A stretch of 64,000 nucleotides of DNA from Sedimentisphaera salicampi (GCF_002117005.1 NZ_CP021023.1:124001-188000); one strand, 5' to 3'; numbered from the stretch's first letter, positions 1 to 64,000 are shown. The notes: generated from the sequence alone by a model not told the origin. Numbers and translations are program-made.

Positions 1-141
1 GTAGAAACCACCAACTTTGATGATGAATCCTGCGGACAGCTCGGATACGCACCTTCAGATTTCAATCGTGACTGTCTCGTTGATATGAGCGATATGCTGG
101 TTTTCGTGCAAGACTGGCTCGGAACCTCATCTGAAGGCTGA
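1..141 (+). CDS. C-terminal end of a secreted dockerin-like-tagged protein (5' truncated)
   Basis: An open frame enters from the left edge and stops with TGA at 139-141, giving 46 residues. The tail contains a calcium-loop-like motif, DFNRDCLVDMSDML, followed by a Trp (QDWLG). This is the pattern D-x-N-x-D-C-x-V-D-x-x-D...W seen at the C-termini of five other proteins in this window. A second Cys lies 13 residues before the loop Cys. The motif resembles half of a type I dockerin repeat, with Cys where Gly is usual. The catalytic or binding part of the protein lies outside the window, so its function cannot be given. Confidence 0.75.
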   Translation, partial: VETTNFDDESCGQLGYAPSDFNRDCLVDMSDMLVFVQDWLGTSSEG

Positions 142-175
142 TTGTGCGGTGATCTGATTTAAGTTCAACCAATCA

Positions 176-209
176 AAAGGGCGGGACGGCATTTGCCATT
201 CCGCCCTTT
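176..209 (+). terminator. Rho-independent terminator between convergent genes
   Basis: The stem AAAGGGCGG pairs with CCGCCCTTT, with further inner pairing GGCA/TGCC around a two-base loop and one mismatch between. It lies 35 bp after the stop of the left-edge gene and 31 bp before the stop of the convergent gene on the other strand. The 3' arm ends in TTT followed by an A/T-rich stretch. The A-run on the opposite side means it could also stop transcription from the minus-strand gene. Confidence 0.75.
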
Positions 210-240
210 ATTCATTACTGCTTTCTTTATGTTCAGGCTT

Positions 241-3200
241 TTATTCTTCGCTCTCAATAAGCGTTATTGTGCGTTTATCAGGATGTTTAAGCCAGCTGTC
301 TATCTCTGAGAGCCTGTCGTACTCGAATTCCCTTATAACAGCGGGTCTTGTTTCCATAGTATATTTTATTGTTATCATCCTGCCTCTTTGAGTACATTCG
401 ATTTCGATAACTCCTGCCCCTGCCGGCAGAACCCTTTTCTCCGATTTCGGCATCATCAGCACTTCCATCCCCTCAGGGACAGCGGTATTCACAGTAATCT
501 CTGCCTTGCTGTAGCCCGGCATATAGTAAGGATTCTCGCGAACATCTTCACTTATTCCAATGCTTCCCGGATTTGCAGGGACAGTAAAATACATCAGATT
601 GCCTTCTTTAACTGCGTATTTGGGTATGTCCAGCTCATACTGCTTAAGCCCCGGATAAGCGGAAAAATCTGTTATAAGCTCGCTTTCTGCCTCAGCGAAC
701 TGGGAGATGTTTGAAACGAGCTTTTCGTAGTATCTTCTTCGCTTTTCCGGAGTTACCTCAGAAAAGTATTTGTTTGATTCAGCAAAATTTGTTCCCCATA
801 TCCGGCTTTCATGGAGCATCTCAGCCTTTCCTTCGGGAGTGATTTCCAGCTCTATCAGCGAATCAGACCTGTTTGTGTATTCCTCGGGCACATCAATTCT
901 CAAAAGCTGCCTTGTCTCTGTATTTACAGACATCCTGCGGTTTCTGTATGTCGTGCCGAGCTGGGCGTATTGAGTTGTATCGCCGATATAGAAAACGCCC
1001 TCATCAGTATGAGTTTTTACAAGCGGAGAACCCCAAAGAGACGGGGATACGGTTTCCTTCATCAGATCCTCAAATTCATTGAGCCGCCCGCAATTTGCGG
1101 GCAGAATAATTTCATTCTCAATGCCGGAAAGCTCCAGCAGTTTCGAGGTGAGTATTGCCTTGTCCAGCCTGTTGCCGTAGCCGTTTTCAAGCGTCTGCCT
1201 GCAGGTGAAGTGTTTACCAAGCGGGATTCGGGTGTATGAAGGGCCGGCGGTTCTGATATTCCGTGCTGCGAAATCCCTTATAGAAATTATTATCTCTTTA
1301 TCGCTCTCAGCGTCTTTGGTTATCTCCTTCACTTTTTCGGATATCTTTTCTTCCTGTGAGGCCACCCTTGATGCTGCGGCAACGCTTACCATATCAGCAT
1401 ACTCTCCTATTTGACCTGTGCTTACCCTTAAGAAAGGTGTATAGGCGTATTTTGGAGGCAATGAGCTTTCGGCCTTAAGCGCGGGGAGGTCTTTAGCTGT
1501 CCATACATACTTTTTTGTCCCTTGGTTTTCACTGCTTTGCCGTTCGATGATTCCTTCACCGCTCACAGTTCCCGGGTTGAGAATCCCGTTATCATCGCAC
1601 ACTATATGAGTTTCTATGTTTGAAGGGATATTCAGCTTTACTGTCATTCGGCGGTGAGGCTCATAACCTTGAAAAGTCCTGTACATAGAAAAATAAGGTC
1701 GGTTTTTGAGCGTCCTTTTAACGCTGTATTCTATAACGCTTCCCGCTTCCACTCCCGGCAGAGAAGCTACAAGAGTTTTGCCCTCGGGGTATTGCGGAGC
1801 AGAGGCCACCCAGCCTGCATCCATTACATTCTTCTCAACTTCGCTTATCTCTTTCACATTCCCGTCGTTTATGACTCTCGCATAGTTCAGCTCCAGTTCT
1901 TCCCAAACAGGCACATAGCTGAATTTGAGCTCTGAGTAGTCTTTTTTGCCCTTATAGCTGAGAATCTTCCTGCGAACTACAGTTTCAACAGTCCAGTTAT
2001 GTTCGTCTTTGAGTTTGTATTCAACGTCTTTGGAGAGCAGTTCTGAATCCTGCTGATTCTTGCGAGTATCAGTTAAAACGATCTTCTTTCTTGAGTTGTA
2101 TTCTATGTCCTTGAGGTTTTCTTTGAGCTCGAGATACTGCTCGGGCGAGAACTGTACCTCTTTAAATTTGATTTCCCGTTTGAGTTTTATGCCGGTGTCG
2201 ATCTTTTCGAAATTGCTTGAATATGACATGTAATCCTCATCAATAGCAGAAGTTTCAGGAGTTGAAAACACCTTCAGGTCTTCTGCGATTTCGAGGGTTT
2301 TGCTCTCGCTTACGCCGCAGGTTATGCCTGTTTCAAGCGGGAATCTCCTTTTGTCCAGCCCCGTAGCCTGAAGAACAAAGTTGGCAATTCCTGCCTTAGC
2401 CCCAATGTTGTATATTGGAAGAAGAGCCTTGCCTTTGCCTTTGATCAAAACATTGTCTGCATGATAAGTGATCTCAGCTTTGAGATTTTTGGAAGTGTCT
2501 TGAAGATTTTCCGGCTTGAGACTGTAGGAATCCAGCTCGCCGCCCGGAAGGAAATTTTTAAGAAGCTTTTCGAAATAAGACTTTCTCTGCTCAGGCTTCT
2601 TTCTAAGGAATGCCCCGCGGTATGCATTGTCGTTAATGCCTTCAAAAACGAGCGTGCTTTCTGCCTTGTAGCTGCCGTTTTTATCTATTTGGGCTTTGGT
2701 AGTTATCTTCAGCATATTATTTTCAGCCGGCTCTACTGGTGATTCCAGCAGGGTTTCCCCGTAAGGTGCTGCAACAATATAGCTGCAGTCGTTGAGGTAG
2801 GAGGGCATCAGCCGCTGAGTGCTTTCATCTGTCGAATCCATCAGCTTGTATGTTCCGTCTTCATTGCGGACGCATGTTATAGCGTGATTGAAATACGGCT
2901 GGGGAACTTCCTTATCCTTTTTCGGGCCGCTGTGAATCAGCACGGGATAGCTCTCGAAGCCTGCAAGCCTCAGCATAGCCACCAGCAGGGCGGCTTTATC
3001 CCTGCACACTCCGTGCCGGTTTTCAAAAGTGAGGCTCACATCGTGCGGTTCGTTTCCGGGAGCTTCTTTCTCTATGGTAATCCCCATATAGCGTATTTCC
3101 TGAGAAACAAACTTGAAGATTGCCCGGATCTTCTCTTCATCAGTTTCAATGCCCTCGAGAAGCTCTTCAACCTTTTCTTCCATCTCCGGCGTGGTATCAA

Positions 3201-4011
3201 GGTGCGGCTCGGAAAGCTCCCAGTACCATTTTGAAACAGTTTCCCATTGCTCTATCGTGCTTACAAGGAGCCTCTGAACGCAAGTCCAGTAGTCAGGCAT
3301 ACTCGTTTCAGGATAGAATCTCGGCACATCTCGAGCCGTCCATTTATGCACGGTTTTGCCGCTCTTTTCTGTTTTTTCATAGCTTACAGTGTCATCCACC
3401 TTGTCTTTCAGTGCCATGCTTTTGATCGGCAGCTCCTCCGGCGCATACACTTCATACACCTCCTTGACAATCGGATACTTTGATTCGAATACAAAATAAT
3501 TGCTCCATGTATTCTTCATCCGCACCTTGGTGTACCGGTCTGCTGCGATATAATGGATCGTATCACCCACCTCAAGCCCGGGCAGTGATACTACAAGCAC
3601 TTTGCTGTTTGGGTTGTAGATGTTTGCGCTCATGCTGGAGTTGTCTGTCATTACCTTGCTGTTAGCTTCGGTATCTATCTCCACGGTGCTGCCGTCCGGC
3701 TTGATAAGCTCTACCAGCTCAAGCTCGATTGTGTCGTAAGGTCGAGTAAAATGGAAAGTGATTGTTTGGTTGTTTCGTTTGCCCTTTTCGGTGAGCACCT
3801 TGTTGTAGTATTCTGAGATATCTACTGAAGTTCCGTCGGGGTTGTAGGTTGTTTTTGTGTATCCCGAAACGAGAACTTGATCGGAATTCGGGTATTTCTC
3901 CTTGTCTGCTTCTTTTGCTGAAGCCATCGCTTCAGGCCGGTATATAAGCACTTCAGCAAAGCTTGAAGCCGCTATAGCAAGCAGTAAAAACAGCATAACT
4001 TTCTTGTACAT
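241..4011 (-). CDS. Exported tandem DUF3857/transglutaminase-like protein
   Basis: A 1256-residue protein with a Sec-type signal (MYKKVMLFLLLAIAASS). Two homologous halves follow. The first has a DUF3857-like beta-rich region (about residues 45-235), then a transglutaminase-like core with a candidate triad: Cys336 in GVCRDKA, His376 in FNHAITC and Asp392 in LMDSTDE. The second half repeats this plan, but the equivalent motif reads GNRLDKA, so the Cys position is Arg948, and the His position is also changed. Only the first domain looks catalytically competent. Proteins of this architecture are common in Bacteroidetes and planctomycetes and their substrates are unknown. The gene starts 38 bp after ftsY on the same strand and may be co-transcribed with it. 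Confidence 0.8.
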   Translation of the reverse strand: MYKKVMLFLLLAIAASSFAEVLIYRPEAMASAKEADKEKYPNSDQVLVSGYTKTTYNPDGTSVDISEYYNKVLTEKGKRNNQTITFHFTRPYDTIELELVELIKPDGSTVEIDTEANSKVMTDNSSMSANIYNPNSKVLVVSLPGLEVGDTIHYIAADRYTKVRMKNTWSNYFVFESKYPIVKEVYEVYAPEELPIKSMALKDKVDDTVSYEKTEKSGKTVHKWTARDVPRFYPETSMPDYWTCVQRLLVSTIEQWETVSKWYWELSEPHLDTTPEMEEKVEELLEGIETDEEKIRAIFKFVSQEIRYMGITIEKEAPGNEPHDVSLTFENRHGVCRDKAALLVAMLRLAGFESYPVLIHSGPKKDKEVPQPYFNHAITCVRNEDGTYKLMDSTDESTQRLMPSYLNDCSYIVAAPYGETLLESPVEPAENNMLKITTKAQIDKNGSYKAESTLVFEGINDNAYRGAFLRKKPEQRKSYFEKLLKNFLPGGELDSYSLKPENLQDTSKNLKAEITYHADNVLIKGKGKALLPIYNIGAKAGIANFVLQATGLDKRRFPLETGITCGVSESKTLEIAEDLKVFSTPETSAIDEDYMSYSSNFEKIDTGIKLKREIKFKEVQFSPEQYLELKENLKDIEYNSRKKIVLTDTRKNQQDSELLSKDVEYKLKDEHNWTVETVVRRKILSYKGKKDYSELKFSYVPVWEELELNYARVINDGNVKEISEVEKNVMDAGWVASAPQYPEGKTLVASLPGVEAGSVIEYSVKRTLKNRPYFSMYRTFQGYEPHRRMTVKLNIPSNIETHIVCDDNGILNPGTVSGEGIIERQSSENQGTKKYVWTAKDLPALKAESSLPPKYAYTPFLRVSTGQIGEYADMVSVAAASRVASQEEKISEKVKEITKDAESDKEIIISIRDFAARNIRTAGPSYTRIPLGKHFTCRQTLENGYGNRLDKAILTSKLLELSGIENEIILPANCGRLNEFEDLMKETVSPSLWGSPLVKTHTDEGVFYIGDTTQYAQLGTTYRNRRMSVNTETRQLLRIDVPEEYTNRSDSLIELEITPEGKAEMLHESRIWGTNFAESNKYFSEVTPEKRRRYYEKLVSNISQFAEAESELITDFSAYPGLKQYELDIPKYAVKEGNLMYFTVPANPGSIGISEDVRENPYYMPGYSKAEITVNTAVPEGMEVLMMPKSEKRVLPAGAGVIEIECTQRGRMITIKYTMETRPAVIREFEYDRLSEIDSWLKHPDKRTITLIESEE

Positions 4012-4049
4012 TTGAAATCTCCTTATCTTTGAACAGCCAACATAATTTA

Positions 4050-4973
4050 TTATGAGAAAAGGGCTTCTACAAACTCTTCAGGTTCGAATTCTGCTATGTC
4101 TTCCGGTTTTTCCCCAAGCCCTACAAATTTAACGGGGATGTCCAGTTTGTCCTTTATCGCTATAACAATACCGCCTCTTGCGCTGCCGTCAAGCTTGGCG
4201 AGAAAAATCCCCGTTACATCAATCGCTCCGGTAAATTCTTTTGCCTGTGCGATCGCATTCTGGCCGGTTGTACCGTCAACAACGAGGATCACCTCATGAG
4301 GCGAGCCCGGAATCTTCTTGGATGTTACCGCCTTGATCTTTTCGAGCTCCTTCATCAGGTGCTTTTGGGTATGAAGCCGGCCGGCCGTATCAACGATAAG
4401 ATAGTCCGCATCTCGTGCAATTGCCGCCTGGCAGGCATCGTATGCCACAGCCGCAGGATCCGCACCCTGCTTGTGTTTGATTATCTCAACCCCGATTCTC
4501 TCAGACCATATTGAAAGCTGATCCACAGCCGCCGCTCTGAATGTGTCGCACGCTGCAACTACAACCTTGTGCCCAGCAGAGCTGAGATTGAAGCCGAGCT
4601 TTGCTATGCTTGTGGTTTTGCCCGAGCCGTTCACGCCTGCCACCAGTACAACGGTAGGGCCGGAATCTGATTTGGCAAGCTCTCTGTCCCGCTGGGGCCA
4701 GTAGTTTTTTATCTTTTCTTTGAGAAAAGGTATAATCTGCTCGCTTGTTTCGATTTCTTTGTTTTTGTAAGACTCCCTGAGCTCTTCAATCAGCTTCATT
4801 GTGGTTTCGTAGCCCAGATCATCGCTTATAAGCACCTCCTCAAGTTCGTCGAGAAGGTCTTCATCAATTTTTCGCCCGAAGGAAAGCACATCAGAAAGCG
4901 ATTTGGTAATCTTGTTTCTGGTTTTTTCGAGCCTGTCTTTTATAAATCCTACAGTCTTGGAAAATAAGCCCAT
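4050..4973 (-). CDS. ftsY: Signal recognition particle receptor FtsY
   Basis: A 307-residue SRP GTPase that docks SRP-ribosome complexes at the inner membrane for co-translational insertion. The NG domain is complete: an N-domain helical bundle (about 1-95), P-loop GVNGSGKTT, DTFRAAAVDQL (G2 region), DTAGRLH (G3) and AKLDGSARGG (G4/G5 region; the usual T of TKLDG is A here). The long acidic A domain of the E. coli protein is absent; the protein begins with an amphipathic MGLFSKTVGFIKDRL segment that could bind membrane, as in other short FtsY proteins. Identification is firm. Confidence 0.95.
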   Translation of the reverse strand: MGLFSKTVGFIKDRLEKTRNKITKSLSDVLSFGRKIDEDLLDELEEVLISDDLGYETTMKLIEELRESYKNKEIETSEQIIPFLKEKIKNYWPQRDRELAKSDSGPTVVLVAGVNGSGKTTSIAKLGFNLSSAGHKVVVAACDTFRAAAVDQLSIWSERIGVEIIKHKQGADPAAVAYDACQAAIARDADYLIVDTAGRLHTQKHLMKELEKIKAVTSKKIPGSPHEVILVVDGTTGQNAIAQAKEFTGAIDVTGIFLAKLDGSARGGIVIAIKDKLDIPVKFVGLGEKPEDIAEFEPEEFVEALFS

Positions 4974-5040
4974 AATTATCCTGTAAATCTAAAATTTAAT
5001 ATTTAATAGTTTTAGAAAAGAAAAATACAAAAAAACGGGG

Positions 5041-5079
5041 AAAAATAAAATTAAAATTTTGCCCAACTGGCGAAATTTT
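5041..5079 (-). terminator. Probable terminator of umuDC
   Basis: Read on the minus strand just past the umuC stop, AAAATTT and AAATTTT form an inverted repeat with inner GCC/GGC pairing, followed by AATTTTATTTTT. The stem is A/T-rich with one mismatch, so its strength is uncertain, but position and U-rich tail fit a Rho-independent terminator between umuC and ftsY. Confidence 0.5.
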
Positions 5080-5102
5080 AAGATAGCCCCCTTTTTTATG
5101 TA

Positions 5103-6392
5103 TTATGCCTTTGCCATTGGAAGCTCTTTCCAGCAGGTAGTATATCTCGGGCTTCTGCGGTTTGCGGCAGTTTTCCAGGGCTTTTCAAGTCCAGCTGATG
5201 CCCACGTGATGCCCGCATCGTTGAACTGGTTGATTTTGTCTATCGTTTTCATTAATTTCTCTTCCTGTTTCCTGCCGGAAGCATCGAAGAGCCCCGGGCC
5301 AGAGCAGTTCAGCGGCAGCAGGCCGGAGAGTATTACCCCTGCCTTTACGAACCTCTTTTCTTGCCTGAATATTTTCTCTGCGCAGCTCTCGGCCTCTTTG
5401 ATTATCTCAGAAGTCTGGAGGGTTGGGCTTTCCAAAACCCTAACCTCCTTCCCGAAATATGCGTTTCCGCTGAAACGGTTTGTGTTTGCGAAAACGGTTA
5501 AAATCTCCGCCCGGCTGTTTTGAGCTCTGAGCTTCTCGCAAGCCCGTACGGCATAGAAGCTCACCGCCTCTTTCAGCTCTTTCAGGCTGCTTACAGGCCT
5601 TCCGAATGTTCTCGATACAGTTATTGCCTTCTTTGCCGGAGGCGCAAGCTCAAGTGAGAAGCAGGGCTCCCCGCCAAGCTCCAGCACTGTGCGTTCCATA
5701 TTAACACTGAATCTTCTGCGGGCGGTTTCGGGTTTCATTCTGCTAAGGTCAAGGGCATTTCCCGCCCCCAGATTTTTCAGCTTAAAGCCGAGCCGCCTGC
5801 CAACCCCCCAAATATCATCAATCTTTACCCCTTCAAGAATTCCCTTTCTCTTTTCAGGATCTTCCGGCAGGATAAAAACACCTCCAGCAGATTTCTTTGC
5901 GGTGCGCCCTGCAATTTTTGCAAGCGTCTTTGTTTCCGCTATGCCTATAGAAACAGGGATTCCCGTCCAGCTTAGAATTGTCTTTCGCAGCCTTCTCGCC
6001 CATATCTCCGGCTTTTCTTGCAGCCCGCAAAGGCTCACAAACGCCTCGTCGATAGAATAAATCTCGCATTCAGGGCAGAACATCTCAATGATTTCCATCA
6101 CCCTCTCAGACATATCGGCATACAGCGTGTAGTTTGATGAAAAAACGCCTGCATTATTATCCCGCAGAAGTTTTTTGGCCTTAAAGTATGGCGTGCCCAT
6201 CGCTATGCCCAGCGATTTTGCCTCATTTGAACGCGCTACGATGCAGCCGTCGTTATTCGAAAGCACAACCACAGGCCTTCTTCGCATATCCGGCCTGAAT
6301 ACCCTCTCGCAGGATACATAGAAATTGTTGCAGTCTATAATGGCAAAAAGATTGCCTAAAGCTTGTGTATTACGCTTGTTACCACTCCCCAT
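5103..6392 (-). CDS. umuC: Y-family DNA polymerase V catalytic subunit UmuC
   Basis: A 429-residue translesion DNA polymerase. The palm motif FAIIDCNNFYVSCERVF holds the first metal-binding Asp (Asp20), and YSIDEAFVSL (Asp115/Glu116) holds the second acidic pair. A helix-hairpin-helix region (DDIWGVGRRLGFKLKNLG) and a little-finger domain follow, with the UmuC-type C-terminal extension. The start overlaps umuD by 37 bp, so the two are probably translationally coupled. The start at 6392 is the only ATG before the catalytic motif and gives about 14 residues more than typical UmuC N-termini. It probably acts with processed UmuD in SOS mutagenesis. Confidence 0.93.
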   Translation of the reverse strand: MGSGNKRNTQALGNLFAIIDCNNFYVSCERVFRPDMRRRPVVVLSNNDGCIVARSNEAKSLGIAMGTPYFKAKKLLRDNNAGVFSSNYTLYADMSERVMEIIEMFCPECEIYSIDEAFVSLCGLQEKPEIWARRLRKTILSWTGIPVSIGIAETKTLAKIAGRTAKKSAGGVFILPEDPEKRKGILEGVKIDDIWGVGRRLGFKLKNLGAGNALDLSRMKPETARRRFSVNMERTVLELGGEPCFSLELAPPAKKAITVSRTFGRPVSSLKELKEAVSFYAVRACEKLRAQNSRAEILTVFANTNRFSGNAYFGKEVRVLESPTLQTSEIIKEAESCAEKIFRQEKRFVKAGVILSGLLPLNCSGPGLFDASGRKQEEKLMKTIDKINQFNDAGITWASAGLEKPWKTAANRRSPRYTTCWKELPMAKA

Positions 6393-6793
6393 ACCTCGAA
6401 ATCCCTCTCCTCGCTTATTGCTTGGGGTTTGTAGTCCTCGTTGTCCGGCTCGAGTATTACCTCGTTTTTCCTTATCCTGATCCGCTTAACTGTGAGCTCG
6501 GAATCAAGCGACGCCACCACCACATTCCCGCTCTTGGGCTCAAGGCTCCTGTCAACGATGAGCAGATCGCCGCTGTGTATGCCTGAATCCTTCATGGAGC
6601 TGCCCGAAACCCTAACGAAAAACGTGGCAGGGGGGTTTTTGATCAAATGCTTATTAAGATCGAGCTTTGATTCCTCGTAGTCTGATGCCGGCGAGGGAAA
6701 ACCTGCCGGTACCGTTGAAATAAACAGAGGCCTGCCGAGGCTGCTGCTCGTATCCGGTTTGTATATCTCTTCCACCTTAATCTTCATAGCCAT
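6356..6793 (-). CDS. umuD: UmuD, self-cleaving accessory subunit of DNA polymerase V
   Basis: A 145-residue LexA/UmuD-type S24 protease-fold protein. The autocleavage site is AGFPSPA (Ala30-Gly31; E. coli has Cys-Gly), the catalytic Ser is Ser66 in SGSSM, and the general base Lys is Lys103 in TVKRI. RecA filaments stimulate cleavage in the known family, which converts UmuD to the active UmuD'. The frame allows starts at 6793 (MAMK...) and 6787 (MK...). A near-perfect promoter directly abuts the first ATG, so initiation at 6787 from a leaderless transcript seems more likely. The gene overlaps umuC. Confidence 0.93.
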   Translation of the reverse strand: MAMKIKVEEIYKPDTSSSLGRPLFISTVPAGFPSPASDYEESKLDLNKHLIKNPPATFFVRVSGSSMKDSGIHSGDLLIVDRSLEPKSGNVVVASLDSELTVKRIRIRKNEVILEPDNEDYKPQAISEERDFEVWGVVTSVIHKL

Positions 6794-6822
6794 ATTATAG
6801 AAGTATGCAAATACAATATCAA
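6794..6822 (-). promoter_or_regulatory. Near-consensus sigma70-type promoter of umuDC with an embedded palindrome
   Basis: On the minus strand, TTGATA (6817-6822) is followed by a 17-bp spacer and TATAAT (6794-6799). The -10 box touches the first possible ATG of umuD. The predicted start of transcription, about 7 bases on, falls at the second in-frame ATG (6787). The spacer contains the palindrome GTATTTGCATAC (6803-6814), placed where a repressor such as LexA would block RNA polymerase. The LexA box of this lineage is not known to me, so the operator assignment is inference. Confidence 0.7.
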
Positions 6823-7515
6823 CCCCGATTTTTCAGCTCGCATAGATTAAAGCCTCTTTTTAATCACCAAGAACCCAAAGGTTTTTTGTAGCGGCGATTC
6901 TGTGCGAGCGCCGGCTCAGTTCGTAGCTGCGGCGGGCAGTATGGGATGGAAATCTGATGTCCACTTATTTCGCCCCGCCTGCGGCGGGCCTACATGCGTG
7001 GCTCGGTTTAAATATTAGTTTCGTGAAATCGCTGCGTAATACTAACGACAATCAGAGCCGCACGTGGAGGTCCGCCGAAGGCGGAGCGGAACAAGCGGAT
7101 AGATTTTTGGCTCGTGGCTGAGTAGCGAGTGGCAGAGCTGCAAGTCCGCCTGCGGCGGATTGCTCGTTGCAAAATCATTAGTGAAAAATTAGTGCCGATC
7201 AGCGGCTGATAAATCTCCCATTAAAAATCCTTAGTGTCTCTTAGAGTTGCTTAGTGGCTGAAATATCTCAGCGCAGATTAGCGGCTGAAAATTCTCTCCG
7301 CCTTTTCCTTATTAAATATTTATCCTGTGAATCCTTGCCCCGTAGCCAAAGCGGTTCGGGGCTGTAAATCCTGTCAAAAAAATTAAAAAAATCGGCGGAA
7401 ATTATATTTTTTCCTTGAATTCTCCCCTCAAATTCGGTAAGTTCAGTCCGGAAAGGGTAACTGGCGTTATTTGGGGATAAGATTAAAATTTAATATTTTT
7501 TATCCGGAGTTAAAT
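6823..7515. repeat. Gene-free intergenic block with REP-like GC hairpins
   Basis: About 690 bp with no plausible gene. It contains short GC palindromes with three-base loops: CCCGCC-TGC-GGCGGG (6974-6988), TCCGCC-GAA-GGCGGA (7071-7085) and TCCGCC-TGC-GGCGGA (7145-7159). A 36-bp element (6978-7013) recurs inverted at 11796-11831 with 34 of 36 bases identical. The 15-mer ACAAGCGGATAGATT (7091-7105) recurs in direct orientation at 11860-11874. Near 7190-7375 there are low-complexity phrases built on agcggctga, cttagtg and atcctgt, which look like decayed dispersed repeats. The promoter of the following gene should lie at the right end. Confidence 0.7.
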
Positions 7516-10500
7516 ATGTGTACCCTTAGAGTTTCCCTTCTCGCAGCTATTGCCGCAGCAGGCATTGCATTTGGTTTCGCCGCAGGCGACGGCACGGAAA
7601 ACAACCCATACCAGATTTCCACCCCCGACCACCTCGAAGCGGTGAACAATGATCTCTCAGCCCATTACGTTCTGACAGGCGATATCGACCTCTCCGGCAG
7701 AACCTACGAACGGGCAGTTATCGCCCCTGATACTGATTACACCGATTCGAATTTCAACGGTACGTCTTTTTCCGGCTCATTCGACGGGGCTGGATATAAG
7801 ATTTTAAGTCTTATCGTTGATGCCTCAGATGTTACGGGAAATTACCCTCGATATCTCGGCCTTTTCGGCAAAATTGATGAGGGCGAAGTTCGAAATCTCG
7901 GAATTGAAAATGCCCAAATAACTGGCGGCGATAATTCAAGATTTCTTGGCGGACTGTGTGGATATAATGATGCTGAAACAATTCAGAACTGCTATGTTAC
8001 TGGCTCTGTTTCAGGCGGCGCTGATTCAGATTGCCTCGGCGGTCTCTGCGGGAGTAATGGTTCCAGTAGCACAATATCCAGTTGCTATTCAACCGGTTCT
8101 GTTTCAGGTGGCGATAATTCTTATTGTCTCGGCGGTCTCTGCGGGAGTAATGGTTCCAGTAGCACAATATCCAGTTGCTATTCAACCGGTTCTGTTTCAG
8201 GCGGCGCTGATTCTTATTCTCTCGGCGGTCTTTGCGGAAGGAACTACGGCATAATTACGAACTGCTATGCCACTAGCGATGTTTCAGGTGGCAGCAAAAT
8301 TGGCGGTCTCTGCGGGAGTAAAGGTTCCAGTAGCACAATATCCAGTTGTTATTCAACAGGAATTGTATCAGGCAATGAAAACCTTGGTGGCTTTTGTGGA
8401 GATGCAGGCGGTATAGTTACAAACTGTTTTTGGGACAAAGAATCAAGCGGAATTAATACAAGTGCAGGAGGTACAGGGCTTACCACTGATGAAATGAAGA
8501 GCGAAACCTCTTACAGTGCTGTAGGATGGGGAATAAGCGGGCTATGGACTATCGATGATGGCAATGATTATCCCCGCCTTGCTTGGGAGAATGCTCAAGG
8601 TGAGCAGATATCTCTATATCCTCAAATAGATTTGCCCGGCACCGGCAGTGAAGAAGACCCATACAAAATAAGCACAGCAGAACAATTTGAAAAGATTAAT
8701 CAAGCCGTAGCAGCAGCCTATGAGCTTGAATGTGATATTGATTTTACAGGAAAAACTTATTCAAATTCTGTTGTTGTCCAAAATAATAGCGGGTCAACTT
8801 CATCATTTTATGGAAATACATTTTCCGGTTTTCTATGTGGCAATGGATATACAATTAGAAACTTAACTATTAACGCAGGGTGTAGTTATGTTGGTTTATT
8901 TGGTTCTATATCTGATAATGGCTCAGTGAAAAATATTGGTCTAATGTCTGTACAGATTAATAATACAAGCCCGAAATCTGGTGCACTTTGCGGTAGAAAT
9001 CAAGGAATAATTACAAATTGCTATTCAAGAGGAGTTGTTGCTGGAAATTCTGAAAGTGGAGGTTTTTGCGGTCAGAATTTAGGTACAATAATAAACTGTG
9101 GAGCAGAATGTAATATTAGCGGCAGTAGCAGCAGCGGTTTTTGCGGATATAATAAAGGAACAATTATTTCTTGTTTTTCTGCTGGAATTGCAGAAAAAGG
9201 ATTTTGCGACAGGAATGATGGTTCAATACTTAATTGTTTCTGGGATACAGAAGCAAGCGGTACTACATTGAGTAGTGGCGGAGCTGGCTTGCCGACAAGC
9301 CTGATGAAGGATATTTATACCTTTCTAAATGCAGGCTGGGATTTTGCAGGACACACTCGAAACGGCAGTAATGACAACTGGCTTATGCCGGAAGATGATT
9401 ATCCAAGGCTTACAGCGCTTCACAGATTAACGGTTACCTTCAATTCAGGCGAGAATGGGAGCATTTCTTCAGGCGATGCAGAGCAGACCGTTCCTTATGC
9501 AGGCGATGCTGAGGCCCCGGAGATAACGCCGAGCGAAGGCTACGAGTTTACGGGCTGGAGCGGGTCGTTTGATAACGTTACTGAGGATATCACGATAACA
9601 GCGCAGTATGAGCTCAAATCTTACAATGTAACATTTGCAGCAGGCGAGAACGGAACAATCACCTCAGGCGATACTCAGCAGACCGTTTCTCACGGCGGCT
9701 CGGCCGCTGCTCCCGCAGTAGAGGCGGATGAGGGATACAGCTTTGCAGGCTGGAGCGAGGCATTCGATAATATAACGAGTGATTTAACCGTAACCGCTCA
9801 ATATGAAATAAACACTTTCCTCGTTGAGTTCAATTCTGGGGCTCATGGCGAGATTTCAGCGGGGGATGCAGAGCAGGTTGTTGATTATGGAAGCGGGGCA
9901 GAAGCCCCCGAGATAAGCCCATATCAGGGTTGGCTTTTTGCCGGCTGGGATGGAGATTTCAGCGAGGTTATGAGCGACCTTGTTATCGGGGCTATTTATG
10001 AGCCGGCGAGCTACAGCGTAGTATTCAATGCGGGCTCTCACGGCGTGATCAGTGAAGGCAGCGCGGAGCAGGAAGTTCCAAACGGCAGCGGAGCGGATGC
10101 TCCCGCTGTTGAAGCGGATGCCGGCTGGGAGTTTGTGGGCTGGGATAAAGCGTTCGAAAGCGTAACCAGCGATCTAACGATCAACGCCCAGTATCAAGTG
10201 CAAACGTTCACCGTTGTATTCAGCGCAGCGGGCAAGGGCGAGATAGCCTCCGGCCAGCCGCAGCAGACGGTAGAATACGGAAATCCGGCGCAGGCCCCGC
10301 AGGTTAGCCCGGGCGAGGGCTGGGAATTTACCGGCTGGGATGGTGATTTCAGCAGTGTAGTAAGCGATCTTGCGATAGAGGCGCAGTATTCGCTGCTCGG
10401 CGAGGGCACGCCGGAAGAGCCTTACGAGATTTATAATGCGGCCAACCTTGAATGGGCCAAACACTGGCCTGCGGCAAGCTTCATTTTGATGAAGGATTTG

Positions 10501-11778
10501 GATTTGAGCGGGCAGAGCTTTTCTGAGCCGATATTCTCGCCGGATGAAGACCCGGCAGACTGGCGTTTTAACGGTGAAAAATTCACAGGCTCATTTAACG
10601 GCGCCGGCCATACTATAACCGCCCTCAGCATTCATAGCGAGAACGCCTATGCCGGCATGTTCGGCTGCATCGGCGAGGCTGGAGAAGTGCTGAGGCTCGG
10701 GCTTGTTGAGGCAGATGTTGCAGGAAGCGCTCAGTCCGGTGCGGTTTGCGGGCGAAATGAAGGCACAATCCAGAGCTGCTATGTGAGCGGGCTTATAGAC
10801 TGCTACGACGAGGCTGGCGGAATAGCCGGAGCGAATGCAGGGCAGATTGTTAGCTGCAAGAGCGTTGCGGATATCTCCGGCTACCGCTTTGCAGGCGGGC
10901 TCTGCGGGAGCAATGTAGGCGGGATAGAGAGATGCCTTTCTGCCGGCAAGGTGGATGCGGAGAAGTTTGCCGGCGGGCTTTGCAGCTATAACGACGGCTC
11001 GATCGCTGCGAGCTTCTGGGATATCCTCACCAGCGGGCAGGATTCCAGCGACGGCGGGACAGGCCTCGAAACTCCGCAGCTCCGCGAGAAGCAAACGTTT
11101 ACCGGCGCCGGCTGGGATTTCTCAGAGGGCGGAAGCTGGAAGATGGCCACGCTCAACGGCGAGACAGGCAGGTATCCAATGCTTCGCTGGCAGGAGACGC
11201 CGAAGGTGGGGCTGCATGAATTCGTATGGCTCGCAAGACACTGGGGCAGCGCAGGCTTCGCACCCGATAGCGAGCCGAATCTGGTGGACTTCTCGAAAGA
11301 CGGCCATGTCGATATATACGACCTGCTGCTTCTCGGCGAGAGCTGGGGGCATACGGCGCCTGCGAGGGATATTTTCGCTCCCGATGAGGATTTCTCTGAT
11401 GGCGGGATCCCGAGCGGCTGGCAGGCCTCAGGCGATGCAGGCTGGCAGATCACCCAGCACGCAGAAGACTATGCAATCCGCTCAGAGCCGATTGGCGATT
11501 CGCAGTGTGCAGGGATAACGCTCACCCGCGACACGAGATTCTTCGGCCGGATCAGCTTTGATTATCTCGTTTCGAGCGAGGAGGGATTCGATGGGCTCAT
11601 ATTCGTGGTTGACGGCGAGCCGCAGGAGAAATTCTCCGGCGAATCCGGCTGGCAGACATTCAGCCTCGAATTCGCCCCGGGAATGCATACCTTCACATGG
11701 AAATACTGCAAGGATTCCTACTGGCAGGCGGGCGATGATACGGCAATGATAGATAATATTCAGTTCTCAGGGGAGTGA
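7516..11778 (+). CDS. Large secreted GLUG / InlB-B-repeat surface protein
   Basis: A 1420-residue exported protein. I chose the ATG at 7516 because GGAG lies six bases upstream and a signal peptide (MCTLRVSLLAAIAAAGIAFG) starts there. Three beta-helix-like blocks each open with an E(D/N/E)PYxI motif: about residues 22-370, 373-630 and 956-1215. They carry GLUG-type repeats (GGLCG...NCY...G.VSG). Between blocks two and three lie five repeats of about 64 residues resembling the Listeria-Bacteroides/InlB B-repeat (GYxFxGWxxxFxxVTxDxTxxAxY). A dockerin-like loop (FSKDGHVDIYDLL, without Cys) lies near residue 1260 and a beta-sandwich of about 130 residues ends the protein. It is probably an adhesin or substrate-binding surface protein. 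Base composition shifts within the gene, AT-rich at 8640-9300 and GC-rich after 10000. Confidence 0.8.
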   Translation: MCTLRVSLLAAIAAAGIAFGFAAGDGTENNPYQISTPDHLEAVNNDLSAHYVLTGDIDLSGRTYERAVIAPDTDYTDSNFNGTSFSGSFDGAGYKILSLIVDASDVTGNYPRYLGLFGKIDEGEVRNLGIENAQITGGDNSRFLGGLCGYNDAETIQNCYVTGSVSGGADSDCLGGLCGSNGSSSTISSCYSTGSVSGGDNSYCLGGLCGSNGSSSTISSCYSTGSVSGGADSYSLGGLCGRNYGIITNCYATSDVSGGSKIGGLCGSKGSSSTISSCYSTGIVSGNENLGGFCGDAGGIVTNCFWDKESSGINTSAGGTGLTTDEMKSETSYSAVGWGISGLWTIDDGNDYPRLAWENAQGEQISLYPQIDLPGTGSEEDPYKISTAEQFEKINQAVAAAYELECDIDFTGKTYSNSVVVQNNSGSTSSFYGNTFSGFLCGNGYTIRNLTINAGCSYVGLFGSISDNGSVKNIGLMSVQINNTSPKSGALCGRNQGIITNCYSRGVVAGNSESGGFCGQNLGTIINCGAECNISGSSSSGFCGYNKGTIISCFSAGIAEKGFCDRNDGSILNCFWDTEASGTTLSSGGAGLPTSLMKDIYTFLNAGWDFAGHTRNGSNDNWLMPEDDYPRLTALHRLTVTFNSGENGSISSGDAEQTVPYAGDAEAPEITPSEGYEFTGWSGSFDNVTEDITITAQYELKSYNVTFAAGENGTITSGDTQQTVSHGGSAAAPAVEADEGYSFAGWSEAFDNITSDLTVTAQYEINTFLVEFNSGAHGEISAGDAEQVVDYGSGAEAPEISPYQGWLFAGWDGDFSEVMSDLVIGAIYEPASYSVVFNAGSHGVISEGSAEQEVPNGSGADAPAVEADAGWEFVGWDKAFESVTSDLTINAQYQVQTFTVVFSAAGKGEIASGQPQQTVEYGNPAQAPQVSPGEGWEFTGWDGDFSSVVSDLAIEAQYSLLGEGTPEEPYEIYNAANLEWAKHWPAASFILMKDLDLSGQSFSEPIFSPDEDPADWRFNGEKFTGSFNGAGHTITALSIHSENAYAGMFGCIGEAGEVLRLGLVEADVAGSAQSGAVCGRNEGTIQSCYVSGLIDCYDEAGGIAGANAGQIVSCKSVADISGYRFAGGLCGSNVGGIERCLSAGKVDAEKFAGGLCSYNDGSIAASFWDILTSGQDSSDGGTGLETPQLREKQTFTGAGWDFSEGGSWKMATLNGETGRYPMLRWQETPKVGLHEFVWLARHWGSAGFAPDSEPNLVDFSKDGHVDIYDLLLLGESWGHTAPARDIFAPDEDFSDGGIPSGWQASGDAGWQITQHAEDYAIRSEPIGDSQCAGITLTRDTRFFGRISFDYLVSSEEGFDGLIFVVDGEPQEKFSGESGWQTFSLEFAPGMHTFTWKYCKDSYWQAGDDTAMIDNIQFSGE
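8001..8220 (+). repeat. 93-bp tandem repeat inside the GLUG protein gene
   Basis: Units beginning CTCGGCGGTCT start at 8035, 8128 and 8221, a period of 93 bp (31 residues). The first two units are nearly identical at nucleotide level, and the homology reaches back to about 8001. A further partial copy with a few changes lies at about 8302-8360. Identity at synonymous positions indicates recent duplication or slippage rather than old protein-level repeats. Confidence 0.85.
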
Positions 11779-12084
11779 GCTGGTAAGCAGGGAGCATTTA
11801 AACCGAGCCACGCATGAAGACCCGCCGCAGGCGGAGAGCCTGTCCGCCGCAGGCGGAAAACAAGCGGATAGATTCGTGGCGTGCGGCAAGCACACCCGTA
11901 CGGGTGTGCCTGCGCGGCTGCCTCATTTCAACGTCTGAATTTACTTTTATATGCAGCAGGGGGTGCTGTAATCCTGCAAATGTCAGCATTCTTATCCCCG
12001 TTTTCCAGCCACGGAGTTGTAAATAAAACATTTATAAGTAAAATATCGTCTCAAAATTTAATACTTAAACTTTGGAGAAAACCA
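11779..12084. repeat. Intergenic block with inverted copy of the 36-bp element and REP-like hairpins
   Basis: About 306 bp without a convincing gene. It holds the inverted copy of the 36-bp element (11796-11831), hairpins CCGCC-GCA-GGCGG (11822-11834) and TCCGCC-GCA-GGCGGA (11843-11857), the 15-mer shared with the block upstream of the GLUG gene (11860-11874), and a perfect 20-bp palindrome at 11890-11909. The last 100 bp are AT-rich and should contain the promoter of the nfu-type gene. Confidence 0.7.
11890..11909. repeat. Perfect 20-bp palindrome
   Basis: GCACACCCGTACGGGTGTGC is identical to its own reverse complement over 20 bases. It lies after the REP-like hairpins and about 175 bp before the nfu-type gene. 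It could be a protein-binding site or part of the repeat element; it lacks a loop and a T-run, so it is not a typical terminator. Confidence 0.6.
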
Positions 12085-12321
12085 ATGAGCGAACAGATAA
12101 GTGATAAAATCCAAGACTGCATCCAGCAGATTCGTCCGATGCTTCAGTCAGACGGCGGCGATATTGAGCTTGTAGAGGTAACGGAAAATAACGACGTTAA
12201 AGTTCGCCTGCAGGGGGCGTGCAGAGGGTGCCCGGGAGCCCGGATGACCCTCAAAATGGGCGTTGAAAGAAGGCTCAAGGAGCAGGTGCCCGGAGTGGGC
12301 GAGGTTATTCCTGTGGAATAA
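12085..12321 (+). CDS. NifU C-terminal domain (Nfu-type) Fe-S cluster scaffold protein
   Basis: A 78-residue stand-alone NifU C-terminal domain. The signature DGGDIELVEV near the start and the cluster-binding CRGCPGA motif (CxxC) are intact. Members of this family hold and transfer [4Fe-4S] clusters to apo-enzymes. The frame stays open upstream to 11881, but that stretch is low-quality coding sequence within the repeat block; the ATG at 12085 has GGAG seven bases upstream and begins the conserved domain. Confidence 0.9.
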   Translation: MSEQISDKIQDCIQQIRPMLQSDGGDIELVEVTENNDVKVRLQGACRGCPGARMTLKMGVERRLKEQVPGVGEVIPVE

Positions 12322-12392
12322 TCTTCTGCTGCCGAAAAGGTATTTGAATAATCAGCTTTGAATTGTTTATATAAGGATAACGGAATAAATAA

Positions 12393-14615
12393 ATGAACAG
12401 GATAACCTGGACAAAATCAGATGAAGCCCCGTCGCTGGCATCGTATTCTCTATTGCCGGTGGTGGAGGCGTATTGCCGTGCCGCGGGAATTGAGATAGAG
12501 GTTCGTGATATCTCGCTTGCCGGCAGGATAATTGCAAATTTTCCCGACAACCTCACCAGTGAGCAGAAGCAGACGGATGATTTGGCCTACCTCGGCGAGC
12601 TGGTTAAGCAGCCTGAGGCGAATGTAATTAAGCTGCCGAATATAAGCGCATCAATCCCTCAGCTTGAAAACGCTATAAAGGAGCTTCAGGAAAAAGGATA
12701 TAACATCCCAAGCTACCCGCACCAGATCAAAACCGATAAGGACAGAAAGCTCGTTGAGAGATTTGCAGCCGTTTTGGGGTCTGCGGTTAATCCGGTACTG
12801 CGTGAGGGCAATTCGGACAGAAGGCCGGCAAAGGCAGTCAAGCAGTTTGCCAGAAAGCACCCCCACGGGATGGTTAAGGCTTGGCCTGAGCAAGGCAGCA
12901 AGGCTGATGTGGCATATATGCAGGAAGGGGATTTCTACGGCTCCGAGCAGTCTGTTACGCTGGATAAACCCTGCAACGCTAAGATTGAATTTATCGGCAA
13001 AGACGGCTCAGGCAAAACCCTCAAAGACAGTCTGCCCCTGCTGGAAGGTGAAGTAGCGGATTCTGCTGTAATGAGCGCAGACGCGCTGGAAAATTTCTAC
13101 AGCGAAAAGATGGAATTTGCGAAGAAAGAGGGGCTTTTGCTGTCTCTCCATTTGAAGGCCACGATGATGAAGGTCTCTGATCCGATTATGTTCGGCCATT
13201 GCGTGAAGGTTTTCCTTAAAGATGTTATCGATAAACACAGTGAAACGTTTGATTCGCTCAGTGTTAATCTCAATTACGGCCTTGAGAATCTGTTCAGCAA
13301 ACTGGAAGGCTTGGAGCCTGCCGAAAAGCAGGAAATCGAGAGCGATATCCGCAAAGCCTATGAAAACAACCCATCCCTTGCGATGGTTGATTCGAGAAAA
13401 GGCATTACGAACCTCCACGTTCCCAACAATATCATTATTGATGCCTCAATGCCCAATGTCGTACGCGACGGCGGGAAGATGTGGAATAAGGACGACCAGC
13501 TTCAGGATACTCTCGCCCTCATTCCAGACCGCAGCTATGCATGCATATATCAGCAGATAATCGAAGACTGCAAAGAGAACGGCCAGTTCAACCCCGCCGA
13601 GATGGGCAGCGTTTCAAACGTTGGCCTTATGGCGAAGAAGGCAGAGGAATACGGCTCGCACGATAAAACTTTCGAAGCCGAGGCAGACGGCAAGATTCAG
13701 GTTCTCAGCGACGCCGGCGAAGTGCTGATGTCTCAGAGCGTTAGCAGGGGGGATATCTTCCGGATGTGTCAGGCTAAAGATGCCCCGATTAAGAGCTGGG
13801 TGGAGCTTGCAGTAACCCGTGCCCGCGAGGAAGGCGTGCCCGCTGTTTTCTGGCTTGATGAAGAAAGAGCCCACGACAGAGAGATTATTGCAAAGGTGAA
13901 GAAGTATCTGCCCGAATTCGATACATCAGGGCTCACTATAGAGATTATGGAGCCCAGAGAGGCTATGAAATATTCTCTCAAGCGCGTCCGCAGAGGCGAG
14001 GATACAATCTCCGTTACGGGAAATGTATTGCGTGATTACCTCACTGATCTCTTCCCGATCCTTGAGCTTGGCACCAGCGCAAGGATGCTCTCGATTGTGC
14101 CCCTGATGAACGGCGGCGGACTCTATGAAACCGGCGCAGGCGGCTCCGCACCCAAACACGTTGCCCAGTTCCTCAGGGAAAATCATCTCCGCTGGGATTC
14201 GCTCGGCGAATACTGCGCTTTAGTGCCGTCGCTTGAGAAGATCGCCGGAAGAACAGGCAATAAAAAGGCCGCAATACTTGCAGATGCTCTCAATAAGGCC
14301 ATAAGCGACTATCTCGAAAACGGCAAAACCCCTTCACGTAAAGCGGGAGAGCCGGACAACAGAGCGAGCACTTATTTCCTTGCTATGTATTGGGCGAAGC
14401 ATCTCTCTAAGCAGAAAGAAGATTCGCAGATGCAGGAGCGTTTTGCAGAAGTTTTCAGCAGGCTCTGTGAGAATGAACCGCAAATAATTCAGGACCTTAC
14501 AAAAGTGCAGGGCAGCTCTTCCGATATAGGCGGATACTATAAGCCCGAAGATAAACTCGCCGAAAAGGCTATGCGGCCCAGCGAAATACTTAATGAGATA
14601 ATCGAAGGCGTGTAG
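12393..14615 (+). CDS. icd: Isocitrate dehydrogenase (NADP+), monomeric type
   Basis: A 740-residue monomeric isocitrate dehydrogenase, the normal length for this class, which is unrelated in size to the ~420-residue dimeric enzymes. The N-terminus ([20 protein letters not shown]) and internal blocks such as [21 protein letters not shown] and [19 protein letters not shown] are characteristic. It converts isocitrate to 2-oxoglutarate in the TCA cycle, making NADPH. It lies 71 bp after the nfu-type gene and 30 bp before lpxK. Confidence 0.95.
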
Positions 14616-14645
14616 ATAAACTCACTGCCCCAGAAAGTTTTCATC

Positions 14646-15698
14646 GTGATAGATAAATGGCGAAAAATTGTTAGCGGAGAGGACAGAAGCCATGCAGGGC
14701 TGCTTATGCTTTGCGTGCTTGGTGTTCTCTCTTGTTTTTATCGTTTCGCTGTGTGGCTGAGAAATCTGCTATACGATAAGGGCTTGCTGAAAATATCTAA
14801 AGCCAATCATCCTGTGATAAGCGTTGGAAACATTACAGCAGGCGGAACAGGCAAAACACCGCTTACAATTGAGCTTTGCCGTCTGCTGGTGGGAAAGGGG
14901 TATAAGCCCGCCGTTCTCACAAGGGGATACGCCTCAGATTCCGGTTTTGCTGATGAGCCGGAAGAGATAAAGCTTGCGTGTCCCTCTGCCAAGGTTTACG
15001 TAAATCCGGACAGGGCGAAGGCTGCTCGTGAGGCAGAAACGCAGTCCGGCTGCGATATCTTCATCCTCGACGACGGCTTCCAGCACAGGCGTTTAGCAAG
15101 AGATTTGGATATTGCTGCTGTTGATGCCGGCTGCCCATTCGGCTATTCAAGGCTTCTGCCGGCAGGTATGCTCAGAGAGCCGATAAAGAATATCTCCCGC
15201 GCAGACTGCATCGCTGTTACCAAATGCGAAACCGCAGGCGAGAAAGAAATTGAAAATATCCGCAGCAGAATCCGCTCTTATAACTCTTTCGCACCGATTA
15301 TAAATCTCCGCCAGAGGCTGGTATGCTTCTCCTCGATGGAGGGGCAAAAATCCAAACTGAAGTCTTTGAAGGATAAGCGGGCTTTTGTATTCTGCGGCCT
15401 TGCGAGCCCGGAGAGCTTTTTGGAGAACATAAGCAGGAGCGGGATAAAAATAACAGGCAAAAAGATTTTCAAAGACCACCACATCTACACCCCCGAAGAC
15501 CTCGAATTTATTCTTTCCGCCTCAGCTAATTCGGATATAATCGTGATGACTCGCAAAGACTTCATGAAGGTGAGCAGGATTGCTGATTCCCCCGGCTGGG
15601 AAGAATTCAGGCAGAAGGCAGGTTATTTTGATCTTTCTTTGGAATTCATTGATGGTTTTGGGAGACTGGAAGATTTATTAAATGAGCTCAGCAGATAA
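14646..15698 (+). CDS. lpxK: Tetraacyldisaccharide 4'-kinase LpxK
   Basis: A 350-residue membrane-associated kinase that phosphorylates the lipid A disaccharide precursor at the 4' position. The GTG start at 14646 gives the expected MIDKW...SGED N-terminus. An N-terminal hydrophobic segment (about 19-38) is followed by the P-loop GGTGKTP, the DDGFQHRRL motif and the C-terminal FKDHHIYTPEDL motif. It overlaps hldE by 17 bp, so the two are probably translationally coupled. Its presence is direct evidence for lipid A synthesis in this organism. Confidence 0.95.
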   Translation: MIDKWRKIVSGEDRSHAGLLMLCVLGVLSCFYRFAVWLRNLLYDKGLLKISKANHPVISVGNITAGGTGKTPLTIELCRLLVGKGYKPAVLTRGYASDSGFADEPEEIKLACPSAKVYVNPDRAKAAREAETQSGCDIFILDDGFQHRRLARDLDIAAVDAGCPFGYSRLLPAGMLREPIKNISRADCIAVTKCETAGEKEIENIRSRIRSYNSFAPIINLRQRLVCFSSMEGQKSKLKSLKDKRAFVFCGLASPESFLENISRSGIKITGKKIFKDHHIYTPEDLEFILSASANSDIIVMTRKDFMKVSRIADSPGWEEFRQKAGYFDLSLEFIDGFGRLEDLLNELSR

Positions 15699-17181
15699 AA
15701 AAACTCTAACCAGCGTTTATGAGAAGCTTCTAAGCCTTTCCCGCCCGAAGGTTTTGGTTGTGGGTGATTTTATGCTCGATAAATATACCCACGGCGATGC
15801 AATGCGAATAAGCCCCGAGGCCCCTGTGCCGGTTTTGAAGGTTGTGAAAACTGAATATAAATGCGGCGGGGCGGCTTCTGTAGCCGCTGATATATGCGAA
15901 TTGGGCGCAGAGCCCTTATGCATCGGAATTACCGGCCGCGACGAAAACGGAAGGCTCTTGAGAGACAAACTCGGGCATTCAGGGGCAGACATCTCCTGTC
16001 TTGCAGAATCGTTCAGCAGGCCTACAACCTGCAAGAATCGCTTGGTAGGACTTGCCCAGCATAAACATCCCCAGCAGCTTATGAGGATCGATGAAGAATC
16101 CTGCCGGCAGCTAAACAGTGAGGAAGAGCAGATTATTCTAAGCTGTTTCAGCTCAAAACTCCCTGAGGCTGATATTGTCTGCCTTGAAGACTACGGTAAA
16201 GGCGTTCTAACAGAGAATGTATGCCGCAGAATAATAGAGTCTGCCCGCAGAGAGGGCAAAATGGTGGTCGTGGATCCCCCGCTTAGCAGTGATAATCAAA
16301 AATTTGCAGGCAGTAATGTAATCACCCCAAACCGCAAGGAAGCCTGTCTTATCTCTGGAGTGGAGATTGATTCTGCAGAGTCGGCCGATGAGGCCGCCGA
16401 AATAATACGCCGCCAGCTTGAAATTGATGCTGTTGTTATAACGATGGACAAAGACGGCGCATACCTCAAAACAGCTCAAAGCTCAATGCTTGTGCCTACG
16501 GTAGCCAAAACCGTGTATGATGTGGCCGGAGCGGGGGATATGGTTCTCTCGGCTATTGCTGTTGCATTGGCTGCCGGCTGGAGTTATGAGCTTGCAGTAC
16601 ATCTCTCGAATATCGCAGGCGGGCTTGAGGTGGAGAAATTCGGCGTTGCCGCTGTGAGCAGGGCAGAGATTATCGAAGAGATAAAAAAACGCACCTCGCC
16701 CGGCGAAAGCAAGATTGTGAAAATGGAAGATATAAGCCAACTCTCCAAAAGGCTAAGAACTGAAGGTAAAAGGATAGTGTTTACTAATGGGTGTTTTGAT
16801 ATTATCCACGAAGGCCACATAAATTTCCTCGGTTTTGCCAAAAGTCACGGTGATGTACTTGTCTTGGGGTTAAACAGCGATGCAAGCGTTAAGCGTTTGA
16901 AGGGCGAAGACAGACCAGTAAACAGCGAAAATGCAAGGGCAGCAGTTCTGAGCAGTCTTGAGTTTGTTGATTACGTGTGCATTTTCGATTCAGACTCGCC
17001 TCTTGAGATTATCAAGGCTGTAAGGCCGAATGTGTTGGTGAAAGGCAAAGACTGGGAGAAAAAGGGTGTTATCGGCAGCGATTTTGTGAAAGAAAACGGC
17101 GGCGAGGTTGTGCTGGCCGATTTAGTTGAGGGGATAAGCTCAACTGCTATAATAAACAAGGTAAAAGGCAAGGGTTTTTAA
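15682..17181 (+). CDS. hldE: Bifunctional heptose 7-phosphate kinase / heptose 1-phosphate adenylyltransferase HldE
   Basis: A 499-residue two-domain protein. The N-terminal ribokinase-like domain (about 1-330) has VVGDFMLDKYTHG, NRKEA and the anion-hole motif DVAGAGDMVLSA. The C-terminal nucleotidyltransferase domain (about 350-499) has TNGCFDIIHEGHI and ends with EGISSTAIINKV. Together they make ADP-D-glycero-beta-D-manno-heptose for LPS core; the phosphatase step between the two reactions would be supplied by the next gene. It overlaps lpxK at its start, and the next gene follows after 19 bp. Confidence 0.95.
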   Translation: MSSADKKTLTSVYEKLLSLSRPKVLVVGDFMLDKYTHGDAMRISPEAPVPVLKVVKTEYKCGGAASVAADICELGAEPLCIGITGRDENGRLLRDKLGHSGADISCLAESFSRPTTCKNRLVGLAQHKHPQQLMRIDEESCRQLNSEEEQIILSCFSSKLPEADIVCLEDYGKGVLTENVCRRIIESARREGKMVVVDPPLSSDNQKFAGSNVITPNRKEACLISGVEIDSAESADEAAEIIRRQLEIDAVVITMDKDGAYLKTAQSSMLVPTVAKTVYDVAGAGDMVLSAIAVALAAGWSYELAVHLSNIAGGLEVEKFGVAAVSRAEIIEEIKKRTSPGESKIVKMEDISQLSKRLRTEGKRIVFTNGCFDIIHEGHINFLGFAKSHGDVLVLGLNSDASVKRLKGEDRPVNSENARAAVLSSLEFVDYVCIFDSDSPLEIIKAVRPNVLVKGKDWEKKGVIGSDFVKENGGEVVLADLVEGISSTAIINKVKGKGF

Positions 17182-17200
17182 TTCTGCTAAGGGGGCATTG

Positions 17201-18190
17201 ATGAAAAATCTCTTTGGTGATGAAGTGAAATTAGGGCAGGATGAGGGGGCTAAAGATAAATCTTCGGCGAGCGAAGATTTTGATGAAAACCATAAGATTA
17301 AGGCGGTGTTTCTCGATAGAGACAACACAATCATATCCGATCCGGGCTACATATCAAAGCCTGAGCAGGTTAAGCTGATTCAGGGAGCAGGCAAGGCTCT
17401 TCGCTGCATGCAGCAGCTTGGATACAAGCTTTTCGTTGTTACAAATCAGTCCGGAATAGCAAGGGGCCTCCTAACTGAAGAAAGGCTTGATGAAATCCAC
17501 AGCAGGCTGAAAAGCCTCCTTATGCAGGAAGGCGTGGAGCTGGAGGGTATCTACTACTGCCCATACCATCCTGAAGGCGAGCTGGAGGAATACAGGATGG
17601 AGAGTTTCGAGAGAAAACCGGCTCCCGGAATGATTCTTCAGGCCGCAGAAGAACACAATATCGCCCTCGAAAAATCATGGCTTATCGGCGATAGATACAG
17701 GGACATAAAAGCAGGGCGAGCCGCAGGATGCTGTACAATACTAATTAATTTGCCGGGAAACGAAGACAAGAAAGATAAATCAGACCCGCCTCCCGATTAT
17801 GCGGCAGTAAACATAAAAGAGGCAGCTAATATCATTATGATGTACCACCATAAGAAAGAAGGAAGGCATAAAGTTTTGGATATAGGCAGCATAAAGACAG
17901 ACAGTTTGGATGAGCTCCCGAATGGAAGCTCGGACATCTCTCAAATTGCTCACATTTTGGAGAGGATGGAGGAAAATATTCTCAGCGAGCTTCAGAGAGG
18001 CAGGGACGTCTTCAGCAAATGGAAGGTTTTCGCCGCTGCGGTACAGGTTATAAGTTTAGTTTGCCTTTTGATTGCCCTGATTGGGGTGTTTGCAAGCATA
18101 AACTGGATTGATTCGGTTTTAACGCCCCTTGTTTTTGCTGCAGTGCTTCAGCTTATGGCGATATCGGCCTATCTGATAAGTAAAAGCTGA
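17201..18190 (+). CDS. GmhB-like HAD phosphatase with C-terminal membrane segments
   Basis: A 329-residue protein. The ATG at 17201 follows AAGGGGG at a suitable distance. After a ~30-residue polar leader comes a histidinol-phosphatase/GmhB-type HAD domain (about 35-185) with FLDRDNTI, VTNQSGIARG and GDRYRDIKAG. Position after hldE suggests it removes the 7-phosphate from heptose 1,7-bisphosphate. Two features differ from E. coli GmhB: the zinc loop keeps CPYH but has ESFERKP in place of the usual CxCRKP, and the C-terminus carries an extension with two predicted transmembrane helices (about 277-326). The domain assignment is firm and the substrate is inferred from context. Confidence 0.8.
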   Translation: MKNLFGDEVKLGQDEGAKDKSSASEDFDENHKIKAVFLDRDNTIISDPGYISKPEQVKLIQGAGKALRCMQQLGYKLFVVTNQSGIARGLLTEERLDEIHSRLKSLLMQEGVELEGIYYCPYHPEGELEEYRMESFERKPAPGMILQAAEEHNIALEKSWLIGDRYRDIKAGRAAGCCTILINLPGNEDKKDKSDPPPDYAAVNIKEAANIIMMYHHKKEGRHKVLDIGSIKTDSLDELPNGSSDISQIAHILERMEENILSELQRGRDVFSKWKVFAAAVQVISLVCLLIALIGVFASINWIDSVLTPLVFAAVLQLMAISAYLISKS

Positions 18191-18319
18191 CTTTCCAAAA
18201 TTTAGTGGTATGTTTAGCAAAAAAGTTCTGGAAATTTTTTCTGAATTCTTTAAAAACAGTACAGCGAATAAAAATAATATCGTCTTTATCGGGCGGAAAA
18301 TGGTTAGCGTTGTTTATAA

Positions 18320-19438
18320 ATGAAAAATGACAGTGAAAAATATGTATATTTCTCAGGTGATGAGCTGATTATCTTGCTGCCTGATGTGGTGGATAAATCG
18401 CTGGCTGGTGATTTGTATAGAAAATTTCAGTTTCAGACCGCCTCAAAAACACCCTCGAGAATCGTAATAAACAGCAGTGACGGTTTTCACTGCCATAGTG
18501 CGGGGAAGGCTTTTGTTTCTTTAATCAAGAAATACTGCTGCCGAAATGATTTAGAACTCAACGACCAGAATCTCGCGTGCAGAGTGGATGATTTAATCAA
18601 AGACTGCCCCAGCGAGGAAGTGCATGAGCAGCCCAGCAGAGTCTTCAGGGAATTCATTGAGGGTTTCGGTAAGGGGTTCTGCAGCTATTTGAGCTCAATA
18701 ACAAGTAAAATTGAGTATTATGGAAGAGTTTTTGCCTCGCTTGCAGGGCTTTTAAAGAATCCGAAAATTTTCAGATGGTCTGATTTCTTCAGAATAGTAG
18801 AAAGCGCGGCAGTGAATTCGTTCGGAATATGTATGCTGATAGGCTTTCTCTTCGGGCTTATTCTCTCGTTCCAGTCTGCAACATCAATGAAGCAGTTCGG
18901 GGCGGAGATTTATGTTGCAAGCCTCGTATCTCTAACGCTTTTCCGCGTGATGGGGCCGTTTATAGCTGCAATTTTGTTCTCTGCAAGGAGCGGTACGGCC
19001 TTCGCCGCAGAGCTGGGGACGATGAAGATCAACGAGGAAATAGATGCACTGAAAACTTTCGGGCTCGGGCCAGTGCCCTTCCTTGTATTGCCCAGAGTTC
19101 TAACCGGCACCCTCTTCGTTCCCCTTCTAACTCTCTACACCAGCCTTTTCGGGCTTGTAGGGATGAGCTTGGTAATGCGGTCGATGGGCTATCCGTTTGA
19201 AGTAATCTTCGATCAGGTAACAATGCTTACCGGACTGTCTGATTTCGCCCAAGGGATGTTCAAGGCTCTCGTGTATGGATTTGAAACCGCTGCGATCGGA
19301 TGCTTGAGCGGCCTGAACACCCAGACAGGCAGCAAGGCTGTAGGCGACGCTGCTACAAGGGCAGTGGTCAGCGGTGTGGTTGCTATTGTGCTCACCGAAG
19401 GCGTATTTTCTGTAATATTTTATTTGCTGGAGATATAG
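18320..19438 (+). CDS. STAS-MlaE fusion: lipid ABC transporter permease
   Basis: A 372-residue protein. The first ~95 residues resemble a STAS domain (INSSDGFHCHSAGKAFVSL corresponds to the conserved Ser-Gly loop), like MlaB. The remainder is a MlaE/Ttg2B-type permease with five or so hydrophobic segments and the family signature ARSGTAFAAELGTMKINEEI. Mla systems move phospholipids between the inner and outer membranes. The ATPase gene follows after 2 bp. No MCE-domain (MlaD) gene is seen within this window, so the substrate-binding partner must be encoded elsewhere. Confidence 0.87.
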   Translation: MKNDSEKYVYFSGDELIILLPDVVDKSLAGDLYRKFQFQTASKTPSRIVINSSDGFHCHSAGKAFVSLIKKYCCRNDLELNDQNLACRVDDLIKDCPSEEVHEQPSRVFREFIEGFGKGFCSYLSSITSKIEYYGRVFASLAGLLKNPKIFRWSDFFRIVESAAVNSFGICMLIGFLFGLILSFQSATSMKQFGAEIYVASLVSLTLFRVMGPFIAAILFSARSGTAFAAELGTMKINEEIDALKTFGLGPVPFLVLPRVLTGTLFVPLLTLYTSLFGLVGMSLVMRSMGYPFEVIFDQVTMLTGLSDFAQGMFKALVYGFETAAIGCLSGLNTQTGSKAVGDAATRAVVSGVVAIVLTEGVFSVIFYLLEI

Positions 19439-19440
19439 CC

Positions 19441-20202
19441 ATGTCTGAGACAGTAGCGAGCGTAAATAATCTAACCTCAGGATACTTCGGCCAGACTGTG
19501 CTGGAGAATGTAAGCTTTGATGTGCACAGAGGCGAGATTTTCATTATCCTCGGCGGGTCCGGCTGCGGGAAAAGCACCCTCTTAAAGCATATGATAGGCC
19601 TGTATAAGCCCTACAGCGGGAATGTGCTGATAATGGGAGAAGATATATCCGCAGCAGGCGAGCAGGACTTCAAAAACCTTGTAAAATATTTCGGCGTGAT
19701 GTATCAGAACGGGGCACTGTTCGGTTCTATGAACGTTTTGGAGAATCTGCGACTGCCTCTGGAGATATATACAGCTCTCCCAAAGGAGCTGATGAACGAA
19801 ATCTGCATCTCAAAGCTGTCGCTGGTAGGCCTTGAGACGAGCTACAATCTAATGCCCTCCGAGCTTTCAGGCGGGATGAAGAAAAGAGCGGCCATAGCAA
19901 GGGCGATGGTGCTCGATCCTGACATCCTTTTTCTTGATGAACCAGGCGCAGGGCTTGATCCAATAACAAGCGCTGAACTCGATAATCTCATCTTAACCCT
20001 TTCACGCAAAACCGGCATAACATTTATCGTTGTATCACACGAACTTGACAGCATTTTTACGATAGCAGACAGGGTAATTATGCTTGATAAAAGCGTTAAA
20101 GGGATTATTGCCGAGGGAAGCCCTGAAGAGCTCAAAAATAATTCTCAAAATCCCCTTGTACAGAATTTTTTCAATCGAATTGCTGCATCTGCAAAAGAAT
20201 GA
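19441..20202 (+). CDS. MlaF-like ABC transporter ATP-binding protein
   Basis: A 253-residue ATPase. The start at 19441 is chosen because it lies just after the permease stop and GGAGATATAGCC precedes it; an upstream extension of the frame would run inside the permease gene. Walker A is GGSGCGKST, the ABC signature LSGGMKKRAAIARA, Walker B DILFLDEPGAGLDP, and the H-loop Ser-His lies in VVSHEL. The GGM form of the signature and the preceding permease place it in the Mla lipid-transport family. Its end overlaps the next gene by four bases (ATGA). Confidence 0.9.
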   Translation: MSETVASVNNLTSGYFGQTVLENVSFDVHRGEIFIILGGSGCGKSTLLKHMIGLYKPYSGNVLIMGEDISAAGEQDFKNLVKYFGVMYQNGALFGSMNVLENLRLPLEIYTALPKELMNEICISKLSLVGLETSYNLMPSELSGGMKKRAAIARAMVLDPDILFLDEPGAGLDPITSAELDNLILTLSRKTGITFIVVSHELDSIFTIADRVIMLDKSVKGIIAEGSPEELKNNSQNPLVQNFFNRIAASAKE

Positions 20203-20576
20203 TTACGTTTCCGGTTACACAAAAAAAGGCCGATGCCCTGCGAAGGAGAATGAAGCAGTGCGGGCTTGAAGAGACAGATTTCGAGGAGAAGTTTATCCGT
20301 TCCTCAGGGCCGGGAGGTCAGAAAACCAACAAAACCGCCTCCTGCGTTTATCTGCTCCACAAACCTACCGGTACAGAAGTGAAGTGCGAAAAGGAAAGAA
20401 GCCAGGGGCTCAATCGCTACTATGCACGAAAGTTTATGTGTGAGCAGATTGAGGCTAAAACCGAGGGCCTTAAAAGCAAAGAGCAGATAAAAACTGAAAA
20501 AATCCGCAAGCAAAAGAAGCGAAGAAAAAGGCGAACAGCCGCTAAACACAACCCAGATCAGCAAAATCATTCCTAA
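20199..20576 (+). CDS. GGQ-domain release-factor-like protein (ArfB/PrfH-like)
   Basis: A 125-residue single-domain class I release factor homologue. The peptidyl-tRNA hydrolysis motif is RSSGPGGQKTNK (GGQ at residues 39-41), followed by a highly basic C-terminal tail (KTEKIRKQKKRRKRR). ArfB-type proteins with this layout rescue stalled ribosomes by inserting the basic tail into the mRNA channel. The gene overlaps the MlaF-like gene by 4 bp, so it is probably translated from the same transcript, although the functions are unrelated. Rescue function is inference from architecture. Confidence 0.8.
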   Translation: MITFPVTQKKADALRRRMKQCGLEETDFEEKFIRSSGPGGQKTNKTASCVYLLHKPTGTEVKCEKERSQGLNRYYARKFMCEQIEAKTEGLKSKEQIKTEKIRKQKKRRKRRTAAKHNPDQQNHS

Positions 20577-20694
20577 AACCTGCTGTAATGTTTTCGAGCA
20601 TTTAGCTGTAAATATCATTCTTATTTTTCCGTTTTTTCTTTCTCATAGAATAAAAAGCCTTGTAAAAGAGCCGCGAAGTATTATAATTTCCTTT

Positions 20695-20840
20695 CTCTCG
20701 TTGCCCGGAAGCATGCTCAGGCAAGGGGGTTGGCAGTCCGCGACATGGTCAGCTCCAGCTTCAGGTAATGAGACTTCTCCCCGCTCGGAGCGGGAATCGC
20801 GGCATATTAATATGCAGAATCCTGCATTCTTGCCGTAATT
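20695..20840 (+). other. Structured non-coding stretch before tRNA-Gln
   Basis: Between the release-factor-like gene and tRNA-Gln lies GC-richer, gene-free sequence with several strong hairpins: CCCGCT-CGG-AGCGGG (20780-20794), the perfect 14-bp palindrome GCATATTAATATGC (20802-20815) and ATGCAG-AATC-CTGCAT (20812-20827). The last two are mutually exclusive. It could be a small RNA or tRNA leader. It does not contain recognisable SRP RNA, tmRNA or RNase P signatures. Confidence 0.35.
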
Positions 20841-20843
20841 TGG

Positions 20844-20915
20844 TACCCGGTGGTGTAATTGGCAACACCTCAGCTTTTGGTGCTGAAATTTCTGGTTCGA
20901 GTCCAGACCGGGTAG
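20844..20915 (+). tRNA. tRNA-Gln (anticodon TTG)
   Basis: A complete cloverleaf of 72 nt. The acceptor stem is TACCCGG/CCGGGTA with discriminator G at 20915. The D arm is GTGT...ACAC, the anticodon stem TCAGC/GCTGA with loop TTTTGGT (anticodon TTG at 20877-20879), and the T arm TCTGG-TTCGAGT-CCAGA. CCA is not encoded. It would read CAA (and by wobble CAG) glutamine codons. Confidence 0.95.
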
Positions 20916-20993
20916 TTTCTTTAATAAGAAGCGGTTTCAATTGCCGGTAAGGCCGGATTAAACTGAAGGCCGAGCCGTGGGAAGGATTCATAA

Positions 20994-21944
20994 ATGTTTC
21001 TAAATGAGAGTGTAAAAGTATTCGGCGGCTCTGCTAATCCGGAGCTGGTGAAAAAAATCTGCGGGTATCTCGGTGTAACTCCGGGCGGTGCTACAATCCG
21101 TCGATTCCCGGACGGTGAGAAATTCGTGAAGATAGATGATAACGTTCGTGGTAAAGACTGCTTCATAGTTCAGTCAACCTGTACCCCCGTTGACGGCAAC
21201 TTGATGGAGCTTTTGATTATGATTGATACCCTGAAAAGGGCAAGTGCGAACAGGATAACAGCCGTTATCCCTTATTACGGCTATGCCCGTCAGGACAGAA
21301 AAGATGACGGTAGAGTCCCAATTACTGCAAAGCTCGTGGCCAATCTTCTTACCGCAGCTGGAGCTACGAGGGTTCTGGGTATAGACCTACATGCAAGGCA
21401 GCTTGAGGGTTTTTTCGATATACCGGTTGACCATCTGATGGCAGAGCCGGTGATGGTAAAATATCTCAGAGATAAAAAAATTCAGAAGCCTGTGATAGTT
21501 TCGCCTGATGTAGGCAACGTTAAAACCGCTTCAAGGTATGTAAGCCATATAGGGGCAGACCTTGCTATAGTTCACAAAAAAAGGCTAAACGGCAAAGACG
21601 TGCACAGCGAGAACATTATCGGAAGTGTGGAAGGCAAGAACGTTGTGATGGTGGATGATATGATCTCAACTGCCGGAACTATATGCTCTGCCGCTAAGCT
21701 CGTTAAGAAAATGGGAGCAAATAAGGTGATTGCAGGGGCAACGCACGGGCTCTTCTGCGGGCCTGCTGTAGAGCGGATACAGGAATCCTACATAGACGAG
21801 GTTTTCGTAACTGATACGATACCTCTCAGAGAAGACGTGAGAAAAGGCATCAATGTAACGGTTTTGAGCGTTGCAGAGCTCTTGGGAGAATCCATAAAAA
21901 GGGTTCACAGAAACGAATCAATAAGCAGTTTGCTGCTTTCGTAG
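20994..21944 (+). CDS. prs: Ribose-phosphate pyrophosphokinase
   Basis: A 316-residue PRPP synthetase, the usual length. It makes 5-phosphoribosyl-1-pyrophosphate from ribose 5-phosphate and ATP for nucleotide, His and Trp synthesis. Family motifs are present: RRFPDGEKFVKI, the ATP/metal region YYGYARQDRK, the flexible-loop DLHARQLEGFF, and the PRPP-binding loop VVMVDDMISTAGT. An AAGGA ribosome-binding site precedes the ATG. It is the first gene after tRNA-Gln and opens a co-directional translation/replication cluster. Confidence 0.96.
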   Translation: MFLNESVKVFGGSANPELVKKICGYLGVTPGGATIRRFPDGEKFVKIDDNVRGKDCFIVQSTCTPVDGNLMELLIMIDTLKRASANRITAVIPYYGYARQDRKDDGRVPITAKLVANLLTAAGATRVLGIDLHARQLEGFFDIPVDHLMAEPVMVKYLRDKKIQKPVIVSPDVGNVKTASRYVSHIGADLAIVHKKRLNGKDVHSENIIGSVEGKNVVMVDDMISTAGTICSAAKLVKKMGANKVIAGATHGLFCGPAVERIQESYIDEVFVTDTIPLREDVRKGINVTVLSVAELLGESIKRVHRNESISSLLLS

Positions 21945-22001
21945 TTATCAGTTACAGCTTTATTAGCTGGGTGATAGTAATAATTTATCAGTGAGGAAAA
22001 G

Positions 22002-22646
22002 ATGACAGAAACATTTTCATTGAAAGCTGAGCTTCGGGAAACCGGAACAAAGTCCGCTGTCAAGCTTCGTGAAAACGGCAGAACACCTGCTGTTATTTAC
22101 GGGCACAAGCAGGAGCCGGTTGCTGTGAGCATAGAAACAAGCGATTTGCTTAGGGCTATGCACAGCGGCAACAGGCTTTTCGATCTTGCTTTTGACGGTA
22201 AAACCGAAACTCTTCTGCTAAAAGACATGCAGTACGACCACTACCAGAGAGAGGTAATCCACGTAGATCTTATGCGTGTGGACATGGACGAGAAGGCAAG
22301 TGTTACTGTGCCGGTTGTCCTGAAGGGTACTGCTGTAGGCATTTCAGAGGGTGGTATGGTCGATGTACACTTAGACCATATTGACGTTGAATGTCCGGTA
22401 GTTTCAATCCCTGAATACTTTGAGGTTCTCATAAAGGATCTGGGATTGAACGATTATATCACAGTTGGGGATATCGAGCTTCCGCGAGGGGCATCGCTTA
22501 TAACAGATCCCGAATCTGTAGTGGTAAACTGCCACGAAGTTACTGTAGCCCCGGAGCCGGAAGAAGGCGAAGAGCTCGAGGAAGAATCCGCAGAGCCGGA
22601 AGTGATTACAGAGAAGAAGCCGGAAGACGAAGAAGAGCAGCAGTAG
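22002..22646 (+). CDS. rplY: 50S ribosomal protein L25 (long, CTC-type)
   Basis: A 214-residue L25/TL5/CTC-family protein that binds 5S rRNA. The N-terminal L25 domain (about 1-95) has RTPAVIYGHKQEPVAVSIE, and the CTC beta domain (about 96-190) has VPVVLKGTAVGISEGGMVD. The C-terminus is a strongly acidic Glu-rich tail of about 35 residues. The gene is followed after 9 bp by pth, the usual partner in many bacteria. Confidence 0.95.
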   Translation: MTETFSLKAELRETGTKSAVKLRENGRTPAVIYGHKQEPVAVSIETSDLLRAMHSGNRLFDLAFDGKTETLLLKDMQYDHYQREVIHVDLMRVDMDEKASVTVPVVLKGTAVGISEGGMVDVHLDHIDVECPVVSIPEYFEVLIKDLGLNDYITVGDIELPRGASLITDPESVVVNCHEVTVAPEPEEGEELEEESAEPEVITEKKPEDEEEQQ

Positions 22647-22655
22647 CGGAAGATT

Positions 22656-23225
22656 ATGGCAAGCAGGCTTATAGCAGGGCTCGGGAATCCGGGCAAAAAA
22701 TACGATGGCACGCGGCATAATATCGGTTTTGATGTACTAGACCGTTTTGCCGAGAAGTGCGGCGTAAGCATAAGCGGCAAGAAATTTTCTTCGCTTTGTG
22801 AAATTTTCGAGTATGGCGGGGATAAGATTATACTTCTTAAACCCCAGACATTTATGAACCTCAGCGGGCAGGCAGTAGCCTCTGCGAGGGGGTTTTATAA
22901 AATTGATATAAGCGATTGTGTGATTATTGCAGATGATATGGCTCTCGACCCGGGAAGAATAAGGCTAAGACCCTCCGGCTCTGCTGGAGGACATAACGGC
23001 CTCAAGGATATTATTGCAAAGCTTGGAAGCCAAGATTTCCCGAGGCTCAGAGTTGGCATTGGCAAAAGTCCTCTCCCTGAAACCACAGGGTATGTTTTAG
23101 GCCGTCCATCGCCGGAGCAGAAGCAGGAGCTTCAGCTCGGAATTGGAAGAGCGGTCGAATGCATTGAAACGCTTATAAAAAACGGACTCGAAAAAGCTAT
23201 GACAGAATATAACAGTAAAAATTAA
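22656..23225 (+). CDS. pth: Peptidyl-tRNA hydrolase
   Basis: A 189-residue enzyme that recycles peptidyl-tRNA released from the ribosome. The conserved N-terminus GLGNPGKKYDGTRHNIGFD contains the catalytic His (in RHNIG); NLSGQAV and the DDMALDPGRIRLRPSGSAG / GHNGLKDI block are intact. It starts 9 bp after rplY. Confidence 0.96.
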   Translation: MASRLIAGLGNPGKKYDGTRHNIGFDVLDRFAEKCGVSISGKKFSSLCEIFEYGGDKIILLKPQTFMNLSGQAVASARGFYKIDISDCVIIADDMALDPGRIRLRPSGSAGGHNGLKDIIAKLGSQDFPRLRVGIGKSPLPETTGYVLGRPSPEQKQELQLGIGRAVECIETLIKNGLEKAMTEYNSKN

Positions 23226-23273
23226 TGGCCTTAAGGCCGGTGTAATAAATTTTGTAAACCGGAGGTTATTACC

Positions 23274-23777
23274 TTGGATACATCTAAAAGACTTTATGAA
23301 GCCCTGTTCTTGGTGGACCCTGCTTTGGCTGCGGGCGACTGGACAGGTTTGGTTGAGAAGATTACCGCTTTAGTCGAAAAAAGAGGCGGTGAAATTATCA
23401 GCCTTAAGAAATGGGATGAGCGGAAATTAGCTTACGAGATTCAAAACAAATCTCGCGGCACCTACATCCTTGTTTATTTTAATGTTGAGCCTCGTGAGCT
23501 CTCGAATGTTGAGAGAGATATAAATCTCTCTGAAGACATTATGCGGGCGATGGTTCTTCGTGCTGATTTTATCGATCCTTCAAAGCCGATTGATAAAGAA
23601 ACTCCGATAGAAGCTGAAGAGAGAGTTAAAAGAGAGCAGGAAGCAAAGCAGGAGATTGAATCTTCAGCGGCGAGCACTGCTGCTTCTGCTTCCGAAGAAG
23701 AATCAGCAGAAAAGCCTGAATCGCAAGAGGCTGAGAATGAATCTGAAAAGGCTGATGAGTCTTCAGAACAAGCTTAA
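23274..23777 (+). CDS. rpsF: 30S ribosomal protein S6
   Basis: A 167-residue S6 with the usual ferredoxin-like domain in the first ~100 residues (YEALFLVDPAL, KKWDERKLAYEI, RGTYILVYF, MRAMVLR) and an acidic Glu/Ser-rich C-terminal extension. The start is TTG at 23274, preceded by GGAGG eight bases upstream; no ATG is available in a suitable place. It begins the rpsF-ssb-rpsR-rplI series. Confidence 0.95.
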   Translation: MDTSKRLYEALFLVDPALAAGDWTGLVEKITALVEKRGGEIISLKKWDERKLAYEIQNKSRGTYILVYFNVEPRELSNVERDINLSEDIMRAMVLRADFIDPSKPIDKETPIEAEERVKREQEAKQEIESSAASTAASASEEESAEKPESQEAENESEKADESSEQA

Positions 23778-23804
23778 TTTTATCTTTAGAACGGAGAGAT
23801 TGAA

Positions 23805-24311
23805 ATGGCCAGCTTTAACAAAGTTATCCTGCTCGGCAACCTAACTAGAGACCCGCAGTTTTCGTATCTGCCAAGCGGCACTCCGCTTGTAGAATTTGCC
23901 GTGGCTACGAACCGTAAGTTCGTAGGTCAGGACGGTCAGCAGCGGGAAGAGGTATGTTTTACAGACTGCCGAATGTTTGGCAAGCGGGCAGAAGTTATCA
24001 ACAAGTATTTCAAAAAGGGCTCTTCAATTCTGGTTGAAGGCAGATTGATTCTCGACAGCTGGACAACTCAAGACGGAAGTAAGCGAAGCAGGCTGCGCGT
24101 GCAGGCGGAGAATTTCGAGTTCACCGGAGGCGGTGGCGGTGGGGCTCAAAGACAGGGCGACTACCAGCACGGAGGTTATCAGCAGGGCGGCTATCAGCAG
24201 CCTCAACAGCAGCCACCGCAGAATAACCAGCCTCAGCAGCCCCCGCAGCAGTCCTCTCAGGATGCTTTCGGAGGAGGCGACGATTTTAATCCGGATGATA
24301 TACCGTTCTAA
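23805..24311 (+). CDS. ssb: Single-stranded DNA-binding protein
   Basis: A 168-residue SSB. The OB-fold occupies about residues 1-108 (MASFNKVILLGNLTRDP, WTTQDGSKRSRLRVQAENF). A Gly/Gln/Pro-rich linker with tandem YQQGG-type units follows, and the protein ends in the acidic tip DDFNPDDIPF that recruits replication and repair partners in the known family. It lies between rpsF and rpsR, a classic arrangement. Confidence 0.96.
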   Translation: MASFNKVILLGNLTRDPQFSYLPSGTPLVEFAVATNRKFVGQDGQQREEVCFTDCRMFGKRAEVINKYFKKGSSILVEGRLILDSWTTQDGSKRSRLRVQAENFEFTGGGGGGAQRQGDYQHGGYQQGGYQQPQQQPPQNNQPQQPPQQSSQDAFGGGDDFNPDDIPF

Positions 24312-24387
24312 AAATTGCCTTGAGCTTTATTTTGATTTTAGGCATTTGTATTGAGAAATTTGAATTTTAATTTAAGAGCATTAAATT

Positions 24388-24636
24388 ATGAAAAATCAGA
24401 GAAGAAACAAAAAAAGAAGAACTGCCACAATCCGTGAGCAGAATCAATGCCGGTTTTGCAGGGCTAAAACCGAGTATGTCGATTATATGGACATCGATAC
24501 GCTTTCAAAGCTTCTTACCAACCGCGGCAAGATATATTCCAGAAAACGCAGCGGTAACTGCGCAAGCTGTCAGCGTAAGGTTCAGAACGCCATTAAACGT
24601 GCAAGGTATATGGGGCTTCTTCCATACCAGACGTGA
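24388..24636 (+). CDS. rpsR: 30S ribosomal protein S18 (zinc-ribbon form)
   Basis: An 82-residue S18 that pairs with S6 on the 30S platform. Conserved YVDYMDIDTLSKLLTNRGKI and RARYMGLLP are present. Two CxxC pairs, Cys21/Cys24 (CRFC) and Cys58/Cys61 (CASC), show it is the C+ form, which would bind zinc. It lies between ssb and rplI. Confidence 0.95.
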   Translation: MKNQRRNKKRRTATIREQNQCRFCRAKTEYVDYMDIDTLSKLLTNRGKIYSRKRSGNCASCQRKVQNAIKRARYMGLLPYQT

Positions 24637-24703
24637 TAAGATAACGGCAGTAAGAAACTGAGCTTATTTAATACTAAAAACAAACTTATTGGAGAAAAAG
24701 CAA

Positions 24704-25237
24704 ATGGTTAAAGTTTTGCTCCTTGAAGATATTATTAGCCTTGGTTGGCTTGGTGATATAGTTGATGTTAAAGACGGCTACGCAAGGAATTATCTCGTCC
24801 CCTGCGGCCTTGCAACTATACCTTCCAAAGAAAATATTGAGGCGATAGCAGAAGAAAAGGCTAAGCGTGCCAACGAACGCAAGCTCGAATATGAGAAGCT
24901 CTGCAAAGTGGCTGAAGAGGTTGAAGACGCTTCTGTTGTGATTGAAGCGAAGGCAAACGAGCAGGGTCATCTGTTCGGCTCTGTAACACCTGAGATGATT
25001 GCTGAGAAGCTTAGAGAAAACGGATATGAGATTGCAGATGAGATGGTTGCTGTAGGCCATATCAAGGAAGTTGGAGAGCACAAAGTTACTCTCAAGATTT
25101 CTGTTGATCTGGATGCCTCTGTTGAAGTGAAGGTTGTTTCCGAAGGCAGCATCCCGCTTGAGGAAGAAAAGCCTGAACAGCCGGAGCAGGAAGAAGATGA
25201 GCTCTCAGAAGCAAAATCAGAAACCTCAGAAGAATAA
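24704..25237 (+). CDS. rplI: 50S ribosomal protein L9
   Basis: A 177-residue L9. The ATG at 24704 follows GGAGAAAAAG and gives the conserved MVKVLLLEDIISLGWLGDI start; an in-frame TTG just upstream overlaps the ribosome-binding site and is not used. The N domain with GYARNYLVP is followed by the long helix and the C domain (GHLFGSVTPEMIAE), ending in an acidic tail. The last 41 bp overlap the start of dnaB. Confidence 0.95.
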   Translation: MVKVLLLEDIISLGWLGDIVDVKDGYARNYLVPCGLATIPSKENIEAIAEEKAKRANERKLEYEKLCKVAEEVEDASVVIEAKANEQGHLFGSVTPEMIAEKLRENGYEIADEMVAVGHIKEVGEHKVTLKISVDLDASVEVKVVSEGSIPLEEEKPEQPEQEEDELSEAKSETSEE

Positions 25238-26630
25238 TTCTTCTAAGGCAGAAGCACCTGCACAGCGTTCATCGGATTCGGATTTGATTCAGGCCAAATC
25301 CTTGCCTGAATCGTTTGAGGCCGAGGTGTCAGTGCTGGGCTCTATGATTCTGGATAGAAATTGCGTGAACGATATCGTCCAGAAGCTCAGCCCAGAGTCT
25401 TTTTACCGCCCGGAAAACCGCATCATATATGATGCCCTCGTTTCGCTTTATGAACAGCTCCCACCAGATAAGAATATGGACCTTGTTCTTATCAAGAATG
25501 AGCTGTTAAGGCGGAAACAGTTTGAAGATGCAGGAGGGCAGGACTATCTGAAAAAGATTCCTGCAAGCGTTGCAACTCCTGCAAACGCCGAATATTACAC
25601 TAAGATTGTTCACGAGAAGTTTATCCTCAGACAGCTTATCAATACGGTAAGCGAGGTGCTGGACTTGGCATACGACCCGGGCGGGGAGATAAGCGAAAAG
25701 CTTGATCAGGCCGAGAAAAAGATATTCGAGGTAACTGGTGAACGTGTCAGCGGCGAGGCCGAGTCTATGCGTGATCTTCTCGTTAAGGCATTCGAGGAGA
25801 TCGACAAACGAACAGGCGAAGCAATAACCGGAATCCCCACAGGTTTTACCAAACTCGACACTATGACTACCGGCCTCCACGAGGGAGAGCTTATTATAAT
25901 GGCGGGGCGGCCGAGTATGGGTAAAACAAGCTTTGCAATGAATATTGCTGAGCATATCGGCGCTGATGAAGAGCAGCCGGTGTTGATTTTCTCCCTTGAG
26001 ATGGGTCGTCTCCAGCTTGCAGAACGTATGCTCTGCAGCAGGGGAATGATAGATTCGCAGGCCGTAAGGAGGGGAGTGATGGATTCTGATGTTTTCCAGG
26101 AGCTTCTCGATACTAGCGAAAACCTCTCTCAGGCCCCGATCTTTATTGATGATACACCGGGTATGACGCCGCTTGAGATCAGGGCAAAGGCAAGAAGGCT
26201 GAAAGCTCAGTATGATATAAAGGCGGTATTTGTTGATTACCTCCAGCTTATGACCCTCGGGGGAAGGGTGGAATCAAGGCAGAACGAGATAAGCGCAATT
26301 TCCAGACAGCTCAAGGCTATGGCAAGAGAGCTTGATGTCCCGGTGGTTGTGCTCAGTCAGCTCAATCGTGCTGCCGAGCAGAGAGAAGACCACCGACCTC
26401 GTATGAGCGATCTCCGTGAAAGCGGGAGTATTGAACAGGACGCAGATGTTGTTATGCTTATACACCGCGAAGACTATTACCACAGGCAGGAAGCCGAGTA
26501 TGAATTTGATAACCAAGCGGAAATAATTATAGCAAAGCAGAGAAACGGGCCTACTGGTATTGTGAATCTCAAGTTCCACGGCGAATTTACAAGATTTGAC
26601 AATATCAGTACTGTTGATGAGCCGTTTTGA
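25197..26630 (+). CDS. dnaB: Replicative DNA helicase DnaB
   Basis: A 477-residue RecA-fold hexameric helicase. The ATG at 25197 follows AGGAAGAAG and gives a typical DnaB length; the frame is open further upstream inside rplI. The N-terminal domain starts at SLPESFEAEVSVLGSMIL, Walker A is GRPSMGKTSFAMN, Walker B VFVDYLQLM, and the DnaB motifs SRQLKAMARELDVPVVVLSQ and DLRESGSIEQDADV are present. It overlaps rplI and ends the ribosomal-protein/replication cluster. A short weak hairpin (26634-26652) follows the stop. Confidence 0.96.
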   Translation: MSSQKQNQKPQKNNSSKAEAPAQRSSDSDLIQAKSLPESFEAEVSVLGSMILDRNCVNDIVQKLSPESFYRPENRIIYDALVSLYEQLPPDKNMDLVLIKNELLRRKQFEDAGGQDYLKKIPASVATPANAEYYTKIVHEKFILRQLINTVSEVLDLAYDPGGEISEKLDQAEKKIFEVTGERVSGEAESMRDLLVKAFEEIDKRTGEAITGIPTGFTKLDTMTTGLHEGELIIMAGRPSMGKTSFAMNIAEHIGADEEQPVLIFSLEMGRLQLAERMLCSRGMIDSQAVRRGVMDSDVFQELLDTSENLSQAPIFIDDTPGMTPLEIRAKARRLKAQYDIKAVFVDYLQLMTLGGRVESRQNEISAISRQLKAMARELDVPVVVLSQLNRAAEQREDHRPRMSDLRESGSIEQDADVVMLIHREDYYHRQEAEYEFDNQAEIIIAKQRNGPTGIVNLKFHGEFTRFDNISTVDEPF

Positions 26631-26691
26631 TTTGCGGGTTTATTATAGCCCGTTTGAGACTGAAGTATTCTGATAAGATATAGGATTTTTT

Positions 26692-28998
26692 ATGCTGAAA
26701 AGAGTCGTTGCATTAGTATTGTTTGCTGCTTTGGCTTGCGGTTTGGTTCAAGCCGAAGATTTGCGGATTGTCGAGCTTAAAGTAAAAGGTAACGCTACCC
26801 TCTCCAAATCCAAGATACTCAGCACGGTATCCGCCCGCCCGGGGCAAACCCTTGATGAGCAGTCTTTATCTCAGGATACTGAAAAACTGGCGGAGCTGGA
26901 TGCTGTTCAATTCGCTTACTACAACACCGAACCAGTTGAAGGCGGGGTTAAGCTTAATTTTGTTGTTGTTGAGAAAATGCTCATTTCGGAAATTTCCTTT
27001 TACGGAAATGACAAGATCAGTGATAAGACCCTCTCAGACCTTGTTGATTTTGATAAGGGAGACTATCTCGAGAAAATTACGCTGGCAGCTGCTCTGGATA
27101 GCATAAGGAATAAATATACCGAAAAAGGGTACTACTTTGCCGAGGTAAAGCTCGGCGAAAAAGAGCTCGAGCAGGGTAAAGTGATATTCAGAATTGAGGA
27201 AGGCCCGCGAATCAAGGTTACAGGCGTTCGCTATAAGGGGAATACTGTCTTTACTGAAAAACAGCTCGACAGCGTTGTTAAGTTTGATTCCAGAATACTC
27301 TTTCTATTCAAGAGAGATTACAATACCAAGAAAATTGAGCAGGATATTGAGGCTATTGAAGAGGAGTATCGCTCTGCGGGCTATATAAATGTTGACTGCA
27401 ATGCCGAGCCAGATTTGAACGAAAAGCTCAATAAGGCTGAGGTGGTGTTTTATATAAATGAGGGCAGGCAGTGCAAAGTGTTGGATCACAGCATCAAAGG
27501 GGTGAGCTTTTTTGATAAAGAACAGATTGAAAATATGCTCAAGGTTAAGAAAGGTATGGCCTACGACAGCGAGGCCGTAAAGAAAACCAGAGAAAATATC
27601 AGAGACAAGTATCTTGAAAAGGGCTTTATTGAAGCGAGAATCAGAGCCGAGAGGGATTTTACAGACAATGGAGATGTGAGGCTCGTTTACGATATTGATG
27701 AGGGGAAGCGTTTTAAAATAGGAGAGGTGAGGATCACCGGCAACTACCAAACTCACGATAAGGTCGTCAGAAGAGAGCTTGATTATGAGGGCTTCAAGCC
27801 TGGAAGATGGTACGACGGCAAAGAAGCCAAAGGAAACGGAAAAGGCCAGCTCGAGAAGGATGTAAAGCAGGCAACTCTGGCCGAAGACGTTTTCATCAAG
27901 TCTGTGGACGGGGAAAAGCCTGGAACCAAGGATGCCGTTGTGAATATCACAGAAGGTATGACGGGAATGGTTATGTTTGGTGCAGGGATTGACAGCAATA
28001 ACGGCCTTGTAGGGCAGGTTATTTATGAGCAGAGGAATTTCGATATTCAGGACTGGCCGGAATCGCTCAGCGAGTTTTTCGATGGGCGGTCTTTCAAGGG
28101 TGCCGGCCAGAGGTTGAGAATCTCCCTCGAGCCCGGTACAGAAGTAAATCGCTATTCAATAGATTTTACCGACCCTTACGCATGGGAACGCCCTTTCAGC
28201 TTGAATCTCGGCTCCTCACGCTTCTGGAGAGGCAGAGAATGCTACGATGAGGAGAGAACCAAGGGCTATATCGGACTTACAAGACGCTATGAAGACGACT
28301 GGTATCTTGGAATAAGACTGCGCGCCGAAAATGTAACAGTATCTGATCTCGACGCAGATTCGCCGCAGGAGATTTATGATGTTGAAGGCGATACAGGCCT
28401 TTTCGGAACGAAATTCTCAGCCAAGAAGAAGGTAACAGACGACAAATATATCCCCACAGAGGGCTATGTGTTCGATGCCTCCTTTGAACAGGTTACAGGC
28501 GATTACAACTTTGGCGTTGTAAGCTCCTCATACACAAATTACGAGACGCTCAAGGAAGATTTGGCCGGCAGAAGAACCGTATTCTCAACGAAGATATACG
28601 GTGCGGCTATTCTTGGTGATGCTCCGCCGTTTGAGAAATTCTATGCAGGCGGTTCTGGCAGCCTTAGAGGATTTGACTACCGCGGCGTGAGCCCGAGAGG
28701 CGAGAGCACAACCACGCCCGGCGTTTATGACGACCCAATCGGGAGCGACTGGATCGCCATCGGCACTGCCGAGATCACCTTCCCACTCGCAAGCGACCGC
28801 TACAATTGGCTTCTCTTTGGCGATGCGGGGATGATTGATGAGGGCGGCCCGAGAACTTCTATCGGTACGGGTATCGAAATTCTGATTCCTCAGTGGTTCG
28901 GCCCAGTACCTATGCGGTTTGAAATTGCAGCTCCAATCACAAAAGAAGGCGAAGACGAAACAGAATTCTTCAGCTTCTCAATGGGAAGGCTCTTCTGA
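26692..28998 (+). CDS. bamA: Outer-membrane protein assembly factor BamA (Omp85)
   Basis: A 768-residue exported protein with a Sec signal (MLKRVVALVLFAALACG). Up to five POTRA-type repeats cover about residues 22-420 (recurring ISEISFYGNDKISD, IKVTGVRYKGNTVF and FKIGEVRITGN units), followed by a 16-stranded beta-barrel region. The signature SGSLRGFDYRGVSPRG corresponds to the loop-6 (V/L)RGF motif and the chain ends in Phe (SMGRLF). BamA folds beta-barrel proteins into the outer membrane, so this gene supports a true outer membrane. A strong terminator follows. Confidence 0.93.
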   Translation: MLKRVVALVLFAALACGLVQAEDLRIVELKVKGNATLSKSKILSTVSARPGQTLDEQSLSQDTEKLAELDAVQFAYYNTEPVEGGVKLNFVVVEKMLISEISFYGNDKISDKTLSDLVDFDKGDYLEKITLAAALDSIRNKYTEKGYYFAEVKLGEKELEQGKVIFRIEEGPRIKVTGVRYKGNTVFTEKQLDSVVKFDSRILFLFKRDYNTKKIEQDIEAIEEEYRSAGYINVDCNAEPDLNEKLNKAEVVFYINEGRQCKVLDHSIKGVSFFDKEQIENMLKVKKGMAYDSEAVKKTRENIRDKYLEKGFIEARIRAERDFTDNGDVRLVYDIDEGKRFKIGEVRITGNYQTHDKVVRRELDYEGFKPGRWYDGKEAKGNGKGQLEKDVKQATLAEDVFIKSVDGEKPGTKDAVVNITEGMTGMVMFGAGIDSNNGLVGQVIYEQRNFDIQDWPESLSEFFDGRSFKGAGQRLRISLEPGTEVNRYSIDFTDPYAWERPFSLNLGSSRFWRGRECYDEERTKGYIGLTRRYEDDWYLGIRLRAENVTVSDLDADSPQEIYDVEGDTGLFGTKFSAKKKVTDDKYIPTEGYVFDASFEQVTGDYNFGVVSSSYTNYETLKEDLAGRRTVFSTKIYGAAILGDAPPFEKFYAGGSGSLRGFDYRGVSPRGESTTTPGVYDDPIGSDWIAIGTAEITFPLASDRYNWLLFGDAGMIDEGGPRTSIGTGIEILIPQWFGPVPMRFEIAAPITKEGEDETEFFSFSMGRLF

Positions 28999-29079
28999 TT
29001 TTTTTATCAGTTTTAGTTTGATTCCTGAAAATGTATTGCCTTATGGCTGAATACAACGGTTTGCAGCATAGTAAAACTT

Positions 29080-29109
29080 ACGCCGCTCTTTCAAAAGGGC
29101 GGCGTTTTT
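29080..29109 (+). terminator. Rho-independent terminator after bamA
   Basis: A 10-bp stem, CGCCGCTCTT paired with AAGGGCGGCG (one G-T pair), encloses a TCAA loop and is followed by TTTTT. It is one of the strongest terminators in the window and closes the prs-to-bamA block. Confidence 0.9.
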
Positions 29110-29294
29110 GCATTTTGAGCAAATAAATTGCACTTTTTTTAATAAAAAAAATTTTTTTTGTAAATTTTTCAAAGTTATTTGGTTATTCTATTAAAAGGCT
29201 TAGTGTAGAACACCTAATTGTAAAAATGAGAGTAGTTGCAGCATTAAGTTGCTGCTTGTGTTAAAATTATTTATCTTTTACGGAGGCATTAATT

Positions 29295-31436
29295 ATGAAA
29301 AAAGTGCTTTTAGTTATCTTTAGTTGTTTGGTTGCGGCATCCGCATGGGCAGGGGAGATAGTACCCCAGTTTGATGACGGCGATGCCCTCGTGGATTACA
29401 CCGCTGCCAGAGATGGAGTTGCAAACCCTGCAGATATCCAAGCTCTGAACCCAGGCAGCACTATCACCTTCGCCGCAAAATTCACCCCTTCAGTGGCCGA
29501 TGTTACTGAGGAATCAGGTCCTGTGGCTGTAATTGAAACCGGCGGTACTACCTACGGCAGCGGCATTTGGATCTGCAACGGCGAGCTTCATTACGCTTTC
29601 AGGGCAAATGTGAGTGGGAATAATGACCGCACGTTTAACGATTTTGAATTTGCTGATGGTGCTGGTGCAGTGAAGATGGGTGATATTGAGGCGGAGCAGG
29701 AAGTAAAGGCGTGGGTTTCCCTCGACTTAAACTCAGGGATAGTTCTTTCTTCAGTTAATGGAGTAAAGAGAATTACCTATCTGGACACTTTCCCGGCGTC
29801 AACAAATCTTACAGGCAACCGAAGTGTTAGTTTTCTAACAGATGGCAGTATCATTGGCGGTCATATGGGAGGTTTGAACCTCTCAGTTGAGCCTTTGCTT
29901 AACGACTCAAATGTATGGGGCATGAACCCCGTGGCAGGGACGTCTCTTAGAGGTCAGATTTTCAGTCAGGTTGTTGACCCAACGCTTCTCCCTAACGACC
30001 CAACCCCAGCATCTGCTTCGTTAAATATTGACCCAGACACCTTTACAGAAGTAAGCTTTGATGCTGCTGAAGACCCGGAAAATGCCGGCTCTCAGAATCC
30101 TGATGTAACAGGGCATTTTGTAACTTTCTATCGCGGAATGGACGGCGATCCTAATCTTGGCATGACCCCGCTCTATGAAACCTTTGTGCCGGCAGGAGCA
30201 GATCCTGTCACAGTGCCTATAAACACTCCTGAAACATTCGAGCTCGAGCTCGGGCAAGAGGTTTTCTGGGGCGTTGAGGAGCAGATCAGCGGAGCTCCGG
30301 AAGGCGATCCCGCAAATATAGTTGGGCCTCTGTGGAACTTTGAAACTCTGCCAGCTACGCCGGCCGCTGTTTCTCAGCCTGAAAATGAGGCCGTATTTGA
30401 AGGTGAGCAGGCGGTATTTGAGTTTACCTTCACAAGCAAAACTGCTGCGAGTTCAGCATGGTATAAAGAAGGCGAACCAGATTTTGAGCTGCTCCAATCC
30501 GACCCCGATATTACAATTGATCTTGCCCAGAACGGTGATGAATTCACCTCAACGCTCTACGTAGATAATGCAGAGATTGCAGACCAAGGCTATTACTACT
30601 GCATCGCATCTAACACAGCGGGCGATACTCAGTCTGATTCTGCTTCTCTTGCAATTAAGCGTATGGTTGCATACTGGCCTCTCGACGGAGACTATCAGGA
30701 CTATTCCGGCGAGGAAAACCATCTCACTCCTTACGCTGACCCGATTGCTGAACAGTGGATTGACGGCGTTAAACCTGCACAGACAGGGCAGGCCCTCGAC
30801 ACTACGGTAAACCGTGAAGCAGCCGCTGCTACTGATCCGTTCATTGCAGCAGAATACACCGACGAGCTCACTATTTCTCTCTGGATCAATTTCCCCGGCT
30901 CTGATGACTACCCTGCCGCAGGACACTTCAGAGGTATATGTTCATCCTCGAGTGATAATAATTGGTTCTGGGAAATAGATCAGAGAGATGCCGGCCTGCA
31001 GGTTAATGCGCCGGGCTACAATGCATACTCTTATGCCAACCTGCCTCTTGATGAATGGACGCACATTGCATTCACTTCCTCAGCAGACGAAGTGGCAGCG
31101 TTCTACATTAACGGTTCGCAGATTGACATCACCGACCCGGGCAGATACAGCATCAATCAAAACAACACCCCCGTTTATTTTGCCAACAATAACGGCACTA
31201 TAGACACAATGATGGAGGCAAAATTTGATGATGTAAGAATCTACAACTATGCCCTGTCTCCAGAACAACTGGCTGGTGTTTACTATGATGTTACAGGAGA
31301 GCAGATTTGTGTGGCTCCGAATGCTGAAAACTTGCAGTTCGATTTTGATGGAGACTGCACGGTCGATATAGACGATCTTGCTGCTGTATCTTTAGACTGG
31401 CTGAATGATATGTTATTCCCTGTTGCAGGCGAGTAA
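29295..31436 (+). CDS. Secreted Ig-like/LamG protein with dockerin-like tail (paralogue 1)
   Basis: A 713-residue exported protein with GGAGG ahead of the ATG and signal MKKVLLVIFSCLVAASAWAG. An N-terminal beta-rich region (about 20-230) has no family I recognise. A fibronectin- or Ig-like stretch follows (about 230-355), then an Ig-like domain (about 360-460, ending YYYCIASNTAGD), a LamG/concanavalin-like domain (about 465-680, MVAYWPLDGDYQDYSG to DDVRIYNYALSPEQ) and a dockerin-like tail, FDGDCTVDIDDL...DWL, with a second Cys 15 residues before the loop Cys. It is probably a carbohydrate-binding or surface protein. The next gene is a full-length paralogue. Confidence 0.8.
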   Translation: MKKVLLVIFSCLVAASAWAGEIVPQFDDGDALVDYTAARDGVANPADIQALNPGSTITFAAKFTPSVADVTEESGPVAVIETGGTTYGSGIWICNGELHYAFRANVSGNNDRTFNDFEFADGAGAVKMGDIEAEQEVKAWVSLDLNSGIVLSSVNGVKRITYLDTFPASTNLTGNRSVSFLTDGSIIGGHMGGLNLSVEPLLNDSNVWGMNPVAGTSLRGQIFSQVVDPTLLPNDPTPASASLNIDPDTFTEVSFDAAEDPENAGSQNPDVTGHFVTFYRGMDGDPNLGMTPLYETFVPAGADPVTVPINTPETFELELGQEVFWGVEEQISGAPEGDPANIVGPLWNFETLPATPAAVSQPENEAVFEGEQAVFEFTFTSKTAASSAWYKEGEPDFELLQSDPDITIDLAQNGDEFTSTLYVDNAEIADQGYYYCIASNTAGDTQSDSASLAIKRMVAYWPLDGDYQDYSGEENHLTPYADPIAEQWIDGVKPAQTGQALDTTVNREAAAATDPFIAAEYTDELTISLWINFPGSDDYPAAGHFRGICSSSSDNNWFWEIDQRDAGLQVNAPGYNAYSYANLPLDEWTHIAFTSSADEVAAFYINGSQIDITDPGRYSINQNNTPVYFANNNGTIDTMMEAKFDDVRIYNYALSPEQLAGVYYDVTGEQICVAPNAENLQFDFDGDCTVDIDDLAAVSLDWLNDMLFPVAGE

Positions 31437-31477
31437 TCGATTTGTAAGTGTTAATTAAAAATTATGGAGAAAGTAAA

Positions 31478-33658
31478 ATGACGAAAATATATAAAATCCT
31501 TGTATTAATGCTTTGTCTTGCCGCGTTCTCAGCAGCTTTTGCTGGGGAAATTGTGCCCGGCTTTGATGATTCGGCAGCGCTTGTTGACTATGCCGAGCGT
31601 CAGGTTCAAAACAACGATGATATGCCTGCAATTCAGGGCTCAGGGCTTATGACTCTGGCAGCAAAATTTACCCCTACAGAAGCCGATGTTACCAAAACCG
31701 ATGGTCCCGTTATCGTTATAGAAGTAGGCGGCACGACTTTTGGAACTGGTGTCTATATTTGTAATGGTATGCTTACATTCTGCTCTAAGGGAGCTAATGG
31801 AAGCGGAGGTCTTGGTGTAACTATTGCTGATCTCAACGATACTGACGCATCAGACAGCGCTTTTGCGGTTGCTATGGGGCCGGTTTATGCCGGTGTGGAA
31901 ACGAGAGCTTTTGCCTCTTTCAACACAAATACCGGCGAGCTGGTAGTTATGATTAACGGAAGGCTCTATGAAGAAACTATATCCGGTACAGTAGGAACGG
32001 CTAACCTTACTGGAAGCAAAACTGTGAGCGTATTGAATCAGGTTCCCGGCCCGGGCGAAGACTACGACTACGGTAATATGGGTGGACTCAGCGGTGGTGA
32101 TTCTCATATTCTGGTAACTTCAAATGATAGCGCAGTTGCTATGGAAACCGAATCAGGCTCTGCTGTAAGAGGACAGATTTTCGAGGATGTTGTTGACTTG
32201 GAAACACTCCCGAGAAATCCTCTGCCGGCAAATAATGCTGAAAATATAGACCCTGTTGCTGTAACATCAGTTCAGTTCGATACTGCCGGCGACCCTGCAA
32301 ATACATCTAACCCGAACCCGAACGTTACAGGGCACTTTGTTACGATCTACTCAACATTTGATCCGACAAATCCAGCCAATAATGTAGCTGCTGTTGACAC
32401 TTTCGTAGCAGCAGGCAGCGATCCTGTGCAGGTTCCTTACTCATTCAACCTCGGCGATGAGGTATTCTGGCAGGTTGAAGAGCAGGTCGGCGGAGCATCT
32501 AAAGGAGACCCAGCCAATATACTCGGCCCGATCTGGGAATTCAAAGCTCTCCCTGCAATTCCAGCAATCACAGCTTCGCCTCAAGATGCCGCTGATTTTC
32601 CGGGTTCTGAGATTAGCTTCAGCGCCGCTTTCACAAGCAAATCTTCAGCCAACGTACAGTGGGTGAAAGCAGGAGATCCTGAGATCATTCTTGACGAGAG
32701 CGACCCTGATATAACTATCTCCGGATCTCAGCACGGCGACAGCTATACCTCCGGCCTGACTGTTTCAAATATTGAAAAGGCCGATCAGGGCGAATATTTC
32801 TGCCGTGCAACCAATGCAGACGGGATCGCAGATTCTGATTATGCAAGGCTCGGCGTTAAGCGGATGATTGGCTACTGGCCTCTCGATGGGGATTATCTGG
32901 ATTATTCAGGCGATGAGCATCACGCAGACCCGAATACCGCTCCTCTCGCCACGCAGTGGGTTGACGGCGTTGACCCTGCTGTAACAGGGCAGGCCCTCGA
33001 TACTGAGCCTAATGCACTCGTTGCCGCATCAACTGAGCCGTTCGAGCCGGCAAAATACACAGATGAGCTTTCAATAACTCTCTGGGTTAAATGGAGCGGT
33101 GAGCCGAATCCAGATCAATACTACGGCGGTCTTGTTTGCAGCCACGGTCAAAACACTACAGAAAACGGAAACAACTGGTTCTTCGAGCTTACCAATGACG
33201 GTCAGCCCTACGCAAATGCACCGGGCTACAATGGCTGGGGCGTTCCGGATGTGCATTATCTCGCACCGGATCAGTGGGCTCAGGTTGCCTTCGTTAATGA
33301 AGCTGGAGAAACAGGCAAGTTGTTCGTAAACGGGGCACTTGTTGCCGTTGACGAGACTCATCAGATTACAAAAGCTGAAAATCCGGTTTATCTGATGTGC
33401 AGCAATATTGATTCTGCCGGCACTCTGATTCAAACCACTGTCGGCGTGTTTGATGAAATCAAAATGTACAACTATGCCCTAACAACCGATGAGATTGCTC
33501 AGCAGTACTACGACATCACAGGGGAAACTTTCTGCAAAGACCCGTATTCTGATGCCTTGATGTACGATTTCGATGGAAACTGCCGTGTGGATCTTGCTGA
33601 TTTTGCAATATTCGCTCTGGACTGGCAGGAATCAAATCTGTACCCCAAAGTAGAATGA
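31478..33658 (+). CDS. Secreted Ig-like/LamG protein with dockerin-like tail (paralogue 2)
   Basis: A 726-residue exported protein. The ATG at 31478 has GGAGA upstream and begins a signal peptide (MTKIYKILVLMLCLAAFS); an earlier TTG-type start would spoil it. Domain order matches the preceding gene: GEIVPxFDD at the mature N-terminus, an Ig-like domain ending in YFCRATNADG, a LamG domain starting MIGYWPLDGDYLDYSG and a tail FDGNCRVDLADF...DWQ with a paired Cys 15 residues before. The two genes lie 41 bp apart and arose by tandem duplication. A terminator follows. Confidence 0.8.
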   Translation: MTKIYKILVLMLCLAAFSAAFAGEIVPGFDDSAALVDYAERQVQNNDDMPAIQGSGLMTLAAKFTPTEADVTKTDGPVIVIEVGGTTFGTGVYICNGMLTFCSKGANGSGGLGVTIADLNDTDASDSAFAVAMGPVYAGVETRAFASFNTNTGELVVMINGRLYEETISGTVGTANLTGSKTVSVLNQVPGPGEDYDYGNMGGLSGGDSHILVTSNDSAVAMETESGSAVRGQIFEDVVDLETLPRNPLPANNAENIDPVAVTSVQFDTAGDPANTSNPNPNVTGHFVTIYSTFDPTNPANNVAAVDTFVAAGSDPVQVPYSFNLGDEVFWQVEEQVGGASKGDPANILGPIWEFKALPAIPAITASPQDAADFPGSEISFSAAFTSKSSANVQWVKAGDPEIILDESDPDITISGSQHGDSYTSGLTVSNIEKADQGEYFCRATNADGIADSDYARLGVKRMIGYWPLDGDYLDYSGDEHHADPNTAPLATQWVDGVDPAVTGQALDTEPNALVAASTEPFEPAKYTDELSITLWVKWSGEPNPDQYYGGLVCSHGQNTTENGNNWFFELTNDGQPYANAPGYNGWGVPDVHYLAPDQWAQVAFVNEAGETGKLFVNGALVAVDETHQITKAENPVYLMCSNIDSAGTLIQTTVGVFDEIKMYNYALTTDEIAQQYYDITGETFCKDPYSDALMYDFDGNCRVDLADFAIFALDWQESNLYPKVE

Positions 33659-33683
33659 TCTCTTGAAGAAATATTCTATAATG

Positions 33684-33718
33684 AAAGAGCCTTCTCACTT
33701 TTTTGAGGAGGCTCTTTT
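33684..33718 (+). terminator. Rho-independent terminator, probably bidirectional
   Basis: A 14-bp stem, AAAGAGCCTTCTCA paired with TGAGGAGGCTCTTT, has a loop of T residues and is followed by TTTT. It lies between the paralogous LamG genes and a convergent minus-strand gene and could serve both. Confidence 0.9.
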
Positions 33719-33774
33719 AAGTTACTTTTTACAGCTTTGGGAAATCTGGACAGTTGGAAACTTGGGGGGTTAAA

Positions 33775-34371
33775 TTATTCTATTTTCTCAATATCGAAAG
33801 ATGTAACCTTGATTATCACCTCATCTGATTTATGCTCTTTCTGGTTCTCTTTCGGCAAAGACCTTGTCTGGTTCAGAGCAATTTCGCTTCCCGGTTCTAA
33901 AAGGTTGACTTCGTTGATCCATACATTTTCGCAGTCTATAAGCTTGTCGTCTTTGTAAAATTCAAAATTTAACTTGAGTCTGGTTAAGGCCTTCTTGCCG
34001 TTATTTTTCAGCTTGAAAATAACCTTCTCGCGTCTATTGAACTGAGATTCGGCATATTTAATGCCTGATATTGATAAGTTGTTTCTCGCTTTGATAAAGG
34101 CCTTGTTCTCCTCAATCTTTTTCTCCAAGTTTCCGCCGCCGAAGCCGGAGGAAAAGCCCTCGCTTAGCTGACTGCCCACCTGCTCTGCGAACTGCTGTAT
34201 AGCTTTTGTTTTCTCGGCCTCTGTCGCCCCTTCCTCCAGAATAGCGTTGATTTCATCGTAGGCCGCACGAATTTCCGAAGCAAGCTTCGGTTGGGCAGAT
34301 GCCTTAAAGATGAAGGCTGCTGCTATTACAATGATTGTAATAACGATTGGGCTGTTAATGATTTTCCACAT
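33775..34371 (-). CDS. Hypothetical single-pass membrane-anchored protein
   Basis: A 198-residue protein with the ATG at 34371, preceded by AAGGAGAG eight bases upstream. An N-terminal transmembrane segment (about 6-26, IVITIIVIAAAFIF) is followed by a helical region rich in Ala/Glu (about 30-105) containing a Gly-rich patch (GFSSGFGGG), then a beta-rich domain with a FKLKNNGKKALTRLKLNFEF pattern like a FxLD/CARDB-type beta-sandwich. No function can be given. It is convergent with the LamG genes and lies 98 bp downstream of hisF. Confidence 0.7.
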   Translation of the reverse strand: MWKIINSPIVITIIVIAAAFIFKASAQPKLASEIRAAYDEINAILEEGATEAEKTKAIQQFAEQVGSQLSEGFSSGFGGGNLEKKIEENKAFIKARNNLSISGIKYAESQFNRREKVIFKLKNNGKKALTRLKLNFEFYKDDKLIDCENVWINEVNLLEPGSEIALNQTRSLPKENQKEHKSDEVIIKVTSFDIEKIE

Positions 34372-34468
34372 AACAAACTCTCCTTGCAAAAATATATAAA
34401 TTGTTCAGGCTCTCTTGATCGAAAGCCTGCTCAGTATTTAAAGATTTGAAAGACAACTCTAACTGTAT

Positions 34469-35230
34469 CTATAGTCTAACAGGCACGCCTTTGCTCTTCA
34501 AGTATCGTTTTGTCTGCTCGATGGTATATGTTCCGTAATGAAAAACGCTCGCCGCAAGCACGGCCTCTGCTTTTCCCTCCTGCAGAGCCTCTCTGAATGT
34601 ATCCAGCTCGCCCGCTCCGCCTGAAGCGATTACGGGAATATCAACTGCCTCAGCCACTGCTCTTGTGAGAGGGATATCGTACCCGTCTTTTGTTCCGTCT
34701 GCATCCATAGATGTAAGCAGGATCTCGCCTGCTCCGAGCTCTTCTGCCTTTTGAGCCCATCCTATCACTTCAATATCAGTGGGCTCTGTGCCTCCTTTGA
34801 GGTGTACGAGCCATTTATCCTTCTTGCTGCTGTACTTCGCATCAATCGCCAGCACAACGCACTGCGCCCCGAAACGCTCAGCCGATTCAGTGAGAATTTC
34901 CGGCTTCTTAACCGCCGCAGTATTTATGGAAACCTTATCCGCTCCGCTTCGAAGCAGAACATCGATCTCATCAGCAGAGCCAACGCCCCCGCCCACTGTG
35001 AACGGAATGAAAACGTTCTCTGCTACCCTCTCTACCAAGTCCACGATGGTTTTGTTTTTTCTGATAGTGGCAGTGATGTCGAGGAAAACAAGCTCATCAG
35101 CGCCTTCGTCGCTGTATTTTTTCCCCAGCTCCACAGGATCGCCTGCGTCGCGCAGATTCAAAAAGTTTACCCCTTTTACAACTCTGTTGTCTTTCACATC
35201 CAGGCACGGTATTACTCTTTTGGATAGCAT
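34469..35230 (-). CDS. hisF: Imidazole glycerol phosphate synthase subunit HisF
   Basis: A 253-residue (beta/alpha)8 cyclase subunit of histidine biosynthesis. It carries the two catalytic Asp motifs, [14 protein letters not shown] near the N-terminus and [15 protein letters not shown] in mid-sequence, and phosphate-binding loops VGGGVGS and ASGGAG. It works with HisH, encoded immediately upstream. Its ribosome-binding site AGGAGG is formed by the last two sense codons of hisH, four bases separating the genes. Confidence 0.96.
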
Positions 35231-35234
35231 TTTT

Positions 35235-35843
35235 TTACCTCCTGCAGATCTTTTCGAAATTTTTCAACACTTTCATTCCAAGCCTGCTGCTTTTTTCTGG
35301 ATGAAACTGAAGTCCGAAGATATTTTCCTTCTGCACGCAGGCGAGCACATCCGTTTCCCCGTATTCAGTCATGGCAGATTTTGCCTGCGGATCTGTTAGA
35401 ATGGCGTAGTATGAATGAGCGAAATAAAAATATTCTTCTTCTGCGAGCCCATCAAACAGCGGTATCTCAGGGTTGATTCGAACCTGATTCCAGCCCATAT
35501 GCGGGATTACAAGCCCCTCCGGAAGCCGTTCAACAGCCCCATTTATCATCCCGAGTCCTTCATTAAAACCCAGCTCAGTGCTTGAATCAAAGAGAACCTG
35601 ATATCCCGAGCAGATCCCCATCAGCGGCTTGCCTTTGGCTGCCTCTTCCTTGAGCAGCTCTCCGCATTCCTCCCCCAGCGCCTTCATTGCATAGCCAAAT
35701 GCCGCCACGCCCGGAAGGATTATCCCATCTGCGTTTTTGATATCATCAGACAGGTTTGAGAGTCTGTTCTCGCAGCCGATATTGTCAAGTGCGTTGCATA
35801 CGCTCCTGATATTGCCAACTGAATAATCTATAACTGTTATCAT
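35235..35843 (-). CDS. hisH: Imidazole glycerol phosphate synthase glutaminase subunit HisH
   Basis: A 202-residue class I glutamine amidotransferase that supplies ammonia to HisF. The nucleophile Cys lies in [11 protein letters not shown], and the His-Glu pair in LQFHPEKSS. The start [15 protein letters not shown] is typical of the family. Only hisH and hisF are present here; other histidine genes must lie elsewhere. Confidence 0.95.
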
Positions 35844-35898
35844 ATTGTTTGCCTTGTAAATGCCTGCTTTCGATGTATGTATTTTACAGTATCAGTGT

Positions 35899-36891
35899 TT
35901 AATCTGAGAGTATATTTTCTATTTTGTTGAGCTCTTCATCGCTGAACGGTTCAGCTTTTTTGAATTTGAGGCTGTCTAAAATCTGCTCAGGCCGGCTTGC
36001 TCCAACAATAGCGCTGCATACGCAATCATCTCTGGTTGCCCACTGCAAAGCCATTTGCGCCAGCGTTTGAGACCGCTGCCGGGCAAGTTTGTTGAGCTTT
36101 TTGATTTTCTCCAAAAGCTCCGGCGTAATTTTATCCCTTGAGAGAAATGTCCCCTCTCTGGCCGCTCTTGAGCCCTCAGGTATGCCATTTAGGTATTTGT
36201 CTGTAAGCAGCCCCTGAGCGAGCGGACTGAAGACAACTGCTCCCTTGCCTTTGGCCTTTAATATTTCCCAAAGGCGAAGGTTTTCGGGAGTTCTGTCCAG
36301 CATTGAGTAGTTGATCTGATGAACGAGAAGGGGAGTTCCCAGCTCTTCGAATAATTCTAAAGCTTTTACAGTGCCCTCTATCTTGTATTTTGAGATTCCC
36401 GGGTAAAGAGCTTTGCCGGCCTTAACCGAATCGCTTACGGCCTGTATTGTTTCCTCAATCGGTGTTTCCGGGTCAGGCCGATGTGTGTAGAAGATGTCAA
36501 CGTAATCCAGTCCAAGCCGCTCAAGGCTCTGGTCTAACGAGGCTTTGAGATGTTTCTTTGAGCCCCAGTTCCCGTAAGGCCCGTCCCACATCGGATGGCC
36601 GGCCTTCGTGGATACAACAATTTCGTCCCTGTATCTCCCCAGCTCCTCGCGAAGAATCTTCCCAAACCTCTGCTCTGCCGCTCCGGGCGGAGGGCCGTAA
36701 TTGTTGGCAAGATCAAAGTGGGTGATGCCGTTATCAAAGGCTGTTAATACTATCTTCTTTGATTTTTCGTAATCGTCTTCTTGTCCGAAGTTGTGCCAAA
36801 GCCCCAGCGATAAAGGCGGCAGCTTAAGCCCGCTTTTTCCGCACCTCACATAGTCTAATTTATTGTATCTCTCGCTGTCTGCTGTATGCAT
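35899..36891 (-). CDS. Aldo/keto reductase (YghZ/Gpr-like)
   Basis: A 330-residue NADPH-dependent oxidoreductase of the AKR14-like group (L-glyceraldehyde 3-phosphate reductase). Catalytic residues are in DLANNYGPPPGAAE (Tyr), STKAGHPMWDGPYG (Lys) and YTHRPD (His); the cofactor-binding region is AIVGASRPEQI. Similar enzymes detoxify methylglyoxal or reduce small aldehydes; the real substrate here is unknown. Its ATG directly follows the TAA of the gene upstream, so the two form an operon. Confidence 0.9.
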   Translation of the reverse strand: MHTADSERYNKLDYVRCGKSGLKLPPLSLGLWHNFGQEDDYEKSKKIVLTAFDNGITHFDLANNYGPPPGAAEQRFGKILREELGRYRDEIVVSTKAGHPMWDGPYGNWGSKKHLKASLDQSLERLGLDYVDIFYTHRPDPETPIEETIQAVSDSVKAGKALYPGISKYKIEGTVKALELFEELGTPLLVHQINYSMLDRTPENLRLWEILKAKGKGAVVFSPLAQGLLTDKYLNGIPEGSRAAREGTFLSRDKITPELLEKIKKLNKLARQRSQTLAQMALQWATRDDCVCSAIVGASRPEQILDSLKFKKAEPFSDEELNKIENILSD

Positions 36892-37719
36892 TTATGCTCC
36901 CGAGAAGTTCCCATATGAATATTTTCTAACTGCGGTTTGCAGAAGTATATAATTTTTTCCGTTGTATTCAGTAGCGATTCCTGTTATGCGGAAAAGCGGT
37001 CGGAACGGCAGCCGGCTTATCCTGCCCATCACCTTTGCCATCTTGCCGGATTTAACTACCCTGAATTCTTGTGAGCCGAGTTTGCGTCCCATGTGCTGCG
37101 TGCGAAAAACAAGGCCTTCACCAGTTTGTTCAAACTTGCCGGTAAGCCCTGCCTCAATGTGGTTGGGATTGATGTTTTGAAAAATTTTGGTTTGTTCGGA
37201 AGAAATCGGTGATTGCTTTTTGAGCTTTTCAAGCTGCTCCACCGGCAAAAGCGAATCGTTCTCTTTCTCCTTATCATTTTGCATTTCTTGTTCGTCCGGT
37301 TTTTGGTTTTGACGCTCTTCGCTTTTTATTTCCTCGTCCAAAGGCATAACGGAGTTTATAAACAGAAGATTTTCTTCGTCGTATTTTGTTATAATCCCCC
37401 AAACCTTTACTTCAATGCTTTCTTTCTTTTCGGCTTTGAGGTGTTTTTCTATCTGCTCAAGTATGTTGCAGGGCAGAAGCTTCACCTTTCTGCCGGAAAA
37501 AATAACGCCCGAGGGGTCTTTAATGTCTTTTGCAGGCTTAAATACATATGTGTTGTCGGATTTGCTGAAGGAAATCTTCCCCTTCGCAGAGCTAAGGGCA
37601 TACCCGTCGTTCACCAGAGTTTTCAGTGTAAACCCTGAATCATCCGCCTTGCTGCTTTGCCCCTCATCTGCCGGGCATAAAACAGCAGCTGCAAATATTA
37701 AAATTGAAATGATTCTCAT
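36892..37719 (-). CDS. Hypothetical exported protein
   Basis: A 275-residue protein with a short signal peptide (MRIISILIFAAAVLCPA) and a good AAGGAGAG site. The middle (about 130-165) is a charged low-complexity Lys/Glu/Gln linker. The flanking parts are beta-rich (SFSKSDNTYVFKP; RITGIATEYNGKNYILLQT). The second part resembles OB-fold-like exported proteins of planctomycetes that end in a similar YILLQ phrase, but I cannot assign a family. It is followed without a gap by the aldo/keto reductase. Confidence 0.7.
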   Translation of the reverse strand: MRIISILIFAAAVLCPADEGQSSKADDSGFTLKTLVNDGYALSSAKGKISFSKSDNTYVFKPAKDIKDPSGVIFSGRKVKLLPCNILEQIEKHLKAEKKESIEVKVWGIITKYDEENLLFINSVMPLDEEIKSEERQNQKPDEQEMQNDKEKENDSLLPVEQLEKLKKQSPISSEQTKIFQNINPNHIEAGLTGKFEQTGEGLVFRTQHMGRKLGSQEFRVVKSGKMAKVMGRISRLPFRPLFRITGIATEYNGKNYILLQTAVRKYSYGNFSGA

Positions 37720-38033
37720 CTAATCTCTCCTTGGCTGAAAAATTGCGGCATTAAATAATCTAACCACTTTTGAATATATTATATCTCTCCCGAGGAAAGT
37801 CAAAAAGAATAGTATGTTTAAGGACTGTCCAATCACGGGTGCTGAATCCTGAAAGTTTTTGTCGATTGGGAAGGGGGATTATGAAAAGTACTTTGCAGCC
37901 TCAATTACAGTCTTAAATTTTTCAAGCTGGAACTAATAAAATGACTGTGTGAGGAAGCCGGTTTCAAAACGGTATCGCCTTGTTAAAACTTCAATGATTT
38001 TTTGAGTATTTTTTGGCCTTGTGATAATTTATT
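37720..38033. other. 314-bp intergenic region without a convincing gene
   Basis: The region lies between the start of the exported hypothetical gene and the stop of the metallophosphoesterase gene, both on the minus strand. It must hold the promoter of the former. On the plus strand AAGGGGG precedes an 11-codon open frame (37881-37916), which looks like the remains of a gene start rather than a real gene. No terminator with a clear stem and T-run was seen. Confidence 0.5.
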
Positions 38034-40172
38034 TTAGAATTTAATTACAGCAAGGCCTTCTTCAAGTATTTCCGCTCCGAATATGTTTGGAGCGAAGGTT
38101 TCGAAATTCAACTTGCCCATATTTATAAAATTCGAAGCTCCTTGGCGTACATTGGCAAACTTCACCTCGTGATATTCGCCCTTTAACTCTTCCACATAAA
38201 TCCTGATTTCCCTTGTTTTGGGGTTGTAGGGCTGAATGCGGCACTTGCTGATTCCCTTCATCCTGTGAACGTAGGGAACATCTATTTTTTTAAGCGGCAC
38301 TATAATAATCTCATTATTCTCTGAGAATTTGTTTCTTATCGGGCCTACCTTAATTTCGCCGTTTTCGAGATATTCAGCAGGAGCATTTCTTACCTGCCAT
38401 TTTAATCCTGTTTGTTTTATCGTCCACGTAAGTCTGTAATCTGCCGGAGTGGATACATTAACAGTTTCTCTTGCGTTTATGTTTTGTCCCAGTTTGAATT
38501 TTTTAATCTCCCCATTTTTTAACCCAGCCTTATAAGATCTGTCATTGATTCTTACCTTGAAATTGTCTCCCGGGTTGCCGACGGAGGCTTGTTCAACAGC
38601 AAATTTATAGACCTTTACGGGCATAGTATGTTCAGTGATTTTTGCCTCTACGGCGAGGTTGATCACATTCGAGGAATCATCATCGCCGTACATCCCGAAA
38701 CCTTTTAGGGAATCTGGTACTGTGAATATGCTTTTAATAATTGTTTTTCCGGTATCAATCGCTTTGGGTTTGACTTTTTTGGTATGGATGAGATTCCCAT
38801 TTGTGTCATAAATCCTGAAAATAAGCCCGCATTTCGCTCCGTATTTCTCAGCCTTCATCTCTGCAGAGGCCTTATAGGTTTGCCCGGGCATAATCTGATA
38901 ATATTCGTAATATGCGCCTCTTTTAGGGGAATGCAATGATCTTTTAGTTATGTTTTCTCCAAGAGGCAAAAGCTCTATTCCTTCTTCTATAAAACGTATC
39001 CCGTCAATTTCTCCTTCGACTGTCTTCTTCGGAGATATTGAGATTCCCGGTATTAACCGGCCTTTAGACCAGCCTTCTTTATTCTCTGATGTGATTGAAA
39101 GATTCTGGTTTTCATTGAATGCCCCGCCTTTGCAGGGAGCAAGGACTAATTGCTGCTCATTTTTTCCTGAGCCGATGTGATGCTGGAATGCTTCAACTTT
39201 CTGTCCGTCTCTTGAACAGCCCATTCCCCAGCTTACAGCCGCACTGGTCTCAGGATTGTAGGAAGTTTTAAGTTTCATTGTTTTTGTGAGGTGTTTGTAA
39301 CCGGGCTTTTCGTCGAAGAATTCTTTTGCGGTTGCGTCATAGGCTTTAACAGTGAAATGATTTTTGCCGATTTCAAAATAGATTCCGCCTATGTGGTGTC
39401 TGAAGTCTTTGTTGAAAGAAGGGGAGAAGCCGCCAATCCGGCCGTTGGAAACGTAGAATCTATCATTCTTTTCTACGAGCTCCCATGTGTGATTGTGCCC
39501 GTGCATCCACGCTATTACATTGGGGTAAGAGTCTAGCAGCTTCAAAACTTCATCGCTGTTGGCTACCATTCTGTATATCTTGCTGTCATGAGAAGATGTT
39601 GTATCTTTCAGAGAGTTGTGAGTGAAGATTACTGTTGTTTTGTCTTTATTCAGTTTGAGGTCTAATTTCAGCCACTCAATGCTCTCGTGAGTTACGAGGT
39701 TTGGGGTTATAAGTTGAGGAAGGCAGATAAAATGAATTCCCTGCAAATCGAAGCTGTAGTAAGGGCGGCATGTTATGCTCGAGAGTGCCATCGTTCTTTT
39801 TTCGCTGTCAACACCGTTGAAAGTTACGGTTTCGTGATTTCCCGCTGCAACGTGAAACGGCAGATAATTTGCTCCTCCCTGTATTATTTCCGTCCAGTCT
39901 GCACGAGCCCTATCGTCTGCGTCGCTGTGATGAATATCGCCTGTATCAATGAAAAGATCCAGATCAGGGAATCTATACATTATGTGTTTTACACCGTGGG
40001 CTATAGTTGAATTTGAAGGCTGAGCAGGGTGCTTCCAGCCGAAGTGGGAATCAGAAACAATAAAACACTTAAACGGTTTCTGATTTGAGCTCGCCTTCGA
40101 TATAGCCGGGCAGGCTAATGCAAATATTATCAGGATTGAAACTGCTGAAAATGCTGCACTTTTTCTTGTCAT
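38034..40172 (-). CDS. Exported calcineurin-like metallophosphoesterase (Sec-type paralogue)
   Basis: A 712-residue protein with a Sec signal (about 1-27, MTRKSAAFSAVSILIIFALA). The metallophosphoesterase domain (about 33-270) has all family motifs: SDSHFGW, DTGDIHH, AAGNHE, FTHNSL and MHGHNHTW, giving a dinuclear metal centre. About 440 residues of beta-rich sequence follow, probably substrate-binding domains. The full length is paralogous to the Tat-type enzyme at 60520-62766 (for example WQVRNAP and the following block). It is encoded 31 bp downstream of a GntR-type regulator gene on the same strand. It probably acts on an extracellular phosphoester of unknown identity. Confidence 0.82.
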   Translation of the reverse strand: MTRKSAAFSAVSILIIFALACPAISKASSNQKPFKCFIVSDSHFGWKHPAQPSNSTIAHGVKHIMYRFPDLDLFIDTGDIHHSDADDRARADWTEIIQGGANYLPFHVAAGNHETVTFNGVDSEKRTMALSSITCRPYYSFDLQGIHFICLPQLITPNLVTHESIEWLKLDLKLNKDKTTVIFTHNSLKDTTSSHDSKIYRMVANSDEVLKLLDSYPNVIAWMHGHNHTWELVEKNDRFYVSNGRIGGFSPSFNKDFRHHIGGIYFEIGKNHFTVKAYDATAKEFFDEKPGYKHLTKTMKLKTSYNPETSAAVSWGMGCSRDGQKVEAFQHHIGSGKNEQQLVLAPCKGGAFNENQNLSITSENKEGWSKGRLIPGISISPKKTVEGEIDGIRFIEEGIELLPLGENITKRSLHSPKRGAYYEYYQIMPGQTYKASAEMKAEKYGAKCGLIFRIYDTNGNLIHTKKVKPKAIDTGKTIIKSIFTVPDSLKGFGMYGDDDSSNVINLAVEAKITEHTMPVKVYKFAVEQASVGNPGDNFKVRINDRSYKAGLKNGEIKKFKLGQNINARETVNVSTPADYRLTWTIKQTGLKWQVRNAPAEYLENGEIKVGPIRNKFSENNEIIIVPLKKIDVPYVHRMKGISKCRIQPYNPKTREIRIYVEELKGEYHEVKFANVRQGASNFINMGKLNFETFAPNIFGAEILEEGLAVIKF

Positions 40173-40203
40173 CGCTTGATCTCCTTAAAAATATAAAATA
40201 TTC

Positions 40204-41352
40204 TTATTTTCTCAGGCTGCTTTCTCTTACTATCAGGTTTACCGGAAGGACTCTGTGGATGGGCTTAGGCAATATGCCGAGCATTTTTTCGTAGAGGATT
40301 TTGGCAGATTCGTATCCAACTTTTTCAAGGTTCTGATCAACGCTTGTAAGCGGTACTGAGAGCCTTTGGGCAAAAGGAAGGTTGCTTATCCCTGCAATAA
40401 ACACATCTTCGGCGATTTTAAGACCGAATTTTTCGCAGGCATAGTAAACCCCTCTAGCCACATAGTCGTTGCCCGCAAATATTGAATATTTTTCTTCTTT
40501 GATATTCATGAAAAAGTTTTTGGCGTTTTCAATATGGCTCTTGTTGTAATCGTCGGAGTGAGTGGCAAGTTCTGTTTCAGATGAGCCCACCTTGAAGAGG
40601 TATTTCTCTGTCTCTGTGTAGTTGAATTCGTTCATGGCGGTTCTCCACCCTTTAACCCATTGCCTGCAAGAGCTTGGCTCATCAATCGTTCCAATATGGT
40701 AAACAGGCAGGCCCTGTTCCTGGAGAAGGTGCTTTGTGGCCTGATAAGCTGCAGAGTAGTGATCTGAACAAACAGAGCAGGCTTCAATGCCCTCAATGAT
40801 TCTGTCTATAAAAACTGCTTCAATGCCTGAGTTTATCGCATCTAACACAGCCTGACGGCATTTCGGCATTTCATACGGGATTATCAGCAGACCGTTAATA
40901 TCGTTGCCCGAGTGTTTTATTGAGTCTATGAATTTTTCGTAGTCGTTGTCTGCGTCAGAAATTATGCAGTCAATATTGTTTTGTTCTGCAAATTCATTTA
41001 TCCCCTTGGATATGGAAACTGAGAAGGGGTCGGCAAACATCCGTATGAAAGAAATGCTGGTGATTTTATCATTTCCCGCTCTATGGCCGGAATTTTTTAT
41101 AACCACCGGCTTTTTGTTCGGGATGCATTTGATAAGCCCTTCCTTTTCCAGCAGTTTGAGGGCATTGTTAATTGTCCTGTAGTTTACATTAAACTGCTCG
41201 GCCAGCGAAGATTTCCCCGGGAGGTTGGCCCCGGGCTGTAAATCTCCAGACTCAATCATTGTTGAAAGGTGCCTCCTGATCTGCTCATACAGAGGCTGCT
41301 CTTTTTTAGGAGTTCTAGTTATGGGCTGCTGAGGATTAAGGTTTTCGTCCAT
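40204..41352 (-). CDS. GntR/LacI-type hybrid transcriptional regulator (AraR-like)
   Basis: A 382-residue regulator. A GntR-type winged helix-turn-helix (about 18-88: PLYEQIRRHLSTMIESGDL, SLAEQFNVNYRTINNALKLL) precedes a periplasmic-binding-protein-like sensor domain (about 95-382) of the LacI/GalR type, as in AraR. It most likely senses a sugar or sugar derivative. It is divergent from the HAD-GH38 operon and upstream of the metallophosphoesterase gene, so both are candidate targets. No clear Shine-Dalgarno precedes the ATG. Confidence 0.88.
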   Translation of the reverse strand: MDENLNPQQPITRTPKKEQPLYEQIRRHLSTMIESGDLQPGANLPGKSSLAEQFNVNYRTINNALKLLEKEGLIKCIPNKKPVVIKNSGHRAGNDKITSISFIRMFADPFSVSISKGINEFAEQNNIDCIISDADNDYEKFIDSIKHSGNDINGLLIIPYEMPKCRQAVLDAINSGIEAVFIDRIIEGIEACSVCSDHYSAAYQATKHLLQEQGLPVYHIGTIDEPSSCRQWVKGWRTAMNEFNYTETEKYLFKVGSSETELATHSDDYNKSHIENAKNFFMNIKEEKYSIFAGNDYVARGVYYACEKFGLKIAEDVFIAGISNLPFAQRLSVPLTSVDQNLEKVGYESAKILYEKMLGILPKPIHRVLPVNLIVRESSLRK

Positions 41353-41628
41353 AAAATATACTGTTTATAAATTAAATAATTTTTGCTTTTAGATAATCTT
41401 ATGATAGTAGAATATACAAAGTAATCAAGAAAATAATGCAAAAAAAGTGCAAACAATTTATGTTTAGGTTGTGCTGTTTTCAAGGATTAGCTGCTTTATG
41501 TAGATTATGTGAGATTTTTCTGCTTAGATTTGCAATTTATTTGTATTTCTTCCTTGTTTTTTAAATACTTTTTTTGTAATATTATTTTTACTAACATTAG
41601 AATAAGTTTTTAACTACGGAGATATTCT
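41353..41628. promoter_or_regulatory. AT-rich divergent promoter region of the HAD-GH38 operon and the GntR gene
   Basis: 276 bp separate two divergent starts. The sequence is very AT-rich and includes repeated TGCAAA-type words (around 41437-41457), which could be regulator-binding half-sites. I could not place -35/-10 boxes with confidence. There is no gene in it. Confidence 0.5.
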
Positions 41629-42621
41629 GTGCGAGAATTTAATGAGATTGTAATTCCTGATTTGGGCAGTTTCGGCAAAGACAGCGGCCTGCAGAAGCTT
41701 GATATTTGTTCCGCCGGCAGGTTTGCTGTCGGCTCGAACGGTGTGCAGACGATTGCTGCCACTGGAGATGGTAAAGTCGAATTCATTGCCTTTGAAAACA
41801 AATCAATAGCATTTGTTAGATCTTCAATGGGCTATCCTGCGTATTATCCGGTAGAACCGGCAGGCATTGATAAGCCATTGAAAGCAGTGCTTATGGACTT
41901 GGACGGGACGAGCGTTAGGAGTGAATCGTTTTGGATTTGGATAATTCAACAAACCACCGCAAGCCTTCTTGGAAACCCTAATTTTGAGCTAGAAGATGAG
42001 GATTTGCCCTATGTCTCCGGCCACAGTGTCTCGGAACATTTGAAATACTGCGTAAATAAATACTGTCCGGATAAAAGCGTAGAGCAGGCGAGGGAGTTTT
42101 ATTTCAAGCATACACACGAAGAGATGGAGCTCATTGTTCAGGGAAGGGGCAGAAAAGATGCATTTACGCCATCTCCCGGTATTAAAGAATTCCTGCTGAA
42201 GCTCAAAGAGGCCAACCTGAAAATCGGTCTGGTAACATCAGGTCTATACGAAAAGGCATGGCCGGAGATTCTATCGGCTTTCAGGCAGCTTGATATGCCG
42301 GACCCCAAAAACTTCTACGACGCAATTATCACTGCTGGCTTCCCGCTCAGAAAAGGCTCTGCAGGAACACTCGGAGAACTTTCGCCAAAGCCTCACCCAT
42401 GGCTTTATGCGGAAGTTGCAAGAGTAGGGTTGGGGCTGGAGCCCTCGGAAAGACGAAGCGTAATTGGAATAGAAGATTCTGGTGCCGGCGTTTGCTCTAT
42501 AAGGCTGGCAGGTTTCGCTGCTTTCGGCCTAGCAGATGGAAATATAATTGAAAGCGGAACAAAAGCTCTTTGCGAGCATTACTGCGATAATTTTGAAGAA
42601 ATTGAAAGTTTGATTTTATAA
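41629..42621 (+). CDS. HAD-superfamily phosphatase (beta-phosphoglucomutase-like) with N-terminal extension
   Basis: A 330-residue protein starting at GTG, with GGAGA six bases upstream. The first ~83 residues are an extension I do not recognise. The HAD domain follows with motif I MDLDGTSVRSE, motif II LVTSGL, motif III Lys in LSPKPHPW and motif IV GIEDSGAG, and an alpha-helical cap between motifs I and II. This layout fits phosphosugar phosphatases or beta-phosphoglucomutases. It is the first gene of a four-gene operon with 10-30 bp spacing. Confidence 0.85.
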   Translation: MREFNEIVIPDLGSFGKDSGLQKLDICSAGRFAVGSNGVQTIAATGDGKVEFIAFENKSIAFVRSSMGYPAYYPVEPAGIDKPLKAVLMDLDGTSVRSESFWIWIIQQTTASLLGNPNFELEDEDLPYVSGHSVSEHLKYCVNKYCPDKSVEQAREFYFKHTHEEMELIVQGRGRKDAFTPSPGIKEFLLKLKEANLKIGLVTSGLYEKAWPEILSAFRQLDMPDPKNFYDAIITAGFPLRKGSAGTLGELSPKPHPWLYAEVARVGLGLEPSERRSVIGIEDSGAGVCSIRLAGFAAFGLADGNIIESGTKALCEHYCDNFEEIESLIL

Positions 42622-42632
42622 GAGGTTTTTTT

Positions 42633-45488
42633 ATGTCTGACAAAAATTACAAAATGCATGTGATCAGCGGCACCCACTGGGACAGAGAATGGAGGCACAC
42701 TTCAGAGCAGTCCAAGCCCAGGCTGGTAGAGCTCGTTGATACGATGATGGATGTGCTTGAGAAAAATGAAGATTACAAGGCATTTTGTCTTGACGGCGGA
42801 ATGGTCGTGCTGGAAGATTATTTTACTGTTCGACCGGAAAATTACGACCGGCTCTCAAAGCTCATAAAAGATGGAAGAGTTCAGCTGGTAAACTGGTACA
42901 CGCTCCCGGAAACATTTACAGTTGCACCTGAAGCCCTTATCAGGAATATACAGAAGGGACAGCAGATGGCTGATGAATTTGGCGGAGCTATTGATTCGGG
43001 CTACACAGCCACAGGGTACGGCCAAACTTCTCAGCTGCCTCAGATCTACAAGGGGTTTGATATAAACAGCGCTATCTTCTACCGCGGAACAACAAAGCAT
43101 ACATTAGAGCCTCTTTTTGAGTGGGAAGGTAAAGACGGCACCAAGATTTACACCCTCAGGGCTTTTGATGAGGTTACTCGAACCAACTGGTTCTTCTACG
43201 TCCATCAGCCTTTGGTTACAGGCAAGCCTCCTCGAACTCTCGGCTATGAGTACAATCCTGAGCACATACCATCACATATGTGCGATCAGGAATATTATGT
43301 TAGAGCAATAAAACTTCTTAGAGAAGAATACGCATACAACAAAGATCCCGAGGCCCTTAAAAAGGCTTTGGAAGACATAAAGGAGCAGGCTGCACCTTAC
43401 GTTATAGGCAATCATTATCTGGCAATGAACCTTGAGGATAACGATGTGCCTTTCCCGCTTCTGCCTGAGATGATCAAAGATCTCAACGAGGTTTCTGATG
43501 ATATTGAAATTGTACAGGACACCTTGGATGAGTATATGGAGAATATTATAGAGGAGTCTAAGCAGAGAAATCTGCCAGTTCATCAGGGAGAGCTCAGATA
43601 TACAGCAGTTGAGCCGGGCTTTAACGGCCTGCTTGGAGCTACTCACTCCTCAAGAATGAAGCTCAAGATTAAGAATGAAGAAGTGGAAACAAAGCTTCTA
43701 TACCACGCAGAGCCGCTTGCATCAGTGTTTTATATGATGGGCGGGGAATACCCCCAGCAGATTATGAAAAGGGCATGGAGACATCTGCTCTTAAACCACG
43801 CTCACGACAGCATCTGCGGGGCAGCAGTGGATCAGGCTCATGAGGATATGATGTACAATTTCTCGGTTGCTCAAACCGTAGCCGAGGAGATTACCTCAAG
43901 AAGTGTCGAGGAGATTTACAAAAAGATTGATACTGTTTCTGATTTCCAGCAGGATGATCATACAATCGTTTTGTTTAATAATCTTCCGTTTGCAAGAAAG
44001 AAAGTTGTTCAGCTCGTCATTGATCTGCCCAAGTTCAAAACAGGCGGAGATATGGTTGACCCCTGCAGCGGCATAGGAGCAGAGGAAGACGATAGGGAAA
44101 TAGACTTCTTCGATATCGTTGACAGCAGCGGCAATAAAATTGATTACACCGTCATCAGCAAAGATGACATCAAGATGGCCATAGACCGCAAAATGGACAC
44201 TTCAGGAATTAAGAGCTCTTTTATTAGAAGAAGGATTCTTCTGCACGCTGAGGTCCCTGCAATGGGATATGCTGCCTATGCTTTAAGACCTCGAGAAAGA
44301 GAATATGCGCCTCATCCACAGATTGGCGAAGACAGAAAGCTTTTGGCAAGGGATGGAATACTCGAAAACGAAAACATTAAAGTTCAGGTTAATTCCAACG
44401 GTACTTTCTCAATGCTCGATAAGAAAACCGGACATAAGATGGATAACCTGCATTACTTCACTGATAACGGTGAAGTTGGGAGTGCTCATTTAAGCAGCGT
44501 TCCACAGAGGGGTTCTGTGCAGACCAGTCTTGGAGAGCCCTGTAGAATATCTATATCAGAATCAAATGGACTGAGGGGCGTAATCTGCATTGAAACTCAG
44601 ATTACAATTCCAGCAGGAGCTACTGCCCCTGGGGACGATCGCCTGACCGAGCAGAGCGTGGTTCCTATCACAACATGGCTTACGCTTGAGAAGGAAAGTG
44701 AATATCTAAAGATAAAAACAAAGCTGACTAACAACGCACGGGACCACAGATTGCGTGTGAATTTCCCAACTAACATCTATACCGACTATGCTGATGTTGA
44801 GAATGCATTTGCTGTTGACAAGAGAACGATAAAATGGGAAGACACCAAAGAAAACTGGGAAGGATTCTATCCGTTCAATCCGATGCAGAATTTCGTTGAT
44901 GTAAGCGATGGAAAAATCGGACTTGCTGTTCTCAACAAGGGTATCAGGGAGTATGAAGTTAAAGACGACCCCCAGAGAACCGTGGCGATTACCCTCCTGA
45001 GAACACACCGAGCATATATGACCGCAAATTCCGATATGACGCCTGAAGAGCTCGAAAAGCACCGCGGGCAGCATTCACTTGGCACACTTGAGTATGAGTA
45101 TGCCCTCTTCCCGCACAAGGGAGACTGGCACTCGGCCAATGTTTTACAGAAGGCATACGACCACAAAGTACAGACAATTGCAATCCATGCACTGCCGTAT
45201 TCAACAGGAGAGCTTCCTTCTTGCAAGAGCTTCTTTGAGATTACTCCTTCAGATAGGATTATGGTTTCCGCACTCACTCAGTCTTCAGATGGCAAAGCTG
45301 TCCTGCTGAGGGTTTGGAACAGCTCTGATGAAAAGGCAGATGTGCAAATTAAAACCCCGTTCTCAGATTTCAAAGCCTCAAGAGTGCAGCTTAATGAGAA
45401 GCATATTGAAGAAATCAAAAATTCCGGCGGTACTGTTAAATTTGAAATACGTCCGCACGGAATAGAAACACTGCGTTTTGAAAAATAA
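42633..45488 (+). CDS. GH38-like (alpha-mannosidase family) protein with altered nucleophile site
   Basis: A 951-residue protein with the full plan of bacterial GH38: the catalytic barrel begins SGTHWDREW (His and Asp metal ligands kept), the helical part has LNHAHDSICGAAVDQ (another metal-ligand His kept), and a long beta-rich C-terminal region follows. GH38 enzymes hydrolyse alpha-mannosides with a retained Asp nucleophile that is also a zinc ligand, in P-D-(S/T)-F-G-H. Here the aligned stretch reads ATGYGQTSQLPQI, so the Asp is Thr. It has no signal peptide and is predicted cytoplasmic. Activity as a normal mannosidase is therefore doubtful. Confidence 0.85.
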   Translation: MSDKNYKMHVISGTHWDREWRHTSEQSKPRLVELVDTMMDVLEKNEDYKAFCLDGGMVVLEDYFTVRPENYDRLSKLIKDGRVQLVNWYTLPETFTVAPEALIRNIQKGQQMADEFGGAIDSGYTATGYGQTSQLPQIYKGFDINSAIFYRGTTKHTLEPLFEWEGKDGTKIYTLRAFDEVTRTNWFFYVHQPLVTGKPPRTLGYEYNPEHIPSHMCDQEYYVRAIKLLREEYAYNKDPEALKKALEDIKEQAAPYVIGNHYLAMNLEDNDVPFPLLPEMIKDLNEVSDDIEIVQDTLDEYMENIIEESKQRNLPVHQGELRYTAVEPGFNGLLGATHSSRMKLKIKNEEVETKLLYHAEPLASVFYMMGGEYPQQIMKRAWRHLLLNHAHDSICGAAVDQAHEDMMYNFSVAQTVAEEITSRSVEEIYKKIDTVSDFQQDDHTIVLFNNLPFARKKVVQLVIDLPKFKTGGDMVDPCSGIGAEEDDREIDFFDIVDSSGNKIDYTVISKDDIKMAIDRKMDTSGIKSSFIRRRILLHAEVPAMGYAAYALRPREREYAPHPQIGEDRKLLARDGILENENIKVQVNSNGTFSMLDKKTGHKMDNLHYFTDNGEVGSAHLSSVPQRGSVQTSLGEPCRISISESNGLRGVICIETQITIPAGATAPGDDRLTEQSVVPITTWLTLEKESEYLKIKTKLTNNARDHRLRVNFPTNIYTDYADVENAFAVDKRTIKWEDTKENWEGFYPFNPMQNFVDVSDGKIGLAVLNKGIREYEVKDDPQRTVAITLLRTHRAYMTANSDMTPEELEKHRGQHSLGTLEYEYALFPHKGDWHSANVLQKAYDHKVQTIAIHALPYSTGELPSCKSFFEITPSDRIMVSALTQSSDGKAVLLRVWNSSDEKADVQIKTPFSDFKASRVQLNEKHIEEIKNSGGTVKFEIRPHGIETLRFEK

Positions 45489-45517
45489 GCTCAACTTAAA
45501 GTTTTCAGGTGTTGATT

Positions 45518-46582
45518 ATGGCTTTTGAACCGGACTACAGAAATATCTTATCGGCAGGCAGTAACTTGCGTTCAGAGAGACTTGCTCTTTACGAGCATAT
45601 TATAACCCCTGGGTTTATGGAGAAAGTGCTTGATGAAAAATTTGCAGATTTAGAGTATTCTTCAGGAAATGACCTTGATGAATTTTTTAACAAGTTCTGC
45701 GGTTTCTTCAAAAAGTTGACTTATGATACAGTATCTTACGAGGTGAGTATCGTTCAGTCTCTCCCGCATGCGGGAGATTCGCTTATGGGCAAGAAACCTG
45801 GCCCTATACAGACTGACCAGGATTTCGATCATTTTCAGTGGAATGAAATAACAGAAGAATTCAAATGCAAAGCAGCTCCGTTGTTTGAGGCTTTGGGGAA
45901 TAATATGCCGTCTGGAATGAAGGCTGTTGGAGGCCCGGGCAACGGGGTATTCGAAATAGCCCAAGATCTTGTCGGCATGGAATACCTTGCTTATATGCAG
46001 TATGACAACCCTGAGCTGTATGCGAAAATCTTCAGCAGAATTGGTAATTTGATGTGCGAGATTTGGGATTGGTTCCTGAAAAACTATTCAGCTCCTTTCT
46101 GTCTGTGCCGTATCGGAGACGACCTCGGCTACAAAAGCGGAACTCTCATCTCCCCGCAGAATATCAGAGAACATATTGTTCCTCAGTACGCCAAGATTAT
46201 TCAAAAGGTGCATAATGCAGGCTTCAAATTCCTCTTGCACAGCTGCGGGAATATATTTGAAGTTATGAATGATTTTATCAGCATTGGGATTGATGCAAAA
46301 CATTCCAATGAAGACGTTATAGCTCCATACGAGAAGTGGATAGAGCTTTATTCAGACCGAATTGGCCTTTTTGGCGGAATTGATGCTGATTTCCTTTACA
46401 GCTCCAAAGACCCGAATAAGGTATTCGAGCACGTATATCATAAGGGGGCTGAATTCAGGGATTCTGCTAACGGATTCGCTCTTGGTTCGGGAAATTCAAT
46501 ACCGGATTACGTTTTGCCGGATAGCTATCTGGCAATGGTAGAAGCAGCGCAAAAAATAAGGGAAAACGAAAAATCTTTTTAA
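45518..46582 (+). CDS. Uroporphyrinogen decarboxylase/MtaA-superfamily protein
   Basis: A 354-residue TIM-barrel protein of the UroD/cobamide methyltransferase superfamily. The ATG at 45518 is chosen over an upstream in-frame GTG because of the AGGTG site before it. The motif LHSCGN gives the His-x-Cys zinc pair of MtaA/MtbA-type methyltransferases, but the third ligand region reads GSGNSIP, with Asn where a Cys is usual. Superfamily members either decarboxylate porphyrins or move methyl groups to corrinoids or thiols. In this sugar-linked operon heme synthesis is unlikely, and demethylation of a methylated sugar is one possibility. Confidence 0.8.
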   Translation: MAFEPDYRNILSAGSNLRSERLALYEHIITPGFMEKVLDEKFADLEYSSGNDLDEFFNKFCGFFKKLTYDTVSYEVSIVQSLPHAGDSLMGKKPGPIQTDQDFDHFQWNEITEEFKCKAAPLFEALGNNMPSGMKAVGGPGNGVFEIAQDLVGMEYLAYMQYDNPELYAKIFSRIGNLMCEIWDWFLKNYSAPFCLCRIGDDLGYKSGTLISPQNIREHIVPQYAKIIQKVHNAGFKFLLHSCGNIFEVMNDFISIGIDAKHSNEDVIAPYEKWIELYSDRIGLFGGIDADFLYSSKDPNKVFEHVYHKGAEFRDSANGFALGSGNSIPDYVLPDSYLAMVEAAQKIRENEKSF

Positions 46583-46592
46583 GGGGAAAATT

Positions 46593-48431
46593 ATGAACAG
46601 TGTCATTAGAAAAACTGCATTCGTAAATTTGCTGATTTTGTTTACCTGCGGATTGGTATTCGCAGATAAAGCGGTTGATAACCGATGGTGGCCAGTGCAA
46701 AAGGCACCGAAGAAAATATTGAAAACTTCACTGGCCGAAGCGAGCCCCACTTATCCTGAAGCCGAGAATTATATAATCAAATATTCTCCCGTGCATATGA
46801 TGCTTCAGTCTCTTTCCGGCCTGACCGCTAAAGCCGTGAATGAAGGCAGCTTTGATGAGATGGTTTGGATAGACCTGCTGCCCAACTGGCGTCATCAGGA
46901 TGACTACAGATACTGGTATAAGAAAGCCTTGCAGAGGCTGGAGGTAAAAGTAAAAGGGCATTACACCCCTTTCGAACTCCTTGAATATCTAAAGGACAAG
47001 GGGGTGTATAAAGGTTATGTCCTCTACTCTATTGACCAATCTGAAGGCCCGTTCGTCGGTTCAAGGCCATGGATGGACAGCTCAGCCAACGCTGCTACTG
47101 TCGCAGCGGGAATTCTGGACGGAGTTCTGATATCTGAAGAGCTTGAGCCAAGGGCAAAGAAGCTCGGCCTCAAGAAGCTCCTTGATGTTCGAGGAAAGGA
47201 TGAATCCTGGGCGTTTCTGGAATACAAAGAAAGGCTAAACAGAAACTATGCATTAGCCCAAGACCCAAAAATGCCCCGCCAGAGGGCGCTTGCAATAGCA
47301 AACAAAATGATGGTCTTTTATGAAATGGATGAACCAGCTGATTCTGTTTATGAGTGGCTGAATCCGCTCTCAAGCATTATTGGTTACAACGGTACCCACG
47401 AAGGACAGTTTATCGAGCAGCTTTCAAGATACGGCCACATCCTTCCTGCCAGCAACTGGTGTATGAACCTCCCGATACTGTCAGCTGAAACGGAAGATTG
47501 CGAGCCGGTAAAATTCGAAGCTATGGATTTGGCTGAGTTCAAGAAAAACTATGATCCTGCTTCGAATGCGGTTTCTTTCATTATGAGCGACGGCGACAAT
47601 GTACAGTGGCTCATGGGGGATTTCTGTTTTAACAAGTTTTACTGGGCAAGCCCTGATCATGGGGATTTCCCGTTCGGCTGGGGACTTCCTTTTGCCGGTT
47701 TGGATCAAGTTTGCACGGAGACAATGCAGTATCTGAAAGAAACTCAGCCAAAAGACTGCACATTGAACCTGCATGCAGGCGGATACTATATGCCGGATGT
47801 ATTCGGAGTTCGCTACAGTGATAAGGAAAGGATCGCTCTGCTAAGAAAACACGCAAAAAGGCTGAATTATTATATGAAGCGCAACAACTCCAGGACGCTT
47901 CAGTTTATCTGCGATGATATAGACGGTAAAAATGCAATGGAGGCTTACAAAGTTTTTGCCGAAGAGATTGAACAGCTCGCAGGAATATTTGTGCTTCAGT
48001 ATGCCCCTTACACCGCTGAGGAAGGTAAGATTATGTGGGTTAGAAGCTCGAGCGGAGTTCAGATTCCAGTGATAAACTGCAAGTATACAATTTGGGCCAA
48101 CTACAATCAGCCTGACGGCGGAACCCCCTCCGAGGTGGCTCAAATGATAAACAAGGACGCTGATAAAATGTGCGATTCTGATGATCCGTACTTTGCCTGG
48201 ACTATAATCCATGCATGGTCGGGTTTCAAAAAAGCTAACGGGGAAATCAAAAGCACAGCGTTTGAGGCCGACGGAAGCTGGGCCGGGGTTACACCTACGA
48301 AGTGGTGCGTTGATGAACTTGACAGAGATGTGAATGTGGTTTCTCCCGAGGAGCTTTTGTGGAGGATTCGTATGAATCATAACCCAGCACAGACAAAAGA
48401 AGTTATTGATGAACTAACCGGAAACCAATAA
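46593..48431 (+). CDS. Exported GxGYxYP-family putative glycoside hydrolase (paralogue 1)
   Basis: A 612-residue protein with an N-terminal signal (about 1-24). The bulk resembles the GxGYxYP family, a putative carbohydrate-active group known only from sequence. Shared landmarks with the paralogue at 56059-58323 include FIMSDGDNVQW, GDFPFGWGLP, IIHAWSGF and VVSPEELLWRI. The family-naming motif is degenerate here (HAGGYYMPD, 47772-47798). It is the last gene of the HAD/GH38/UroD-like operon, 10 bp after the previous stop. It has no dockerin-like tail. Confidence 0.75.
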   Translation: MNSVIRKTAFVNLLILFTCGLVFADKAVDNRWWPVQKAPKKILKTSLAEASPTYPEAENYIIKYSPVHMMLQSLSGLTAKAVNEGSFDEMVWIDLLPNWRHQDDYRYWYKKALQRLEVKVKGHYTPFELLEYLKDKGVYKGYVLYSIDQSEGPFVGSRPWMDSSANAATVAAGILDGVLISEELEPRAKKLGLKKLLDVRGKDESWAFLEYKERLNRNYALAQDPKMPRQRALAIANKMMVFYEMDEPADSVYEWLNPLSSIIGYNGTHEGQFIEQLSRYGHILPASNWCMNLPILSAETEDCEPVKFEAMDLAEFKKNYDPASNAVSFIMSDGDNVQWLMGDFCFNKFYWASPDHGDFPFGWGLPFAGLDQVCTETMQYLKETQPKDCTLNLHAGGYYMPDVFGVRYSDKERIALLRKHAKRLNYYMKRNNSRTLQFICDDIDGKNAMEAYKVFAEEIEQLAGIFVLQYAPYTAEEGKIMWVRSSSGVQIPVINCKYTIWANYNQPDGGTPSEVAQMINKDADKMCDSDDPYFAWTIIHAWSGFKKANGEIKSTAFEADGSWAGVTPTKWCVDELDRDVNVVSPEELLWRIRMNHNPAQTKEVIDELTGNQ

Positions 48432-48493
48432 ACAACTTTCAAATAAGTCAAATGTTTATTATACCGCGAGAAAAGTTCATAACAGCCTTGAGC

Positions 48494-48518
48494 AGGGGGT
48501 CTTCAAAGAAGGCTCCCT
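48494..48518. terminator. Hairpin between convergent genes
   Basis: AGGGGGTCTTC and GAAGGCTCCCT form an 11-bp stem (two G-T pairs) around an AAA loop, between the stops of the GxGYxYP gene and the second GntR-type regulator. There is no clean T-run, so termination is possible but not certain. Confidence 0.4.
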
Positions 48519-48541
48519 CGCTTGAAATCCGCTTTTCTTGC

Positions 48542-49723
48542 TTATTGTGGAAGTATGTTTCTAAGACCGCCGCAGGATTTGCGAACAATAAGCTGGGTAG
48601 ATATCAGGATAGTTTTAGGAGGCTGGTCAGGATTGTTTATCCTTGAAAGAAGTGTTTCTATTGCATTTTCAGCTATCTGAATTGTCGGCTGCCGCATCGT
48701 TGTAAGCGGTACAGACATAAACGCTGCAAAAGATTCATCATCAAACCCTACAACCGATATATCCTCGGGAACTTTCATTTTAAGATCTTTCCTTATTATC
48801 TGGATAACCTCAGCTGCCATTCTGTCGTGCATACATACAAGGGCATCCGGTTCGTGCTCCTGCACCACTTCAATAATGTTTTCTTTTTTGAACGTATGTT
48901 CTATGTCCGATAGAGGATTAGCTTCAAATTTGAATACCTTGCAGCCCTCTTTGCTGGAAAGCTGTTTTACAGCATTTTTGTAACCGGTAATCTTGTCCTT
49001 TGTGGACGAGCATCTTATTTTGTCAGAGAGGAATAAGATCCTTTCCCTGCCGGTTTCGATTAAATGTTCTGTAACCTCATAGCCGGCGTCGGTGTGGTAA
49101 GAACTGACCAAATCATATTTACTTCTTTTAGGACCTTCGTATATATCTCTGTCAAGCAGGGCTACTGCAATGCCGGCATTTTTGAATTTTTCTGCAATTT
49201 CAATATTTACATTCTGATTGTCTTCAAGGATTGGAAGCGGGAAAAGAAGAACTCCGTCAACATTTCTTTCGATTAAAGAGTCGCAGATTTTTATTGTGTT
49301 TTTTACAAGCTCTTGGTTGGTCTGGGCTATCAAATTATTGTAAACAACATAGCAGTCTCGGTTAGTTGCAACGTGAGACATCTCTGCTAATACATTGTCA
49401 AAAAGCGAGCTCATATTGCCAAATTGGCTCGATTTGAAAGACACCCTCGGCATTACTACACCAACGCTGCAGCTGTCTTTTTGATTATTTATGTTCGGCT
49501 TTACATAAGTACCTGAACCCTGCCTTCTTTCAATAATCCCCCTTTTAACTAGTCTCTGCAGCGCTTTGCCTACGGTCGGACGAGACACCCCGAAGTGCCT
49601 GGAAAGTTCTTGCTCTGTAGGGATCTTATTTTCTGGAAGATAGTCCCCGGCAATTATGCTTGCATAAAGCCTGTCATAAATCTGAGTATGTTTGGCGTTG
49701 TTATTTGTAGTATCTGTTTTCAT
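48542..49723 (-). CDS. GntR/LacI-type hybrid transcriptional regulator
   Basis: A 393-residue regulator from the ATG at 49723; an in-frame TTG at 49762 would add 13 residues. The N-terminal GntR-type winged helix (IYDRLYASIIAGDYLPENKI, ELSRHFGVSRPTVGKALQRL, RQGSGTYV) is followed by a LacI/GalR-type sensor domain (about 85-390, with VGFDDESFAAFMSVPLTTM). It is divergent from the metallophosphoesterase gene at 49900 and shares with it a short promoter region containing an inverted repeat, which suggests autoregulation and control of the plus-strand genes. The ligand is probably a sugar. Confidence 0.88.
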   Translation of the reverse strand: MKTDTTNNNAKHTQIYDRLYASIIAGDYLPENKIPTEQELSRHFGVSRPTVGKALQRLVKRGIIERRQGSGTYVKPNINNQKDSCSVGVVMPRVSFKSSQFGNMSSLFDNVLAEMSHVATNRDCYVVYNNLIAQTNQELVKNTIKICDSLIERNVDGVLLFPLPILEDNQNVNIEIAEKFKNAGIAVALLDRDIYEGPKRSKYDLVSSYHTDAGYEVTEHLIETGRERILFLSDKIRCSSTKDKITGYKNAVKQLSSKEGCKVFKFEANPLSDIEHTFKKENIIEVVQEHEPDALVCMHDRMAAEVIQIIRKDLKMKVPEDISVVGFDDESFAAFMSVPLTTMRQPTIQIAENAIETLLSRINNPDQPPKTILISTQLIVRKSCGGLRNILPQ

Positions 49724-49790
49724 TTTTTTTAAGCTTAATCTGTTTTTTGTTTTTTGCAACAATAAACAAACTACAAAAAAAATGCAAATT

Positions 49791-49857
49791 TGTCAATAGC
49801 AATATTTACAAAATATGAAATTTGTTATTGACACGGCTTTATAAAATGTTAAATTAT
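49791..49857 (+). promoter_or_regulatory. Divergent promoters with inverted-repeat operator candidate
   Basis: An inverted repeat of 11-base arms (49792-49802 and 49822-49832, one mismatch) separated by 19 bases carries a TTGACA at each outer edge: 49828-49833 for the plus strand and its mirror at 49791-49796 for the minus strand. For the plus strand AATTAT at 49852-49857 sits 18 bp downstream as a possible -10. The minus-strand -10 is weak. A protein bound at the repeat would control both directions. Confidence 0.55.
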
Positions 49858-49899
49858 CAGTATGATTACAGGAAACTCATAACATTTTAAGGAGCTTTA

Positions 49900-51708
49900 A
49901 TGAAAAGACGTGATTTTCTTAAGTCTATTGGTGCTGCAGAGCTTGGCCTTGGGTTAGCTCCGAGCCTGTTTGCTGCTCATGCAGATTTTTCTGAGAGCTG
50001 CGAAGTCAATTTTCAGAAGATGAAAAATTGCGGCGATAAATTTTCGTTCGCAATTTTTGCTGACCCTCAGGTAGGCACTATGAACTCAAATTCAAGGGTT
50101 GCAAAGAATGCCCGCCGCTTTCAGATTGAATCAGTCAAAGAAATCAACTCATTTTCTCCTAAGCCTCAGTTCGCTCTTTTTCTTGGCGATCTTGTAAACG
50201 TCCCCAATGATGCCTCATTTAAAAACTTTGTTGACTGCATCAAACACTGCGAACCTGAAGTGCTTTTAGTTCACGGAAACCACGATACACGCCCGCCTTA
50301 CACAAAGTACAAGGAAATGCAGAAGCGGGTGAACGGAATGCAGAGAACATACTATTCATATGATGTCGGCAGCTGGCATTTCATTGTAACTCCGTGTAAT
50401 CTCAATGGCGCATCTGAGATTGAAATCGAAACCGAGAAGAATATGCTCAGCTGGCTTGAGGCAGACCTTGAGAAAAACAAAAACCGCCCAACTATCTTTT
50501 TCAATCATCTACCCCTTATGCCTATAGGCCTCTCTCAGCTTGAATGGTATGTGTTCAGGCTTGAGATTCGAAAGAAAATGGTTGATTTAATCACAAAGCA
50601 CGGCAACGTTAAGTATTTCTTCAACGGCCATGTGCACAACGGTATCAAGGCCTCTGTCAAAACGAGCTGGGAATATAAGGGAACAAAATTTGTAAATGTT
50701 CCCACGATTATAGAAGGAAGGAATTTCGGCGAAGAATACGATCGCTACGAACACGGCCTGCCTACAGGCGGCTACTATATGATGGTTCATGTTGATGGTG
50801 AAGACGTTTCTCTGGAAGGTCGGCTGACAGGAGTCGAAAAAGGATACCATTATCCAAACGATTTCAAGGAATTTTCAGAAGATATCGAGCCGCGGTGGTT
50901 CACCAAGGCGATTGATTTAAAGCCGAACACGAAATTGGTTAACGGCTCTTTTGAAGAGGGGTTGAAGGGCTGGTATCAGACCTACAGGTATATATCCGAC
51001 AAAGACCCTATGTTCAAAACAGAAGTCAAAAGCGATATAAGCACAGCTGGCAAGAAAAGCGTCTATGTTCATACAATTCCAAAGGGCAGGATCTTCTGGG
51101 CAAACGACGATAACAATTCAATCTACCAGATGGTATCATCGCCAGGGGACAGCCCGATTCTAAAAGCGAAATATTTCACCAAAGAGCGTCCTGCAAATGC
51201 CGGCGGTTTTATCCGCTTCAATGCAGTTGCTGAAGACGGTTTTAAGTTTTTGATGATGTTCCACTGGGGCAGCAATCAGTACAGGGCAGATTATCTGCCC
51301 AGATGCATTGGATATGAGATTCACGGCAAACAGCAGAACTGGGCGTTTCTCCAGCAGATTGCGCTGAAGAATCAGGGCTTTTTCTGGAAAATCAGCGATG
51401 ACCCTGATAAGTGGCATACTCTTCAGGTGAATATACCCGATTTGTATGACAAGGCAGTCAGCAAGCAGGGGGCGTACAGTAAGCTGGGGATATCTAAATT
51501 CTATATTCAGCTTGGCGCCTGGACAAACAGAGAATTGGATTCCGGAAGCGTTGTGCGTTTCGATGATGTAGAGCTCTTCTCTAAAGAAAATGTTAAATCT
51601 AAAGTTGATAACGAAAACCTCGCCGTAAGCGAATGGGTTCATCTCACAGAGTTCGGCCAGAGGCTTATCAACCGCACAGGAGTACCGGAACTTAACAGAC
51701 TGAAGTAG
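49900..51708 (+). CDS. Tat-exported metallophosphoesterase with C-terminal binding domain
   Basis: A 602-residue protein with AAGGAG before the ATG and a twin-arginine signal (MKRRDFLKSIGAAELGLG). The phosphoesterase domain (about 45-310) has motifs ADPQVGT (Gln where His is more common), LGDLVN, VHGNHD, FNHLPL and FNGHVHNG. The C-terminal ~270 residues include a jelly-roll-like domain starting NGSFEEGLKGWYQTY, typical of carbohydrate-binding modules. It is only distantly related to the other two metallophosphoesterases here. It is divergent from the adjacent GntR-type regulator, its probable controller. Confidence 0.82.
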   Translation: MKRRDFLKSIGAAELGLGLAPSLFAAHADFSESCEVNFQKMKNCGDKFSFAIFADPQVGTMNSNSRVAKNARRFQIESVKEINSFSPKPQFALFLGDLVNVPNDASFKNFVDCIKHCEPEVLLVHGNHDTRPPYTKYKEMQKRVNGMQRTYYSYDVGSWHFIVTPCNLNGASEIEIETEKNMLSWLEADLEKNKNRPTIFFNHLPLMPIGLSQLEWYVFRLEIRKKMVDLITKHGNVKYFFNGHVHNGIKASVKTSWEYKGTKFVNVPTIIEGRNFGEEYDRYEHGLPTGGYYMMVHVDGEDVSLEGRLTGVEKGYHYPNDFKEFSEDIEPRWFTKAIDLKPNTKLVNGSFEEGLKGWYQTYRYISDKDPMFKTEVKSDISTAGKKSVYVHTIPKGRIFWANDDNNSIYQMVSSPGDSPILKAKYFTKERPANAGGFIRFNAVAEDGFKFLMMFHWGSNQYRADYLPRCIGYEIHGKQQNWAFLQQIALKNQGFFWKISDDPDKWHTLQVNIPDLYDKAVSKQGAYSKLGISKFYIQLGAWTNRELDSGSVVRFDDVELFSKENVKSKVDNENLAVSEWVHLTEFGQRLINRTGVPELNRLK

Positions 51709-51776
51709 TTAAAACATCTTTTTTAGCTAAAAGTTGTTATGTATAAATTTAAGGTTTATTTAAAAGAGGTAATGGA

Positions 51777-54032
51777 ATGAAGTATTTTGCAGTTTTATCA
51801 ATGTTGTTATTAGTCTGTTCAGGGGCGGTCTTTGCGCAGAACTATAACATGGAGGATGACCTTGTAACCAACGGAGGTGCAGAGGACGATTTCAATGTGT
51901 GGTTCCATTCAGAAACTAATTCTTATATCAGTACTGAAGACAGCACTGAGGGGAGCAAGTGTTTTGAGCTTTCGAATGTTGAAAATCCTTACGATCAGGC
52001 GGGAATCCGTTCTCAGCGTTATGTCGTAGAGCCGGACGAGGCGTTTCTGTTTACTTTCAAGTACAAAACGCTCCCGGGTTTCGACAAGTTCGGAGGTCCT
52101 CAAAGTCTTCGGGCCAGTGTGCGCTGCTTTGATTCGGACAACAACTACATCGGCGCTGCAAGTTCCGTAAATCCGCTTGAGGTTACTGACGGTGAATGGG
52201 TAACAGCGGAATATGAGGCGGTTGTTGCTGATCCCAATGCTGCAGAGGTAGACATCAGGATAACAATGAACACCTTCGCTGACGCTGACGGTACTGTCCG
52301 CTTTGATGAGATTCATCTCTATACATCAAGGATGCCGGTTTACTATGACACAAGCGAGAATCTGTTTGTAAACGGCGGATTTGAAACAGGCGATTTCACT
52401 AACTGGAACCCTATAAACTTAACGGAAATCAACAGTTCAATTTTTAGTGAAGGCAGCTATTCCTGCAAGTTTACCACTACTGATGACGGCGGCGCAGAAT
52501 ATGGGAAGATAAACCATACTACGCGTCCTTCTGTAACTCCCGGTGGTAAGTATCTCTTCAAATGTGATTTCAAGAGTGAAGCCGGGATAACTGTAGCTTC
52601 TAGTATAACAAGAATGGTAATAAGATTCTGGGAAAGTGGAAGCGTTGTTTCTGATTATATAGTAACACCCACTACCACTGACGGCGAATGGCAGACTATA
52701 TCTCAGGAAGTTGTCGTACCTGACAGCCTGGACAGTATGGATGTTTATACTGTAATGAATGCAGACGGCTCATGCTATATGGACAATATGAGGCTTCATC
52801 CTGAGATGCCGACGGTTTATGATGCATCTAACAATTTGTTTGTAAACGGCGGATTTGAGACAGGTGATTTTACAAATTGGAACCCGATAAACCTCGTTGA
52901 GATATGCGGCTCAGAAGTGAGCTCAGGCAGCTATTCCTCCAAGTTTACTACTACAGATGACGGCGGCGCAGGGCTCGGAAAAATAACTCATCAGAGTTAT
53001 CCTGATTTCAGCGACTATGACAAACTGCTCTTTGAATGCGATTTCAAGAGTGAAGCCGGCGTTACTGTGTCAAGCGCAAACACCAGATTCCAGATAAGAT
53101 TCTGGGACAGCGGAAGCGTTGTCGGCAATGTGCAGGTCAATCCAGAAACAACTAATGGTGAATGGGTTACCCTCTCCGAGGAAATTATTGTTCCAAGCCC
53201 AGCAAGCAGGGTGGATGTATTCTGCGTTATGAACGCAGACGGCGCATGCTATATGGACAATATGAGTCTATATCCGCCTCTCGGAATGGGTTCATACGGC
53301 GTGCCTCATCTCAAAAATATGGCAGGTGAGTGGCTGACAAATGACTTCCAGCCGCTTGAACCGGATGAGCCTATTGATGATTTCGAGAGCTACGCAGACC
53401 CGAACGCCTTTTCAGGTTCATGGTCTAATACTTCCGGGTCTTATGCTAACAGAGGAACAGGCAGCGTATCGCTGATTACTGACCCAGCCGAGGCTTATTC
53501 AGGAAGCCAGGCTCTCAGATGGACATATGACAATAATGGTTCAGAAGAGAGAAGCTGGGTTGAGTTCAACACACTGTTTGCTGAAAGCGTGGACTTTGGT
53601 GTTTATGATGAAATTCATGTATGGCTGAACCGTCATCCAGGAAACAGCGAAGAAGAGCTGCTTTATTTCAAGTTCTACAACGAAACTGTTTCCCAGGAAG
53701 GCATTCAGGCGGTATATACCCTTTCTGCAGAAGACGGAAGTTCATATTCTCCGACAGGCTGGACAGAGTGGGTAATAGACCTGAACGATATGAATTTCCA
53801 GAGCGGAGCATCAGAAAAGGCCGATCTGGATAACGTAGTCGGTATGTTCTTCGGCGTTGTAGGCGATGATACAACCACCGGCAAGGGCAGCGGCGTGATA
53901 GACTTCGACGACCTTTCCTTTGTTGACACAATAAACTGCGGCAGCAATCAGCCGGTAATGGATCTTAACCAAGACTGCGAAGTTGATTTTGAAGACTTTG
54001 TAATTATGGGAGAAACCTGGGTAGGTGAATAA
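51777..54032 (+). CDS. Secreted protein with three CBM-like domains and dockerin-like tail
   Basis: A 751-residue exported protein (signal MKYFAVLSMLLLVCSGAVFA). Three jelly-roll CBM4/9-like domains follow (about 25-180, 190-345 and 350-505); the second and third share LFVNGGFETGDFTNWNPINL and are similar at DNA level, so they are a recent internal duplication. A further beta-sandwich (about 530-715, starting DDFESYADPNAFSGSW) and the tail DLNQDCEVDFEDF...TWV complete it, with a paired Cys 12 residues before the loop Cys. No catalytic domain is visible; it probably binds polysaccharide at the cell surface. Confidence 0.8.
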   Translation: MKYFAVLSMLLLVCSGAVFAQNYNMEDDLVTNGGAEDDFNVWFHSETNSYISTEDSTEGSKCFELSNVENPYDQAGIRSQRYVVEPDEAFLFTFKYKTLPGFDKFGGPQSLRASVRCFDSDNNYIGAASSVNPLEVTDGEWVTAEYEAVVADPNAAEVDIRITMNTFADADGTVRFDEIHLYTSRMPVYYDTSENLFVNGGFETGDFTNWNPINLTEINSSIFSEGSYSCKFTTTDDGGAEYGKINHTTRPSVTPGGKYLFKCDFKSEAGITVASSITRMVIRFWESGSVVSDYIVTPTTTDGEWQTISQEVVVPDSLDSMDVYTVMNADGSCYMDNMRLHPEMPTVYDASNNLFVNGGFETGDFTNWNPINLVEICGSEVSSGSYSSKFTTTDDGGAGLGKITHQSYPDFSDYDKLLFECDFKSEAGVTVSSANTRFQIRFWDSGSVVGNVQVNPETTNGEWVTLSEEIIVPSPASRVDVFCVMNADGACYMDNMSLYPPLGMGSYGVPHLKNMAGEWLTNDFQPLEPDEPIDDFESYADPNAFSGSWSNTSGSYANRGTGSVSLITDPAEAYSGSQALRWTYDNNGSEERSWVEFNTLFAESVDFGVYDEIHVWLNRHPGNSEEELLYFKFYNETVSQEGIQAVYTLSAEDGSSYSPTGWTEWVIDLNDMNFQSGASEKADLDNVVGMFFGVVGDDTTTGKGSGVIDFDDLSFVDTINCGSNQPVMDLNQDCEVDFEDFVIMGETWVGE

Positions 54033-54054
54033 TTAATTTGCCCTGAAAATATTA

Positions 54055-54085
54055 TCCGGCTGGGCATGCGGTATGCCCGGCCGGA
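54055..54085 (+). terminator. Strong hairpin between CBM protein and pseudopilin genes
   Basis: TCCGGCTGGGCAT pairs with ATGCCCGGCCGGA (13 bp with one T-G pair) around GCGGT, followed by TATCTTCCTTT. It may terminate or attenuate transcription before the two pseudopilin-like genes, or protect the 3' end of the upstream message. Confidence 0.65.
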
Positions 54086-54109
54086 TATCTTCCTTTGAGA
54101 GGTGCTGAT

Positions 54110-55003
54110 ATGAAAAATAAAAACGGATTTACTTTAATTGAGCTTTTGGTTGTTATATCAATCATTGCTCTGCTTATGTCGATTCTTATGCCTGCCCTGG
54201 GAAGGGCAAGGGCTCAGGCTCGAGTAACTGTATGCGCCAGCAGACAGAAACAAAACGTTTACGGCGCCACGATGGCAGCCAAGGATAATAACGAAAAACT
54301 CCCCAGAGGCGGTTTTAATTTCGGCGGGCATAATTTTGATGACGCTATTTCATTTAGAGCGGAAGAATATATCAATCTTACAAGCTATGTTACAGACCTT
54401 GGTGTGAGCATAGACCCCTCACGCGAGGTTGACCCAGAGATACTTGCCCAGGCAGCCAAGCAGGTTCTTACAAGCAGCGCGAGGCTGAACTTTGTCTGTC
54501 CGGAGATGGAAAATGATGTAATAGACCTTGAGGAAAGAGGTATGAGAAGCATTATAAGAGGCCAGAAGACTGCCAAAAAACCATTTATTCACAAGTACGG
54601 CGGAGCAGGCTGGACAGCCAGAATCGGCTATTCATACGTAGCCGGATTCGATACACTTGAATGGGAAGAATGGCCGGACGAAGGCGAAAAATGGCGTTCC
54701 CCAATGAAAACTACTGACAAAGGCTCTCTTACTGTTATTGCAGACAGGTATCGCTACGTGCCGGACTTTGGGTACTTTGTTTTCGTTCACGGAGACAGCG
54801 GCTCAGGACAGGAGTTTGTAGGTAAAGGCCTTACTCCTGAGAAAGCTGCTGAAAAGGGCGGCGGCGGAAACTGCGTTACTAACGTTGGTCGTCTCGACGG
54901 ATCTGTAACAAAAGACAAGGTTACCAATCTGCCCGGAAGACACGTTACGCAAAAAGATAATAAAATGTGGAGCCACACAAGCGCCGATTTTTGCTACTTT
55001 TAA
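54110..55003 (+). CDS. Type II secretion/type IV pilin-like protein (pseudopilin paralogue 1)
   Basis: A 297-residue protein with a class III (prepilin) signal: after MKNKNG, the peptidase site precedes [20 protein letters not shown], with Glu at position +5. The ATG at 54110 is preferred over an upstream in-frame start because it puts the short basic leader directly before the cleavage site. The C-terminal part is long for a pilin and ends with [12 protein letters not shown], a phrase typical of planctomycete prepilin-like proteins. It would be processed by a prepilin peptidase encoded elsewhere. A close paralogue follows 18 bp downstream. Confidence 0.82.
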   Translation: MKNKNGFTLIELLVVISIIALLMSILMPALGRARAQARVTVCASRQKQNVYGATMAAKDNNEKLPRGGFNFGGHNFDDAISFRAEEYINLTSYVTDLGVSIDPSREVDPEILAQAAKQVLTSSARLNFVCPEMENDVIDLEERGMRSIIRGQKTAKKPFIHKYGGAGWTARIGYSYVAGFDTLEWEEWPDEGEKWRSPMKTTDKGSLTVIADRYRYVPDFGYFVFVHGDSGSGQEFVGKGLTPEKAAEKGGGGNCVTNVGRLDGSVTKDKVTNLPGRHVTQKDNKMWSHTSADFCYF

Positions 55004-55021
55004 TAACTTTAGGATTTAACT

Positions 55022-55921
55022 ATGGTGAATATGAAAAACAAACGAAAAGGATTTACCCTCATAGAGCTTCTGGTTGTTATATCAATCATTGCTCTGTTAA
55101 TGTCCATCCTCATGCCCGCACTTGGTAGAGCGAGGTCTCAGGCTCGAGTAACTGTATGCGCCAGCAGGATAAAGCAGAATATCTACGGCGCTACAATGGC
55201 AGCCGAGGATAACGACAACAGACTGCCCAAGGGCGGATTCAATTATGGCGGGATCAACAGAGACGAGGCAATTGCTTTTCGTGCTGAGGAATATTTAAAC
55301 CTGTGTACATATCTTGTTGATGCAGGCGGAAAGGTTGATCCCCAAAACGAAGCAGATCCAGAAGACCTTGCGGATATGGCCGAGGCCATTTTTAATTCTG
55401 ATGCGAAGGATAATTTCGTATGTCCGGAGCTGGAGAGTAAGGAATACGATCTCCAGGAAAGCGGGCAGAGAAGCATTATTAGGGGGCAGCAAACAGCGAC
55501 AATGCCGTATATAACAAAATATGGTGGTGCAGGGTGGATTGCAAGAATTGGCTACTGCTACCTCGCTGGCTTCGATACGCTCCAATGGGAACAATGGCCG
55601 GATGAAGGAAAAAAATGGAAATCTCCAATGAAAACTTCCGATGAGGGCTCTCTTGTGATGATGGCAGACAGATACCGCTACTGGCCCAAAGAAGGGTGGT
55701 TTGTTTATACTCACGGCGATAACGGAGAAGGACAGACAAAAGTTGATAACGGCCTTGCTCCAGATGAAGCGCTTAAACGCTTCAGCTCATACAAATGCAA
55801 TGTTGGAAGGCTGGACGGATCAGTTTCCGCGGAGAAGGTTTCAGATCTGGATCCACGGCACATTTCCCAAAAAGACAATAAGATATGGAACTATACAGGC
55901 GAAAACTACGCTTTCTTTTAA
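55022..55921 (+). CDS. Type II secretion/type IV pilin-like protein (pseudopilin paralogue 2)
   Basis: A 299-residue protein whose N-terminus after [10 protein letters not shown] is the same prepilin hydrophobic helix as in the preceding gene. The two proteins are similar throughout ([10 protein letters not shown]-type block, RSIIRGQ, IGYxYxAGFDTL, NVGRLDGSV), showing tandem duplication. AGGA lies seven bases before the ATG at 55022; an ATG nine bases later is also possible. Their position among secreted sugar-binding proteins suggests a role in export or surface display, but this is inference. Confidence 0.82.
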
Positions 55922-55970
55922 TATTCGAACGTAATGAAAATGTTTAATTGCGCAGGTGCAATATAACGAC

Positions 55971-56008
55971 AGCGGCATTTTATCGTTTAAAACGGCTTTG
56001 CCGCTTTT
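55971..56008 (+). terminator. Probable terminator after the pseudopilin genes
   Basis: AGCGGCA and TGCCGCT pair around an AT-rich inner segment, with an alternative small hairpin CGGC-TTT-GCCG on the 3' side, and a TTTT run follows. It lies 50 bp after the second pseudopilin stop. Confidence 0.6.
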
Positions 56009-56058
56009 AGCTTACGCCAAATGAATTGGCAATAATTTATTTAATACAAGGCGGCTTT

Positions 56059-58323
56059 ATGAAGATATCAGTTCAGCTTTTAATTTTATTCTCTCTTATG
56101 TTTCCTGTCTCAGCATTTTCCAGCGTATATAATGAAAACAATAATTTAGTGAATAACCCCTACGGCGAGGCCGGCTGGCAGAACTGGTACCGAAGCCAGA
56201 ATGCAGAAATAGCAGATATATCGGCCGGAGCGGGAGAGAAAAGTTTCAAACTCCAGCCAGTATCAGGAACACACAGTGATATTCGTTCTGTCAAGCTGGT
56301 AGGCGAACCGAACCAGAAACTGAAATTCAAATATTCATTCAAGTCTGAGCCGGGTTCTTCTATTGAACAGGGAAGCAGTTATGCGCAGGTTAGATTCTTG
56401 GACAGCAGCGGCTCAGTGCTCAATGCTGCAAGTTATGAGCTTGTATTGACTTCCGGACAGTGGATTGATTATACGCATGAAGGTATTGTTGTTCCCAATG
56501 GAACAGTGAATCTGGATGTCCGCTTTATAACAGGGGCATTCCAGAAAAATTCTCAGGGCGAATTTTTCGTCGATGATATTTACCTCTACCAGGAGCTGCC
56601 GAAATTCAGCTCATGCGATAATTATCCAGATCAGCTCTATGTTATAAGCAAGGGTTCTATGAACGAGGAGGAAAAGGTTTTGATCCAAAGCCTTCAGGGA
56701 CTGCTCGCTCAAGACAAGCCGGAAATCTACATTGATATGGGCAATGACGATTATCTCAACGATTTACAAGCAAACCACGGTGTGAATTATACGAGGGTTG
56801 ACAGCCTCTTCTGGTATATGAATAACTACAGCAGTGATCTGTCCGGATACATACTTGCAGACCTTGATGAACCGCAGTCTATGACAGCAGCCGTCTCAAT
56901 ATCAGGGATTATGAATGCCGTTATTGTTGATGATTCGCTCGAAAGCTGGGTTCAGAGCTTCGGGCTTTCCAAACTCGCCGATACGAGGGGTAAAGACTGC
57001 CGTTGGGCTTATGAAAACTACTGGGACCAGCTCAATAAAAACGGTATTGTTGTAAAATCTCCAGACAGAAATGAAGTAGCGTGGGCATATAATTCAATAG
57101 ACTGGTACATCGCCCAGAAACTGCTTTGGTGGTGGGATGAGAGCGAATCGCTTTCTTCGCAGGTGTATGAATCTGTCATAGACAGCTCATACTGCTACGG
57201 CTGGAACGACCCGGCAGCAGGCGGGGAGCTTGATACAGTAAGCTTTCACAGCCAGTTCAGCCTTTATACAGGGGCAGGTACTTCAGCTATGAATAAATCT
57301 ACTCTGGCGGGCATGGCAAATAAATACCCTGATAAGCAGTACAGCCAGCCGATCTCCAATGAAGATTTCACCACTGAATCTGGCGTTCATTATGTAGCCT
57401 TCAATATGAGCGATATGGACAATTTCGGTGTGCATCTCAATCATTACGGATGGCATACAAAACAAGACTACTACGACAACCCTCGACGCGGAGATTTTGC
57501 AATGGGCTGGGGAATTCCGCCTTCATATTTGGAGCTTGCCCCCACAGTCCTTGAATACTGGTACAGAAATGCTACTGCTAATGACAGTTTTATTGTTCCG
57601 GGGGCGGGATTGGGATATATCTATCCTACGTTAACTCCTGAGCTGTACAAAAACACAAGGAAAATGGGGCAGCTTATGGAGAGAGCTGATATGCATAACG
57701 TTATGATCCTTGATAAACTGTGGCCTGAGCCTCTAACTGAAGCCGATTATTACCCTACAGCCCATTACTATACAAGGCTTGATGCCGTTAAAGGGCTCTT
57801 TTATGTGGATGTTGCAGGCGATTATGCGCGATATGGAAGAGAGGCCGATGACGGCAACGCTCAAAGGATATACTGGTTCGACGGCAAGCCCATGATACCC
57901 TGCAGATATACGCTCTGGGATGGAGGCCAGTATGATGGAATAAGCAAAAACGCAAATCAGCTCGCAGCCTCTATAAACGCTTCGCCTGCCGATCCATCAA
58001 ACCCGGACAGCTACACTTTTGTTGTAGTGCATGCTTGGTCTTACGGGCTTGATGAGGTGTACAATACAATCCAGCAGCTTGATTCGGATGTGCGGGTTGT
58101 TACGCCTGAAGAGCTTATCGAACAGGTTTATATGAATCTTTCGCCCTGCGGCGAGGTGCCAAAGAAGGCAGACTTGAATCAGGATTGCGAAGTCGACCTT
58201 GCCGACTACTCTCTGCTTTCAAAAACTTGGCTTGATGCAGGTATGGGGACAACTGACCTTACAAGCGATGATAAGATGGATCTTGATGATTTGATATATT
58301 TCCAAGATTCATGGCTCGATTAA
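56059..58323 (+). CDS. Exported GxGYxYP-family putative glycoside hydrolase with CBM and dockerin-like repeats (paralogue 2)
   Basis: A 754-residue protein. The ATG at 56059 follows AAGGCGG and starts the signal peptide (MKISVQLLILFSLMFPVSAF); the frame is open further upstream without one. A CBM-like jelly roll (about 25-180) precedes the GxGYxYP N- and C-domains (about 190-690), which contain the exact family motif GAGLGYIYP (57601-57627). The tail has two calcium-loop units, DLNQDCEVDLADY and DLTSDDKMDLDDL, each followed by W, making it the only protein here with a full two-repeat dockerin-like end. The family is thought to act on carbohydrates; the reaction is not established. Confidence 0.82.
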   Translation: MKISVQLLILFSLMFPVSAFSSVYNENNNLVNNPYGEAGWQNWYRSQNAEIADISAGAGEKSFKLQPVSGTHSDIRSVKLVGEPNQKLKFKYSFKSEPGSSIEQGSSYAQVRFLDSSGSVLNAASYELVLTSGQWIDYTHEGIVVPNGTVNLDVRFITGAFQKNSQGEFFVDDIYLYQELPKFSSCDNYPDQLYVISKGSMNEEEKVLIQSLQGLLAQDKPEIYIDMGNDDYLNDLQANHGVNYTRVDSLFWYMNNYSSDLSGYILADLDEPQSMTAAVSISGIMNAVIVDDSLESWVQSFGLSKLADTRGKDCRWAYENYWDQLNKNGIVVKSPDRNEVAWAYNSIDWYIAQKLLWWWDESESLSSQVYESVIDSSYCYGWNDPAAGGELDTVSFHSQFSLYTGAGTSAMNKSTLAGMANKYPDKQYSQPISNEDFTTESGVHYVAFNMSDMDNFGVHLNHYGWHTKQDYYDNPRRGDFAMGWGIPPSYLELAPTVLEYWYRNATANDSFIVPGAGLGYIYPTLTPELYKNTRKMGQLMERADMHNVMILDKLWPEPLTEADYYPTAHYYTRLDAVKGLFYVDVAGDYARYGREADDGNAQRIYWFDGKPMIPCRYTLWDGGQYDGISKNANQLAASINASPADPSNPDSYTFVVVHAWSYGLDEVYNTIQQLDSDVRVVTPEELIEQVYMNLSPCGEVPKKADLNQDCEVDLADYSLLSKTWLDAGMGTTDLTSDDKMDLDDLIYFQDSWLD

Positions 58324-58365
58324 TAACAGCGAGCCGGTAAATGATTTATAAAAGGAACAGCAATT

Positions 58366-60504
58366 ATGAAACTTTTAAAGTTTAGTTTTTTTTGCATTTC
58401 GGCATTTGCTTTAAGCATTTGCTTTGCCGAGAACTTGATTACTGATAATGCTGATTTTGAGTCGGATGCTGTCGGACAGCCTGTATCGGGTTGGTTCAAG
58501 GATTCGGCAATTACAGCCTCGGGTAACGGTCCGAGCAGGCCGGGAAGCAAATCAGCTTATTTAGCCGGCGGTACAGAGGACTATGGCCTGCGTTCAAGAG
58601 GTTTTGAAGTTACTTCAGGCGAGACCTATAGACTCACGTTTGACTACAAAACCGCAGGCACAACTAATGGTAATCCTGAAGTTAGATTTTTATTCAAGGA
58701 AAACGCGGTAATAGACAGTATAGGCAATGTCGATGGTGATTTTATTGGAGCGGAAGTTTTGGACTTGACGCCCACCGAGGGCACTTGGGAAACATTGAGT
58801 GTCGCTTCATCCAGAACAGGGACTGATATAGCAGGGCTTATCAGGATAACCAAGAATAAGTTCGCTTCAGGCTCAGACTCATTCAACGGCGAGGTCTGGA
58901 TAGATAACGTAAAAATTTACTTAGTTGAAACTGATCCTGACAACCTATTCAGTAACCCGGGCTTTGAAACCGGCGACCTCACAAACTGGTATAAAAGCTC
59001 CGGGGTTAACGTGATCAGCGATAATGGCGAGAGCCTTGAGGGCATCTATGCAGCTGAAATCCCTGCGGGCGATGATATTCGCACTGTTAAGACAAACGCT
59101 GCTTACGGTGACGGGCTTGAAATTTCGTTTGATTATAAGGTTAATTCAGACGCAAGCTTTGAAGCTGTTTTGCGGTATTTTGATAACGACGGCGGCGGCA
59201 CTGCCTTTTTGTCTCAGGATTCCTATGAACTTAACCCAACTGATGACTGGGCAGTGTTTCAGCTTGAAAAAACAATTACTCAGCAGAATACTGATGAGAT
59301 TGATATAAGATTTATTGCAGACACCGCCTCAAGCGGAGAGCTGATTATAGATAATCTTTCAGCCAAATTTGCAGTGTTCGAAAATCAGTCTCCCTTGGTT
59401 GATGCTGGAATAAGCAAACTGCTCAGATTAGACAGCAGCCAGATAAGTGAGATGCTTGAAGGGGCATTTACTGATGACGGCCTGCCGTCGGATTCTTCTC
59501 CTTCAGTTCTTTGGACAGTCCTTGATAAGCCCGAAGGCTCGTCCATAGTTTTCAATCCCAATAACGGAAGCGAAGAAGAATCAGATGTCCTATCGCCAGA
59601 AGTAATCTTTAGTGAAACTGGCGATTATCTCCTTGAGCTCTGCGTTGATGACGGACAGCTTCAGGCCTGCGATCAGGTTGAGTTCAATGTCCGCACCCCC
59701 GATTATTTTGGCGTAACAGCGAAGTATGATTTCAACAGCAATATGCAGGACAGCGCTGCTAAAGGCTCTCTGCAGGACGATCTGAGCGAGGCTCCGAATT
59801 CAGGCAGCACGGCAAATTATCTGCCCGGAATTCTCGGAGACTCTTTTGTTTTGTCGAATACTGCTGAGCAGACTGGCGAGCCTCTTGTATATTCTGAGCT
59901 GACAGATGATTTGAATCTGCCGGCAGCTTATACGATTGAAGGCTTTATAAGGCCTCATCCAGACAATTTTGATGACGGCCAAGTCAACAGAATTTTCTCC
60001 ACACTCGGCTTCTTTGCAGGCATAGACAGCAGCAATTCATTATTCGTTTACCATAATCAGCAGCTCTCAGGAACTGTTGAATTAGCGGGCGGGAATCTCT
60101 GGCCGCACTGGCACCATTTTGCAGTTACCGGCGATTATGAAAATCTGAAGCTTTATGTTGACGGGGTTTTGGCAGATACAAAATCCTACGATGGAACAAT
60201 AGACAATTTCAGCGGAGTCTGGAGAGAAACCCTCAATCCTGCCGGCTTTAAGGGGCTGGTAGATGAGATTCAGTTCCACAATGAAGCCAGAGATCAGGCC
60301 TATATAGAATCCAGAGCTCAGCTTATTATGCCCACTCGCGATCTTTTCTACGACAGAATTATTGATGAGCAAGATATAATGATATTTGCTCACGGATGGC
60401 TTAATTCTTTTCCATGTAATTCTGCGGCAGACCTCAATCATGATTGTAATGTTGATATTTCTGATTTTGCAGAGCTTTCTCTAAATTGGCTTCACACATT
60501 TTAA
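58366..60504 (+). CDS. Secreted CBM/PKD-like/LamG protein with dockerin-like tail
   Basis: A 712-residue exported protein (signal MKLLKFSFFCISAFALSICF). Two jelly-roll CBM-like domains (about 20-185 and 190-345), a PKD- or Ig-like domain (about 345-450), a LamG-like domain (about 460-650) and the tail DLNHDCNVDISDF...NWL, with a Cys 9 residues before the loop Cys. The first CBM-like domain is nearly identical in DNA sequence to the partial gene at the right edge and related to the PEP-CTERM protein at 62864. No catalytic domain is seen. Confidence 0.8.
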   Translation: MKLLKFSFFCISAFALSICFAENLITDNADFESDAVGQPVSGWFKDSAITASGNGPSRPGSKSAYLAGGTEDYGLRSRGFEVTSGETYRLTFDYKTAGTTNGNPEVRFLFKENAVIDSIGNVDGDFIGAEVLDLTPTEGTWETLSVASSRTGTDIAGLIRITKNKFASGSDSFNGEVWIDNVKIYLVETDPDNLFSNPGFETGDLTNWYKSSGVNVISDNGESLEGIYAAEIPAGDDIRTVKTNAAYGDGLEISFDYKVNSDASFEAVLRYFDNDGGGTAFLSQDSYELNPTDDWAVFQLEKTITQQNTDEIDIRFIADTASSGELIIDNLSAKFAVFENQSPLVDAGISKLLRLDSSQISEMLEGAFTDDGLPSDSSPSVLWTVLDKPEGSSIVFNPNNGSEEESDVLSPEVIFSETGDYLLELCVDDGQLQACDQVEFNVRTPDYFGVTAKYDFNSNMQDSAAKGSLQDDLSEAPNSGSTANYLPGILGDSFVLSNTAEQTGEPLVYSELTDDLNLPAAYTIEGFIRPHPDNFDDGQVNRIFSTLGFFAGIDSSNSLFVYHNQQLSGTVELAGGNLWPHWHHFAVTGDYENLKLYVDGVLADTKSYDGTIDNFSGVWRETLNPAGFKGLVDEIQFHNEARDQAYIESRAQLIMPTRDLFYDRIIDEQDIMIFAHGWLNSFPCNSAADLNHDCNVDISDFAELSLNWLHTF

Positions 60505-60519
60505 TGAGGATTAGTAAAA

Positions 60520-62766
60520 ATGAAATTTAATAAAATCACAAGAAGAGATCTTCTCAAAACAAGCGGCGGTTTAGCATCAGCGATTCTTTTAAGCGGAAAG
60601 GTTCTTCCCGGTTCGGATATGTGTTTTGCGCAGGGCGGATCATCAAAGGTGAAGATATTTGCCGTAGGGGATGCGCATTTCGGCTGGGATAATGGCGAGC
60701 AGCCTTCGCCTGAGTATCAGGAACAGCTTATGGAAACAATTATGAACAGATTTCCCGATCTTGATGCCTTCGTAGATACCGGAGATGCCCACCACAACTA
60801 CGCTGTTGAAGCGGATAAGGGCAGATGGACAGATGTGATCCAAGGGGGATGCAGAACATCACAGTTCTTCTATGCCGCCGGCAATCACGAAGTTGATAAA
60901 TGGAATGCAGAATACGATCCGGAGGAATTCGCTGAAAAGCTCGGAAGCGTTGCTTGCAGGCCATACTACAGCTTTGACATCAAGGGAATCCATTTTATAT
61001 CTCTTCCAGAGCTTGCAAGAGCGAATTATATTACTGAAGAAGAAATCGAATGGCTGAAGCTGGATTTGGCAGTTAATCAGGGCAAAACTACTGTTATATT
61101 CAGCCACAACTCGCTCGCAGGTACAACTGAGTATTATACCGATCAGGCCTACAGACAGGTTGCTAACAGCCAGACAATCCTCGATATAATCAATCAGCAC
61201 CCAAATGTACTGGCTTGGCTGCACGGCCATAACCATACCTATGAAGTAGTTCCGAAAAGCGGGAAGGTTTATGTTTCGCTTGGAAGGATAGGCGGATTTG
61301 CGAATGAATCAGTTCTGCCCTATGATTTGGGCGGATTCTACCTTGAGGCAGGCAGCGATTATCTAACGGTTCGCGGCTACAATGCCGAAGCTGATAAGTT
61401 TTTCGATGAAATATCAAGCGATTATTCGTTCCTTAATCATACAATTAACGGCTCTACATCTCTGAATCTCAGCGAAAAGCCGGCAATTAGTTATGGATTC
61501 GGCGGTGCTAGAGACGGCCAGATAATCTCCGCTTTCAACCACCACTGCAATGCTGGAGGCTCAGATCCGCTGCTTATAGGGGGATCAGATAAAGAGAAAG
61601 AAATTCTCAATACAGGTGAAGGCAAGAGAGAGCTGTTTATAACGGGAACAGATACTCAAATTTTCAACTTTAATAAGGATTTCCTCTGGCATGAACAAAG
61701 ACCAAGCGGCGGAATTATGGCTCCCGGCTTTCATTTGCCGCCGGATAAGTATGAGTGGTCTAATTCGAAACTGAGGCTTTTAAGTAATGAATCTGGGAAT
61801 ACTTACTTCTGCGTCCCGATGAGGGGAGCTGCAAGGAACAGCTATTTAAGATGCCCTCCAGGGGAGACATACAAATTCAGAATGAAGATGGATTGCCACA
61901 GCGGCGGGCAGAATCTTCTGGTTAAATGCAATGTTTATGACAATAATCAGAATGTTCTGGAGACTTTGATCAAACCGTCTGTAACCCTCGGCAGCGGTAT
62001 GCAGACTCTTGATTATGATTTCGAGATCCCAAGCTTTGAAACTTTCGCATGCAATAACAAGCCGAACACACTTGAATACGATATTGAAGTTGCAGGGACG
62101 GAGAATCAAGATTTGATCTATAACGATATAACTTCTGACAGAAAGGTGCAAATTGGGTTTGAGGCTGTATTCTCTAACTTCTCAGAATATATTGATATTG
62201 ATCAGGCCGAGGTTATGTTTGCAGATGCAGACGGCCAAACCTCTACCGTGAACCCGGGCGTTAAGGCAGACGGAACAAACTGCAGCTTCTCGGGCACGCT
62301 TTCCAGCTCTCAGATCGAGTCTTACCAGCTTCCTGTAAAAACGCCGGAGAGAAGCGTTTTCGAGGTGTCAGCAGGGGGCAGCCGAAGGCTGTCTTGGCTG
62401 GTAAGGCAGACTGCTCCAGCTTGGCAGGTTAGGAACGCACCTGTCGCCGATAAGGGAAGCTTTATTGAAGTTGGCCCTATGCGAAACGACTACTCACCAA
62501 AAGAGGAGATTGTAATAGCACCAACTTCTCAGACTAACTCGCCGTTCATTCACAGACTTCGCCACATAAGCAAGGCCAAAATATTCCCTGATAAAGGCAA
62601 TAAAACCCTCATTGCTGATATTGAGAAGCTCTCCGGTGAGGGAGAAATAATAGCAGCAAGTTCTGAGATCCCAAAACGTGTAATGGGTGCTTCCGGCTGG
62701 TCGTACAGCAACGGATTGGTTACTGCTCAGATAAAGCAGCAGGGAAGGGTTGTAATGAAATTTTGA
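60520..62766 (+). CDS. Tat-exported calcineurin-like metallophosphoesterase (paralogue of 38034-40172)
   Basis: A 748-residue protein with a twin-arginine leader (KITRRDLLKTSGG). The phosphoesterase domain (about 44-290) has GDAHFGW, DTGDAHH, AAGNHE, FSHNSL and LHGHNHTY. The remaining ~450 residues match the C-terminal region of the Sec-type paralogue, including WQVRNAP and VGPMRND. It begins 15 bp after the CBM/LamG gene, so the two are probably one operon; pairing a binding protein with an extracellular phosphoesterase suggests a phosphorylated glycan or teichoic-acid-like substrate, which is inference. Confidence 0.82.
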   Translation: MKFNKITRRDLLKTSGGLASAILLSGKVLPGSDMCFAQGGSSKVKIFAVGDAHFGWDNGEQPSPEYQEQLMETIMNRFPDLDAFVDTGDAHHNYAVEADKGRWTDVIQGGCRTSQFFYAAGNHEVDKWNAEYDPEEFAEKLGSVACRPYYSFDIKGIHFISLPELARANYITEEEIEWLKLDLAVNQGKTTVIFSHNSLAGTTEYYTDQAYRQVANSQTILDIINQHPNVLAWLHGHNHTYEVVPKSGKVYVSLGRIGGFANESVLPYDLGGFYLEAGSDYLTVRGYNAEADKFFDEISSDYSFLNHTINGSTSLNLSEKPAISYGFGGARDGQIISAFNHHCNAGGSDPLLIGGSDKEKEILNTGEGKRELFITGTDTQIFNFNKDFLWHEQRPSGGIMAPGFHLPPDKYEWSNSKLRLLSNESGNTYFCVPMRGAARNSYLRCPPGETYKFRMKMDCHSGGQNLLVKCNVYDNNQNVLETLIKPSVTLGSGMQTLDYDFEIPSFETFACNNKPNTLEYDIEVAGTENQDLIYNDITSDRKVQIGFEAVFSNFSEYIDIDQAEVMFADADGQTSTVNPGVKADGTNCSFSGTLSSSQIESYQLPVKTPERSVFEVSAGGSRRLSWLVRQTAPAWQVRNAPVADKGSFIEVGPMRNDYSPKEEIVIAPTSQTNSPFIHRLRHISKAKIFPDKGNKTLIADIEKLSGEGEIIAASSEIPKRVMGASGWSYSNGLVTAQIKQQGRVVMKF

Positions 62767-62863
62767 AAAAACTTCTGCCAATTAATTATGAAAGGAGGTA
62801 AGTTTTTGCAAAAATAGTTGGCGTAAAAGAAGAAACTAATTTATTAATTTTTAGGAGAAAAGT
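62767..62863 (+). other. Short spacer with an orphan strong ribosome-binding site
   Basis: The 97-bp gap before the PEP-CTERM gene contains AAAGGAGGTAAG followed closely by a TTG codon and a stop three codons later. This looks like a leftover gene start. The functional AGGAG of the next gene lies at its right end. Confidence 0.4.
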
Positions 62864-63472
62864 ATGAAGATTAAAATTCTAACCTTAGCAGTATTGTTTG
62901 GGTGTGTTTGTGTAGGCTTTGCGGCATTCAATATGATTCCTGAAAACCCAGATTTCGAGGATGGTAATGTTGGCGATTTTCCAACAGGCTGGTTCCAAAA
63001 TGGTACAGTCATTACCTCGGATAACGGCCCGAGCGAGCCGGGCAGCAAGTCTGCCTTTATGGCCGGCGGTTCAGAAACATATGGCCTGCGTTCAAAAGGC
63101 TTTGAGGTAACTTCAGGCGAAACCTATACACTCACCTTTGATTACAAAACTGCTAACTCAACATCAGGAAATCCGCAGCTGCGGTTCATTTTCATAGAAA
63201 ATGCAACAATTGATACTAATGGAAATGTAAGCGGTGATTTCATTGGAGAATCGCAGTCAACTTTAACTGTAACTAATAATGAGTGGGACACATTCAGTAT
63301 AACAGCCTCTGATACAGGCACTCAATTAGCTTCCTATTTGAGATTTACCAAGAATACATTTGGTTCATTTGACGGTGAGGTCTGGATAGACAACGTTTCT
63401 GTTGTCCCCGAACCAGCGACCATGGCTCTGATTGGCATTGGCGGTCTTTTCATCCGCAGGAAAAAGGTTTAA
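62864..63472 (+). CDS. Small secreted CBM-like protein with PEP-CTERM sorting signal
   Basis: A 202-residue protein with AGGAG before the ATG and signal MKIKILTLAVLFGCVCVGFA. One jelly-roll domain (about 22-180) is homologous to the first domain of the 58366 protein. The C-terminus VPEPATMALIGIGGLFIRRKK is a PEP-CTERM: Pro-Glu-Pro, a hydrophobic helix and a basic end, recognised by exosortase/EpsH in other bacteria. No exosortase gene is in the window. Confidence 0.88.
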   Translation: MKIKILTLAVLFGCVCVGFAAFNMIPENPDFEDGNVGDFPTGWFQNGTVITSDNGPSEPGSKSAFMAGGSETYGLRSKGFEVTSGETYTLTFDYKTANSTSGNPQLRFIFIENATIDTNGNVSGDFIGESQSTLTVTNNEWDTFSITASDTGTQLASYLRFTKNTFGSFDGEVWIDNVSVVPEPATMALIGIGGLFIRRKKV

Positions 63473-63498
63473 TTATATAATTAGAAAGGAGAGACGCT

Positions 63499-64000
63499 TT
63501 GAAGATCAAACTTCTAACATTAACAGTGCTGTTTGCCTTTGCCTCTGCAGGCCTTGCGGCATTCAATATGATTCCTGAAAACCCAGATTTCGAGGATGGT
63601 AATGTTGGCGAACTAGTAACAGGCTGGTTCAAAGATTCGGCATTTACATTCTCGGATAACGGACCAAGCGAGCCAGGCAGCAAATCGGCTTATTTAGCCA
63701 GCGGTACGGAAGATTACGGTCTTAGGTCAAGAGGTTTTGAAGTTACATCAGGCGAAACCTATACACTCACGTTTGACTACAAAACCGCAGGCACAACTGA
63801 TGGTAATCCTGAAGCTAGATTTTTATTCAAGGAAAACGCAGTAATCGACAGCTTAGGCAATGTCAATGGTGATTTTATTGGAGCGGAAGTTTTGGACTTG
63901 ACGCCAACCGAGGGCACTTGGGAAACATTGAGTGTCGCTTCATCCAGAACAGGAACTGATATAGCAGGAGTTATCAGGATAACCAAGAATAAGTTCGCTT
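63499..64000 (+). CDS. Secreted CBM-like protein (3' truncated by window end)
   Basis: An open frame running off the right edge (167 complete codons). The start is TTG at 63499 with AAGGAGAG upstream, chosen because it aligns with the start of the preceding gene (MKIKLLTLTVLF). It begins with a signal peptide and one CBM-like domain. The first part matches the PEP-CTERM gene for 56 identical bases (63556-63611 and 62921-62976), while the later part (about 63735 on) matches the 58366 gene almost base for base. The C-terminal sorting signal is not visible. Confidence 0.8.
   Translation, partial: MKIKLLTLTVLFAFASAGLAAFNMIPENPDFEDGNVGELVTGWFKDSAFTFSDNGPSEPGSKSAYLASGTEDYGLRSRGFEVTSGETYTLTFDYKTAGTTDGNPEARFLFKENAVIDSLGNVNGDFIGAEVLDLTPTEGTWETLSVASSRTGTDIAGVIRITKNKFA

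Follow-up and report, generated by a model that had tools for sequence, protein, structure and literature searches.

The window, i.e., the whole 64,000-nucleotide stretch of DNA that we analyzed, covers positions 124001 to 188000 of the Sedimentisphaera salicampi genome, a single contig of 3.19 Mb from a member of the order Sedimentisphaerales (Planctomycetota). Six predicted ORFs were verified in position and family by an ORF check together with Pfam and NCBIfam searches, and the features in and around them are as follows.

38034-40172, minus strand: neighboring exported calcineurin-like metallophosphoesterase, family c17 (Pfam Metallophos, 1.1e-07; clustering)
40204-41352, minus strand: divergent regulator, GntR helix-turn-helix plus LacI-type sugar sensor, ortholog family c28 (Pfam; clustering)
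41353-41628, no strand: divergent intergenic region of 276 bp, presumed promoter/operator
41629-42621, plus strand: HAD-superfamily phosphatase/mutase-like protein, a beta-PGM/CbbY-like HAD (residues 81-330) after an extra N-terminal beta region of 80 aa (Pfam HAD_2, alignment, AlphaFold2, fold search)
42633-45488, plus strand: protein with the complete GH38 fold but no catalytic nucleophile (Pfam GH38 N/mid/C/C2, alignment, AlphaFold2)
45509-46582, plus strand: UroD/MtaA-superfamily protein (Pfam URO-D, alignment)
46593-48431, plus strand: GxGYxYP-family protein whose N terminus resembles a signal peptide (Pfam GxGYxYP N2/N3/C, alignment)
48542-49762, minus strand: convergent regulator, GntR helix-turn-helix plus LacI-type sensor (Pfam)
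49900-51708, plus strand: neighboring exported metallophosphoesterase (Pfam)
56026-58323, plus strand: a further GxGYxYP-family protein in the window, 765 aa long
60520-62766, plus strand: third exported metallophosphoesterase, family c17

As originally predicted, the HAD, GH38-like, UroD-like, and GxGYxYP genes run in one direction at a spacing of 10 to 30 bp (gaps of 11, 20, and 10 bp, in that order). They are flanked by a divergent regulator, 276 bp from the HAD gene, and a convergent one, 110 bp from the GxGYxYP gene; both were described as being of a sugar-sensing type, and Pfam found a GntR helix-turn-helix and a LacI-type sensor domain in each. The three exported metallophosphoesterases said to lie nearby were also located (38034-40172, 49900-51708, and 60520-62766), all within about 13 kb. 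No transporter was found in the cluster itself, nor any SusC/SusD pair of the kind seen in Bacteroidota-type polysaccharide utilization loci (PULs) among the proteins annotated at 38034-54032, and the promoter and terminator scan gave results at chance level.

The exact order HAD-GH38-UroD-GxGYxYP, whose conservation the original prediction proposed to check, was absent from the 78 related genomes and the 80 further loci compared. The closest arrangement (G042:C102, locus L068) consists of GH38-HAD-GxGYxYP with a divergent c28 regulator and a sodium:solute symporter (SSS) nearby, and holds no UroD of the window's kind. The divergent intergenic regions of this locus and the window shared no clear palindrome, only a 9-mer. 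Measured against the refuting condition set by the original prediction, the four-gene unit is thus a locally assembled set grown around a core that is conserved.

That core is the pair formed by HAD and GH38. Within the set of 78 relatives (the genome of the window is counted in both of the following figures), the HAD occurred in 15 genomes at 61 to 72% identity to that of the window and a GH38 homolog in 19, and the distribution across the phylum was sporadic (8 of 392 genomes). Scanning 84,980 species genomes with an HAD alignment yielded 433 relatives, of which the best 80 loci, mostly from metagenome bins, were fetched. The HADs of these 80 loci are 65 to 73% identical and come from Planctomycetota, Bacillota (including Clostridia), Chloroflexota, Hydrogenedentota, Lentisphaerota, Kiritimatiellota, Sumerlaeota, Verrucomicrobiota, Neomarinimicrobiota, Nitrospirota, Fibrobacterota, and Calditrichota, with named strains such as Pontiella sulfatireligans F21 and Ruminiclostridium cellobioparum subsp. 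termitidis CT1112 among the carriers of HAD-GH38 loci. A GH38 homolog was present in 45 of the 80, mostly directly adjoining the HAD gene, and all 32 full-length adjacent pairs were encoded on the same strand with gaps of 9 to 262 bp. The HAD and GH38 distance matrices of these 32 pairs co-varied (Mantel r of 0.74, reached in 0 of 2,000 permutations). With only a handful of GH38 genes among the thousands of each genome, we infer that adjacency by chance would stay below about 1%; the grouping of HAD and GH38 exceeds chance. The HAD tree is organized largely by phylum, with eight extra changes needed for Planctomycetota, at least three of them forced by well-supported branches, a pattern compatible with, and not proof of, some horizontal spread. 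Regarding other neighbors, the order HAD-GH38-SSS is frequent in relatives (L057, L058, L063, L064, L066, and L069), the symporter being found in 9 to 10 of the 80 loci and often in planctomycete ones, and one locus (L162) carries a gene of GH92, a family of alpha-mannosidases, directly upstream of GH38-HAD.

These data bear directly on the view that the locus is an ordinary mosaic of planctomycete glycan genes, i.e., common families in a fortuitous order. Such a view would account for an arrangement seen nowhere else, and it is in line with the nine GxGYxYP matches in the source genome, the abundance of UroD-family genes in relatives, and the lack of all four genes, at the thresholds used, in a genome of the same genus (G001). 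However, HAD-GH38 adjacency and co-variation extend across phyla, and the HAD, the window's type of GH38, and GxGYxYP are joined both in Planctomycetota (G042) and in Clostridia (G464, G465, and G469), which makes a mere mosaic somewhat unlikely in our judgment. The glycan-processing system originally proposed is partly supported. It stands as a regulated cluster of sugar-catabolism type whose families recur together in unrelated genomes (very frequently for HAD with GH38, in Clostridia and Planctomycetota for GxGYxYP, and in a minority of cases for UroD-family genes), with accessories that vary around a constant core and not as a conserved unit of four genes.

UroD is the least constant partner of the cluster. 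Genes of this family, belonging to three subgroups, were found near GH38 or HAD in nine loci (L060, L072, L076, L080, L085, L099, L128, L132, and L143), and the subgroup to which the window's UroD belongs adjoined a GH38-family gene in just two of them, L076 and L080. The zinc ligands of MtaA follow the pattern H-x-C ... C; the window's subgroup keeps the H-x-C part as H-S-C, and the third ligand, a Cys in MtaA, is replaced in the segment GSGNSIP across the subfamily. No corrinoid protein is encoded in the cluster, and two candidate B12-binding_2 proteins lie elsewhere in the genome. With two of the three MtaA ligands only, the case for an MtaA-type demethylase is weakened; given the two corrinoid candidates, methyl transfer may occur but has no support.

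The GxGYxYP protein is a clear member of its family (103 bits against a cutoff of 27 for Pfam GxGYxYP_C), with the signature reading AGGYYMP, and the putative catalytic Glu272, Asp331, Asp333, and Asn334 of BT2193 align with its E270, D333, D335, and N336. In Clostridia, GH38-HAD-GxGYxYP run in one direction (L141) or GxGYxYP is divergent from GH38-HAD (L150/L198 and L168/L199). A LacI regulator, a solute-binding protein, permease-sized genes, and GxGYxYP lie beside GH38-HAD in L198/L199, and solute-binding proteins, a permease, and GxGYxYP do so in L141/L200; these clusters, whose solute-binding proteins and permeases are of sugar ABC-transporter type, hold further GxGYxYP genes, and the copy beside GH38 in L150 has no evident signal peptide. 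The clostridial GH38 proteins near GxGYxYP are of the window's subtype, with the motif GYTATSYGQ or a close variant. GxGYxYP adjoins 5 of the 18 loci of this subtype (a lower bound, some contigs being short) and 0 of the 37 of the other (Fisher p of 0.0025), so that its grouping with the window's GH38 subtype exceeds chance. Further loci of this subtype in the order of G464 were found in only 2 of 295 genomes. A GxGYxYP neighborhood with GH38 and GH92 genes has been described in Caldithrix abyssi, and for the GxGYxYP proteins of mannan PULs no catalytic activity had been identified by 2014, according to a personal communication (PMC4071793).

The AlphaFold2 model of the HAD (pLDDT of 90) shows, after about 80 N-terminal residues that form an extra beta region outside all listed matches, a beta-PGM/CbbY-like domain at residues 81-330 (Z of about 20 in the fold search), and the three PDB sequences matched by the HAD profile are all named beta-phosphoglucomutase. 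The catalytic motifs D90-L-D92-G-T and E282-D283-S are kept. The protein scores 32.8 bits against a cutoff of 189.4 for the beta-phosphoglucomutase family of NCBIfam (TIGR01990), and the cap-domain Arg49 of beta-PGM corresponds to an invariant V134 in the alignment. Because of this replacement, mutase activity is doubtful, and we rejected the HAD as a clear beta-PGM-type mutase. About 35 of the 80 loci, some on short contigs, have no detected GH38, and there the HAD is sometimes found near genes for galactokinase, PfkB, glycerate kinase, class II aldolase, GH1, or GH42. It is therefore probably an enzyme that handles sugar phosphates generally in pathways of this kind, and its role may be wider.

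The altered active site predicted for the GH38-like protein is confirmed by alignment. In SpGH38, zinc is bound by His13, Asp15, Asp125, and His351, with Asp125 acting also as the nucleophile and Asp232 as the acid/base (PMC2815779). The window's protein keeps H15, D17, and H391 as zinc ligands and D269 as the acid/base, while Asp125 aligns with Thr127, i.e., the residue that is both nucleophile and ligand is replaced. This is a subfamily trait: in 57 Asp-less homologs the column holds F (37), T (19), or S (1) and is never acidic, while H15, D17, H391, and D392 are kept in every one of the 57 homologs covering the column and D269 in 57 of 57. R183 is conserved in all 57 and R322 in 55; the latter position is a T in the canonical 3lvt sequence and the former is not alignable to canonical GH38, the Asp-containing set used for comparison being five sequences from other GH38 branches. 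The AlphaFold2 model has the complete five-domain GH38 fold (pLDDT of 88) and matches 5kbp with a Z of 43.6 and an rmsd of 2.8 over 845 aligned residues, a confident full-length fold that indicates that the protein has not decayed. The retaining double-displacement mechanism requires the nucleophile Asp, and its loss while the metal site and the acid are preserved argues for a changed mechanism, not decay. To judge from the aligned residues, the HAD-linked Asp-less homologs should be metal enzymes unable to use the retaining mechanism, and our best guess for them is a single displacement by water or phosphate.

One way to do this chemistry would be an inverting or metal-hydroxide hydrolase, in which a water held by zinc or by the arginines attacks the anomeric carbon and the HAD takes a phosphosugar that either accompanies the substrate or is produced by a kinase at a later step. 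The conservation of the acid/base and of every zinc ligand except the Asp would suit such an enzyme, and metal-dependent inverting alpha-mannosidases exist in GH92 and GH47 (both discussed, and GH92 called inverting, in PMC2815779). On the other hand, we identified no conserved general base, and the partnership with HAD would be left without a direct explanation, so this hydrolytic route looks rather doubtful to us.

We consider less likely a phosphorylase in which the conserved arginines would hold phosphate in the space vacated by the nucleophile for an inverting attack, releasing a beta-sugar-1-phosphate to be converted or dephosphorylated by the HAD. Maltose phosphorylase acting with beta-phosphoglucomutase is an analog of this reading; to our knowledge, there is no GH38 phosphorylase. 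A nucleophile position that is never acidic, the near-invariant R183 and R322, absent or not alignable in canonical GH38, and an HAD partner of beta-PGM-like fold would all fit, although the Val134 found in place of Arg49 speaks against the mutase step. Precedents are described for the divergence of mechanism within a single family, GH97 (PMC2670981), and for a switch between phosphorylase and hydrolase through basic versus carboxylic residues in GH130 (PMC4599007). Lastly, a catalytically dead GH38-fold protein serving as sugar sensor, binding protein, or scaffold would agree with the loss of the nucleophile and the bulky Phe found instead in most members, but three zinc ligands and an acid/base Asp wholly conserved in 57 divergent homologs from many phyla are hard to explain without catalysis, and we regard it as unlikely.

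The reading that we favor, and to which we give about even credence, is that this is an accessory catabolic cluster that responds to sugars and has at its center a GH38-HAD core shared across phyla, with non-retaining GH38 chemistry and a mannose-like substrate. The core would consist of two cytosolic proteins, a GH38-fold zinc enzyme devoid of the retaining nucleophile and the HAD enzyme. An oligosaccharide or glycoside would enter through an SSS symporter or a CUT1-type ABC transporter (seen in relatives, not here), and the metal of the GH38-fold enzyme would bind its mannose-like cis-2,3-diol, with cleavage or transformation by a non-retaining route in which the leaving group takes a proton from D269 while water or phosphate, lodged where the Asp is missing, makes the direct attack. 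The HAD would act on a phosphorylated sugar belonging to this pathway, the two LacI-sensor regulators would answer to the released sugar, and GxGYxYP, the UroD-like protein, and outer enzymes (sulfatases, GH92, metallophosphoesterases) would fit the core to particular glycans. The original prediction had proposed a phosphorylated and/or O-methylated glycan of mannose type. Mannose type fits the GH92 gene found upstream of the core in L162, but the phosphate and methyl groups are unsupported: the MtaA ligands are incomplete, the HAD lacks Arg49, and metallophosphoesterases recur near the loci of relatives only occasionally (L063, L064, L072, and L154), the one in L072 (genome G002) being of family c17 and convergent to the GH38 ortholog.

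A bolder proposal, improbable in our estimation, is that the Asp-less HAD-linked GH38 proteins form a new catalytic class of phosphate-dependent inverting mannoside phosphorylases (or of other metal-assisted non-retaining chemistry), carried as a cassette with HAD in about a dozen phyla. Should these proteins be active, a second mechanism lies hidden in a well-studied family, and many genes of gut Clostridia and sediment Planctomycetota that would be labeled alpha-mannosidase or mannosylglycerate hydrolase are misannotated. The conserved HAD and GxGYxYP partners provide a small cross-phylum set in which the GxGYxYP reaction can be studied alongside candidate substrates. In agreement with the original statement that no described pathway with this set of genes was known, the open-access literature searched contained no description of it, nor of a GH38 without nucleophile, of GH38 with HAD, or of UroD in glycan clusters.

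Compared with GH38 alpha-mannosidases (SpGH38, 2wyh; Enterococcus faecalis, 5kbp/3lvt; dGMII), the window's protein shares the full-length fold, three of the four zinc ligands, the acid/base Asp, the equivalent of Asp352, and, mostly, that of Arg149, and differs in the T, F, or S that takes the place of the Asp throughout the HAD-linked subfamily and in the near-invariant arginines. MngB, the mannosylglycerate hydrolase, is a GH38 enzyme in a phosphosugar pathway, and its family in NCBIfam (PRK09819) is the best named match of our protein, which falls below the equivalog cutoff (432 versus 1138 bits), lacks the nucleophile, and has no PTS genes among its annotated neighbors. With beta-phosphoglucomutase and CbbY-like enzymes, the HAD has in common the core fold and the DxDGT and E-D-S motifs but not Arg49, and it carries the additional N-terminal region. 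The GxGYxYP protein resembles the known family (BT2193, 3sgg), for which GH38 and GH92 neighbors are described in Caldithrix abyssi and in mannan PULs (PMC4071793), in its barrel domain and its putative catalytic E/D/D and N, and differs in its link to an Asp-less GH38 and an HAD. Finally, the locus shares with operons of glycoside phosphorylase and beta-PGM (GH65 type) a nucleophile-free glycosidase relative beside a HAD of beta-PGM fold and, in its relatives, a sugar transporter.

The phosphatase/mutase-like HAD protein carries a beta-rich N-terminal extension, strongly conserved in the window protein and its homologues (pattern GVxxIxATGDxKVEFI...AYVxSAMGYPAYYPV) and left uncovered by the PDB matches listed for HAD. 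The same HAD is found in the Chloroflexota loci L103, L131, L091 and L151 with no GH38 detected, its neighbours there being genes for class II aldolase or for galactokinase (the latter tested in L103), which suggests a wider role in sugar-phosphate metabolism. It may also pair with glycosidases other than GH38, because in two relatives (L067 and L070) it is adjoined, upstream or downstream, by an exported protein and an approximately 845-aa protein that, judged by eye, looks like a GH95-type glycosidase. In L154, both tandem GH38-like genes that follow HAD lack the nucleophile (Asp125 of SpGH38). The clostridial GH38-HAD-GxGYxYP cluster (L141) is preceded by two further genes, one encoding a DUF5696 protein, a domain for which no function was found in the open-access literature searched.

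41629-41868 (+), HAD residues 1-80
L067:10943-15323, HAD, GH95-type-looking protein, exported protein
L070:8827-13207, the same three
L154:3730-11917, HAD, two GH38-like genes, PfkB-type kinase
L141:2714-5209, DUF5696 protein
L141:610-2700, NHL/TPR/Yip1 protein

GxGYxYP-family proteins are present in multiple copies, with 19 matches in ca. 1.9 Mb of a clostridial genome (G460) and nine in the single 3.2-Mb S. salicampi genome (contig positions 181385, 849878, 847010, 398687, 1962659, 212985, 171571, 1082629 and 1091924). The second GxGYxYP protein of the window lies, together with one metallophosphoesterase, in a stretch that may form another glycan-related island.

51777-64000, the whole stretch, with a series of exported CBM/LamG-like proteins
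54095 and 55022, two pseudopilin-like proteins within it
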